DNA of 42,595 bases from Candidatus Methanoperedens sp. (GTDB lineage: Archaea > Halobacteriota > Methanosarcinia > Methanosarcinales > Methanoperedenaceae): the NCBI GenBank assembly GCA_030650845.1, contig JAUSDC010000066.1:1-42595 (forward strand). Reading direction: 5' to 3'. The translations under genes were made by a program, and so were the position numbers. Under the pieces are notes generated by a model. The model saw only the letters and a program-made list of their open reading frames with translations, was not told the origin of the DNA and made no database searches. Shown here one piece after another: positions 1-42,595 of the stretch; the stretch's first letter is position 1, and the number at the start of each line of letters is the position of its first letter.

Positions 1-124
1 ATTGACCGTAATAGCTATAAGAAATCCATAGAATAATCAGGAGAAAATAAGGAAAAACAGCATCGGATGATACTATTCAGAACTAACATTCTGAATTAAT
101 TAGGTTTAAGATGGGAAAGGCGGG

Positions 125-1011
125 TTGAAGGAAAAATTCCAGATGCTCTGGGTTGGCGGGGAAGAAGCTGATGTAAATATAGAAATTGATTTTTATGATC
201 TCATAACGAAATCAATAACAAATAACGTCCCCTTGATCCTTGATGTATCGGATGTCCTTGACCAGGTCTGGGTCTTCTTGTCGCCACCCAGAGACCTTCG
301 CTCGTAAATAAAAATGTCCTCTCCCAGTGCGGAAACCAGTTCATCGGGAAATTATCAACAGAAAACGACCTGAAAGCGGTGGATCTGTTTTTTGCAGACA
401 GGAAAGAACTGGAATTATTGCCTAAATTGAATACCGGTGAATTTTTTGTCATGGGAAATACGGTGAAAGAAAAAACCAGGATGCAGACCGTCCAGAGACT
501 AACGCAGCATAAAGGACTTACACCCAAACTGATTCCAAAAGTGACGGGTAAAGTTACCGAGCTAAAAACAAGTCTGGGTTTTGCAGGGAGCGCCGGGGGA
601 GTGGAAGAACATGGAACGGCAAAAGCAGCCGTTGAAGTTGGCGGGATGAAATTAAGAGGGGTCACCGCAAAAATTTTAAAAGAAGAGATAGAAGCTATTG
701 TTGAAAGTAAAAGGACGAAAAAATACCTGTTGTTCGGGGAAAAAGAGCATGTAAAATCTATCGAGCTTATCCATCATCCGTTTGTCCGGGTTGAAATAAA
801 TTCTCCTGAAGGATTTATTACAAAGAGTCTTGCAACGCATTCATTAATAGTGGATTCCGTAAGCGGCGAATTTGCGGATATTAAAAACGGATTAAAATAT
901 TCAACAGGTATTTCTAAATTGATCGGTCTAAATGAAAACGATATCAAGATCCTGTTGGAAATATACAGGAATAAAAAAATTACAATTGGCGACCTTGAAC
1001 TTAAAACCAAA
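125..1011 (+). pseudogene. HerA-like ATP-binding protein, C-terminal remnant
   Basis: This is the C-terminal part of a HerA/DUF87-type DNA-translocating ATPase. From about 262 the frame reads GLGLLVATQRPSLVNKNVL, then SQCGNQF and NTGEFFVMGN. These are the 'ATQRPS..VLSQC.NQ' and 'GEF.V.G' segments typical of the RecA-like core's C-terminal side. An upstream piece (125 to about 258, ending ILDVSDVLDQ) lies in another frame, and the downstream frame has a TGA at 259-261. The Walker A and B parts are absent. The original C-terminus probably ended near 1011. Beyond that the open frame only reads antisense through the deaminase remnant, to 1224. The assignment rests on motif memory, and the window edge prevents checking for a longer upstream part. 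Confidence 0.6.
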
Positions 1012-1276
1012 CTATCCGATAATATCTTCAAACCACAGATCATGGTTATTCTCAATAAAATCCTGCATCATTGTGACGCATTCGTTATTGTCAAGGTTAA
1101 TTATTTCAACACCGTGCTGTTTCATAAATTCTTCAGAGCCTTCAAATATCCTGGATTCACCCACGATCACTTTCTTGATCCCGAACTGGACAACTGCTCC
1201 CCCGCAAAGGTAACAGGGCATTAACGTGGAATAAAGAACCGTATCCTCATAACTTCCGATCCTGCCTGCATTTCTC
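1012..1276 (-). pseudogene. Cytosine deaminase, 5'-truncated remnant
   Basis: The frame reads LRNAGRIGSYEDTVLYSTL, then MPCYLCGGAVVQFGIKKVIVG and a C-terminus near DFIENNHDLWFEDIIG. This matches the C-terminal half of yeast-type (Fcy1-like) cytosine deaminase, including the PCxxC zinc ligands and the conserved DWFEDI tail. The N-terminal half, with the essential HAE zinc/proton-shuttle motif, is missing. Upstream codons overlap the 3' end of purE in another frame and are not homologous. The gene was cut at about 1276, a few bases beyond the purE stop, so it should be inactive. The longer open frame to 1422 is fortuitous. Confidence 0.7.
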
Positions 1277-1282
1277 AAACAA

Positions 1283-1753
1283 TCACAAAGCAAGTACATC
1301 CTTTTCGATCTTATCAGCCATCTTTGCCCTGTACTTGCGAAGTTTCTCCTGCATGTTTTCATCTCCTGCCCCCAGTATCTCACATGCAAGGAGAGCCGCA
1401 TTCTCACCTCTACCGATACCAACGCATGCGACCGGGATCCCTGGCGGCATCTGCACTATCGAGAGAAGAGCATCAATTCCATCGAGGCTTGAATCAACCG
1501 GAACACCTATTACCGGTTTTACGGTCTTTGAAGCAATAACTCCAGGAAGGTGGGCAGCAAGCCCTGCTATAGCAATAAACACCTTTACACCCTTTTCGTG
1601 TGCCACCTCGATTATTTTTTCCACGCGCAAAGGAGTGCGGTGGGCTGAAGCCACTGCAACATCATATTCGACCCCGAACTCTTTCAAAACATCAACTGAT
1701 TTTCTTGCTATCTCTTTATCTGATATGCTTCCCAGTATTATCTGTACATCCAT
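1283..1753 (-). CDS. purE: PurE, aminoimidazole ribonucleotide carboxylase/mutase
   Basis: PurE acts in de novo purine synthesis, carboxylating or rearranging (carboxy)AIR to CAIR in the cytoplasm. Visible motifs are GSISD (residues 8-12), SAHRTP (36-41), AGLAAHLPG and PVIGVPV, all part of the nucleotide-binding core. The length of about 156 residues is normal. The ATG at 1753 is preferred over a TTG four codons upstream because a GGTGA lies just before it. No purK is present, so whether it is a class I mutase or a class II carboxylase cannot be settled here. The gene abuts the deaminase remnant downstream. Confidence 0.93.
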
Positions 1754-1792
1754 ATTCTTCACCAATTTTGTTTACCTATTGCACCCATCATT

Positions 1793-2818
1793 CTATTCCT
1801 GCTTCTTTATAACTCTCTCTTTAGCTGCTTTTCTTAACCTGTTCATGATCGCCCTGCCCTCTCTTTCCACAGGAAACACTCCTTCAGCTATTCCTACATC
1901 AACACCAGCTTCGTCCAGGAACCTGAGCCCGGAAAAGAGCCTGCTTGCGACCTCTTTCAGATCATTCACACTTCCAAGTATGTATTTTGCATCGCATTCT
2001 ATATCCATTGCGCTCTCTCTACTTACAAGCACTCCGGCTTTGCATCCCTGTTTCTTAAACTCACTAATAAGGCGTTTGACCTCAATGAGAACGGATTTTC
2101 GCTCACCTTCAACAAGAATAAGTCTGGCTTTTGGAGAATAATGTGTATAGCGCATTCCTGGAGATCTTACCGATTCCTCTATAATATTGACTTCACCTAT
2201 GGTTCCAATGATCTCCTCAAGCCCAAGGCCGCCAGGGCGAAGGAGGGCTGGAGGCGTCACGGTAAGATCAAGGACTGTTGATTCCACACCGAGCCTTGTT
2301 TCCCCACCCATGATCACGGCATCAATACGTCCATCCATGTCTTTTATAACATGCTGCGCTTTCGTGGGACTTGGTCTTCCTGAGATATTGGCGCTGGGCG
2401 CTGCTATAGGAACTCCTGCTCCACGTATGAGAGAAAGGGCGATTTCGTTATCCGGCATCCTGACAGCCACTGTATCAAGCCCCCCAGTAGTAATATCAGG
2501 TACAACATCTTTGCGCTTCAAAATAATAGTCAGAGCCCCTGGCCAGAAAGCATCCATGAGTTTAAATGCCAGTTCTGGAATGTCCCTTGCCACCATGTTG
2601 AGCATTTCGCGGGATGAAATATGGACTATAAGAGGATTATCAGCGGGTCTACCTTTGGCGCGAAATATCTTTGCAACAGCCCGTTCATCAAGAGCATTGG
2701 CTCCAAGACCATATACGGTTTCTGTGGGAAATGCAACGATTCCCCCGGATCTGATAATTCTGGCAGCCTTACTTATTTCATCGGGAGAAAGAATGAGTGT
2801 TATTTCTGGCGCCATCAT
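1793..2818 (-). CDS. sua5: Sua5/YrdC/YwlC threonylcarbamoyl-AMP synthase
   Basis: This enzyme makes L-threonylcarbamoyladenylate from threonine, bicarbonate and ATP for the t6A37 modification of ANN-decoding tRNAs. The YrdC domain (about residues 10-200) shows GGIVAFPTETVYGLG, the KGRPADNPL loop and SANISGRPSPT. A linker with MRYTHYSPKA leads to the C-terminal Sua5 domain (about 230-340), so this is the long Sua5 type and not stand-alone YrdC. The length of 341 aa is typical. Two adjacent ATGs (2818 and 2815) could serve as start. It is divergent from the antiporter at 2887, and the roughly 70 bp between them is AT-rich and holds both promoters. Confidence 0.93.
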   Translation of the reverse strand: MMAPEITLILSPDEISKAARIIRSGGIVAFPTETVYGLGANALDERAVAKIFRAKGRPADNPLIVHISSREMLNMVARDIPELAFKLMDAFWPGALTIILKRKDVVPDITTGGLDTVAVRMPDNEIALSLIRGAGVPIAAPSANISGRPSPTKAQHVIKDMDGRIDAVIMGGETRLGVESTVLDLTVTPPALLRPGGLGLEEIIGTIGEVNIIEESVRSPGMRYTHYSPKARLILVEGERKSVLIEVKRLISEFKKQGCKAGVLVSRESAMDIECDAKYILGSVNDLKEVASRLFSGLRFLDEAGVDVGIAEGVFPVEREGRAIMNRLRKAAKERVIKKQE

Positions 2819-2886
2819 TAATATAAAAATATACGCAATTGCTATTAATCTTATCCGATAAGTTAATATCTAAAAAACATCTCATT

Positions 2887-4104
2887 ATGATAATAATGGA
2901 ATTTATCCTGCCTATTCTAATAATACTTGTGATCGCAAAGATAACAGGTGAGTTATTTGCAAAATTGAGACAGCCCCCCATCATTGGCGAGATGCTGGCA
3001 GGCGTTGTGATGGGACCTTCTATCCTCAATCTGATAAGCCCGAACGTGCAGGGCATCGATGTCCTTGCTGAACTGGGCATTTTCTTTTTATTATTCCTTG
3101 CCGGGATGCAGATAAACCTGACCTGCTTCAGGGAGTATTCACGAAAAGCGATATTTATCGCTATTATGGGAAATAATTTTGCAATTGCTGCCGCGATAGC
3201 TGTGGGATCGATCTTCGGACTTGATCTCATGAACACGTTCTTCATCGCCATTGTTTTCTCACTGACGGCGCTTCCTGTGGGTGTTCAGATACTGATGGAT
3301 CTTGGGAAAATAGAATCAGAGATAGGAAAGATAATAATTACAGCAGCTGTCATCGATGACATCCTGTGCATGTTTTTCTTTGCGATAGTTGTGTCCATCG
3401 GTGAAGGTAATCCTGGAACTCTTAATTCAATGACTTTCATATTATTGATCTTCAAGATCGTATTATTTTTATCAATAATATATATTATAAATAAATTACT
3501 GGCAATGAATGGCGGTTCGCCTGTGGATCATATTAAATCTCTTATCAGACAATTGACAAAGGAGTCTCAATTTTTTGTACTAATATTGTTCGGGATCTTT
3601 TTGGGTTTTGTTGGAAAAGCCCTTGAAATAACGTTCATAATAGGAATTTTTTATGCTGGAACTATAATAAAAAAATCTACAGTTGGTGACGGGGTATTTT
3701 CCAATGTTCAAAATGTGGTCTCTTCGATAACAAACAGCTTTTTCTCACCCATCCTTTTCGCGTATCTTGGACTGCTGCTTGATCTATCTCTTATTTTTGA
3801 CCCGGCCCATCCATTCTCAGAAAGGAATATCCAGCAGGGAATATTCCTCCTGACCGCCATCATATTCGCAATGGTTGGAAAGGGCTTTGGAGCTTTCGCA
3901 GGTGGCATGCTTTCGAACATGAGCTGGAAAGATTCGGCTGCCGTGGGAATAGGGCTTAACGCACGAGGTCTGATGGGACTTATGATATCTGGAATAGGAT
4001 TGAAATACGGATTGATAGACATGAGCGTATATGCAATGCTTGTCACGATGTGTATAATCACCACGTTCATAACACCGTTTGGGTTGAAGAGGGCGTTGAG
4101 TTAA
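2887..4104 (+). CDS. Cation:proton antiporter, CPA2 family
   Basis: A polytopic membrane protein of about 405 aa with some twelve hydrophobic segments. Family marks are RQPPIIGEMLAGVVMGPS near the N-terminus and AAVIDDIL with the ion-binding Asp pair at residues 157-158. GLNARGLMGL in the C-terminal helices is the region usually carrying the conserved Arg. There is no RCK or TrkA domain, so it is a NapA/GerN-like exchanger and not KefC. The ATG at 2887 is chosen; an upstream TTG at 2839 would add 16 weakly hydrophobic residues. No clear ribosome site is seen, so the mRNA may be leaderless. Likely substrate Na+ or K+ against H+; specificity cannot be read from sequence. Confidence 0.88.
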   Translation: MIIMEFILPILIILVIAKITGELFAKLRQPPIIGEMLAGVVMGPSILNLISPNVQGIDVLAELGIFFLLFLAGMQINLTCFREYSRKAIFIAIMGNNFAIAAAIAVGSIFGLDLMNTFFIAIVFSLTALPVGVQILMDLGKIESEIGKIIITAAVIDDILCMFFFAIVVSIGEGNPGTLNSMTFILLIFKIVLFLSIIYIINKLLAMNGGSPVDHIKSLIRQLTKESQFFVLILFGIFLGFVGKALEITFIIGIFYAGTIIKKSTVGDGVFSNVQNVVSSITNSFFSPILFAYLGLLLDLSLIFDPAHPFSERNIQQGIFLLTAIIFAMVGKGFGAFAGGMLSNMSWKDSAAVGIGLNARGLMGLMISGIGLKYGLIDMSVYAMLVTMCIITTFITPFGLKRALS

Positions 4105-4236
4105 GTTAAATCCTTAATCGATATTTTATCTCTGTGTGATTTTCTTTTTAAGATTCATACTATTGAAACAAAAAGAAACATTCAATATACCTGAAAATAC
4201 AAATAGCCCTCTATAAAATAAAATGGAGATGTGCAA

Positions 4237-4656
4237 ATGCGAAGAATTATAGAGAAAAAGATCGAAGATGTGATGACAAAACACGTAATTACAGTAAAAA
4301 GAGATACAACACTTAAAGAGTTAAAGGATATGTTTGGAGAACATGATTTTAATGTGTTCCCTGTTGTAGAAAACGGCGAGATCCTGGGAGTTGTTACAAA
4401 ACTCAGTTTCCTGAAAATATTCTCTTTTGATCCTGATAGATTAATCCCTGACCTGAAATCAATTTATGCTAAAAATGCCGAAGATATTATGTCAAGAAGG
4501 ATTATCGCAGTTTGTTCAGGCGAGTCCATTCAGAAAGCTGCACGAAAAATGCTTGATCTGCGGGTCAGGTCAGTACTGGTTACTGATAGATCAAAAAAAT
4601 TACTAAAAGGAATTATCACTCGTGGCGATATAATGAAATATATTGAAATAGATTGA
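4237..4656 (+). CDS. CBS-pair domain protein
   Basis: Stand-alone protein of about 139 aa made of two CBS motifs: IEDVMTKHVITVKRDTTL with VVENGEILGVVTK, then AEDIMSRRIIAVCSGES with LLKGIITRGDIMKYI. CBS pairs bind adenine nucleotides and often regulate attached or neighbouring transporters. Lying between two CPA2 antiporters, it is a plausible energy- or ionic-strength-sensing partner, but that is inference. The ATG at 4237 is preferred because GGAG (4225-4228) sits 8 nt before it; a GTG at 4231 would be too close. The stop codon lies inside a terminator palindrome. Confidence 0.85.
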   Translation: MRRIIEKKIEDVMTKHVITVKRDTTLKELKDMFGEHDFNVFPVVENGEILGVVTKLSFLKIFSFDPDRLIPDLKSIYAKNAEDIMSRRIIAVCSGESIQKAARKMLDLRVRSVLVTDRSKKLLKGIITRGDIMKYIEID

Positions 4657-4680
4657 ATTTTTTCAATCTATTCATTTTTC
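4648..4680. terminator. Bidirectional hairpin terminator
   Basis: Perfect 10-bp inverted repeat ATAGATTGAA / TTCAATCTAT (4648-4657 and 4662-4671) with a TTTT loop, followed by a T-rich run. It overlaps the CBS-protein stop codon and lies between two convergent genes, so it can serve both. Confidence 0.6.
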
Positions 4681-4685
4681 TATTT

Positions 4686-6062
4686 TTACGCTTTTTCCTT
4701 CCAGCCTTTCAGTGGTCCTTTTGCAAATGCGGCTTTTAAAAGTGGCGGCGTTATCAGAGTAGTTACTATGGACATTACAACTGCGATCACATAGAGTGGC
4801 TGTTGAATAATTTCATTAGAAAGACCGATATAAGCGACTATCAATCCTACTTCACCTCTTGGGATCATACCTACCCCTACTCGAAGTGCGCCATTATAAT
4901 TGAAACCGCTAAAGTAAGAAACAACACCGCACCCGAAAGCCTTTCCAACAATTGCAAGTACAAGAATAAGCACTCCAAGACCGGCGATCGTTATAGCCTC
5001 TTTAACATTGACAAGCATGCCCATAGCCACAAAAAAGATGGGGACAATAAAATTAAAGATCGGGGTTATCTCTTCTATCAGGTGTTCCCTATGCGTCGAG
5101 GCTGATAGGGCAAGACCTGCTGCGTAAGCGCCTATTATCAATGCAAGTCCTATATATGCTGCAAGATATGATACTACGAAACCAATTACAAGAGCGATGA
5201 CCATGAGCGCACCTTTTGTCTCGAACTTGCTTAGAAGAGTTGATATCTTATCTGAATATTTGATACCTACAAATAGAATCACGGCCCAGAATACTGCCGC
5301 CTTTATTATGATCCATATAATATCTGTAGTGGTGCTTTTGGCTACGACACTATTCCATGCTCCATCAATAATATTTACATTCGTTGCACCGCCCTCTGCC
5401 CCTATGGATGCTGCCCCTATTACACCGATCACCATTGCCAATACAATGATGCCAAGTATATCATCAATAACTGCTGCTCCTAAGATCGTTGTGCCTTCTT
5501 CAGAGTTCATCCTGTCTATGTCTTTTAACACGCGAGCTGTGATGCCGACGCTTGTGGCTGTTAATACAGCGCCTGTAAACAGCGCCACATATTCGATGGG
5601 TTCTCCTGCGGGTGGTGTATAAAACATTTTAATCGCAAAATAACCAAGCACAAATGGAACTATCACACCGCCGGTTGCTACAAGTCCTGCAACTTTACCG
5701 AATTTCATGAATTGTTTCACATCTGTCTCAATACCTGCAAGGAAAAGCAATATGACTACACCTATCTGTCCAATCAGGTCGATCTCAGGCGAAATAGGCA
5801 TTATCTCACCCGGAATTACATTAAAACCAAGGTAAGGACCAAGAGCGAAAGGACTTATCACAACGCCAGCCAGCAGTTCTCCGAGCACACCGGGCTGTTT
5901 GAATTTTCGTTCAGCGATCTCGCCGCCGATCTTTGCAGCAAGCAGCATGATCGCAATGCTAAGAACAACGTGCGGAACATCGATCGATCCAACTGCTCCC
6001 GATGCCAGTGCAACGGGAACCAGAATCAAAAACAATAATAAGGCTAATAGAATCTTTCTCAT
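4686..6062 (-). CDS. Na+/H+ antiporter, CPA2 family (NapA-like)
   Basis: A 458-aa integral membrane protein. Residues 1-21 form an extra hydrophobic, signal-like segment (RKILLALLLFLILVPVALA). KQPGVLGELLAGVVISP follows at about 54-71. The ion-binding VIDD motif has Asp 200 and Asp 201, as in electrogenic NapA/NhaA-type exchangers. IPRGEVGLIVAYIG near the C-terminus is the conserved Arg-Gly-Glu helix. It should use the proton or sodium gradient for Na+ extrusion. AGGGA lies a few bases before the ATG. It is convergent with the CBS gene and is the second CPA2 protein within 3.2 kb; the two are clearly diverged. Confidence 0.9.
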   Translation of the reverse strand: MRKILLALLLFLILVPVALASGAVGSIDVPHVVLSIAIMLLAAKIGGEIAERKFKQPGVLGELLAGVVISPFALGPYLGFNVIPGEIMPISPEIDLIGQIGVVILLFLAGIETDVKQFMKFGKVAGLVATGGVIVPFVLGYFAIKMFYTPPAGEPIEYVALFTGAVLTATSVGITARVLKDIDRMNSEEGTTILGAAVIDDILGIIVLAMVIGVIGAASIGAEGGATNVNIIDGAWNSVVAKSTTTDIIWIIIKAAVFWAVILFVGIKYSDKISTLLSKFETKGALMVIALVIGFVVSYLAAYIGLALIIGAYAAGLALSASTHREHLIEEITPIFNFIVPIFFVAMGMLVNVKEAITIAGLGVLILVLAIVGKAFGCGVVSYFSGFNYNGALRVGVGMIPRGEVGLIVAYIGLSNEIIQQPLYVIAVVMSIVTTLITPPLLKAAFAKGPLKGWKEKA

Positions 6063-6203
6063 AAGTCCCTAAAAATAGCAAATGGTATAAATAAGGTTTT
6101 TTATTTGATTTTCTTGCATACTTGCATGGTTGCCGCAAGATTGATCAAACTTTCAGGATCCCAGTGATGGATGAATATATTTTGCATAGCGATAATAACG
6201 TTA

Positions 6204-6212
6204 TTTATAATA
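6204..6212 (+). promoter_or_regulatory. TATA box for the SNF symporter
   Basis: TTTATAATA sits about 25 nt before the ATG at 6232, the archaeal spacing from TATA box to transcription start. No ribosome site is present, so transcript and ORF probably begin together (leaderless mRNA). Confidence 0.5.
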
Positions 6213-6231
6213 TTCAAACCACTGTAGAATT

Positions 6232-7524
6232 ATGCCGAGAGAAAAATGGTCATCAAGCATAGGTTTCATACTTGCCAGCATAGGCTCAGCAGTGGGCATA
6301 GGCAACATCTGGCGGTTTCCATATATGGTGGGTGAAAACGGAGGAGGAGCTTTTCTTATTCCTTATCTTATTGCAGTGTTCCTGTTCGGTCTTCCTCTGA
6401 TGATGCTTGAGTTCGCTCTTGGGCGACACTTTAAGACCTCTGTAGTGCCAGCTTTTAGTACATTAGGAAAGAAATTCAGGATCGCAGGCTTTTTCCTGAT
6501 CTTTGTTATGGGAATGATACTCAGCTATTATCTAGTGATAACTGGCTGGATACTTGCTTATTCCCTCTTTTTTATTATTGGAAATCCAATTCCTTTTTCT
6601 CAGTTCACCGGCTCTTATTATCCACTACTATTCTTTTTAGTATCGGGTGGTATATCTTTCTTTGTGGTCAGGGCGGGCGTAAAACAGGGAATTGAAAAGC
6701 TTTCGAAGTTCCTGATCCCACTTCTTTTTGCGATGTTGCTTGTGCTGGTGATTTTTGCTTTATCGCTGCCTGGTGCTATGAGAGGGGTGGAGTTTTATCT
6801 TACTCCCGATTTCTCAAAACTATCCGACCCCCTTGTCTGGACGGCAGCATTCGGGCAGGCGTTTTTCTCACTGGGTGTTGGCACGGGCATCATGCTTACT
6901 TATGGCAGCTATATGCGGGACGAGAACATTGTAAAAAGCGCAGGCATAATCACGGTCTCTGATCTGCTGGTCGCTATCCTTGGAGGGTTCGTGGTGTTCC
7001 CCATCGTTTTCTCCTTCGGGCTTGACCCGGCAGCAGGAGTGCAGCTTGCTTTTGTAACCCTGCCTCCGATTTTTCAGGAGATGAGTTTTGGATTCTTACT
7101 GGGCGCTGTATTCTTTTTACTCCTTTTCTTTGCAGCCCTGACCTCTGCCGTCTCCATGCTTGAAGTGCCTGTGGCTACCCTCATTGATTCATACGGCTTC
7201 GAAAGGAAAAAAGCCACTTCGACAGTCTCGATAATCATCATTCTGATCGGGCTGCCCTCAGCCTTAAGCTACACTGCCCTTAAATTGGAACTATTCGGAA
7301 CGCCTCTTCTTGACATCAAGGACTTTGCCTTCGGCACAATAGGTATTATCGCGGCAGGATTGATCTTGAGCATAATCGCAGGATGGTTTATTGATGAGGA
7401 AATCATATTCAAACAAATCGGAGGCAGCAGATGGACGCAGAGATTATTTATGATAATCATAAAAATTTTCATACCGCTTATACTCTTCATCAACCTCATG
7501 GCAAGAGTGATAAACTTTGGTTAA
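6232..7524 (+). CDS. Sodium-dependent symporter, SNF/NSS (SLC6-like) family
   Basis: A 430-aa transporter with 11-12 membrane segments. The N-terminus carries the family signature GFILASIGSAVGIGNIWRFP, covering unwound TM1 and the Na+ sites, and then GGGAFLIPYL. TM2 ends LEFALGRHFKTS. FGQAFFSLGVGTGIMLTYGSY is the TM6 unwound region. It probably imports an amino acid or amine with Na+, possibly a compatible solute; the substrate cannot be read from sequence. A leaderless start at 6232 is supported by the TATA box. The 3' end overlaps the protease reading frame by 8 nt. Confidence 0.92.
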   Translation: MPREKWSSSIGFILASIGSAVGIGNIWRFPYMVGENGGGAFLIPYLIAVFLFGLPLMMLEFALGRHFKTSVVPAFSTLGKKFRIAGFFLIFVMGMILSYYLVITGWILAYSLFFIIGNPIPFSQFTGSYYPLLFFLVSGGISFFVVRAGVKQGIEKLSKFLIPLLFAMLLVLVIFALSLPGAMRGVEFYLTPDFSKLSDPLVWTAAFGQAFFSLGVGTGIMLTYGSYMRDENIVKSAGIITVSDLLVAILGGFVVFPIVFSFGLDPAAGVQLAFVTLPPIFQEMSFGFLLGAVFFLLLFFAALTSAVSMLEVPVATLIDSYGFERKKATSTVSIIIILIGLPSALSYTALKLELFGTPLLDIKDFAFGTIGIIAAGLILSIIAGWFIDEEIIFKQIGGSRWTQRLFMIIIKIFIPLILFINLMARVINFG

Positions 7525-9426
7525 TTCTGGCAAGCATAAGATAGGGCGGATAACATCGATAAAACCCACAAAATCCCAGCTACATGCTCTGGAAATGCTA
7601 AAAAGACTGGACTTGAGCCTCCATATTACATGGAGCAAAAGAGGAGTCCCTTCTCATTTGTGCGGTACTTTATCAGCCGAGATGGAAGAAGACCCTGAAA
7701 AAGCTGCATGGAAATTCCTATCAGAACATTTTAAGTTATTTAAGATGAAAGAGAGTTTGGAGGATTTGACGTTTCTCAGAAAAACAGATAGTCTTGGGGG
7801 ATGTCATGTTGTATTTCAGCAGTTTATCAATAAATTGCCGGTCTACAATGCTTTTACTTCGGTCCATATGGATAAATGTAACCGGATCAACAAAATCGAT
7901 ATCTGCTACCATCCAGATTTGTTTGTAGAATTACTCCTAGAAAAAGGCATCTCACAGGAGGAGGCGATCCTCATTGCCATTGATACTCTTAACGCACAAA
8001 AAAGAGTTGCAAGGGCGGTTTCTGGAGAACAGGTAATTTATCCAAAAGATAATAAATACTATGTGGCGTGGCAATACCTCTAATTGATCCTGTTGAAGAA
8101 TGGTATGTATTTCTTGACTTTAAAACAGGCAATATACTGGATATTCTGGATGCGCTTTTTAAAGCCACAGGCAGAGGAAGAGTTTTCATGCCAAATCCCG
8201 TAGTAGCTCTGGGGGACAGAAAACTTACAGCAGAATCCGAAATTCCAGATAGAGCTTATACCGATGTTGTTCTAAAGGATCTTGACGGGCAGGGTTATCT
8301 GAGCGGTCCTCATGTGGATACATGTACAACTCCGAATAGAGCAAAAGAACCGGATTTGATTTTTAACTACTCAAGACCCGACCCACGTTTTAAGGAAGTG
8401 ATGGCATATTATCATATCGATGAGGCTGCGCGGTATATACAGAGCCTTGGATTCACCAACTTGTGCAATAAGACCATAAAGGTAAACGTTCACGGGGATT
8501 TCGTGAATAACTCTTATTACAATCACGATACCAGGGAAATAACCTTCGGCACATGGTATATTGACGATGCAGAGGATGCGGACATAATCCTGCATGAATA
8601 CTGCCATTCTATTTTAGATGACCAGGTGCCGGGCTTTGGGCTTAACTGGAGCACCTGTCCGATCGCAGAGGGTTTTGGTGATTTTTTTGCGGCATGTTTT
8701 TTTGCTGAGATAAATGATGGCTTTAACCGCGAATGTGTTGGAGACTGGAACGGCATCGGAAAAATAGGTGATTGTGTAAGCCGGGTTGATAGTAAAAAGC
8801 ATTATCCTGAGGACTTTCTGGGGTTGGAAAGCTGCGACAGGGACGGGGAGATATGGTCTGCAGCCTTGTGGGATATATACCTGCAAATGGGCGGGGCTTC
8901 TGAGATCAAGGCAAGGAGGCTTGCTGCAAGGGATAATGCCATTCGATTGATCATTGAAAGTAATTTCAACCTGAATATTAATTCAAGGTTTGAGGACGCT
9001 GCGGATGCAATTATTATTGCGGATAATAATATTTACGATAGTACATATGAGCATTTAATCAGGGAAGTTTTAGTGAAGCGGGGAATTCTATTTCCACTGG
9101 TAAAAGTTGAGATGCAAGCAGAGGCAGAGCCATATATGGTTCGGGTGGGAAGTACACTGAAATTTTTGATCAATCTTACAAATGCGGGTGAAGTTGTATG
9201 GAAAAAAGCAAAAATCGTCATAAGTATTCATAATGAAAAACATCTTATGGTCAAGAAGCTGGTTAAAAGAATCAATAATATGCAGGTCGGAATGCAGAAG
9301 TCCATAGAGAAACCATGGCGGATTCCGAAGAGATTGAAAAACGGGGAGTATGCTTATACAGTGAGCGCATACTACAGCCGGAATAAAACAGGTTCGTTAG
9401 AAGGCAAATTCATGGTAATTGTCTGA
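7517..9426 (+). pseudogene. Fungalysin/thermolysin-like metalloprotease, one frameshift
   Basis: Two adjoining frames form one protein. The first (7517-8083) ends KYYVAWQYL; the second resumes as IPLIDPVEEWYVFLDFKTG from about 8071. Together they give an N-terminal propeptide of FTP/PepSY type, then a gluzincin catalytic domain. That domain has HEYCH (8593-8607) and the third zinc ligand in AEGFGDFF (Glu codon 8668-8670), the M36/M4 pattern. The C-terminal 100 residues resemble a CARDB-type beta-sandwich (VRVGSTLKFLINLTNAGE). A one-base indel near 8070 breaks it. No signal peptide is seen, and the TTG start at 7517 is uncertain. It could be a fresh pseudogene, an assembly error or, less likely, a programmed frameshift. 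Confidence 0.7.
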
Positions 9427-9433
9427 GCCTGAA

Positions 9434-10672
9434 TTAGTCTATGATTTCGACGACGCATAATAAACCGTGTCCGCAACCCAGTGCAGGTTCGAGGGACATT
9501 TCTATATTTCGCAGGATTACAGCAATCTGAGGTCCCATCACGCTTGCCCAGAAATCCACGACAGGGAATCGGTGCGCATTTCTATAAAGCCATGTCAGGA
9601 ACTTTAACTCGTTTGAAATATCCGGTATTGTGGTCTCGATAAGACGTGAGACCATGCCATCATTACCGTGGAGCAATGCTTCAACGAAATTTATCACGCA
9701 ATTCCATTTTTCTTTATAGTCCTGTAAACGTGTCCAAACCTGCGGCTGTAGTTTTCCAAATTTTGCGCACCAGTCAAGGTTAATATTCAGGTATTCTAAT
9801 TCCCCTCTATAATCCCTGTCAAAAAGGCGGTTGATCTGATAGCGATAATTAAAGCGTGGTGCGCCAAAGAGACCCGTCTCCATATGCCTGCCCACAAAAA
9901 TAGAACGGTCAATACATCGAACTACCTGAATAACTGCTTCTGCCTTTTTAGCAGCGGCTTCAAGCAAATTGTATAGCATATAAGGTGTCCAGTAGCATAC
10001 ATCGAACGACTGGATATATCCTGTGTTGCGCGATTCAGGCGGTATAAGATACGCCATATTATATGGAAGCATCGTTCTGCTCTCGTTCCAGTATTTTGGC
10101 CACTCAAGAGAATACTTCCCAAGTAAATCCAAGACAATAAAAGCTTTTGATTCGGCATGATTTATTATCTCTTCAACGAGCTGCGCAAGCATATCCGGTG
10201 CAAGATGAGAAAGAGATGAGTAAGACGAGAAGTAAATATCAAATGGTTGTTCACCCGTTAGCGGAAAACCTCTGTTCAGATCTGCCTGTTCGAACCACAC
10301 ATTGTTTCGATTTTCATAGTTTTTCCTGCCTTGCTGAACCATAGAATCGCTGACATCAATCCCCGTGTAAGAAATCTGGTCTGGAGACAATACAAAACAC
10401 TGTTTACCTGAACTAAGAGGCTGGCTGACTGGAACATGAGAAAGCAGTTCAAAACCTTCACCACTGCCGCAACCAAGATCAATTACATGGATATCACTCT
10501 TTTTTGCCAAAAGTTTTTCAATTGGGCTGCGTATTGTTGATTTAATTATGATATCTTCCCAGTATTTCCTTGCATAGTCCTTCTTTCCTGTAAGACCGCC
10601 TTTCTCCAGTCCGTAAAAACCCACTTGTGCTGCGACATCATAAAATTCTGCAGGTTCAATTTTTTTGTACAT
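9434..10672 (-). CDS. Class I SAM-dependent methyltransferase, unknown substrate
   Basis: A 412-aa cytoplasmic protein. The N-terminal half is a Rossmann-fold methyltransferase: HVIDLGCGSGEGFELL is motif I (SAM-binding glycine loop) at about residues 61-76, YTGIDVSDSMV is motif II, and FEQADLNRGFP is the acidic motif. The C-terminal 200 residues, rich in aromatic and acidic residues, are not recognised. AGGAGAG precedes the ATG at 10672. It starts 7 nt after the CNNM-type gene and is probably cotranscribed with it. The substrate cannot be inferred; similar proteins modify small molecules. Confidence 0.75.
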   Translation of the reverse strand: MYKKIEPAEFYDVAAQVGFYGLEKGGLTGKKDYARKYWEDIIIKSTIRSPIEKLLAKKSDIHVIDLGCGSGEGFELLSHVPVSQPLSSGKQCFVLSPDQISYTGIDVSDSMVQQGRKNYENRNNVWFEQADLNRGFPLTGEQPFDIYFSSYSSLSHLAPDMLAQLVEEIINHAESKAFIVLDLLGKYSLEWPKYWNESRTMLPYNMAYLIPPESRNTGYIQSFDVCYWTPYMLYNLLEAAAKKAEAVIQVVRCIDRSIFVGRHMETGLFGAPRFNYRYQINRLFDRDYRGELEYLNINLDWCAKFGKLQPQVWTRLQDYKEKWNCVINFVEALLHGNDGMVSRLIETTIPDISNELKFLTWLYRNAHRFPVVDFWASVMGPQIAVILRNIEMSLEPALGCGHGLLCVVEIID

Positions 10673-10679
10673 ATCTCTC

Positions 10680-12004
10680 CTATTTTTGTTTATTTTGTTG
10701 AGTGAGTGGAGCTTTTCGAACAGGCATAACCAGTACCTTATCTATCCGGTTTTTATCCATATCCATCACCTCAAAGCGTAATCCACCCCACTCAAAATGG
10801 TTGCCTTCATAAGGGATACGCCCCACCTGCATCAGCACGAAGCCGCCTAATGTCTGATATATAGTCTCTCCTGGCAGCTCTCTAATGCCGAATATCTCTT
10901 TGAAATCATTCACGGGCAACATTCCATCCAGTAGCCAGAGCCATCTTCGCGTTGCACAGCCAGTGGCTCCTTCAGTTCCTCAACGGATGGTATATCCCCA
11001 ACGATCTCTTCAAGTATGTCGTTGAGTGTTACCAATCCCTGAACACTGCCGTATTCATCTACCACCAGTGAGATATGTATGCCAGATTGCTTGAATAATT
11101 CCAGAACTTTAAGGGCGTGCGTACTTTCTGGCACAAACAACGGGCGCCGCAAGGATGCCTTCAGATCAGCAGGCTTACCTGCCATGTTACGACCCAACAT
11201 GTCCTTAACCTGCACTATGCCAAGAATATTATCAAGGCTACCCTGACCTACTGGAAAACGGGAATGACCGCTTTCGGCTATCTTACGTCGTATTTCTTCG
11301 GGTGAATCATCGATGTCGAGCCAGAAGATCTCAGTCCGCGGCGTCATCAATGCACCGACACGCAGGTCGCCCAGGCGAAATACATGCTCTACCATATCTC
11401 GTTCTGCTTTTTCAAACGTTCCAGCTTTCATGCCTTGCTCGATCAGGATATTAATCTCCTCCTCTGTTACTGGCGGCTCGGCAACCGGTCGTATGCCCAA
11501 GATCCTGAGTACTGCATCTGTCGAAATGCTCAACAGATGAACCGCCGGGGAAGCTATCTGGGATAACACGCGCATCGGAGCGGCCATAGCACAGGCTATT
11601 CGCTCGGCGTTATGTAATGCCATCCTTTTGGGCACAAGTTCACCGATAACGAGCGTAAGATATGTAATGCCCAGAACCACAGTACCCAGAGCTATGGTTT
11701 CGCTGTAGGGCGCAAGTAGGGGTATAGAGCTCAGTCGTGCCGATAGCTCCTCTGCTATGGTTGCTCCGCCTAATACACCAGCCAATATGCCTATGAGTGT
11801 GATTCCAATTTGAACTGTGGATAGTAAACGATTGGGTGAATTTGCAAGATCCAGAGCGACGCGTGCCTTTGCATTGCCTTCATTGACCCATTGTTGAAGC
11901 CGCGCCTTCCTCGCCGATACAATGGCAATCTCAGACATGGAAAAAACACCGTTAGCAATAATAAGAAAAATAATGAACATAATTTGAAAAGTGATATCGG
12001 ACAT
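10680..12004 (-). pseudogene. CNNM/CorC (HlyC)-type membrane protein, one frameshift
   Basis: The main frame (12004-10910) holds a DUF21/CNNM membrane domain (about residues 1-180) and a CBS pair (about 200-335; LMTPRTEIFWLDI, FPVGQGSLDNILGIV). It then stops at GSGYWMECCP. The C-terminal CorC_HlyC domain continues in another frame (10922-10680; LDGMLPVNDFKEIFGI to the end). Joined, the protein is about 440 aa, the normal length for this Mg2+/Co2+-efflux or magnesium-homeostasis family. The shift is a single-base indel near 10920. Truncation would remove only the cytoplasmic corC domain, so partial function is possible. As with the protease 3 kb away, assembly error is an alternative. Confidence 0.75.
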
Positions 12005-12050
12005 TCTGCAACCTTTTATTAGCTTGGTATTGAATTTAACTTATTAAACC

Positions 12051-14756
12051 TTATGGCTTATATGAATTTTTAAATCTAACAACTTTTTTTAATATCTCAG
12101 CTATGACAACCACAGTACTTGATGTCAGCAGGATTCTTATCCATGCATCAAACCCAAGAGGCGCAGTTTCAAAAACCGCTGCCAGAGGCTGCCAGTAAAT
12201 AGCAAGCATCATAGCAATGATAGACCCCGATAGCGCAAGGAGCAACCTTTTATTTGTAAAGAAACCTGTCCTGAATATGGATTGCTCAAGGGATCTGCTA
12301 TTCAGCGCATTAAATAATTCGAATGAAATAAGAGCAGCAAAAGCTGTTGTTTGCGCCAATGCGGTCCTCTCTGCCAAAGGAAGGTCATAAGTTGTATTCC
12401 ATGACCATGCAAAGAGGGCGAAAGTTCCCATGAAAATCGTTGATGTTATTCCGATAGTGTAAAGCACTATCCGTTTTGACAGGATATTTTCTAAAGGATC
12501 GCGGGGTGGCATCAGCATGACATCCTTTTCGGCAGGCTCAACCGTTAAACCGAGAGCTGGGAACTCATCGGTAACAAGATTAACAAACAGGATCTGAAGT
12601 GCAAGCAAAGGAACAATTGGAAAATCAAGTATCACCACAGCAGTAAATAGAATAGCAACCTCGGCAAAATTACTGGAAAGGAGATAGCAGGCGCCTTTCT
12701 GTATATTGCTGTATATCCTCCTTCCTTCTTCAACTGCATGCACAATGGTTGCGAAGTTATCATCCGTGATTACCATATCAGAAGCTTCCCTTGCGACATC
12801 GGTGCCTGTAATTCCCATGGCTATTCCGATATCAGCTCTTTTAAGAGCCGGAGCATCATTAACACCATCGCCTGTCATGGCTACGACATGGCCATTGCGC
12901 TTCAAGGCATCCACGATCCTTAATTTGTGCGCCGGCGATGCGCGGGCATATATAGAAACAGAACGGGCGGCTCTGCCTAATTCATCATCGGTCATCTTTT
13001 CTATCTCACCACCTTCCAGAACATCCCCGTCATCGAGCAGTCCTATTGTTTTTCCCACAGCAGTGGCTGTGAGTTTATTGTCCCCGGTTATCATCACGGT
13101 TTTAATTCCAGCGGTCTTGCATATGGCTATGGCTTCTATCACTTCCTCTCTTGGAGGATCCATCATTCCCATAAGCCCGACAAAAACAAGCCCCTGCTCC
13201 ACGCAGGATGATGTATATTCATTGCATTCCCTGCCTTCAAAGGTCTTTTCTGCAAATGCAAGAACACGAAGCGCTTCCTGCGCCATTTCCTTATTTGCCC
13301 CGATGATCCTCTCACGATCTTCATTATTAAGATCCCTGACAGTGCCATTTTCCCAAATATGAGAGCATACATCCAGTACTGATTCAGGCGCTCCTTTTAC
13401 AAATGCCATGATGCTGCGGGGCGTATTGTGAAGCGTGCTCATGAGCCTGCGTTCGCTGTCAAATGGCAATTCAGTGATACGTGGATAACTTTCATCCAAG
13501 CCTCCTTTTTTAGCAGCAACGAGCAGTGCTCCCTCTGTGGGATCTCCGATAATGCGCCATCCTCCGTCATGTTCAAGATAGGAATTGTTGCACATCATCC
13601 CGATCTTCAAAAGTTCAGTTAGATGTGCATCCTTTGATGGCTGGATCGCCGCGCCGTCCCTGCTGAATTCGCCCTCCGGGATGTAGCCGCTGCCAGTAAC
13701 ATTGATAAAATCATTTGTAAAGAGCGTCCTCACTGTCATCTCACCTCTTGTGATCGTGCCTGTTTTATCAGAACATATCACTGTGGCGCAGCCCAGAGTT
13801 TCCACAGCCGGAAGTCTTCTGATGATTGCATTGTGCTTTGCCATTCTCTGTGTACCAATGGCAAGGGTGGCTGTGACTATGAAGGGCAAAGCCTCTGGTA
13901 TACCCGCTACTGCAAGCGCAGCAGCAATTACCAGCATTCCAGGAATATCCTGCCCGCGAAGCGTTCCTGCGATAAAAATGATCAGGCAGGCAAGCAGGAC
14001 GATCCGCGCAAGCTGGGTGGCAAGTTTTGCAAACTTTATCTTGAGCGGTGGATCTTCTTCTTCTGCCTGGATCATCTGCGCAATGCTGCCTATCTGTGTA
14101 TTATTACCCGTTCCAACGACCACTGCTATACCGTTTCCCCGTACAGCCGCAGTGCCCATGAAAAGCATGTTCTTCTGTTCAGCGACAGGCGTATCTTCAG
14201 TTAACGCACCAGCGCTCTTTGACACAGTATGAGATTCACCGGTCAGGGAAGATTCATTGGTTTCAAGATTTATCGCATCCACAAGCCTTGCGTCTGCCGG
14301 TATCCTGTCCCCTGCCTCTATGTGGATGATATCCCCTGGAACAAGCTCCCTTGTGGCTATCTTTTTCACTTTTCCATCGCGAAGTACTCTTGCTTCGTAT
14401 GACACCATTTTTTTCAGGGCTTCCATGGCTCGCTCTGCCCTGTATTCCTGGATAAAACCAAGAACAGAGATGAACAGGATGATAAAAAGTATCACATACG
14501 CATTCGTGGTCTCTCCCGTGAATGCTGAGATAATTGCGGCGCCAATAAGGACGAGGATAAGGTAATTCTTGAACTGCGAGAGGAAGATACCGAGTGGAGA
14601 AATTCTTTTCTTTTCTGGCAGTTCGTTAAAACCAGATGCAGATAGACGATGATTTACATCATCTGATATCAAGCCCTGTCTTCCTGAGCGCAGACGCTGG
14701 AAAACCATCTCTGCACTATAGGTGTACCACTTCTCATTTGACCCCGGATCACTCAT
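12051..14756 (-). CDS. P2-type cation-transporting ATPase (Ca2+-ATPase-like)
   Basis: A complete 901-aa P-type ATPase: cation_ATPase_N domain, A domain with TGES (residues 172-175), phosphorylation motif DKTGT with Asp 330, N domain with KGAPES, and hinge TGDGVNDAPALKRADIG. Ten membrane helices are expected. TM4 reads IPEALP (286-291) where Ca2+ pumps usually have PEGLPA, and TM6 reads NLVTDEFPALG, with Glu replacing the usual Gly. The overall type is P2A (SERCA/PMR1-like), exporting Ca2+ or Mn2+; the changed ligand region leaves ion choice open. It is divergent from a CaCA exchanger 78 bp away, which supports a role in Ca2+ handling. Confidence 0.93.
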   Translation of the reverse strand: MSDPGSNEKWYTYSAEMVFQRLRSGRQGLISDDVNHRLSASGFNELPEKKRISPLGIFLSQFKNYLILVLIGAAIISAFTGETTNAYVILFIILFISVLGFIQEYRAERAMEALKKMVSYEARVLRDGKVKKIATRELVPGDIIHIEAGDRIPADARLVDAINLETNESSLTGESHTVSKSAGALTEDTPVAEQKNMLFMGTAAVRGNGIAVVVGTGNNTQIGSIAQMIQAEEEDPPLKIKFAKLATQLARIVLLACLIIFIAGTLRGQDIPGMLVIAAALAVAGIPEALPFIVTATLAIGTQRMAKHNAIIRRLPAVETLGCATVICSDKTGTITRGEMTVRTLFTNDFINVTGSGYIPEGEFSRDGAAIQPSKDAHLTELLKIGMMCNNSYLEHDGGWRIIGDPTEGALLVAAKKGGLDESYPRITELPFDSERRLMSTLHNTPRSIMAFVKGAPESVLDVCSHIWENGTVRDLNNEDRERIIGANKEMAQEALRVLAFAEKTFEGRECNEYTSSCVEQGLVFVGLMGMMDPPREEVIEAIAICKTAGIKTVMITGDNKLTATAVGKTIGLLDDGDVLEGGEIEKMTDDELGRAARSVSIYARASPAHKLRIVDALKRNGHVVAMTGDGVNDAPALKRADIGIAMGITGTDVAREASDMVITDDNFATIVHAVEEGRRIYSNIQKGACYLLSSNFAEVAILFTAVVILDFPIVPLLALQILFVNLVTDEFPALGLTVEPAEKDVMLMPPRDPLENILSKRIVLYTIGITSTIFMGTFALFAWSWNTTYDLPLAERTALAQTTAFAALISFELFNALNSRSLEQSIFRTGFFTNKRLLLALSGSIIAMMLAIYWQPLAAVFETAPLGFDAWIRILLTSSTVVVIAEILKKVVRFKNSYKP

Positions 14757-14834
14757 AAAATCTTATATGCAGAGTATTCATAATATATTTAACTTTCATC
14801 AGGTCATAGAGTAAATGTAAAAAACAGGATAACG

Positions 14835-15779
14835 ATGCCATCAGAAATGACCTCAACTTTAATATTTTTGCTTATTTCAATCCCCATTATTATCAAATCC
14901 AGCGATATTTTCACTGAAGGAGCCTCTAAACTTGCAAAGATGCTGGGTGTCTCTGATTTCATCATCGGGATAACTGTTGTGGCGCTGGGCACTTCACTTC
15001 CAGAGCTTGCATCAGACTCCTATGCCTCGTACATCGATCACGGTCAAATAGCCTTTGGGGATATCATCGGGAGCAACATCACCAACATCGCCCTGATCCT
15101 TGGTCTGACCTGCGTTATTAAACCGCTTGTAATAAAACATACAGAAATCTACAGCGGCTGGATACATCTTTTAATATTGACGCTTGCATCAGTGTTCATA
15201 CTTGTATCAGGGGGGATAGGAAGGATCGGGGGGATAATTTTCATATTCGCGTATATTTTTTATCTTAAAAACTCAATTGAAAAATATCGTGAACTGGGTA
15301 TTGAGACTATCGAAAAAAATGATTGGAATAAAAATATATTCGAAGTTCTCATTGGATTGATCGGAATACTCATAGGAGCACATCTTCTTGTAAATTCAAT
15401 AATAGGTCTCTCAACGGCTTTTGGGATATCGGAATATCTTATTGCGCTTGTGCTTATGGCTGTGGGAACATCTCTGCCTGAACTATTCGTTTCTGTATCG
15501 GCTGCCAGGAAGGGATATATGACCATGGCTCTTGGGAATATCATTGGAAGTAATGTCGCCAACATACTGTGGGTTCTTGGAGCTGCCGCAATTATCAGAC
15601 CCATCAGAATAGATCCTGAACTTATTTTTGTTCAACTCATATTCATGCTGTTGCTTTCGGTATTGCTGATTGTTTTTAAAAAATCAGGTTATGTGATTGA
15701 CAGGAAAGAAGGGGCTGTTTTTTTAGTAATTTATGTTGTTTTTGTTCTGGTGAGCATATTTTTTGGGAGGAAAGCTTGA
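14835..15779 (+). CDS. Ca2+/Na+ antiporter, CaCA family (YrbG-like)
   Basis: A 314-aa, ten-helix exchanger with two inverted alpha repeats. The first has VVALGTSLPELASD with FGDIIGSNITNI; the second has LMAVGTSLPELFVS with LGNIIGSNVANI. Both Glu residues of GTSLPE coordinate Ca2+ in the family (as in NCX_Mj). It uses Na+ or H+ influx to expel Ca2+. Shared divergent intergenic DNA with the P2-type ATPase suggests one primary and one secondary Ca2+ export route. A second gene follows 40 nt downstream on the same strand. Confidence 0.93.
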   Translation: MPSEMTSTLIFLLISIPIIIKSSDIFTEGASKLAKMLGVSDFIIGITVVALGTSLPELASDSYASYIDHGQIAFGDIIGSNITNIALILGLTCVIKPLVIKHTEIYSGWIHLLILTLASVFILVSGGIGRIGGIIFIFAYIFYLKNSIEKYRELGIETIEKNDWNKNIFEVLIGLIGILIGAHLLVNSIIGLSTAFGISEYLIALVLMAVGTSLPELFVSVSAARKGYMTMALGNIIGSNVANILWVLGAAAIIRPIRIDPELIFVQLIFMLLLSVLLIVFKKSGYVIDRKEGAVFLVIYVVFVLVSIFFGRKA

Positions 15780-15819
15780 AGTACTTATTGCTCAGTTTAT
15801 TCTTAAATACCAATAACAA

Positions 15820-16320
15820 ATGACCTTTGAAGAAATGCTCCTGAATATTCTTGGGTTTATCCCGAGCAAAGAACTCTTAATAGTTCTTTTGGCAGCACTG
15901 CCTCTTTCAGAACTCCGTCTTTCTATTCCTATAGCTATTATCAAGTTCAATATTGACCCGGTTATGGCATTTGCATTATCAGTGATTGGCAACATGATAC
16001 CTGTAATACCATTGCTGCTGTTCCTTGAACCTGTATCGAATTTTCTGCGGCGGTGGAAGATAGGGGATAAGTTCTTCACATGGCTTTTCAACAGGACTTA
16101 TCACAAACATAATGAGAAATTTGAGAAATATGGCTCTATGGGTCTTGCCATATTTGTGGGTGTGCCACTCCCGGTGACAGGCGCATGGACAGGCTGCGCA
16201 GCAGCTTTTGTTTTCGGATTCAAATTCAAGAATGCATTCCTTGCGATACTTGCAGGAGTTATTATGGCTGGCATTATAATTACCGTATTGACAATAACTG
16301 GAGCCAAGATATTTATATAA
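15820..16320 (+). CDS. Small multidrug export-type membrane protein (COG2426)
   Basis: A 166-aa membrane protein with four or five hydrophobic segments. ALPLSELRLSIPIAI near residues 27-41 and VGVPLPVTGAWTG near 108-120 are the two conserved half-helices of the Sm_multidrug_ex family. That family belongs to the wider DedA/VTT-like fold group. Transport function is poorly established. It follows the CaCA exchanger by 40 nt, so cotranscription is likely, although a TATA-like stretch near 15797 could give it its own leaderless start. Confidence 0.8.
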   Translation: MTFEEMLLNILGFIPSKELLIVLLAALPLSELRLSIPIAIIKFNIDPVMAFALSVIGNMIPVIPLLLFLEPVSNFLRRWKIGDKFFTWLFNRTYHKHNEKFEKYGSMGLAIFVGVPLPVTGAWTGCAAAFVFGFKFKNAFLAILAGVIMAGIIITVLTITGAKIFI

Positions 16321-16345
16321 TCCACAAGAATTAGTTCGTGCCTAA

Positions 16346-18181
16346 TCATTTCATCATATTTGCTGCATCCTTAACAGCCCCCAGTTTTCCCATGATAGTC
16401 ACATAATCCCCGTCCTGCAAAGCTGTCTCAGGGTGTGCAATAATTGATTCATTATTTCTCCGGATCATAACTATCAGGCTGTCTTCAGGCAGATGAATGT
16501 CCTTGATAGCTTTTCCCATAATCCTCTTATTGTTCACCCGGATCTCTATTATGTCCCCCTCCCCGCTGATCTCACACACAGAAAATAGATCCGGATGTCC
16601 TACCATGCCATCAAGCATCACCGCAGTTGCTATTGTAGGGCTGATCGATCTGATACCAAGATCTCTGAAAGCCTGAAGGTTTTCAGGTTTGTTAACGCGA
16701 GCGACAAGTTTCTCCTCAGTAAAACCGAAATTTGTCTTCGCGATCTGACATACAAGCATATTCACATTGTCCTGGTCTGTGGTCGCTACAAGGTATTTTG
16801 AACTTTCTATCCCTGCTTTTTTCAGAACTGCATTGTCCTGCGCATCTCCTTTGACTGCTCTTATTCCAAGTTGAACAGCCTTCCTACAATTCTCCTCATT
16901 GTTATCTATTATTACAACGTTCTCTCCACGTTTCATGAAACGTTCTGCCAGCGCTCTTCCAACCGTGCCTCCACCTATGATCAATATCTCCATGGGAACT
17001 ACTCCGGTCTTATTTGCAATAAATCTTGCTGATAAACCGGTCGCCAGTACAGTAATAACAATCGTCATGAACATAAGCCCTAGAAGACTGATCGATTCTG
17101 AAGTAAAGCCATAATCATTAAGCCGCAAGGTAAAATATACAGCCATGGAAGCAGGTACGACACCTCTTGGTCCTGTCGCTGCGATAAAAATCTTTTCACC
17201 CAGTTTGAGGTCAGATGTCCTGGTCGAGACATAAACCGCCAGGGGTCTAATTATTAGCATCAAACTAAAAACTAAAATTACACCTTTAATTCCAATCGCT
17301 TTAATGTAATCGAAATCTATGAAGGTGGATAATAAAATAAAAATGATTGACAACAACACTATAGAAATATCTTCCTTAAAATCCTTTATGACCTTTTTAT
17401 GCGGTATATCAGATGACCCGATAAATATTCCAAATATCGCCATTGCCAGTATACCCGACTGATTCCCGATATTCTCTGCACTTACAAATGCAGCAAGGAG
17501 AACCGATATGGTTAGAAGTCTCGCATACTGTTCAGTGATTAGGGGTATTTTACGCAAAACCAGTATGAGGATAATCCCGCTCAATATCCCAAAGAAGGCT
17601 CCATCCAGTAATCTGATCAGGAGAAATTGCGCAACCTTAACCCCTGTCAGTGACGATACGATCCATTCAAAGACAAGAGCGGCAAGTATCACACTGAAGC
17701 CGTCGTTCAATACGGATTCTGCCTGAAGAATGCTTGCAACCTTATTATTGACCCTGATCTGCCGTATGATGGGTGTGATGACACTCGGACCGGTCGCTGA
17801 TACCAGCGCTCCGAACAGCAGTGCAATATTAAAAGGTATATTCAGGATGTAATAAGCCGCAGCAGAGGATAACAGCGCAGTTATCAAAACTCCTGTTGTG
17901 ACAAGACTCAAGATGCTTTTCTGGATTTTGCGTATCTGCCTTATATCGATATCAAGACCGCCGTCAAACACAATAATTGCAACTGAAAAACTCACAAGCA
18001 ATTCGATGCCATTCCCAAAACTACCTGCCTGTATGATGCCTGTTACTTCAGGACCTAAGATGACACCTGCAATTAATAAAAAAACAATACTGGGGATTTT
18101 GAGTATCTGCCCGAGCATGTGCGAGAAGATACCGATGATCAATACAACCACAAATGCCGTTAATAGATATGTAGTACTCAC
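16346..18181 (-). CDS. Na+/H+ antiporter with RCK (TrkA-N/TrkA-C) domains
   Basis: A 611-aa fusion. Residues 1-390 form a CPA1-type membrane domain (IPSIVFLLIAGVILGPEVTG, SATGPSVITPI, ESVLNDGFSVIL, TGPRGVVPASMAVY). Residues 392-530 form a TrkA-N Rossmann domain starting MEILIIGGGTVGRALAERF, with the NAD-binding Gly motif and the acidic IIDNN. A TrkA-C domain follows at about 535-611. RCK domains gate transport by nucleotide, ion or pH signals. GTG start at 18181, with GAGGAGA 5 nt upstream. It is the third complete cation/proton antiporter in the window and the only one with its own regulatory domain. Confidence 0.93.
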   Translation of the reverse strand: MSTTYLLTAFVVVLIIGIFSHMLGQILKIPSIVFLLIAGVILGPEVTGIIQAGSFGNGIELLVSFSVAIIVFDGGLDIDIRQIRKIQKSILSLVTTGVLITALLSSAAAYYILNIPFNIALLFGALVSATGPSVITPIIRQIRVNNKVASILQAESVLNDGFSVILAALVFEWIVSSLTGVKVAQFLLIRLLDGAFFGILSGIILILVLRKIPLITEQYARLLTISVLLAAFVSAENIGNQSGILAMAIFGIFIGSSDIPHKKVIKDFKEDISIVLLSIIFILLSTFIDFDYIKAIGIKGVILVFSLMLIIRPLAVYVSTRTSDLKLGEKIFIAATGPRGVVPASMAVYFTLRLNDYGFTSESISLLGLMFMTIVITVLATGLSARFIANKTGVVPMEILIIGGGTVGRALAERFMKRGENVVIIDNNEENCRKAVQLGIRAVKGDAQDNAVLKKAGIESSKYLVATTDQDNVNMLVCQIAKTNFGFTEEKLVARVNKPENLQAFRDLGIRSISPTIATAVMLDGMVGHPDLFSVCEISGEGDIIEIRVNNKRIMGKAIKDIHLPEDSLIVMIRRNNESIIAHPETALQDGDYVTIMGKLGAVKDAANMMK

Positions 18182-18330
18182 CGCGATCTCCTCTTAATAT
18201 TATGACAATAAGATTTTGATAGATTATTCCTGCTATTAAATATAGCTGCCTGATATTCCAGTGGAGGATGATTCCGGGGATTAGGAATTGTCCAATATTT
18301 ATTTTTTTATCTATCTGCATTCATATGCGG

Positions 18331-19593
18331 TTAAATTGGCTCCACCACAAGCACAACCCCTTCCTTCCCTTTGATCACCACTTTACTCCCCGGCTCAATA
18401 CTCTCCTGCGACTTCGCGCGCCACATCTCTCCCTGGTATCTCACAAAACCCTTCCCCTCAGGCGTTATCTCATCTATTGTCCGGGCAGTATCCCCTATGA
18501 TATCCCCTATTACCGGCTTTTTTTTCCTTATCTCCATCACTTTATATATCGCAATGGCAAGGAATATCCCGAAAACAATAGCAGGAACAAGCAGGCTGAT
18601 GAGAAGACCGGTCTGGAATTCAGAACCATACATGTTCGGATAGCCGGTTGGTACAAGCAGTATGCTTCCCAGTGCGACGCACGCAATTCCCGCAACCCCT
18701 ATTATCCCGAAGGTAGAAACATGCAATTCGAACAGCAGAAGCCCGATCCCGAAAGCTATCAGGAAAAGACCTGCAACATTTATTGAGAAACCAAGTCCAA
18801 TCAACCCTAAGCTGATGGCTATCACACCGAATATCTCAGCACCATAACCCGGGCTCGTGAGCCCGAATATGAGCGAGTATATCCCGATGAACAAAAACAG
18901 CGAAGCAAGGATGGGATTTGAAAGAATTCCCATGAGATTCAATCTCATGGACGGTGAGTGATATGTATATTCAACTCCTGAAGTCCTGAGTACCTTTCCT
19001 TTGATTGTCATTCCATCCACCTTTACCAGAAGATCTTCTATACTTCCGGCTATGACTTCGATAACTTTTGCTTCCTTTGCTTTTTCAGCGTCGAGGTTCA
19101 GGTTGGCGGTAATAAACTCACCCGCTGCAGTTTCATTTCTTCCATGTTGCTTTGCCTTCTCTTGTACCAGTGCCACAACTGCGTTCACGATCTTGTCTTC
19201 TGTGATGGGTTTTATTCCTTCTCCAGTCATCTCAACCGGCTGCGCAGAACCTATTATCGTGTTGGGCGCCATTGCAGCCACATCTGTAGCAAGGAGTATG
19301 ATCGTACCTGCTGACCATGCTGTTGCGCCATTCGGGTACACATATCCTATGACTGGCACTGGGGAATTCTGGATGTGGTCAAGTATCCTTTTTGTTTCAT
19401 CAAGACCACCCCCGGGCGTGTTCATAGTTATTATCAATGCTTGCGCATCCGAACTCTGCGCATTCGCAAGAGCCTCGCTTATTATATCATCGCTGGCAGG
19501 TGTTATGGCATCGTTCAGCTCAACCACGATGACCTGTGCTCCGGCAGCTTGCACAAGACTGAAAAGAATGAAAAACAGAAAAAAAGCCTTCAT
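18331..19593 (-). CDS. nfeD: NfeD-type membrane serine protease (ClpP-class)
   Basis: A 420-aa protein with a signal peptide (residues 1-19, FFLFFILFSLVQAAGA). A ClpP-like protease domain follows with NTPGGGLDETKRIL and WSAGTIILLATD, whose Ser is the nucleophile. A Lys in the EDKIVNAVVALV helix is the likely partner of the Ser-Lys dyad. Then come four membrane helices (about 225-345) and a C-terminal OB-fold (about 360-420; GKGFVRYQGEMWRAKS). This is the long NfeD form. It overlaps the slipin gene by 4 nt (ATGA), the usual nfeD/stomatin pairing; such proteases cleave the C-terminus of the partner stomatin. Confidence 0.92.
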   Translation of the reverse strand: MKAFFLFFILFSLVQAAGAQVIVVELNDAITPASDDIISEALANAQSSDAQALIITMNTPGGGLDETKRILDHIQNSPVPVIGYVYPNGATAWSAGTIILLATDVAAMAPNTIIGSAQPVEMTGEGIKPITEDKIVNAVVALVQEKAKQHGRNETAAGEFITANLNLDAEKAKEAKVIEVIAGSIEDLLVKVDGMTIKGKVLRTSGVEYTYHSPSMRLNLMGILSNPILASLFLFIGIYSLIFGLTSPGYGAEIFGVIAISLGLIGLGFSINVAGLFLIAFGIGLLLFELHVSTFGIIGVAGIACVALGSILLVPTGYPNMYGSEFQTGLLISLLVPAIVFGIFLAIAIYKVMEIRKKKPVIGDIIGDTARTIDEITPEGKGFVRYQGEMWRAKSQESIEPGSKVVIKGKEGVVLVVEPI

Positions 19594-20369
19594 TTCTTTT
19601 CGGCTTTCGTGAAGGCTCCAGTTAGTCCTGCGATGTTGCTCATATCTCCACCCGGGGCGCCGGTAGTTACAACGATCATGTTCTTCTCGCGCGCAATTTC
19701 AGCAAGGGTCTGGAGCTCCCTGAGCTTCAAGGAGATGGGAAACTTGGTATAGAGTTCTGCAGCTTCGATCATCTTCTGGCTTGCCTGGAATTCACCCTCA
19801 GCAAGGATGATCCTTGACCTGCGCTCTCTTTCTGCTTCAGCCTGCTTTGCAATGGCTCTCATCATGGACTCCGGAATGCTTACATCGCGTATCGTGACAG
19901 CGGATATCTTGATACCCCACGGATCGGTAGCCTCGTCGAGCACGATCTGGAGCTTCTTGTTGAGATCATCCCTCTTGGAGAGAAGATCATCAAGATCGAT
20001 CTGCCCGATAATGTCACGCAGCGTGGTCTGGCCCAGCATGTTTGTTGCAACCCAGAAATTCTCAACCTTGGTAATGGCATTCTGGGGTTCTACAACCCTG
20101 TAATAAATGACTGCATCCACATCCACGGTCACGTTATCCCTTGTGATTATGGTCTGCTTCGGCACATCTATCGTAACTATCCTCAGATCGACTTTTACGA
20201 TATTATCTATTATAGGGATGATCAGGAAAATCCCGGGTCCTTTCACCCCGATCAATCTCCCCATCCTGAAGATAACGACGCGTTCATACTCTCTAATTAC
20301 TTTTATAGACTGCGCAAGTATTAATACGACCAACACAAGAGCAGCTAATATTGGAAATTCAAATGCCAT
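19590..20369 (-). CDS. Slipin, stomatin/prohibitin-like SPFH protein
   Basis: A 259-aa protein with one N-terminal membrane hairpin (residues 2-20) followed by the SPFH/band 7 domain. Typical stretches are YERVVIFRMGRLIGVKGPGI, TIDVPKQTIITRDNVTVDVDAVIYYRV, and AIAKQAEAERERRSRIILAEGE leading into a coiled coil. It scaffolds membrane microdomains and is the expected NfeD substrate. GGTGAT precedes the ATG. Translation of nfeD is coupled to it through the ATGA overlap. Confidence 0.94.
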   Translation of the reverse strand: MAFEFPILAALVLVVLILAQSIKVIREYERVVIFRMGRLIGVKGPGIFLIIPIIDNIVKVDLRIVTIDVPKQTIITRDNVTVDVDAVIYYRVVEPQNAITKVENFWVATNMLGQTTLRDIIGQIDLDDLLSKRDDLNKKLQIVLDEATDPWGIKISAVTIRDVSIPESMMRAIAKQAEAERERRSRIILAEGEFQASQKMIEAAELYTKFPISLKLRELQTLAEIAREKNMIVVTTGAPGGDMSNIAGLTGAFTKAEKK

Positions 20370-20545
20370 TATATCACCCTGTTTCTAAACATGCAATGGT
20401 ATATAAAGAACTTACTCTGATTTGTTATTGACTGCAAAAAAAATTAAGATAGGGGGCTGAGAGATTTTTGTCCCAAAGCCTGTAGCTTAAAAGGTTTTAA
20501 ATATTATAGGTTACAACGAATAACCACAATTAAGAGGAGATTATT

Positions 20546-21361
20546 ATGGTAATTTTTGGTCATGAACAGATTTACAAATTTGTTTATGATATATCGATAT
20601 TTTTGGTTTTTGTCATATTTACATATTTGTTTGCAAGCGTATCAAAGATATTGATAAATACCTCGATGAAATCCAGCAATCCGCTTATTGTGGCGCGAAT
20701 TAAACAATACGCTTCGATACTCATCTGGACTATAGGCATTATTCTGGGTGTAAGGCAGCTGGGACTTTCAACAGATATTCTGATACTTTTGATGGGACTA
20801 ATGGGTATTGCCTTTATTGTCTCGGCTATATATGTACTTCAAAATTCAGTTTCCCGCTCATTTCTGAACCTGAATATCCAATATAAAGTCGGGGATATGA
20901 TATCAATAAAAAATGTCAGCGGTAAGGTTATCGAAATCACAAACCTCAATACAATTCTTCTGGATAAAGAGGGGAGTATCATTGCTGTCCCTAATCTGGA
21001 GTTCATAAAGAATATCTGGATCAAGCACAAATCTGTCTTAGAAGGATATGAGGTCACAATCCCGATCGTTATCAACAAAGGGATCGATGCGGTAAGTTTC
21101 GAAAAAGAATTATTGAATTCGCTCAAAGAATTGAATAAGCATCTGAAAAAGGAACCGAGCATAATAACTTCAAAGACAAATGAAAAAACGATACAACTTT
21201 CACTTATCGTGAACCTTATTGACCCTGAGAAAAAAAGCGTTATCTCTGCACAGGTCAAAGAGATCGTCGATAAGTTGATCTCAGGGTTCACAGAAAGATC
21301 TGAAAAAGAGAAAAAAGAAACAGATATAAAAGAAATTAAGGAAATATCTAATGGACACTGA
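20546..21361 (+). CDS. MscS-type mechanosensitive channel (short)
   Basis: A 271-aa membrane protein with three N-terminal helices (about residues 12-105). The pore helix is poor in the usual Gly/Ala pattern (LMGLMGIAFIVSAIYVLQNSVS), and a beta domain follows (YKVGDMISIKNVSGKVIEI, IAVPNLEF). The last 25 residues are mostly Lys and Glu. It probably opens on hypo-osmotic stress. GAGGAGA lies 5 nt before the ATG. It overlaps the following APC-Usp gene by 11 nt, which suggests coupled translation. An inverted repeat GGTTA-N7-TAACC (20509-20525) sits in its leader and could be an operator. Confidence 0.85.
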   Translation: MVIFGHEQIYKFVYDISIFLVFVIFTYLFASVSKILINTSMKSSNPLIVARIKQYASILIWTIGIILGVRQLGLSTDILILLMGLMGIAFIVSAIYVLQNSVSRSFLNLNIQYKVGDMISIKNVSGKVIEITNLNTILLDKEGSIIAVPNLEFIKNIWIKHKSVLEGYEVTIPIVINKGIDAVSFEKELLNSLKELNKHLKKEPSIITSKTNEKTIQLSLIVNLIDPEKKSVISAQVKEIVDKLISGFTERSEKEKKETDIKEIKEISNGH

Positions 21362-23606
21362 GGTAGAACTCAGCCGTGAGATGGGTGTTATCAGCGCCAC
21401 GATGATAGGCGTAGGGGCAATGATAGGCGCGGGGATCTTCGTGCTAACAGGAATAGCTGCAGGGACAGCAGGTCCAGGTCTTTTGCTTGCTTTTTCTTTA
21501 AACGGTATCGTTACTCTATTCACGGCTCTTGCGTATGCTGAACTCGGTTCCGCCATTCCTGAAGCAGGTGGAGGATATCTATGGGTGAAACACTCGCTTC
21601 CGAGCATCAATGGTTTCCTGAGCGGCTGGATGAGCTGGTTCGCACATGCCGTTGCAGGCAGCCTGTATGCCCTGGGTTTTGGCGCTTATTTTGGTCTATT
21701 ACTGGAAACCTATCATATCGATGTCTTTGGCCTGACAGGCGAGAGTCTCATCAAATTCCTCGCTGTTATCATTGCCCTAGTCTTCATTTTTGTCAATTAT
21801 AAGGGAGCGTCAGAAACAGGCGCAATAGCGAATATTGTGGGTTTTTTGAAAATCGCGATCCTGGCTGTTTTTATAATATCTGGTCTTTATACGATATACT
21901 ATAAACCTGACTGGTTCTCGAATTTCAACCCGTTCCTGCCAAATGGAATGGGCGGGATTTTCATGGCTATGGGTCTGACATTTATCGCCTTTGAAGGATA
22001 CGAGGTCATAGCCCAGACCGCAGAAGAGGTGAAAAACCCAAAAAAGAACATACCAAGGGCGATTTTTCTTTCGCTGATCATCGTTATTCCCATATATCTG
22101 CTCGTGGCTTTCGTATCTATCGGAGCCCTGACCACGGATATCCCTTCATGGCAGTTCCTGGGGCAGCATAGGGAACTTGGACTGCTTGAGGCTGCGCGGC
22201 AGTTCATGCCATTTGGCACTTTTTTGCTGCTTGTAGGGGGACTTATTTCTACCATGTCTGCACTTAACGCAACAACGTTCTCATCAACGCGCGTCTCTTT
22301 TGCCATGGGGAGGGATTTCAATCTCCCCTCTATATTTAAGAAGATACATCCTGTCAACAGGACGCCGTATGCAGCGCTTTTCATTTCAGGCGCACTGATA
22401 ATTATTATGGCAGTCAGCCTTCCCATAGAACACGTGGCAAGCGCTGCCGATATCATGTTCCTCCTGCTGTTCCTGCAGGTAAATATCGCTGTAATTAAGA
22501 TACGTAATAAATTTGGAAAGGAACTTGATTACGGTTACAAGATGCCATTTTTCCCTGTCATTCCTATCCTTGGCATTATCACACAGCTTTTCCTTGCGAT
22601 ATACATGTTCAATTATAGCCCGTTAGGATGGTATGCAACGATCATATGGATAGCGCTCGGGGTGCTGGTATATTTCGGGTATTCTGTAGGAAAGGAAAAG
22701 ATCGAAAAAGGCAAGAAAGCCAGACATATCTCACCTGGAGATTACCGTGTTGTAGTTTCACTTTCAAAGCCGGAGAACGTTGAATCTCTCATCTCCATTG
22801 GCGCAGGGATAGCAAAATCACAGCAAAGTGAACTGATCGCGCTGAACGTGATCGCAGTACCGCAGCAGGCGTTCCTTGAAACAGGAAATCAATTCATCAA
22901 GGATTCCCAGCCGATATTTGAAAAGGCTATATCAAGAGGAAAAGAACTCGGTGTTACGGTCGCCAAAAAGATCGTGGTCTCTCATAACATTTCTGAGGCT
23001 ATCCTTGATGTTGCAAGGTCAGGGAAAACAAATCTGATCCTCATGGGCGGTACGGAAAAGCTGTTCAGGGGGAAAATAAAGCAAAGTGTTCCACAAATAG
23101 TGATGGATTCAGCAGATTGCGATGTTGGGGTACTGTTTACAAAAAATTTCAAGACCGTCAGGAAGATCCTTGTGCCTTTAGGACCCGGAGATCATGAATA
23201 TCGAGTACGTTTTGCGGAAAAACTAATGAAGTTCTTTAATGCACAGATGACGATATTTACTGTGGTAAATGAAAGAAGTTCAATTCCAGATGTGCAGAAA
23301 AAACACGACGAAATGATCAAATCATTGGGCATAACTGTCAAATGTGAGATCGAGGTTGCAGATTCGATCACGGATGAGATATCCAGGAAGTCAAAGGAGT
23401 ATGACCTCATCTTGATCGGACCATCGACAGAGTGGATATTGCACGATGTCCTTTTCGGCTCAGTGCCTGACAGTATCATAAATAAGTCCGCCTGCAGCGT
23501 ACTTATCCTGAAAGAGCCGGAGCAGCATGCTGAATCAATATTAGAGATGTTATTTGATAAGATAAAAAAAACGAATTTCTTGAGAGATCCACACCGAAAG
23601 AGGTGA
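21351..23606 (+). CDS. APC-family amino acid permease fused to Usp domains
   Basis: A 751-aa fusion. Residues 1-450 are an APC-superfamily transporter; TM1 reads GVGAMIGAGIFVLTGIAAG with the substrate-binding GAGIF motif, and FIAFEGYEVIAQTAEEVKNPKKNIPR covers TM6 and its loop. Residues about 465-600 and 605-735 resemble two universal stress protein domains (YRVVVSLSKPENVESL, NLILMGG; KILVPLGPGDHEYR, DLILIGPS, VLFGSVPDSI). The second glycine loop is changed, so ATP binding is uncertain for it. It likely imports or exports an amino acid under nucleotide control. The partner MscS gene overlaps its start. Confidence 0.88.
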   Translation: MDTEVELSREMGVISATMIGVGAMIGAGIFVLTGIAAGTAGPGLLLAFSLNGIVTLFTALAYAELGSAIPEAGGGYLWVKHSLPSINGFLSGWMSWFAHAVAGSLYALGFGAYFGLLLETYHIDVFGLTGESLIKFLAVIIALVFIFVNYKGASETGAIANIVGFLKIAILAVFIISGLYTIYYKPDWFSNFNPFLPNGMGGIFMAMGLTFIAFEGYEVIAQTAEEVKNPKKNIPRAIFLSLIIVIPIYLLVAFVSIGALTTDIPSWQFLGQHRELGLLEAARQFMPFGTFLLLVGGLISTMSALNATTFSSTRVSFAMGRDFNLPSIFKKIHPVNRTPYAALFISGALIIIMAVSLPIEHVASAADIMFLLLFLQVNIAVIKIRNKFGKELDYGYKMPFFPVIPILGIITQLFLAIYMFNYSPLGWYATIIWIALGVLVYFGYSVGKEKIEKGKKARHISPGDYRVVVSLSKPENVESLISIGAGIAKSQQSELIALNVIAVPQQAFLETGNQFIKDSQPIFEKAISRGKELGVTVAKKIVVSHNISEAILDVARSGKTNLILMGGTEKLFRGKIKQSVPQIVMDSADCDVGVLFTKNFKTVRKILVPLGPGDHEYRVRFAEKLMKFFNAQMTIFTVVNERSSIPDVQKKHDEMIKSLGITVKCEIEVADSITDEISRKSKEYDLILIGPSTEWILHDVLFGSVPDSIINKSACSVLILKEPEQHAESILEMLFDKIKKTNFLRDPHRKR

Positions 23607-23625
23607 ACGTGATCGCCTGAGGTTA

Positions 23626-23772
23626 TTATTTCTCAGCGCTCAATCTGGCATGGGCTTTCATAACATCTAATTTTGTCACAATTCCCAGAATGCCTGCAAA
23701 GCAATCCGCCTGCTGCAGGTAGTAAGATGAGCAACCATTTGTTGGGGCTGGTCTGTGTCTGATAAAACTCAT
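23626..23772 (-). pseudogene. CBS-domain protein, C-terminal remnant
   Basis: A 48-codon frame ending GILGIVTKLDVMKAHARLSAEK and then a stop. The GI(L/V)T.LD..KA segment is the end of a CBS domain. The preceding residues (MSFIRHRPAPTNGC) do not look like CBS sequence. It lies in the otherwise empty 336 bp between the APC-Usp gene and the second MscS gene, and is probably the leftover 3' end of a deleted gene. Nothing else is seen in that gap apart from the TATA box at its right end. Confidence 0.5.
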
Positions 23773-23904
23773 AATACTTAGAATTATCCGAAAAATGAGA
23801 ATTCATTTTTTCTCGTTGAATTTAAGAAATATATTATGCACAGACATCATATCAAAAATATTTTTAAATTAAAAAATTTTTAATAGGTGCCTATTATACC
23901 GTAA

Positions 23905-23914
23905 TATTTATATG
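23905..23914 (+). promoter_or_regulatory. TATA box of the osmolyte operon
   Basis: TATTTATATG, about 30 nt before the ATG at 23943, in a very AT-rich stretch. It is the only evident promoter before the MscS-ablA-ablB-KamA gene run. The transcript leader would be very short. Confidence 0.45.
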
Positions 23915-23942
23915 TGGTTAGTTCTGTTACCTAATTTGGGTC

Positions 23943-25100
23943 ATGATTACAATCTTAGAAATATTAGATCAAAATTTATTTGGTGTATCGATCGAGAAAC
24001 TTATATTGTTTTTTTTTATAATACTTTTGACCTTTATTATCAGATCCGTTATTCTGTATATTTTAGATAAAAAAGTCACACTTCTTTTAAAAAAAACCCA
24101 TACCGAAATTGACGACCTGATAGTCAATGCGATAAAAAAACCGCTCAGCTACTTTATATTGCTTCAGGGGTTCTATATTGCCATACTCTCTTTGCAGTTG
24201 CCTGAAAAGATAACTCAATTCGATATTACGGTTTATGATATTGTGCACAGTATCTATATTCTGGCGATCTCGTTCATAGCGCTCTATTTCATCTTCAAAC
24301 TCATAGATATCCTGGGGTTATACCTTCATAATAAAGCCAAAAAAAGTGAAAGTGCGTTTGACGACCAGCTTGTTCCATTAGTTGTGAGAAGTATTCGCAT
24401 ACTCGTAGTAACTCTGGGAATTTTGTTTATCCTTGAAAATTTCGGTTATGATATTACATCCCTGCTTGCAGGACTGGGTCTCGGGGGTCTGGCGTTCGCA
24501 CTTGCAGCACAGGATACCGTGAGCAATCTCTTTGGCTCTATCACTGTATTTTCAGACAAATCATTCCAGCTTGGCGATTGGATAAGCATTGGGGATATCG
24601 AGGGTACGGTCGAAGATATAGGATTCAGGTCAACACGCATCCGCAGGTTCGATCAGGCTCTTGTCACTGTACCAAACAGCCAGTTCATCAAAGGAGGAGT
24701 GGTAAATTATTCTGCAAGGAAAACACGCAGAATAGAATTCTACCTCGGTATAACGTACGGCACTTCAGTAACCAAAATAAAGGAGGTGGTAGAGGGCATA
24801 AAAAAGATCATTGAAGAGGATGACAAATTTGATCATTCGTTCTATATGGTAAAATTCACGGATTTCGGGGCGTATTCTTTGAATATCTATATCTATTGCT
24901 TTACAAAAACGACAGTGTGGGAAGATTTCCTCACGGTCAGGGGTGAATTCAATCTAAAGATCATGCAACTGCTTGAAGAACTGAGCATTGAGATCGCCTT
25001 CCCGTCACAGACGATATATCTGAATACCCCGTATTTAAATACAGGGACTGATAAGACCCCGGAATTAATTCCGGGAAATAGCCAAAAAATGGGTGAGTGA
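23943..25100 (+). CDS. MscS-type mechanosensitive channel (long)
   Basis: A 385-aa channel with four or five N-terminal helices. The pore-lining helix is a classic Gly/Ala-rich MscS TM3 ([26 protein letters not shown]), followed by the beta domain ([33 protein letters not shown]) and an alpha/beta C-terminal domain to about 360. It should release small solutes on osmotic downshock. Its last codons (GTGA) overlap the ablA reading frame and it leads the osmolyte-synthesis operon, so the exit valve and the solute synthesis are made from one transcript. It differs strongly from the shorter MscS at 20546. Confidence 0.93.
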
Positions 25101-25102
25101 TA

Positions 25103-26422
25103 ATGAATAATGCAAAACAACAGGAGATCACGGAAAGAATAAGTCCGGGAGCACGAATATCAAACTGGAAAGACTGGAAGTGGCAGTTAAGACATGCCAT
25201 TCGGGACATTTTCACTTTTGAGAAGGTTACCGGCATTAAATTTGAACCGGATGAAAGGGAACTACTTGAGAGAACTGCTGCAAAGTTCCCGCTTTGTATA
25301 ACTCCATATTATTTATCTCTAATTGATACGGATGACTACAGGAACGATCCATTTTTTAAACAGTCTTTTCCTTCGCCAATGGAACTGATCGTCGAAAAAT
25401 ATGATATGATAGACCCTTTAGCTGAGGATAAAGATAGTCCAGTACCAGGAATTACGCATCGTTATCCAGACAGGGTGTTATTCCATATAAGCAACATATG
25501 CTCCATGTATTGCAGGCACTGTACTCGTAAAAGAAAAGTCGGTGATGTTGATTCTATCCCGACAAAAGATGAGATCACGAAGGGAATAGAATACATTAAA
25601 AATACTCCCGATGTCAGGGATGTCCTGCTTTCAGGAGGAGACCCTTTCATGCTGTCAGATGAGTACCTTGACTGGATACTCACTGAATTGCGAAAAATCC
25701 CTCACGTTGAAGTAATACGCATAGGTACAAGAATGCCTGTTGTGCTGCCATATCGTATTACAGACGGATTGGTAGAAGTGTTAAAAAAACACCATCCATT
25801 ATGGATCAATACGCATTTTAACCATCCAAGGGCAATAACAGAATCATCGAAAGAAGCTCTTCGGAAACTGGCTGATGCAGGAATACCACTTGGCAATCAA
25901 TCTGTCCTGCTGGCTGGAGTGAATGACTGTCCCAGGATAATGAAAAAACTTGTCCATAAACTTGTTCAGAACAGGGTTAGACCATATTATCTGTACCAGT
26001 GCGATCTATCTGAAGGTTTATCTCATTTTCGTACACCTGTGGGCAAAGGCATTGAGATCATGGAAAGTTTAATAGGGCATACAAGTGGTTTTGCCGTGCC
26101 TACTTATGTCATTGACGCTCCAGGAGGGGGAGGAAAAATCCCTGTAATGCCAACTTATCTGATATCATGGTCAACAAACAAGGTTATTTTAAGGAATTAT
26201 GAAGGGGTTATTACCACATACAAGGAACCAGATAACTACGAACCTATTTTTTGTGATAGGAATTGCAAGGATTGCAAGTTGCAGTTAAAACTTGATGAGG
26301 CAGAAGAGATCAAAGCCGTTGGAGTTGAGAAACTGCTGTGCGACTTTGATGATACGATATCCCTTACTCCAGGAAATACCGACAGGATAGAAAGAAGAAC
26401 CGATAGAAAATATGATGAATGA
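25103..26422 (+). CDS. ablA: Lysine 2,3-aminomutase
   Basis: A radical-SAM, PLP-dependent enzyme that converts L-lysine to beta-lysine, the first step to N-epsilon-acetyl-beta-lysine. Counting from the ATG at 25103, the [4Fe-4S] motif is CSMYCRHC. The substrate-binding Asp residues are D301 (in YQCDLSEG) and D338 (in [10 protein letters not shown]), and the PLP lysine is K345. Each is offset by exactly 8 from Asp293, Asp330 and Lys337 of the clostridial enzyme, so lysine specificity is well supported. The ATG at 25103 has GGTGA upstream; a GTG at 25097 would overlap the MscS stop. C-terminal Cys residues ([10 protein letters not shown]) may bind metal. It overlaps ablB by 11 nt. Confidence 0.95.
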
Positions 26423-27248
26423 TATAATAACAAATATTGGTAATTCTATTCTGCAGCACGGGAAATACAACGACCGTATTTATCTGATGAAACTCTCAAA
26501 GGACGAATTTCCCACTATCATAGAAAAGCTTGATAGACTGGCTTTAGCAGAGAACTATTCTAAAATAATTGCTAAAGTACCAGGATTTGCAAAAGATGAA
26601 TTCATAGAGAATGACTACATAGTGGAAGCATCTATACCCAGATTTTACAAGTACTCAGAAGATGTTTATTTTATGGGAAAATATTTTATCGATTCCAGGA
26701 AAAGTAGTAATAAATCCGAGGAAATTAAAAAAATAGTAAAAGCTTCTACATTAAAAGCAAGCGAAGAAAAAACGGTTGAACTTAATCCTGGCTTTAATTA
26801 TAGGCTCTGTGATCACTCCGATGTTTCCCAAATAGCAGAGCTATATAAAACTGTTTTTGAAACCTATCCATTCCCGATTCACGATCCACAATACATCATG
26901 AAAACAATGGATGAAAATTTTGTTTATTTCAGTGTCTGGAAGAATCATGAGATCGTTGCGGTATCGTCGTCTGAAATGGATATCGACTCTTGGAATGTAG
27001 AAATGACAGATTTTGCTACATTGCCAGAATATCGAGGAAATGGATTTGCCCTGTACCTTTTGCAGCAGATGGAGAATGAAATGCGAAAAAGAAATATGAA
27101 AACAGCTTATACGATTGCAAGGGCATTTTCTTATGGTATGAACATTATCTTTGCAAAAATGCGGTATAACCACAGCGGCACGTTACTGAACAATACTAAT
27201 ATTTCCGGAAACTTTGAAAGTATGAATGTTTGGTATAAATATCTTTAA
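26412..27248 (+). CDS. ablB: Beta-lysine N6-acetyltransferase
   Basis: A 278-aa protein whose C-terminal half is a GNAT acetyltransferase (about residues 130-270). [20 protein letters not shown] holds the acetyl-CoA pyrophosphate loop RGNGFA. The N-terminal half (about 1-110; [18 protein letters not shown]) is the extra domain seen in AblB. It acetylates the epsilon amine of beta-lysine to the osmolyte N-epsilon-acetyl-beta-lysine. The overlap with ablA, the following gene 15 nt on, and the shared operon fit this role. Two adjacent ATGs (26412, 26415) are possible starts. Confidence 0.93.
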
Positions 27249-27266
27249 AATATTGAGAGGACAATG

Positions 27267-29078
27267 ATGAAAGAATTACTGGAATACGATAAAACAAAAC
27301 TGATAGAAACATTATGGGAGTGCGATCCTGATATCCATGAGCTCCTCATATCAAGTTATGATCTCCAGGACGCGCGCAACAAGATGTTTGATCACCTCAA
27401 CGGCATCGAGAGGCACCTTTATAACATTTACTCTGATAAGTCCTTCAAGGACATGAACCTTCTTGAAAAGAACAATGCTAAGGAGTGTATTCGGATTCTG
27501 AAGAACGTTATCAGGACTGAGAATGAAAAGATATCAAATTTTTCAGCTTTGCAGAGCCTGTATTCTGCTGCAAAAGGGCAGATCGATACAGATCATGTGA
27601 CAGAAGGATTCCTCACGGAATTTATTTTTCTTTTTAAAGGCATCAACGGTAATTCGGGAATGTACATAGAGAAGGACGTCCCGCTTTTTCTGAAATTAAT
27701 AGGTATGGATGCTATACAGGAGCGCATGAAATCTCTTAATCAGTATGCATGGAACATGGAAAGGGGTATGGGGCGTTATAAGGTCGGACTGGATAAAGAT
27801 CTGATCAAAGAACGGGAAGAGAATAAGAAATACATATTGAATCTGTTCAATGCAGACGAAAATAACTGGCAGGACTATAGATGGCAGCTCACAAACATCA
27901 TCAGAGATATTGACGCTCTGAAGTCTGTGGTCAGGTTGAGCGCTGATGAATTGAAGGGGCTTGAGTGTGCCACAAAACACAGAATCCCGTTCCAGATAAC
28001 TCCACATTATCTATCACTTTTTGACAGGGAAAATACCGGAAAGTATGATCATGCTATCAGGGCGCAGGTACTGCCAGGTGAGAATTACTGTCTGAATTAT
28101 ATCCAGAGTAAAGAGAGCGGCGCTGACCTTGATTTTATGGATGAAAAATCCACAAGCCCTGTAAAGGGAATTACGCGAAGGTACCCGCAGATACTTATTC
28201 TCAAGCCTTTTGATTCCTGTCCTCAGATATGTGTGTACTGCCAGAGGAACTGGGAAATAACGGACATAAAAGACGCAGTATTCTCACGAGATACCATGTC
28301 GAACGCCATAAAATGGATAAAAGACAACCGGCTTATCACTGAAGTCCTGATCACAGGCGGCGACCCTCTAACGCTTGACGATGTCAATATCGACTGGATG
28401 CTGTCTGAGATATCAGGAATAGAACATGTCGAAAGGATCAGGATCGGTACAAGGATCATTGTGACGATGCCGCAGAGAATTACGGATGAGCTCATGGAAA
28501 TATTCGATAAGTATCACGAACTGGGAACAAGGGAATTATCCATTGTGACGCATTTTGAACATCCCACGGAGCTTTCGCCGGATTCACTGGAAGCTATTGA
28601 TAAAATCAAAAGGCTAGGAATCAACTTATATAACCAGCAGGTTTTTACATATTACAACAGCAGGAGATACGAATCATGCCTGCTCAGAAAAGCACTGAAA
28701 AAGTCGGGAATTGACCCTTATTACACGTTCAATACCAAGGGAAAGGATGAGACCATTGATTACCGCGTTCCAATCGCGAGGATAGAGCAGGAAAGAAAAG
28801 AGGAGGCACGGTTCCTGCCCGGGCTTGTGAGGACAGATGAGGCAGTATTTAATGTCCCGAGGCTTGGAAAATCACATCTTCGTGCATGGCAGGACCATGA
28901 GGTGATAATGATATTGCAGAATGGAAGGAGGTTATATCGCTTTTATCCATGGGAGTCGAAGTATGCGCTGGTTGAACCGTATAACTATATGGATGTGCCG
29001 ATATATGATTATCTTAAAAGGTTGAACAATGATGGCGAAGACGTTGAGGAATATTCATCTATCTGGTATTATTTCTGA
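27267..29078 (+). CDS. KamA-family aminomutase, probable glutamate 2,3-aminomutase
   Basis: A 603-aa radical-SAM protein of the lysine 2,3-aminomutase family. Residues 1 to about 195 are an unrecognised helical extension. The core starts at NWQDYRWQL, has the cluster motif CPQICVYC (C318, C322, C325), ITGGDPL, and a PLP lysine at K535 (VPRLGKSHL). The two Asp that hold the lysine side chain in AblA are replaced by K491 and N529. I recall this Lys/Asn pair from clostridial glutamate 2,3-aminomutase, so the product may be beta-glutamate, a known methanogen osmolyte. GAGAGG lies 6 nt before the ATG at 27267; an ATG at 27264 is alternative. The ablAB context supports osmolyte synthesis. Confidence 0.82.
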   Translation: MKELLEYDKTKLIETLWECDPDIHELLISSYDLQDARNKMFDHLNGIERHLYNIYSDKSFKDMNLLEKNNAKECIRILKNVIRTENEKISNFSALQSLYSAAKGQIDTDHVTEGFLTEFIFLFKGINGNSGMYIEKDVPLFLKLIGMDAIQERMKSLNQYAWNMERGMGRYKVGLDKDLIKEREENKKYILNLFNADENNWQDYRWQLTNIIRDIDALKSVVRLSADELKGLECATKHRIPFQITPHYLSLFDRENTGKYDHAIRAQVLPGENYCLNYIQSKESGADLDFMDEKSTSPVKGITRRYPQILILKPFDSCPQICVYCQRNWEITDIKDAVFSRDTMSNAIKWIKDNRLITEVLITGGDPLTLDDVNIDWMLSEISGIEHVERIRIGTRIIVTMPQRITDELMEIFDKYHELGTRELSIVTHFEHPTELSPDSLEAIDKIKRLGINLYNQQVFTYYNSRRYESCLLRKALKKSGIDPYYTFNTKGKDETIDYRVPIARIEQERKEEARFLPGLVRTDEAVFNVPRLGKSHLRAWQDHEVIMILQNGRRLYRFYPWESKYALVEPYNYMDVPIYDYLKRLNNDGEDVEEYSSIWYYF

Positions 29079-29093
29079 GGAGAATCCGAAAAT

Positions 29094-29285
29094 ATGAATA
29101 AATACAAAGTATCATGCCTGATATCAGGATCCACGCTTCCTCCCGAACCTAAAAAAATCGAACAAGAGATCGAAAACGTTACAATGCAGGGCTGGAAACT
29201 CGTGCAGATAACGACTGGTGGCGGCGGGTCTGGGCAGGGAAGTGTCACTTCCTGGGTTTATCTACTGTTCGAACGTGAACTTTAG
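29094..29285 (+). CDS. Small DUF4177-like protein
   Basis: A 63-aa protein, MNKYKVSCLISGS... with the core VTMQGWKLVQITTGGGG and ending YLLFEREL. The pattern (short beta strand, helix, 'GW.L.....' strand, final 'F.R' strand) matches the DUF4177 family of unknown function. GAGGAG precedes the start by about 12 nt, and it follows the aminomutase by 15 nt, so it is the last gene of the operon. It might act as a small accessory or regulatory protein, but nothing in the sequence shows this. Confidence 0.6.
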   Translation: MNKYKVSCLISGSTLPPEPKKIEQEIENVTMQGWKLVQITTGGGGSGQGSVTSWVYLLFEREL

Positions 29286-29326
29286 ATAGACTTTTCTATA
29301 TTTTATTATGCATCATTTGATTGGAA

Positions 29327-29382
29327 TTCAATAGTATTATGTACTCTAACTTATATTATCAAAGTGAAGATAGAAGTGATAA
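29327..29382 (+). repeat. Duplicated upstream element, copy 1
   Basis: Begins with the 20-mer TTCAATAGTATTATGTACTC, identical to positions 34679-34698. After a 4-nt difference, TTATATTAT and then TGATAA are also shared. The TTATATTAT part resembles a TATA box. This copy runs into the first codons of the Usp remnant. Confidence 0.65.
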
Positions 29383-29948
29383 CAGGGAGCGATGTTTCGC
29401 ACTCGATCATAGAAATCCTGAATAAAGAAAAGACAACTTTGGTTGTAATGGGTGCGCACGGAAAAAGTCTTATCGAAGGAATCCTTCTTGGAAGTGTTGC
29501 CACTGACGTCTTGCGCTATGGAAAGACACATGTTTTGATCATGCGTCATAAATTCGGTGAGCGTCATGGAGATAAAAAACATGAAAAATTATTCCCGGAT
29601 GTTTTTTCAAAAGTGCTTTTACCTATCGATTTTTCCGAGCCTTCAATTGAGACATTATCGCTCGTCAAAGATATGAAAGGGATAAAAGAGGCAAAGAAAA
29701 GGCTTGAAGATATCGCAAAAGACTTTAGAAGCGAAGGTATAAAGGTAAAAACACATGCTCTTGCAGGGAGTCCTTCAGAAAGTATCATTTCATTGGCTGA
29801 AGAGGAAAATGTATCGCTTATAATAATAAGTACCCTCGGAAAAGGTATGTTCAGGGAACTTCTGCTCGGAGGTACAGCGCGAGATGTGGTCAGGCGGACG
29901 AACAGGTCTGTTCTTGCGATAAGAGCCGGGAAATTATACATTCGATAA
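29364..29948 (+). pseudogene. Tandem universal stress protein, internally deleted
   Basis: A 194-codon open frame from a GTG. Residues 1-65 are only the C-terminal half of a Usp domain (TTLVVMGAHGKSLIEGILLGS, including the ATP-binding G-2x-G-9x-G-type loop). Residues about 78-190 form a second Usp with its start (KVLLPIDFSEPS) and end (IISTLGKGMFRELLLGGTARDV). The stretch between VKDMKG and IKEAKKRLEDIA, which should hold the second strand and part of helix 2, is missing. The frame stays open, so it could still be translated. The first nucleotides are part of the duplicated element, suggesting that its 5' half was replaced by recombination. Confidence 0.65.
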
Positions 29949-30449
29949 TGACCGAAATATTGTCTTCAGTAGAATTCCAGATGAGTCTGCTTCTGTTCGT
30001 AGCTCTTGCAGGTTATCTCATAGCATCCAATATAAATCAGTCCGCAGTAGTCGGAATCATCCTGGCTGGCATTGCTGTTGGACCAAGCTGGCTGGGGCTT
30101 GTGACGCGGCAGGTTTTTTAATCATCGGCAATTTTTTTGGTAAATTCCTGGCAGGCAATGTTATAGCCAGAATGGATAAAACCCGTACCGTGTATAAATA
30201 TCCGGAGTTCATTTTCATTTTTGCCATGATGATCGCATTTTTTTACAGCATGGTAGCAGAGCTTATTGGACTCTCAGCGATTGTGGGACATGAATTAACG
30301 ATGGACCTTATGTGGTTCTTACTTCTGTTGACCGTTGTTGCTATTTTGACAAAGGTTATAGGCTGCGGAATTCCTGCCTCCTGACAACAATTTTTACACC
30401 TATCATATTGAGGGACTGGTTATACAGGGAAAAACCAGCAAATAAATAA
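29948..30449 (+). pseudogene. CPA2 cation/proton antiporter, heavily deleted
   Basis: It begins ATG at 29948 (overlapping the Usp stop) and reads MTEILSSVEFQMSLLLFVAL with VVGIILAGIAVGPSWLG, the first helices of a CPA2 exchanger, then stops at 30119-30121. Other frames continue with GFLIIGNFFGKFLAGN, FIFAMMIAFFYSMVAELIGLSAIVG, HELTMDLMWFLLLLTVVAIL and a tail TTIFTPIILRDWLYREKP ending at 30449. About two thirds of the roughly 400-aa protein is missing through several deletions. Following a Usp gene directly suggests the parent locus was a Usp-antiporter pair. Confidence 0.75.
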
Positions 30450-30459
30450 TAACAATTAT

Positions 30460-30987
30460 TTAACTAATGAAATTATTTTTCTTGAGTTTTTCAAATACTT
30501 TAGTTCCTTTTTCTGTTGGAATATACTTCTTCCATGTATGTTTTCCGGGGGTCAGGCACTTTATCAGTCCCTGTTTTTCCAATTCCCGCATTGCATAACT
30601 GATGTTCTGCAATGATCTGTCAGTCGAATCTGCTATATCTGATGCCTGTATCAATCTTTTTTCGTGCATCATTTTCAAAACGACAAGTCTTCTATTCACT
30701 CCGAGAACCCACATTGATAATTCATCGATATTGATTAATCCCATAATAAATAATTTAAGCAGTTGTTCATTGGGATCTGATAAGCAGTCCAATTGATCCA
30801 TGTTGTTTTCCTCCAGAGACTGCTGCTGCATCAATGAATCACCTTTCTGTTCAATACATGGTTTGTTCGTCTGGGGCTCACTTTTTGAGGAGGATGGAAT
30901 TATGGCTGTAAAAGAAACCAGAATCATAGAGATAATTAACAGGATGCGCAGGTATTTGTAAGGCATTTTTTCATCTTTCATACTCAT
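30460..30987 (-). CDS. Winged-helix regulator with an N-terminal hydrophobic segment
   Basis: The C-terminal 110 residues form a MarR/ArsR-like winged helix (LGVNRRLVVLKMMHEKRLIQ, SDIADSTDRSLQNISYAMRELEKQGLIKC). The frame also encodes, upstream, a Lys-rich start and a membrane segment (KYLRILLIISMILVSFTAIIP). Start choice matters. ATG at 30987 or 30966 keeps the membrane segment; an ATG at 30801 has a strong GGAGG 8 nt upstream and would give a 113-aa soluble DNA-binding protein. With the segment, positive-inside rules would place the winged helix outside the cell, so the short form, or both, seems likelier. Target unknown. Confidence 0.65.
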   Translation of the reverse strand: MSMKDEKMPYKYLRILLIISMILVSFTAIIPSSSKSEPQTNKPCIEQKGDSLMQQQSLEENNMDQLDCLSDPNEQLLKLFIMGLINIDELSMWVLGVNRRLVVLKMMHEKRLIQASDIADSTDRSLQNISYAMRELEKQGLIKCLTPGKHTWKKYIPTEKGTKVFEKLKKNNFIS

Positions 30988-31154
30988 TGCTTCTTTTTGG
31001 GATAACAATTCTTTTTCCCATGATATTATCTTTTTCCATAATTCACATGAAATCCTGTACCAGGTCACACGGATGTTGGCTATATCCTGAATCAAACTAA
31101 AGCCATATAGCTAAAATTATAATAATCAATAACAACATAGCACAAATTAGAAAG

Positions 31155-31163
31155 ATTTATAAC
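31155..31163 (+). promoter_or_regulatory. TATA-like box upstream of mtrD
   Basis: ATTTATAAC, about 95 nt before the leader ORF. Transcription would start near 31185 and include the hairpin and the leader ORF. AT-rich surroundings make it a modest call. Confidence 0.4.
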
Positions 31164-31192
31164 ATATAATTTCAATAATCCTTCAAAGCGGC

Positions 31193-31221
31193 TCACCATG
31201 CACTATGTTCACTTATGGTGA
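31193..31221 (+). promoter_or_regulatory. Hairpin in the mtrD leader
   Basis: Perfect 7-bp inverted repeat TCACCAT (31193-31199) / ATGGTGA (31215-31221) with a 15-nt loop. It lies just inside the predicted transcript start and before the leader ORF. It could be an RNA hairpin or a protein-binding palindrome. Confidence 0.35.
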
Positions 31222-31248
31222 TTTCTGTTGAAAAGGAGGAATAATAAC

Positions 31249-31299
31249 ATGGAATCTGTTGACACATTAAAAATAAAGAAAAAAGGAGTGGGATACTGA
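31249..31299 (+). CDS. 16-aa leader ORF before mtrD
   Basis: ATG at 31249, preceded by AGGAGG with ideal spacing, encodes MESVDTLKIKKKGVGY. Its TGA overlaps the mtrD ATG (TGATG), so ribosomes could terminate and restart. The ribosome site is the strongest in this region and points at this ORF, not directly at mtrD, though a GGAG inside it (about 31284) can serve mtrD. It may be a leader peptide, a translational coupler, or the shrunken remnant of a gene once upstream of mtrD. No homology recognised. Confidence 0.45.
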   Translation: MESVDTLKIKKKGVGY

Positions 31300-32033
31300 T
31301 GGTGGATATTTCATTACTTGATCCGACAACACTGACAAATATTCTATTGATAGCCATCAGCGGGACACTTGTTTGCATAGGCGTGCACTTTGTGCCTGTC
31401 GGCGGCGCTCCTGCAGCAATGGCACAGGCTACCGGCATAGGAACTGGTACGGTAGAACTTGCTGCAGGTTCAGGGCTTGTTGGACTGATAACGGCAGCTT
31501 ACATGTACGCAAGTGTGGAGAATGCCCCCATGGCTCTGGTCCTTGCTGCCGGAGCAATGGGTTCCATGATAATGATCGCAAGCGCTATGCTTGCCGCCAG
31601 TCTGGTCTATGCCTATGGCGTAGGCGTGCCTTTTGCATCAGCCCAGGTCAAACGCGACCCCATAACACGGGAACGTCAGGACATCTATATGTCTAAAGGA
31701 ACCCAGGGGCAGGGATTACCGACCGTCTGTTTTGTGAGCGGAGTAATAGGCGCTGCGCTTGGCGGGATCGGAGGGGCATTGATATACTATGTCCTTATCG
31801 GAATATATGCAAAGAGCGCGATAATCGGTGGAAGCGCAGCGGCTGTAGCCGGTGTATTCACCATGGGCGTTTTCTATGTAAATGCTGTTGTTCCATCATA
31901 CGGCGTGGGCGGCACGATAGAGGGATTCCATGACCCCAAGTTCAGGCGCGTTCTTCCGAAGGACGTTATCACAAGCTTTTTCGTGAGCCTGGTTCTGGGA
32001 GTCGTGGCAGTATTGATTGCAACAGGAATGTAA
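31299..32033 (+). CDS. mtrD: Methyl-H4MPT:coenzyme M methyltransferase subunit D
   Basis: A 244-aa membrane subunit of the Na+-translocating MtrA-H complex, which transfers methyl from tetrahydromethanopterin to coenzyme M. Identity is clear from VHFVPVGGAPAAMAQATGIGTGTVELAAG, YGVGVPFASAQVKRDPITRERQDIY and GGTIEGFHDPKF. About six hydrophobic segments are visible and the length is normal. The oddity is context: mtrD normally lies between mtrE and mtrC in an eight-gene operon, but here no other mtr gene is present. It follows a 16-aa ORF and precedes a zinc-ribbon protein. It may be a second copy or the displaced sole copy. Confidence 0.95.
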   Translation: MVDISLLDPTTLTNILLIAISGTLVCIGVHFVPVGGAPAAMAQATGIGTGTVELAAGSGLVGLITAAYMYASVENAPMALVLAAGAMGSMIMIASAMLAASLVYAYGVGVPFASAQVKRDPITRERQDIYMSKGTQGQGLPTVCFVSGVIGAALGGIGGALIYYVLIGIYAKSAIIGGSAAAVAGVFTMGVFYVNAVVPSYGVGGTIEGFHDPKFRRVLPKDVITSFFVSLVLGVVAVLIATGM

Positions 32034-32044
32034 TCTGTGAAATA

Positions 32045-32308
32045 ATGAAATGCAAAAACTGCGGACACACTGTCAGTATAGGAGGAGGAATGTGTTTCCA
32101 TACAGAAGATGGCTTCTCCCATAATTGCAAGATATGTGGATGCAGGTTTCCGGAACCGAATGAGGAAGAAATTGGAGAAAAAGAAGTGAAAACAGAGTAC
32201 ATGGAGAAGATTAAGGACCTGGGAATAGGAATAATATTCATAATCATTGGTATTATCTTTTCTTTATTGATGGTTGGATGGTTGGATAATGATATTTTTT
32301 TTAAATGA
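32045..32308 (+). CDS. Small zinc-ribbon membrane protein
   Basis: An 87-aa protein. Residues 3-33 hold Cys/His pairs (CKNCGH, CFHTEDGFSHNC, CKICGC) able to bind one or two zinc ions. An acidic linker and a single membrane helix follow (GIGIIFIIIGIIFSLLMVGWL, about 60-80). It starts 11 nt after mtrD and overlaps the DUF1614 gene by 4 nt, so all three are probably one operon. Function unknown; the shape suggests a membrane-tethered metal or protein-interaction module. Confidence 0.6.
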   Translation: MKCKNCGHTVSIGGGMCFHTEDGFSHNCKICGCRFPEPNEEEIGEKEVKTEYMEKIKDLGIGIIFIIIGIIFSLLMVGWLDNDIFFK

Positions 32309-32955
32309 TTTCAAGATTCAAAGCGCCATTTATTGTATTTATATTCTCGATTTTCATAGCGTTTTGCATATTGATAGGTATAAAAATCTCAGGTGTAGCT
32401 TTCAATAAGCTTGGATTTCCATCAGAATATTCGGTATATTATTTCTTTTTATCAATTCTTGGCAGTTATGTAAACATCCCTGTAAAGAGTGTCATGCCAT
32501 GCATTCATCTTATTGATATTCAACGGCCAGGACATTCGCTCACATCTCATGAGACAGGATGGAACAAATCAATAGCTGTTAACCTTGGTGGCGCTGTTAT
32601 TCCAGTATTGATGTCCATATTTTTGTCTACCATGGTTAGAATGGTTGAGGCAGTGATAGGCATCTTGGTCATGACGATCATTGTCCACAAGATATCAAAA
32701 CCAGTATTCGGCTCAGGTATAGCGATCCATGTGGTGCTCCCTCCGCTGCTGGCTGCTGCACTTGCTCTTATGATATCTCCCCAAGATGCGCCTTTATTAG
32801 CCTATATCTCAGGAACAATTGGATGTCTAATCGGTGTTGACCTACTGAATTTAAAAAAATTACCCGATCTTGGAGTGCCAGCGGTTTCAATCGGGGGATC
32901 CGGGACGTTTGATGCAATATTCCTGACGGGTATAATATCCGTACTGCTGGCATAG
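32305..32955 (+). CDS. DUF1614 family membrane protein
   Basis: A 216-aa protein with five or six hydrophobic segments. The family marks are the mid-length LGGAVIPVLMSIFL, the GSGIAIHVVLPPLLAA stretch, CLIGVDLLNL, and the C-terminal VSIGGSGTFDAIFLTGIISVLLA. DUF1614 proteins are common in archaea and have no established function; the GGAGTFDGIFL-like ending suggests a conserved transport or catalytic site. Translation is coupled to the zinc-ribbon gene by an ATGA overlap. Confidence 0.8.
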   Translation: MISRFKAPFIVFIFSIFIAFCILIGIKISGVAFNKLGFPSEYSVYYFFLSILGSYVNIPVKSVMPCIHLIDIQRPGHSLTSHETGWNKSIAVNLGGAVIPVLMSIFLSTMVRMVEAVIGILVMTIIVHKISKPVFGSGIAIHVVLPPLLAAALALMISPQDAPLLAYISGTIGCLIGVDLLNLKKLPDLGVPAVSIGGSGTFDAIFLTGIISVLLA

Positions 32956-32984
32956 ATTTTTTGTGGTGAATGAGAGAAAAGAAA

Positions 32985-33378
32985 ACAAGCTTGAACTTCA
33001 CACCTTCCATTTCAAGTCCTTATGATATCGCTTTTGCCATCTTATCTGTGGCCTTCCACATGGTATATTGTCATTAATTATCACTACGGAGCCGTCATTC
33101 TTCTGTGTCACTCATTCATAATATTTGTTCAGTATGTGGAGAGGGTCTTTTCTCCAGATTATACCGTGGCTCAGGGCAATGATTTCAACCGGGATGTTGA
33201 GTTTCTTGAACTCTTCGCTCTTCCTTATGACACGGTCGCTGAAAGGTGTGAGTATGTTAGCATCTTGATAGCTTCCTGATAGACTATATCATATCCACTT
33301 CATCATTGAACGGCCACGAGTATATTGCATTCCGAAGGCGTCGTTACGTGTGAGATACGTGAACATGTAGGAAAGCTT
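32985..33378 (-). pseudogene. Degraded duplicate of the flavodiiron gene
   Basis: The DNA matches the middle of intact fprA (about 36268-36678) at high identity, with scattered substitutions and several small deletions that destroy the frame. For example, GGGTCTTTTCTCCAGATTAT and GGGATGTTGAGTTTCTTGAA occur in both. It corresponds to the end of the diiron domain plus the beginning of the flavodoxin domain; neither end of the gene is present. The orientation is the same as the intact copy, 3 kb away. The short open frame on the + strand here is meaningless. Confidence 0.85.
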
Positions 33379-33462
33379 GGGATCACAAGCAAGGATGGTG
33401 TGCCGCTTGGCGCTGTGATAATGGTCGTATATTATGTAGTATTGTTCGTATTAAAACTTTAA
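33373..33462 (+). pseudogene. 3' end of a lost membrane-protein gene
   Basis: Reads KLGITSKDGVPLGAVIMVVY and ends YVVLFVLKL, then TAA: a polar turn followed by one strongly hydrophobic helix at a C-terminus, with a good terminator 10 nt after the stop. It looks like the tail of a polytopic transporter whose body was replaced by the fprA remnant. CaCA exchangers end in a similar way, but this is weak. Confidence 0.35.
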
Positions 33463-33471
33463 TTTGTCAGG

Positions 33472-33501
33472 ACTGCGGTAATGAACCGCAGTTGCTTTTT
33501 T
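33472..33501 (+). terminator. Intrinsic-type terminator hairpin
   Basis: Perfect 8-bp stem ACTGCGGT / ACCGCAGT (33472-33479 and 33485-33492), loop AATGA, then TGC and seven T. It lies just after the remnant stop at 33460-33462 and before the corA promoter. Confidence 0.7.
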
Positions 33502-33582
33502 TATTTTAATTTTTCAGCATATCACAACGTTTATGCACTTATCTGCAGTTATTATAACAGTTGGTAAAATAATTGTGATTCC

Positions 33583-34653
33583 ATGAAGGATAAAATTCCG
33601 ATCAAGAAACGGTCAACAAAATCAGGTCTTCCCCCGGGAGCATTGATCCATATTGGGGAGAAAAAGGTAGAATTAGCAAAGATCAACATCCTTGACTATG
33701 ACGAAATCCAATTTGAGGAAAAAGAAGCTAAGACCGTAGAGGAATGTTTTCCCTTCAAAGATACGCCAACGATCACATGGATAAATATTGATGGTCTACA
33801 CCAGGTTGATATAATAGAAAAGATCGGAAAAAACTTTGATTTCCATCCCCTTCTTCTTGAAGATATCCTGAATACAGAGCAGCGTCCTAAGATAGAGGAT
33901 TTTGATACCCATATCTATCTTGTCTTGAAAATGCTCTATTATGATGATAAAACAAATGAAATAAACTCAGAGCAGGTCAGCATAATATTTGGACAAAATT
34001 ATGTTATTTCTTTCCAGGAAAAAGAAGTTGATGTTTTCAATCCGATAAGAGAAAGGATCAGAACCGGTAAGGGCCGTATCAGAAAGATGGGGGCTGATCA
34101 TCTCGCATATAGTTTAATAGATGCCATTGTTGATGGTTATTTTATAATCCTTGAAAAACTCGGAGAGAATATCGAGGATGTTGAAGAAAAGATGATGGCA
34201 AATCCCACACCTGAAACATTACACGCTATCCACAGGTTAAAAAGAAAAATGATATCATTGCGAAAGTCAGTTTGGCCTTTAAGAGAGGTTGTGAATGCCC
34301 TTGAAAGATCTGATTCTTCGTTGATCCAGGACAACACACGGATATATCTTAAGGATGTTTATGATCATACGATCCAGGTAATTGATACTGTAGAAACATT
34401 CAGGGATATGCTTTCTGGTATGCTCGACGTTTATCTTTCAAGCATCAGCAATAAAATGAATGAGATCATGAAAGTATTGACGATCATTGCAACGATATTC
34501 ATTCCCCTTACTTTCATAGCAGGTGTTTATGGGATGAATTTTGAAAACATGCCTGAACTTAAGTGGCAGTGGGGTTATCCTGTTCTCTGGTCTGTAATGA
34601 TAATTATTGGTATTTCAATGCTGGCATATTTTAGAAAAAAGAAATGGCTATGA
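33583..34653 (+). CDS. corA: CorA-type Mg2+/Co2+ transporter
   Basis: A 356-aa protein with a large cytoplasmic N-terminal alpha/beta domain (residues 1 to about 290), a long stalk helix, and two C-terminal membrane helices (about 296-316 and 332-350). The signature GMN is at 317-319 (VYGMNFENMPEL), the selectivity filter of the pentameric Mg2+ channel. The DQRPKIEDF-like stretch (EQRPKIEDFDTHIYLVLKML) is also typical. Probably monocistronic: a terminator stands before it and the duplicated upstream element comes after it. Confidence 0.94.
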   Translation: MKDKIPIKKRSTKSGLPPGALIHIGEKKVELAKINILDYDEIQFEEKEAKTVEECFPFKDTPTITWINIDGLHQVDIIEKIGKNFDFHPLLLEDILNTEQRPKIEDFDTHIYLVLKMLYYDDKTNEINSEQVSIIFGQNYVISFQEKEVDVFNPIRERIRTGKGRIRKMGADHLAYSLIDAIVDGYFIILEKLGENIEDVEEKMMANPTPETLHAIHRLKRKMISLRKSVWPLREVVNALERSDSSLIQDNTRIYLKDVYDHTIQVIDTVETFRDMLSGMLDVYLSSISNKMNEIMKVLTIIATIFIPLTFIAGVYGMNFENMPELKWQWGYPVLWSVMIIIGISMLAYFRKKKWL

Positions 34654-34678
34654 ATTGTTTCAGGTAATTTTATTGCCC

Positions 34679-34734
34679 TTCAATAGTATTATGTACTCGT
34701 AATTATATTATAAATTGGGAGAAGAAACTGATAA
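34679..34734 (+). repeat. Duplicated upstream element, copy 2
   Basis: Starts with TTCAATAGTATTATGTACTC, identical to 29327-29346, then TTATATTAT (TATA-like) and TGATAA in register with copy 1. It ends just before the ATG at 34737, so here it forms the complete promoter and leader of the next gene. GGGAGAAG in its right half may be the ribosome site. Confidence 0.65.
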
Positions 34735-34736
34735 TT

Positions 34737-35924
34737 ATGAAATACCTTTTCGGAGACACAACGGATTTCCCCCTTCAAAGGGATTTTCTCAAGCTGCTGG
34801 ACAATTTCACCGACACCAGTGTAAAGGCGATATCAATAGAAAATAAGGTTTTGGAGCTTAAAGATAAGATATTAGATAAGCGACGATTTAGAAACTCTGT
34901 GCTGGAAGAGATGGACATCTTTCTTATGAGAATTGAGAATGCGATCTCAGAAGCCATTGCGAATAGCGAAGAACAAGAAATTATCATTCAATATGCGGAT
35001 AAGAGCAAAGAATTTCTCAAGAAATTCATGGATGAAGGTAAAAATAAATTTTCAGATGAAATACTCCGGGAAATCGACCAGTTAGTAAAAAAAGTCGATG
35101 AAGCTGATGAGGAGAACAGAAAGACACTGGAATCTTTTTTTATCCAGGATCCTGTCAATATAATTAGCAAAAAATATACTCTTAAAAAGGCAGAAAAAGG
35201 ATATTCTGCAAAAGTTCTGGTTTTTTGCGAAGGTACTATCACTTGTCTATTTGAAATCGCATCTTCAGAAATTCCTTTCTGGGACGGTCAAGTCAAAGCC
35301 ATTGATTTTGTCAGGGGTGTAGAGATACCTGCAAGGATGAAGAAACCTTTTCTTAAAAAGGAAGAAGTGCCCGATATTGTGAAAATCGATGATTATTTTC
35401 TAACTGATCTTGTTCTTTCAGGAAAAGAACTTGAAGTGGTCTTCAAGAAAAGGTTTGATACAGAAGCCGAAAGGTTCAGATTGAAAATTGATTTCAGTGA
35501 TGAATTCGAAGTTGAATTATATCATGCTGAAGAAAATGACGTTGAAAAAAATATTCAGGCAGTTCCTGAATTGAAAAATGTGCTCAAAGTTTTAAGGCTA
35601 CGTGAGCTGGGAGAAAAAATAGTTGAGCGAACGAACGATATATATCCAAAAAAACGACGGTTAGATCATATCCATCTGAATGACAAAGATGTGATAGAAG
35701 AGAACATCATCGTCGAACTCATGGAGAATGTCGCAGAGTTCTTTGCTCCGATCATTGCTGATATAAGAAAACACAGTCCTTTCGGGGAAGAACTCTCTCT
35801 AAAAGCTGAAGATGAAAAGGGGGAAAGAACCGAGATATATCTTAAAAAGTCGGTGGTCATCGAAAAGCTCGATGCGATAAAGGATAAAGGGAAGAAGTTA
35901 TCTGAAATTTTAGGTGTGGAGTAA
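34737..35924 (+). CDS. Uncharacterised coiled-coil protein (FGDTTDFPLQ N-terminus)
   Basis: A 395-aa protein with no signal peptide or membrane segment. The N-terminus MKYLFGDTTDFPLQRDFLK looks like a conserved family start. Residues about 20-130 are heptad-rich helices (coiled coil), then a beta-rich middle (KVLVFCEGTITCLFEIASSE), and a charged helical C-terminus (about 280-395). It is strongly acidic and basic with few Cys. I do not recognise a named domain; from memory, related FGD(S/T)-starting proteins occur in scattered bacteria. It has its own promoter (the duplicated element) and converges on fprA with 8 nt between them. Confidence 0.7.
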   Translation: MKYLFGDTTDFPLQRDFLKLLDNFTDTSVKAISIENKVLELKDKILDKRRFRNSVLEEMDIFLMRIENAISEAIANSEEQEIIIQYADKSKEFLKKFMDEGKNKFSDEILREIDQLVKKVDEADEENRKTLESFFIQDPVNIISKKYTLKKAEKGYSAKVLVFCEGTITCLFEIASSEIPFWDGQVKAIDFVRGVEIPARMKKPFLKKEEVPDIVKIDDYFLTDLVLSGKELEVVFKKRFDTEAERFRLKIDFSDEFEVELYHAEENDVEKNIQAVPELKNVLKVLRLRELGEKIVERTNDIYPKKRRLDHIHLNDKDVIEENIIVELMENVAEFFAPIIADIRKHSPFGEELSLKAEDEKGERTEIYLKKSVVIEKLDAIKDKGKKLSEILGVE

Positions 35925-35932
35925 TATTGATT

Positions 35933-37126
35933 TTACACCGAACTTTTTAATCCTTTCGCAAAATTCCTTCCGAATTCGACACACATCCTTAGTTCATCTT
36001 TCGTAGGCTGCCACTTGACCTTGATCCCGTCCAGCAATTTCTTGATCTTGGCTTTCTCAAGGGTTTCCTCGATGAGCTTCACGTTCTCACCGCTCCATCC
36101 GTATGATCCAAATGCAGCGCCAACTTTATTCTTGAACTTCAATCCCTTAAGATCCTCAAGTATTGGCTTGATGGTGGGCAGTAATCCATTATTCAGCGTC
36201 GGTGAACCTATTATTATCCCCTTTGTCTTGAATACCTCAGACAGCACATCGTTGCGATCGCTCACTGCCATATTGAACAGCTTGAACTTCACCCCTTCCA
36301 TCTCAAGTCCTTCTGCTATCGCTTTTGCCATCTTATCCGTAGCATTCCACATGGTATCATATATTATCACTGCAGAGCCGTCATTCTTCTGGGTCGCCCA
36401 TTCATAGTATTTATTAACTATCTGAAGCGGGTCTTTTCTCCAGATTATCCCGTGGCTCGGAGCGATAATGTCAACCGGGATGTTGAGTTTCTTGAACTCG
36501 TCAATTTTCTTGATAACAAGGTCACTGAATGGCGTGAGTATGTTAGCATAGAACTTGAGAGCTTCCTGGTACACCTCGATCATATCCACTTCATCATTGA
36601 AGCGACCGGATGAGGCATAATGCATGCCGAATGCATCGTTGGGCATCAGGATATTCTTTCCTGTAAGGTAGGTGAACATGCTGTCAGGCCAGTGCAGCAT
36701 TGGAGCAGCAACGAACACAAGATTGTTCTTGCCAAGGCTGATAGACTCACCTGATTTAACAACCTTGAACTTCCAGTTCTCATGATAATGTTTGAAAACG
36801 CTCTCGTTCCCTTTTTCTGAAACGACTACAGTAGCGTTGGGAATGAGTTCCATCAGTTCAGGAAGACCTCCTGAGTGATCAGTTTCAGCATGGTTCGCTA
36901 TCACATAATCTATTTTCTTAATATCTATGATCTTCTGTATGTTCTCTATCATCTGATGCGAGTATGGCCCCCAGACTGTATCCACAAGCGCGACTTTTTC
37001 ATCAACGATCAGATAACAGTTATATGTCGTGCCCCTGTGCGTCGAATATTCGTGTCCGTGGAATTTTTTTATGTTCCAGTCCACATACCCTACCCAGTAC
37101 ACGCCTTCTTTTAATTCAACAGCCAT
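35933..37126 (-). CDS. fprA: Flavodiiron protein (F420H2 oxidase type, FprA)
   Basis: A 397-aa protein with two domains. A metallo-beta-lactamase-like diiron domain (1 to about 250) has all ligands: H79, E81, D83 (NHAETDHSGG), H145, D164 and H225. A flavodoxin domain follows (about 255-397; VIIYDTMWNATDKMAKAIAEG, GSPTLNNGLLPT, GSYGWSGE). In methanogens such proteins reduce O2 to water with F420H2, protecting anaerobes from oxygen; NO reduction is an alternative. GGAGTGAT precedes the ATG at 37126. A decayed partial copy lies at 32985-33378. Confidence 0.93.
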   Translation of the reverse strand: MAVELKEGVYWVGYVDWNIKKFHGHEYSTHRGTTYNCYLIVDEKVALVDTVWGPYSHQMIENIQKIIDIKKIDYVIANHAETDHSGGLPELMELIPNATVVVSEKGNESVFKHYHENWKFKVVKSGESISLGKNNLVFVAAPMLHWPDSMFTYLTGKNILMPNDAFGMHYASSGRFNDEVDMIEVYQEALKFYANILTPFSDLVIKKIDEFKKLNIPVDIIAPSHGIIWRKDPLQIVNKYYEWATQKNDGSAVIIYDTMWNATDKMAKAIAEGLEMEGVKFKLFNMAVSDRNDVLSEVFKTKGIIIGSPTLNNGLLPTIKPILEDLKGLKFKNKVGAAFGSYGWSGENVKLIEETLEKAKIKKLLDGIKVKWQPTKDELRMCVEFGRNFAKGLKSSV

Positions 37127-37277
37127 GTAATATCACTCCTTTTTTGCTCTGTATAGCTGTAATTTCGGTTCAATGATATATAATACTTATTGATGACGTT
37201 TTCAAATGTATCGATCCTTTTTTTTCAACCCGTAAAAGAAAGGATTAAGTATTATAGTGCATATTCACAAGTCCACC

Positions 37278-37386
37278 CCGCCTTAACTCAGTGGCTAGAG
37301 TGCGCGGCTGTAGTTTGGTCCATGTGCATAGCACAAATTACCGCGCAGGCACCGCGAAGTCCCCGGTTCGAGTCTGGGAGGCGGGA
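37278..37386 (+). tRNA. tRNA-Tyr (GTA) with intron
   Basis: The acceptor CCCGCCT (37278-37284) pairs with AGGCGGG (37379-37385), with discriminator A at 37386. The D arm is ACTC/GAGT, the anticodon stem CGCGG/CCGCG, and the T arm CCCGG-TTCGAGT-CTGGG. The loop CTGTAG is followed by a 36-nt intron (about 37315-37350) inserted after position 37. The intron holds a hairpin TGTGC-ATA-GCACA, and loop bases CTGT can pair with GCAG near its 3' end as the central helix of a bulge-helix-bulge. C1:G72 is the archaeal tRNA-Tyr identity pair. CCA is not encoded. A T-run follows and can terminate transcription. Confidence 0.93.
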
Positions 37387-37433
37387 CTTTTTTTTCAAAA
37401 TAGAAAAATAGCAACGAACACAACGAACTCGAT

Positions 37434-37461
37434 ACGAACTCATCCCACGGGAGTTCGTTTT
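37434..37461 (+). terminator. Hairpin with T run between tRNA and RNase Z gene
   Basis: 8-bp inverted repeat ACGAACTC / GAGTTCGT (37434-37441 and 37451-37458), loop of nine bases, followed by TTT. It may be a second terminator for the tRNA transcript; the short T run keeps this uncertain. Confidence 0.4.
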
Positions 37462-37536
37462 AGTCTGCAGATCAGGACTATACAATCAGGTCTGATATAA
37501 GTGACCTATTTAAATCCCGAAGGCAAATAAGAGCCC

Positions 37537-38451
37537 ATGCTTCGCATAACCTTCCTCGGAACAGGGGGCACCCTCCCCACAATAAACCGCAATCCTTCAG
37601 CCATATTTATCAACAGGGAAGGGGAAACAATGCTATTTGACTGCGGAGAAGGAACACAGCAGCAGATGATGCGGGCAAAGACCGGAATGAAGATCTCATC
37701 CATTTTCATCACACATTTCCACGCAGACCATTTTCTCGGCATCCCGGGGCTCATTCAGACCATGTCGTTCAACGGACGAACTGAACCACTGGATATTTAT
37801 GGTCCGACCCGGACAAATCAGATGGTAAAACTCATGATAGAACTGGGTTATTATAAACAGGGGTTTGAGATAACCGCGCATGAACTTGAGGACGAAGAGG
37901 TTGTTGACAGGGGAGATTACACCATCAAAGCAGTAGCCACTGACCACGGCGTCCCGAGCCTTGGTTATGTCCTTGAAGAAAAAAATAGATCAGGCAGGTT
38001 CAACAAACAAAGAGCCATCGAACTTGGAGTGCCTGTGGGTCATATGTTCGCAAAGTTGCAAAAAGGCGAACCTGTCACTGTGGACGGTCGTGTAATAAAA
38101 CCGTCACAGGTAATGGGTCATTACCGTCCGGGGAGAAAAGTTGTGTACAGCGGGGATACGCGACCATGCGATTCAATAGCAAGGGAAAGCATCGGGGCTG
38201 ACCTTCTCATCCACGACGGGACGCTCGCGGACGAACTTAGTGACTGGGCTATCGAGACAAAACACTCCACAACTGCTGAGGCTGCTCAACTTGCAAAAAA
38301 GGCAAATGTCCTGCAATTGGTCCTCACGCATTTCAGTTCAAGGTATTCGGATAATGCAGAGCCGCTGCTACATGATGCACAAAGCATATTCGAGAATACG
38401 ATCCTTGCTGAAGAATTAATGGAAATAGAAATTCAGCTTCGTGATAAATAA
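37537..38451 (+). CDS. rnz: Ribonuclease Z (tRNA 3' endonuclease)
   Basis: A 304-aa metallo-beta-lactamase nuclease that removes 3' trailers from pre-tRNA, needed here because CCA is not encoded. LRITFLGTGGTLPT is the family start, FDCGEGTQQQMM follows, and the zinc motif is HFHADH (residues 60-65). Later elements are TDHGVPSLGY, VYSGDTRPCD and LTHFSSRY. It is the short single-domain form. TATTTAAATC about 29 nt before the ATG and no ribosome site suggest a leaderless mRNA. It lies 150 nt after a tRNA gene on the same strand. Confidence 0.96.
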   Translation: MLRITFLGTGGTLPTINRNPSAIFINREGETMLFDCGEGTQQQMMRAKTGMKISSIFITHFHADHFLGIPGLIQTMSFNGRTEPLDIYGPTRTNQMVKLMIELGYYKQGFEITAHELEDEEVVDRGDYTIKAVATDHGVPSLGYVLEEKNRSGRFNKQRAIELGVPVGHMFAKLQKGEPVTVDGRVIKPSQVMGHYRPGRKVVYSGDTRPCDSIARESIGADLLIHDGTLADELSDWAIETKHSTTAEAAQLAKKANVLQLVLTHFSSRYSDNAEPLLHDAQSIFENTILAEELMEIEIQLRDK

Positions 38452-38506
38452 CCATTAAATACACCCAACTACATATTAAACAGGGATCGGGTTGAACTCA
38501 ACAATA

Positions 38507-38827
38507 ATGACATTTAAACTGGAAATCGAGAGGCTGGGCAATATTCTTGACCTTGATGAGTATAAAATGAAAGAAACTCTCGAAAATGGCAAGAGCACGC
38601 TCATATCTTCCAGATTCTACAATAAAGGCGTGTACAGGGTAAGGAACTCAGACAGCGGGCGCCTTGAGAACCTGGCGATAAACATCGAAAAGATCGCTGC
38701 AGTCACCTATGAAGGTCTTGTCAAGGAACTTGGGGAAGGGTGCGTGGACAGGAACCTCTGGAATGATGTGCCTGAAGGAGAACCGATATTCTTCTATTCC
38801 TTCAAGCTTGACCAATTCGTAAAGTGA
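38507..38827 (+). CDS. Conserved-looking hypothetical protein, about 106 aa
   Basis: A small soluble protein, MTFKLEIERLGNILDLDEYK..., mixed alpha/beta, with the stretch YRVRNSDSGRLENLAINIEKI. No signal peptide, membrane segment or known motif is visible. An in-frame TTG at 38492 is an alternative start. It lies 55 nt after the RNase Z gene on the same strand and may be cotranscribed. I do not recognise the family. Its codon use and gene-like composition argue that it is real. Confidence 0.55.
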   Translation: MTFKLEIERLGNILDLDEYKMKETLENGKSTLISSRFYNKGVYRVRNSDSGRLENLAINIEKIAAVTYEGLVKELGEGCVDRNLWNDVPEGEPIFFYSFKLDQFVK

Positions 38828-38859
38828 GTTTACTGAATACAATATTAGAGCAAGCGAAG

Positions 38860-40377
38860 CTATAACACTCTTAATGGCTTTACACGTTCGAGTATCATTC
38901 CTTCCACTATGATAGGGTATTCCTTCTCAGCGCTTTTTATGGCATTTGTCAGCTTCCAGCTCTTATCTGAAAATATGGTAATGAGCGGCTCGCCTTTCTT
39001 GACCTGCTCACCCTTTTTCCTGTGGATCCAGACACCTGCCCCGGTATCTATTGGAGCACCTGCTATCCTTGCTATCTCAACAATGCGCTTGTTATCGAAT
39101 TCGATCACATAGCCGTCAGCCGGGGACAAGAGCTCCTCTTTGTGCTCACCTGGTTTAATATCTGTATAAGTTATTTTGGGGTTCCCACCCTGGACTTCGA
39201 TGATCTCCTTCAGTTTTTTGAGCGCTTTGCCTGATCGCAATGTTTCTACCGCCATCTCCTTTCCTCCACCCTTCAGGGCTACCCCCCCCATCTCGAGTAA
39301 AATCCCTGCAAGAGCTGTGCTTTTTTCAATAAGGCTGTTGGGACCCTGCATGGTTTCCAGTACTTTTAGCGCCTCACGCACCTCGATAGCTGGTCCTATG
39401 GTCCTGCCAACAGGTGAAGCTCCGTACGTCATTGCGCATTCCACGCTCATCCCCAGTCTCTCGCCAAGGTCAATCAGGTCTCTTGCAAGTTTTTTCCCGT
39501 CTTCGACCGTATGCACCTTGGTGCCAGCTCCTGTTGGAATGTCAATAACAACACAGTCAGCGCCAACGGCGCCTTTTTTTGCCATTATGGATGAAAGAAG
39601 CTGACATCTGGGGTCAATTGAAAGCGGATACTCGGCGCGTATCAGTTTATCATCAGCAGGGGCGATATTGGTGGCTCCTCCCCAGACGATCACACCGCCC
39701 ACCTTTTCGGTCATGGTTTTTATCTCATCTGCCGTGAATTCTACTGGAGCAAGTACCTCCATCAGATCAGCAGTGCCTGCTGCACCTGTGATGGCTCTTG
39801 AGCTTGTTTTTGGGATCAATAAACCGTTAGCTGCTATTATTGGCACAACGAGAAGCGAGATCTTGTTCCCGGGCACTCCGCCTATGCTGTGTTTGTCCAT
39901 AATGGGATGAGTATCGAACTCGATCTTTTCACCGGTATCTATCATAGCCCTTGTCATCCATTCTATCTCGTCATTTGTCATCCCATGGATGTAGGAACTT
40001 GTAACAAAGGCAGCAAGTTCAATATCGGTCAGGTTTTCCTTTACGATATCCAGGATTATCTCGTGAATTTCTTCCTGAGTGAGCTTCTGCTTATCCATAA
40101 TCTTCTTTATAAACCCCACAGACCTCGGTCTTGAGGTGGGCACTATATTTACTGTAAGTGGACACTCTTTCCCCAGCTTCTCGCAAACATCCTGATAAAT
40201 CCCGACAGACCCTTTTGAGATCAGATCCCCTATTTCAGCGATAGCAGTAAGATAGCTATGATCTTTTATCTGGACGCGGTCTCCTGTTCTAACCCCGATC
40301 TCCTTTGCATCCTCAGGGTTCAATATAACTTTATATTTGCCTGCTTTGATCTGAAGATGCTGCACTTTGAATTCCAT
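38860..40377 (-). CDS. deoA: AMP phosphorylase (archaeal DeoA-type)
   Basis: A 505-aa nucleoside monophosphate phosphorylase: AMP (also CMP or UMP) + phosphate gives ribose-1,5-bisphosphate + base. In archaea it feeds the E2b2/RuBisCO AMP salvage route. The N-terminal 85 residues are the extra archaeal domain. The phosphorylase core shows KHSIGGVPGNKISLLVVPI, TSSRAITGAAGTAD and GAVGADCVVIDIPTGAGTKV. The C-terminal barrel has DGYVIEFDNKRIVEIAR and IHRKKGEQVKKGEPL. Neither the isomerase nor RuBisCO is in this window. Start ATG at 40377. Confidence 0.92.
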   Translation of the reverse strand: MEFKVQHLQIKAGKYKVILNPEDAKEIGVRTGDRVQIKDHSYLTAIAEIGDLISKGSVGIYQDVCEKLGKECPLTVNIVPTSRPRSVGFIKKIMDKQKLTQEEIHEIILDIVKENLTDIELAAFVTSSYIHGMTNDEIEWMTRAMIDTGEKIEFDTHPIMDKHSIGGVPGNKISLLVVPIIAANGLLIPKTSSRAITGAAGTADLMEVLAPVEFTADEIKTMTEKVGGVIVWGGATNIAPADDKLIRAEYPLSIDPRCQLLSSIMAKKGAVGADCVVIDIPTGAGTKVHTVEDGKKLARDLIDLGERLGMSVECAMTYGASPVGRTIGPAIEVREALKVLETMQGPNSLIEKSTALAGILLEMGGVALKGGGKEMAVETLRSGKALKKLKEIIEVQGGNPKITYTDIKPGEHKEELLSPADGYVIEFDNKRIVEIARIAGAPIDTGAGVWIHRKKGEQVKKGEPLITIFSDKSWKLTNAIKSAEKEYPIIVEGMILERVKPLRVL

Positions 40378-40643
40378 CGTATCAACTCAGCTTCAGTCTA
40401 TGGTTTGCAATATATTTAGCACTATGGATTATTTAACTAAATATCGTTTGCATAATCGTATTCAATTTTATTTAAGTTTTTAGGTTCTTTTGAAGTAAAC
40501 AGGACTGTATTGAACAATATTACCTTTTTTAAAGGTACTATGGACTTTAAAACCCGCGTAAACAGAACTTAGACAGAAAGTATGCTTAAATTCCATCCAG
40601 CCTTAAGAGTGTTATGGCAATAGCCAATTTACGAGGTAAAATT

Positions 40644-41840
40644 ATGAGATTAAGAAATATAACTATGGCAGGAATTATTCTGCTAATGCTTGTGTTCGTC
40701 ATAAGTCCTATTAATGCAGTGGCTGACAGCGCGACGAGCACGGATACAGGCACAGCAGTCGATACTTCCAGGGACGAAACACAACTTGGTGATGATGTCC
40801 CACTAGAAGAGAACATTATTGGTCCGGATCATGTCCTCTACAAATTAAGAATGGCATTAGAAGACCTTGATGTCGCTTTTACATTCAACGATAGTGAAAA
40901 GGCTGACAAACAGGTTTCACAGGCAAGACACAGGCTCGCTGAGATAAAAGCAGCGTTTAAAAATAATAATGAGAAAGCTGCAGAATCGGCAATCGCCCAG
41001 TATCAGGAAGAAACTGTACAGACTGAAGAGACAATATCAAGACACACAGGAAGAGATACGGGTCTTTTAAGAGCCCAGTCCAGGATCGCCAATCATTCGT
41101 TTGTTCTTGAAAGACTGCTTGAATCCCATCCCAATAATTCAGGCTTATTAAGAGCTTACAATAACAGCCGGGATCTCATTGAAAAGTTCGCCTTGAGGAC
41201 GAATATAAGATTTGAACGCACGACTGATAAAATGGGTCGTGAAGTAATGAAGCATGTGAAGATTGAGGATGATAGCTCGGATAATGGTGAGAAAACAACT
41301 ATCAAAGCTTCTGTCGAAGATAATAAAACCCGAGTCAAAGTTGAATTGAAATTCCTTACCAACAGCACTACGAACGATACAATAGCCAGAGATATCCTTG
41401 ACAGGATAAATGCTATTGAGAGCAATGTTTCAGGTCTGATAAAGATCGAGCGCAATGGTGGATCAACGGATGAAGTTGAGGTTGAGGATGTAAATGGTGG
41501 AACAACCAGAACTCTGACCGCATCAACTCTAAAAGTGTCTGGAGAAAAAACGAAAGCACAAGCAGAAGTCAAAGGGAACACCACTAAAGTCACGTTCGAA
41601 TATCAGTTCTTCCTGAACGAAACAGATGATGCTGCAATAATTGACGGCGTCAAGATAAAGCTTTCAGCTCTAACCGCACAAAATATCCAGGATGTTCTGG
41701 ATGTTAAAGTCAAAGAAATGAAAGATGAAACATCTGGAAGGAAGATCGAAGATCGACCAAAAGTAGAAACAACAGAAAAGAAACTGGATGATAACAGTGG
41801 AAAATCAGAGAATAGAAATTCCAGAGCGGTTGACAACTAA
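40644..41840 (+). CDS. Secreted DUF5667-like protein
   Basis: A 398-aa exported protein. A signal peptide (about residues 1-27, MRLRNITMAGIILLMLVFVI) is followed by a Thr/Asp-rich linker. The DUF5667-type helical domain (about 45-175) starts IIGPDHVLYKLRMALEDLDVAFTF. Then come two related beta-alpha repeats, TRVKVELKFLTNSTTNDTIA (about 225-270) and TKVTFEYQFFLNETDDAAII (about 315-360). The C-terminal 45 residues are hydrophilic, Lys/Glu/Asp-rich. The ATG at 40644 has GAGGT 7 nt upstream and is preferred over 40614. Probably extracellular or cell-surface; function unknown. Confidence 0.75.
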   Translation: MRLRNITMAGIILLMLVFVISPINAVADSATSTDTGTAVDTSRDETQLGDDVPLEENIIGPDHVLYKLRMALEDLDVAFTFNDSEKADKQVSQARHRLAEIKAAFKNNNEKAAESAIAQYQEETVQTEETISRHTGRDTGLLRAQSRIANHSFVLERLLESHPNNSGLLRAYNNSRDLIEKFALRTNIRFERTTDKMGREVMKHVKIEDDSSDNGEKTTIKASVEDNKTRVKVELKFLTNSTTNDTIARDILDRINAIESNVSGLIKIERNGGSTDEVEVEDVNGGTTRTLTASTLKVSGEKTKAQAEVKGNTTKVTFEYQFFLNETDDAAIIDGVKIKLSALTAQNIQDVLDVKVKEMKDETSGRKIEDRPKVETTEKKLDDNSGKSENRNSRAVDN

Positions 41841-41867
41841 GATAGGGGAAAATACCTATCTTTTTTT
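41839..41867 (+). terminator. Intrinsic-type terminator after the DUF5667-like gene
   Basis: 8-bp stem AAGATAGG / CCTATCTT (41839-41846 and 41855-41862), 8-nt loop, followed by T residues. The stem overlaps the TAA stop codon. Confidence 0.7.
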
Positions 41868-41895
41868 CTTATTTTTTTGATCAATATTATCTAAA

Positions 41896-41945
41896 CGGCG
41901 CTGGGGTGCGACCCCAGACCCCGGTGAGGCGCCGCCGATGGCGGA
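41896..41945. repeat. GC-rich REP-like hairpin element
   Basis: An isolated GC-rich 50-mer in AT-rich DNA, with nested inverted repeats: GGCGC/GCGCC (41897-41901, 41929-41933), inner TGGGGT-GCG-ACCCCA (41902-41916), and an adjacent CCGCC-GAT-GGCGG (41932-41944). It resembles small dispersed palindromic elements of methanogen genomes. Only one copy is in this window. Confidence 0.5.
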
Positions 41946-41998
41946 GTTTAACCTGAGATCAATGGTTGCAGGATTGCCCGGATCTAAAGTTTCTGATC

Positions 41999-42253
41999 TT
42001 ATTCGATCTTGTGACGTATACGGACAGCTCCTGGATTTATTACTGAAAATGAATGCATAAGTTCTCGCCCATGCTTATTTATGGCAGAAACTACTATCTC
42101 AGCTTTCCTTATGGAAGAAAGCCCTGCCAATCGGATCAGTACTACTCCACTGGTTACGCGTTTCTGACGAAAAACAAGCTCACCAAAATCTTTATCAGCT
42201 GTTAACAACAGTGCAGATTTATCATTAGCCATCTCAAGTACCAGAAAATTCAC
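41999..42253 (-). pseudogene. DUF5615 PIN-like toxin, internally deleted
   Basis: The frame reads NFLVLEMANDKSALLLTADK, then DFGELVFRQKR, GVVLIRLAGLS and a tail near INPGAVRIRHKIE. This matches the C-terminal two thirds of DUF5615 PIN-like toxins (TADKDFGELVF, GVVL.R). The N-terminal part, normally MKFLADE..., is reduced to VNFLV, so the first catalytic Asp and about 30 residues are missing. The GTG start overlaps the upstream DUF433 remnant by 4 nt, as in intact pairs. Probably inactive. Confidence 0.7.
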
Positions 42254-42381
42254 GAAACAGCCTCAGCGACCGGGTATACCACATCAGCACGTAAAGCCTG
42301 TGCAGCAAAGGCAAGGGCTGCTTTTACTGCTTCGTGCGTTAAACGAGGATGAGGGTCTGATATAATTAATTTTTTCTGCAT
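42250..42381 (-). pseudogene. DUF433 antitoxin, 5'-truncated remnant
   Basis: A 43-codon frame: MQKKLIISDPHPRLTHEAVK, then AALAFAAQALRADVVYPV and a short end. The YP.L...AV.AALAFAA..L stretch is the C-terminal half of DUF433 antitoxins. The first half, with the DNA-binding helices, is absent. It overlaps the DUF5615 remnant by GTGA. Both partners lost their N-terminal parts, so the module is a dead toxin-antitoxin pair. Confidence 0.65.
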
Positions 42382-42595
42382 TTTGCACCTGTTTAACTCG
42401 ATGATGTATGTTCCGTGCGAGGGATTACTTTATAGTGTTAGTTATTGTTGATTCGAGATTGTCGGAAAAGTAGATAACTTTTCCTCATTTTTTATAATCT
42501 CCTGATCTTCAATACAAAATATTCTTAAAAAAACATTATGCATCGAAGCATTTATATCCTATGAATGATTATATTACATAAAAATACTATATAAA
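42382..42595. other. Terminal intergenic region
   Basis: AT-rich DNA with no supported gene. ATTTATATCC (about 42549-42558) is TATA-like and may drive a gene beyond the window edge. Confidence 0.3.

Follow-up and report, generated by a model that had tools for sequence, protein, structure and literature searches.

A long KamA-family protein behind ablB in Candidatus Methanoperedens, a possible glutamate 2,3-aminomutase of an osmotic-stress operon

The KamA superfamily includes the lysine 2,3-aminomutase (LAM; AblA/KamA, TIGR03820, PDB 2a5h), the glutamate 2,3-aminomutase (EAM; TIGR04368), reportedly described by Ruzicka and Frey in 2007, the arginine 2,3-aminomutase BlsG and EpmB. M. jannaschii MJ0634 is a further KamA protein, of ~620 aa, on which our literature search found no paper. 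Among the classical osmolytes of archaea is beta-glutamate, whose synthesis enzymes were not all known according to a 2005 review. NMR work had ruled out a glutamate aminomutase in the methanogens studied earlier, and a glutaconyl-CoA route was proposed instead (reviewed in PMC1224877). In bacteria the eam genes are controlled by Na+ riboswitches (PMC9337991), which fits an osmolyte role of beta-glutamate in general. Regarding Ca. Methanoperedens, a 2024 study of the salt-stressed Vercelli 1 (PMC11337218) described a salt-induced MscS-kamA-ablB operon with a kamA of 1326 bp and reported N-acetyl-beta-lysine; the term beta-glutamate appears nowhere in its text.

The Abl operon and its ion genes

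The window, that is, the whole stretch of DNA that was analysed (42.6 kb, 1.25% of the genome), contains the run MscS - ablA - ablB - long KamA gene on the forward strand. The MscS channel (23943..25100; PF00924, PF21082) is the first gene and overlaps ablA (25097..26422; TIGR03820, 790 bits against a cut-off of 525), which encodes a lysine 2,3-aminomutase with the Asp/Asp substrate residues. Then follow ablB, encoding the beta-lysine N-acetyltransferase (26412..27248; TIGR03827, 344 bits against a cut-off of 205), and, after a gap of 15 bp, the long KamA gene (27264..29078). The order MscS-kamA-ablB is the same as in Vercelli 1, and the ablA of the window is likewise 1326 bp long. Downstream, however, only 'genes of unknown function' are given for Vercelli 1 (PMC11337218), whereas in the window the long KamA gene is found. 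The one-strand run from MscS and ablA to the long gene is also present in the genomes G002, G008, G014 and G024.

The long reading frame is intact and encodes 604 aa from the ATG at 27264 or 603 aa from the ATG at 27267. The second ATG is probably the true start, because a Shine-Dalgarno-like GAGAGG (27255..27260, forward strand) lies 6 nt before it and the proteins of the family start with 'MK' throughout. The original prediction used this same start, so its K491 and N529 are K492 and N530 in the 604-aa count (from ATG 27264) that we use for all residue numbers of the long protein.

The genes around the operon are also related to ions and osmotic stress. On the forward strand there are a second MscS-type channel (20546..21361; PF00924) and an amino-acid permease with a Usp domain (21351..23606; PF13520, PF00582), which adjoins the operon in two other loci too (L061, L180), and on the reverse strand a Na+/H+ exchanger with TrkA domains (16346..18181; PF00999, PF02254, PF02080). 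The latter belongs to an exchanger cluster at 2839-18181 with an SNF-type symporter, in the same window as the two MscS channels. Three of the four PF00999 Na+/H+ exchangers and two of the three MscS channels of the whole genome are located in the window, which is an ion-stress and osmotic island. In other archaea a Na+/H+ exchanger or TrkH adjoins the long gene as well, in differing arrangements (L032, L034, L150, L151, L036). Neither a Na+ riboswitch nor any other Rfam element was found in the window, nor a Na+ riboswitch in 11 bacterial loci, and in simple scans for promoters and terminators the matches did not exceed those in shuffled sequences. The osmolyte setting that had been proposed for the gene stands in the form of an operon with ablAB; beta-glutamate had been named as an osmolyte of methanogens, but Methanoperedens is an anaerobic methanotroph.

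Family assignment and substrate pocket

The long protein passed the model for KamA family radical SAM proteins (TIGR00238, 319.5 bits against a cut-off of 199.2). It stayed below the cut-offs of the EAM model (TIGR04368, 255.9 of 650 bits), the AblA model (TIGR03820, 210.6 of 525.4 bits), the BlsG model (177 of 600 bits) and the EpmB model (133 of 369 bits), the EAM score being above the AblA score. LAM 2a5h was its sole sequence relative in the PDB and also the best fold match of the AlphaFold2 model (E 5.4e-21, TM 0.70 on target), which had a mean pLDDT of 83.7 and a pTM of 0.85, with the PLP-lysine loop 519-543 at low confidence and poorly modelled. The long protein resembles LAM in its core fold and cofactor residues, besides being its operon neighbour; it differs in the substrate residues (Lys/Asn instead of Asp/Asp), in an I/V at the position of LAM R116, in the lack of the LAM C-terminal domain (PF12544, LAM_C) and in the AblA score, so that it falls outside AblA. 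With EAM it shares the Lys/Asn positions, EAM-type columns, an N-terminal segment, the CxxxCxxC motif and the PLP lysine. However, it has ~145 further N-terminal residues, a helical region without Pfam match, and a different C-terminal part, and the core identity is only 29-34%. The long protein is a member of a separate ~600-aa family, from which 56 full-length relatives were collected. We place it as a variant within the KamA family that would work like EAM without being filed as EAM.

We compared the residues in one MAFFT alignment of the 56 long proteins, 12 LAM/AblA proteins, three EAM-type proteins and other KamA proteins. The EAM reference was L120, the only EAM above the NCBIfam cut-off that we obtained; L121 and L122 are EAM-type but below the cut-off. 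The records of Acetoanaerobium and Peptoclostridium gave no clostridial EAM above the cut-off and the class of the L120 genome gave no second EAM.

The [4Fe-4S]/SAM motif CPQICVYC (28218..28241, with C319, C323 and C326) is invariant in all 56 long proteins. So are R328 (28245..28247), the counterpart of LAM R134 that is present in LAM and EAM too, and K536 (28869..28871), the presumed Schiff-base lysine for PLP, which aligns with LAM K337. Hence the cluster cysteines and the PLP lysine are intact, as had been noted before. LAM R134 binds the alpha-carboxylate, a role that R328 would have by equivalence.

Regarding the substrate positions, D303 of the window AblA (D293 of C. subterminale LAM) aligns over K492 (28737..28739) and D340 (LAM D330) over N530 (28851..28853), all on the forward strand, in agreement with the original prediction, which had read the same replacements as D301 to K491 and D338 to N529. 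K492 is K in 50 proteins, including all the archaeal members of the family, Q in four and M in two, the exceptions forming one deltaproteobacterial clade; N530 is N in 56/56. Independent profile-profile alignments with hhalign to LAM and to EAM both gave the same K492 column, whereas the one to LAM threaded the N530 region differently from MAFFT. The K492 column is therefore robust, and the N530 column is the less certain of the two because of the gap ahead of the PLP lysine, on whose placement it hangs. Given that the relatives go down to 45-47% identity, the K/N pattern (50/56 and 56/56) exceeds chance. K494, two residues past K492, is also invariant (56/56). The two positions are K and N in EAM L120, K and T in L121 and L122, D/T in BlsG and E/A in the EpmB-like rows. 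Among the KamA classes sampled, K plus N occurred outside the long family only in EAM L120 and in a distant Bacteroides protein.

This resemblance to EAM extends to other parts of the protein. Among the core columns conserved within the long and the LAM groups yet different between them, there are eight at which the long family has the residue of all three EAM-type sequences instead of that of LAM (M292, R305, I312, T364, F489, K492, I504 and D577); with L120 alone it also agrees at Q327 and N530, and it sides with LAM against EAM at only two columns. Furthermore, hhalign matched residues 145-195 (codons at 27696..27848, forward strand) alone to the N-terminal extension of EAM, which is absent from LAM, with a score of 33.6 (E 6.9e-6), the best of 200 column shuffles scoring 18.6. 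No match to this segment was found by hhalign in the N-termini of LAM, nor in those of other KamA proteins with a longer N-terminus.

In the KamA tree the members of the long family group into a single clade, which is set off by a long branch. The original prediction had asked for such a phylogeny, and the single clade came out; the grouping with EAM is absent from the best tree, although the topology test did not reject it (p-AU 0.50). A LAM plus long clade was not rejected either (p 0.19). The EpmB-like rows were nearest to the long clade in the best tree, without support (77, unstarred).

Bacterial gene settings, proposed reaction and alternatives

In Syntrophales the long gene lies inside the glycine cleavage operon, gcvT-gcvH-gcvPA-gcvPB-long-lipA-lpd (L045-L050, L053, L066-L068), and glutamate as substrate leaves this placement between gcvPB and lipA unaccounted for. 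In L159:1308-13228, a contig binned as Woesearchaeota with doubtful binning, a lysine-fermentation set (KDD, a 393-aa KamA protein, KamB, KamC and lysine 5,6-aminomutase) is followed by the long gene and then by ornithine aminotransferase (OAT) and glutamate-semialdehyde (P5C) dehydrogenase, which are enzymes making glutamate. Where K492 is replaced by Q, the neighbours are TRAP-TAXI transporters and an Ord-like dehydrogenase (L052, L054 and L055) or, in L056, a class III aminotransferase together with a TRAP permease and a beta-keto acid cleavage enzyme (BKACE); the long gene is at ~5995-7815 in these four loci, and M is found in L044 and L071. This Q/M subclade probably represents a catabolic variant acting on a different substrate. 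A guaA-type ligase adjoins the long gene in L154, L155 and L158. The bacterial settings speak for an aminomutase chemistry on amino acids, with more than one substrate within the family.

From what is known of the family, we infer that SAM bound to the [4Fe-4S] cluster would be cleaved to a 5'-deoxyadenosyl radical, which would abstract the C3 hydrogen of an amino acid bound on K536 as a PLP aldimine; the amino group of this substrate would then migrate from C2 to C3. That the long protein is an amino-acid 2,3-aminomutase is quite probable, and that its substrate is other than lysine we hold with still more confidence. L-glutamate would be the most probable substrate and beta-glutamate the product, because the pocket has Lys/Asn instead of the lysine-binding Asp/Asp. 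In Methanoperedens the long protein would be made together with AblA and AblB from a single osmotic-stress operon, and its product would serve as an osmolyte, free or as a building block. We give an even chance to glutamate as the substrate with beta-glutamate used as osmolyte. In favour we counted the passed TIGR00238 model, the LAM matches in PDB sequence and fold, K492/N530 and the catalytic residues, the EAM score above the AblA score, the EAM-type columns, the N-terminal segment, the operon with ablAB, the co-occurrence with ablA in the genus, the ion-gene neighbours and the glutamate-making neighbours in L159; against it, the EAM cut-off missed widely, the Q/M in 6/56, the gcv setting, the gap at N530, the tree, the earlier NMR work on methanogens, the salt-stress study that reports N-acetyl-beta-lysine and does not mention beta-glutamate, and the lack of a Na+ riboswitch or other Rfam element. 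The proposal of a glutamate-type enzyme thus holds for the residues, the columns and the N-terminal segment, and it is weakened by the model score (256 of 650 bits), the Q/M subclade and the bacterial gcv and catabolic clusters. If true, there would be a second beta-amino acid in the salt response of anaerobic methanotrophs and a first function for a family spanning archaea and several bacterial phyla.

K492 and N530 might instead fit a group different from the gamma-carboxylate of glutamate, the enzyme being a 2,3-aminomutase for e.g. glutamine, a neutral amino acid (alanine, leucine) or 2-aminoadipate. We consider this possible, though on the unlikely side. The fold seems to serve more than one substrate because K492 varies to Q/M in a subclade with catabolic-type neighbours, and the invariant K494 may be the real anion binder; however, all the archaeal members keep K492 as EAM does, and the EAM-type columns and the N-terminal segment are common to both. 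A KamA-fold enzyme with a substrate other than a free amino acid, e.g. a protein or cofactor modifier whose link to ablAB is incidental, would agree with the conserved gcvPB-long-lipA placement, the N-terminal region without Pfam match and the guaA-type neighbour. Nevertheless, we find it improbable, since such an enzyme would not need the PLP lysine, the alpha-carboxylate arginine and the pocket residues, which are all kept, and the aminotransferase/BKACE and OAT/P5C dehydrogenase neighbours point to free amino acids.

The position directly downstream of ablB and the KamA fold could also suggest a second lysine aminomutase that raises the beta-lysine supply for AblB. This is highly improbable: both lysine-binding Asp are replaced, PF12544 is absent, the AblA model reaches 211 of 525 bits and the long gene occurs in genomes where AblA was not detected (G004, G021, G033). 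Of all these readings, glutamate is the one that we prefer.

Distribution and extended operons

The archaeal relatives come from Methanoperedens, ANME-2 and other methanogen families of the phylum, and the bacterial ones from Syntrophaceae and other Deltaproteobacteria, Omnitrophota, Elusimicrobia, Chlorobiota and Poribacteria. Two members, as we take it, appear to belong to the cultured Methanocella arvoryzae and Methanothrix harundinacea, and therefore the claim is directly testable. The source genome has one copy of the long gene, besides AblA, and no copy was found in viral contigs. The presence of the long gene is associated with that of ablA within the genus Methanoperedens (9/13 vs 2/18; Fisher p 0.0014, without correction for phylogeny).

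In some Methanoperedens the operon is larger. A PurD-like ATP-grasp gene and a GNAT gene are inserted between ablB and the long gene in G014 and G024, and in G008 this pair is in place of ablB. We located such insertions, with an EctA-like GNAT, after ablA or ablA-ablB at L176:6267-8124, L178:2783-4679, L177:4906-6749, L182:7536-9358, L183:3828-5692 and L184:5611-7478. The PurD-like protein passes the NCBIfam purD model (324 bits against a cut-off of 288); this copy in the operon is restricted to six genomes, each of which has ablA, the long gene and another, separate purD. The GNAT protein is nearest to EctA, yet under the EctA cut-off. In the window's own genome neither gene is in the operon, the sole PurD is the ordinary one and the best GNAT matches are weak.

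ATP-grasp plus GNAT is also a route to N-acetylglutaminylglutamine. Because of this, AblA, the long KamA, the PurD-like ligase and the EctA-like acetyltransferase of part of Methanoperedens might form one operon making an undescribed osmolyte, e.g. beta-lysine joined to a second beta-amino acid as an N-acetylated amide or dipeptide, an idea that we regard as rather doubtful. Such an operon would resemble N-acetylglutaminylglutamine amide synthesis, with beta-amino acids instead.

The distant Bacteroides protein that likewise has K plus N is a KamA protein of ~713 aa (L114:3869-6013), in a record listed as plasmid; 90% of the query aligns with it, at 24.5% identity. The long gene behind ablB in G003 encodes only 130 aa (L179:5562-5951) and is apparently a decayed copy.
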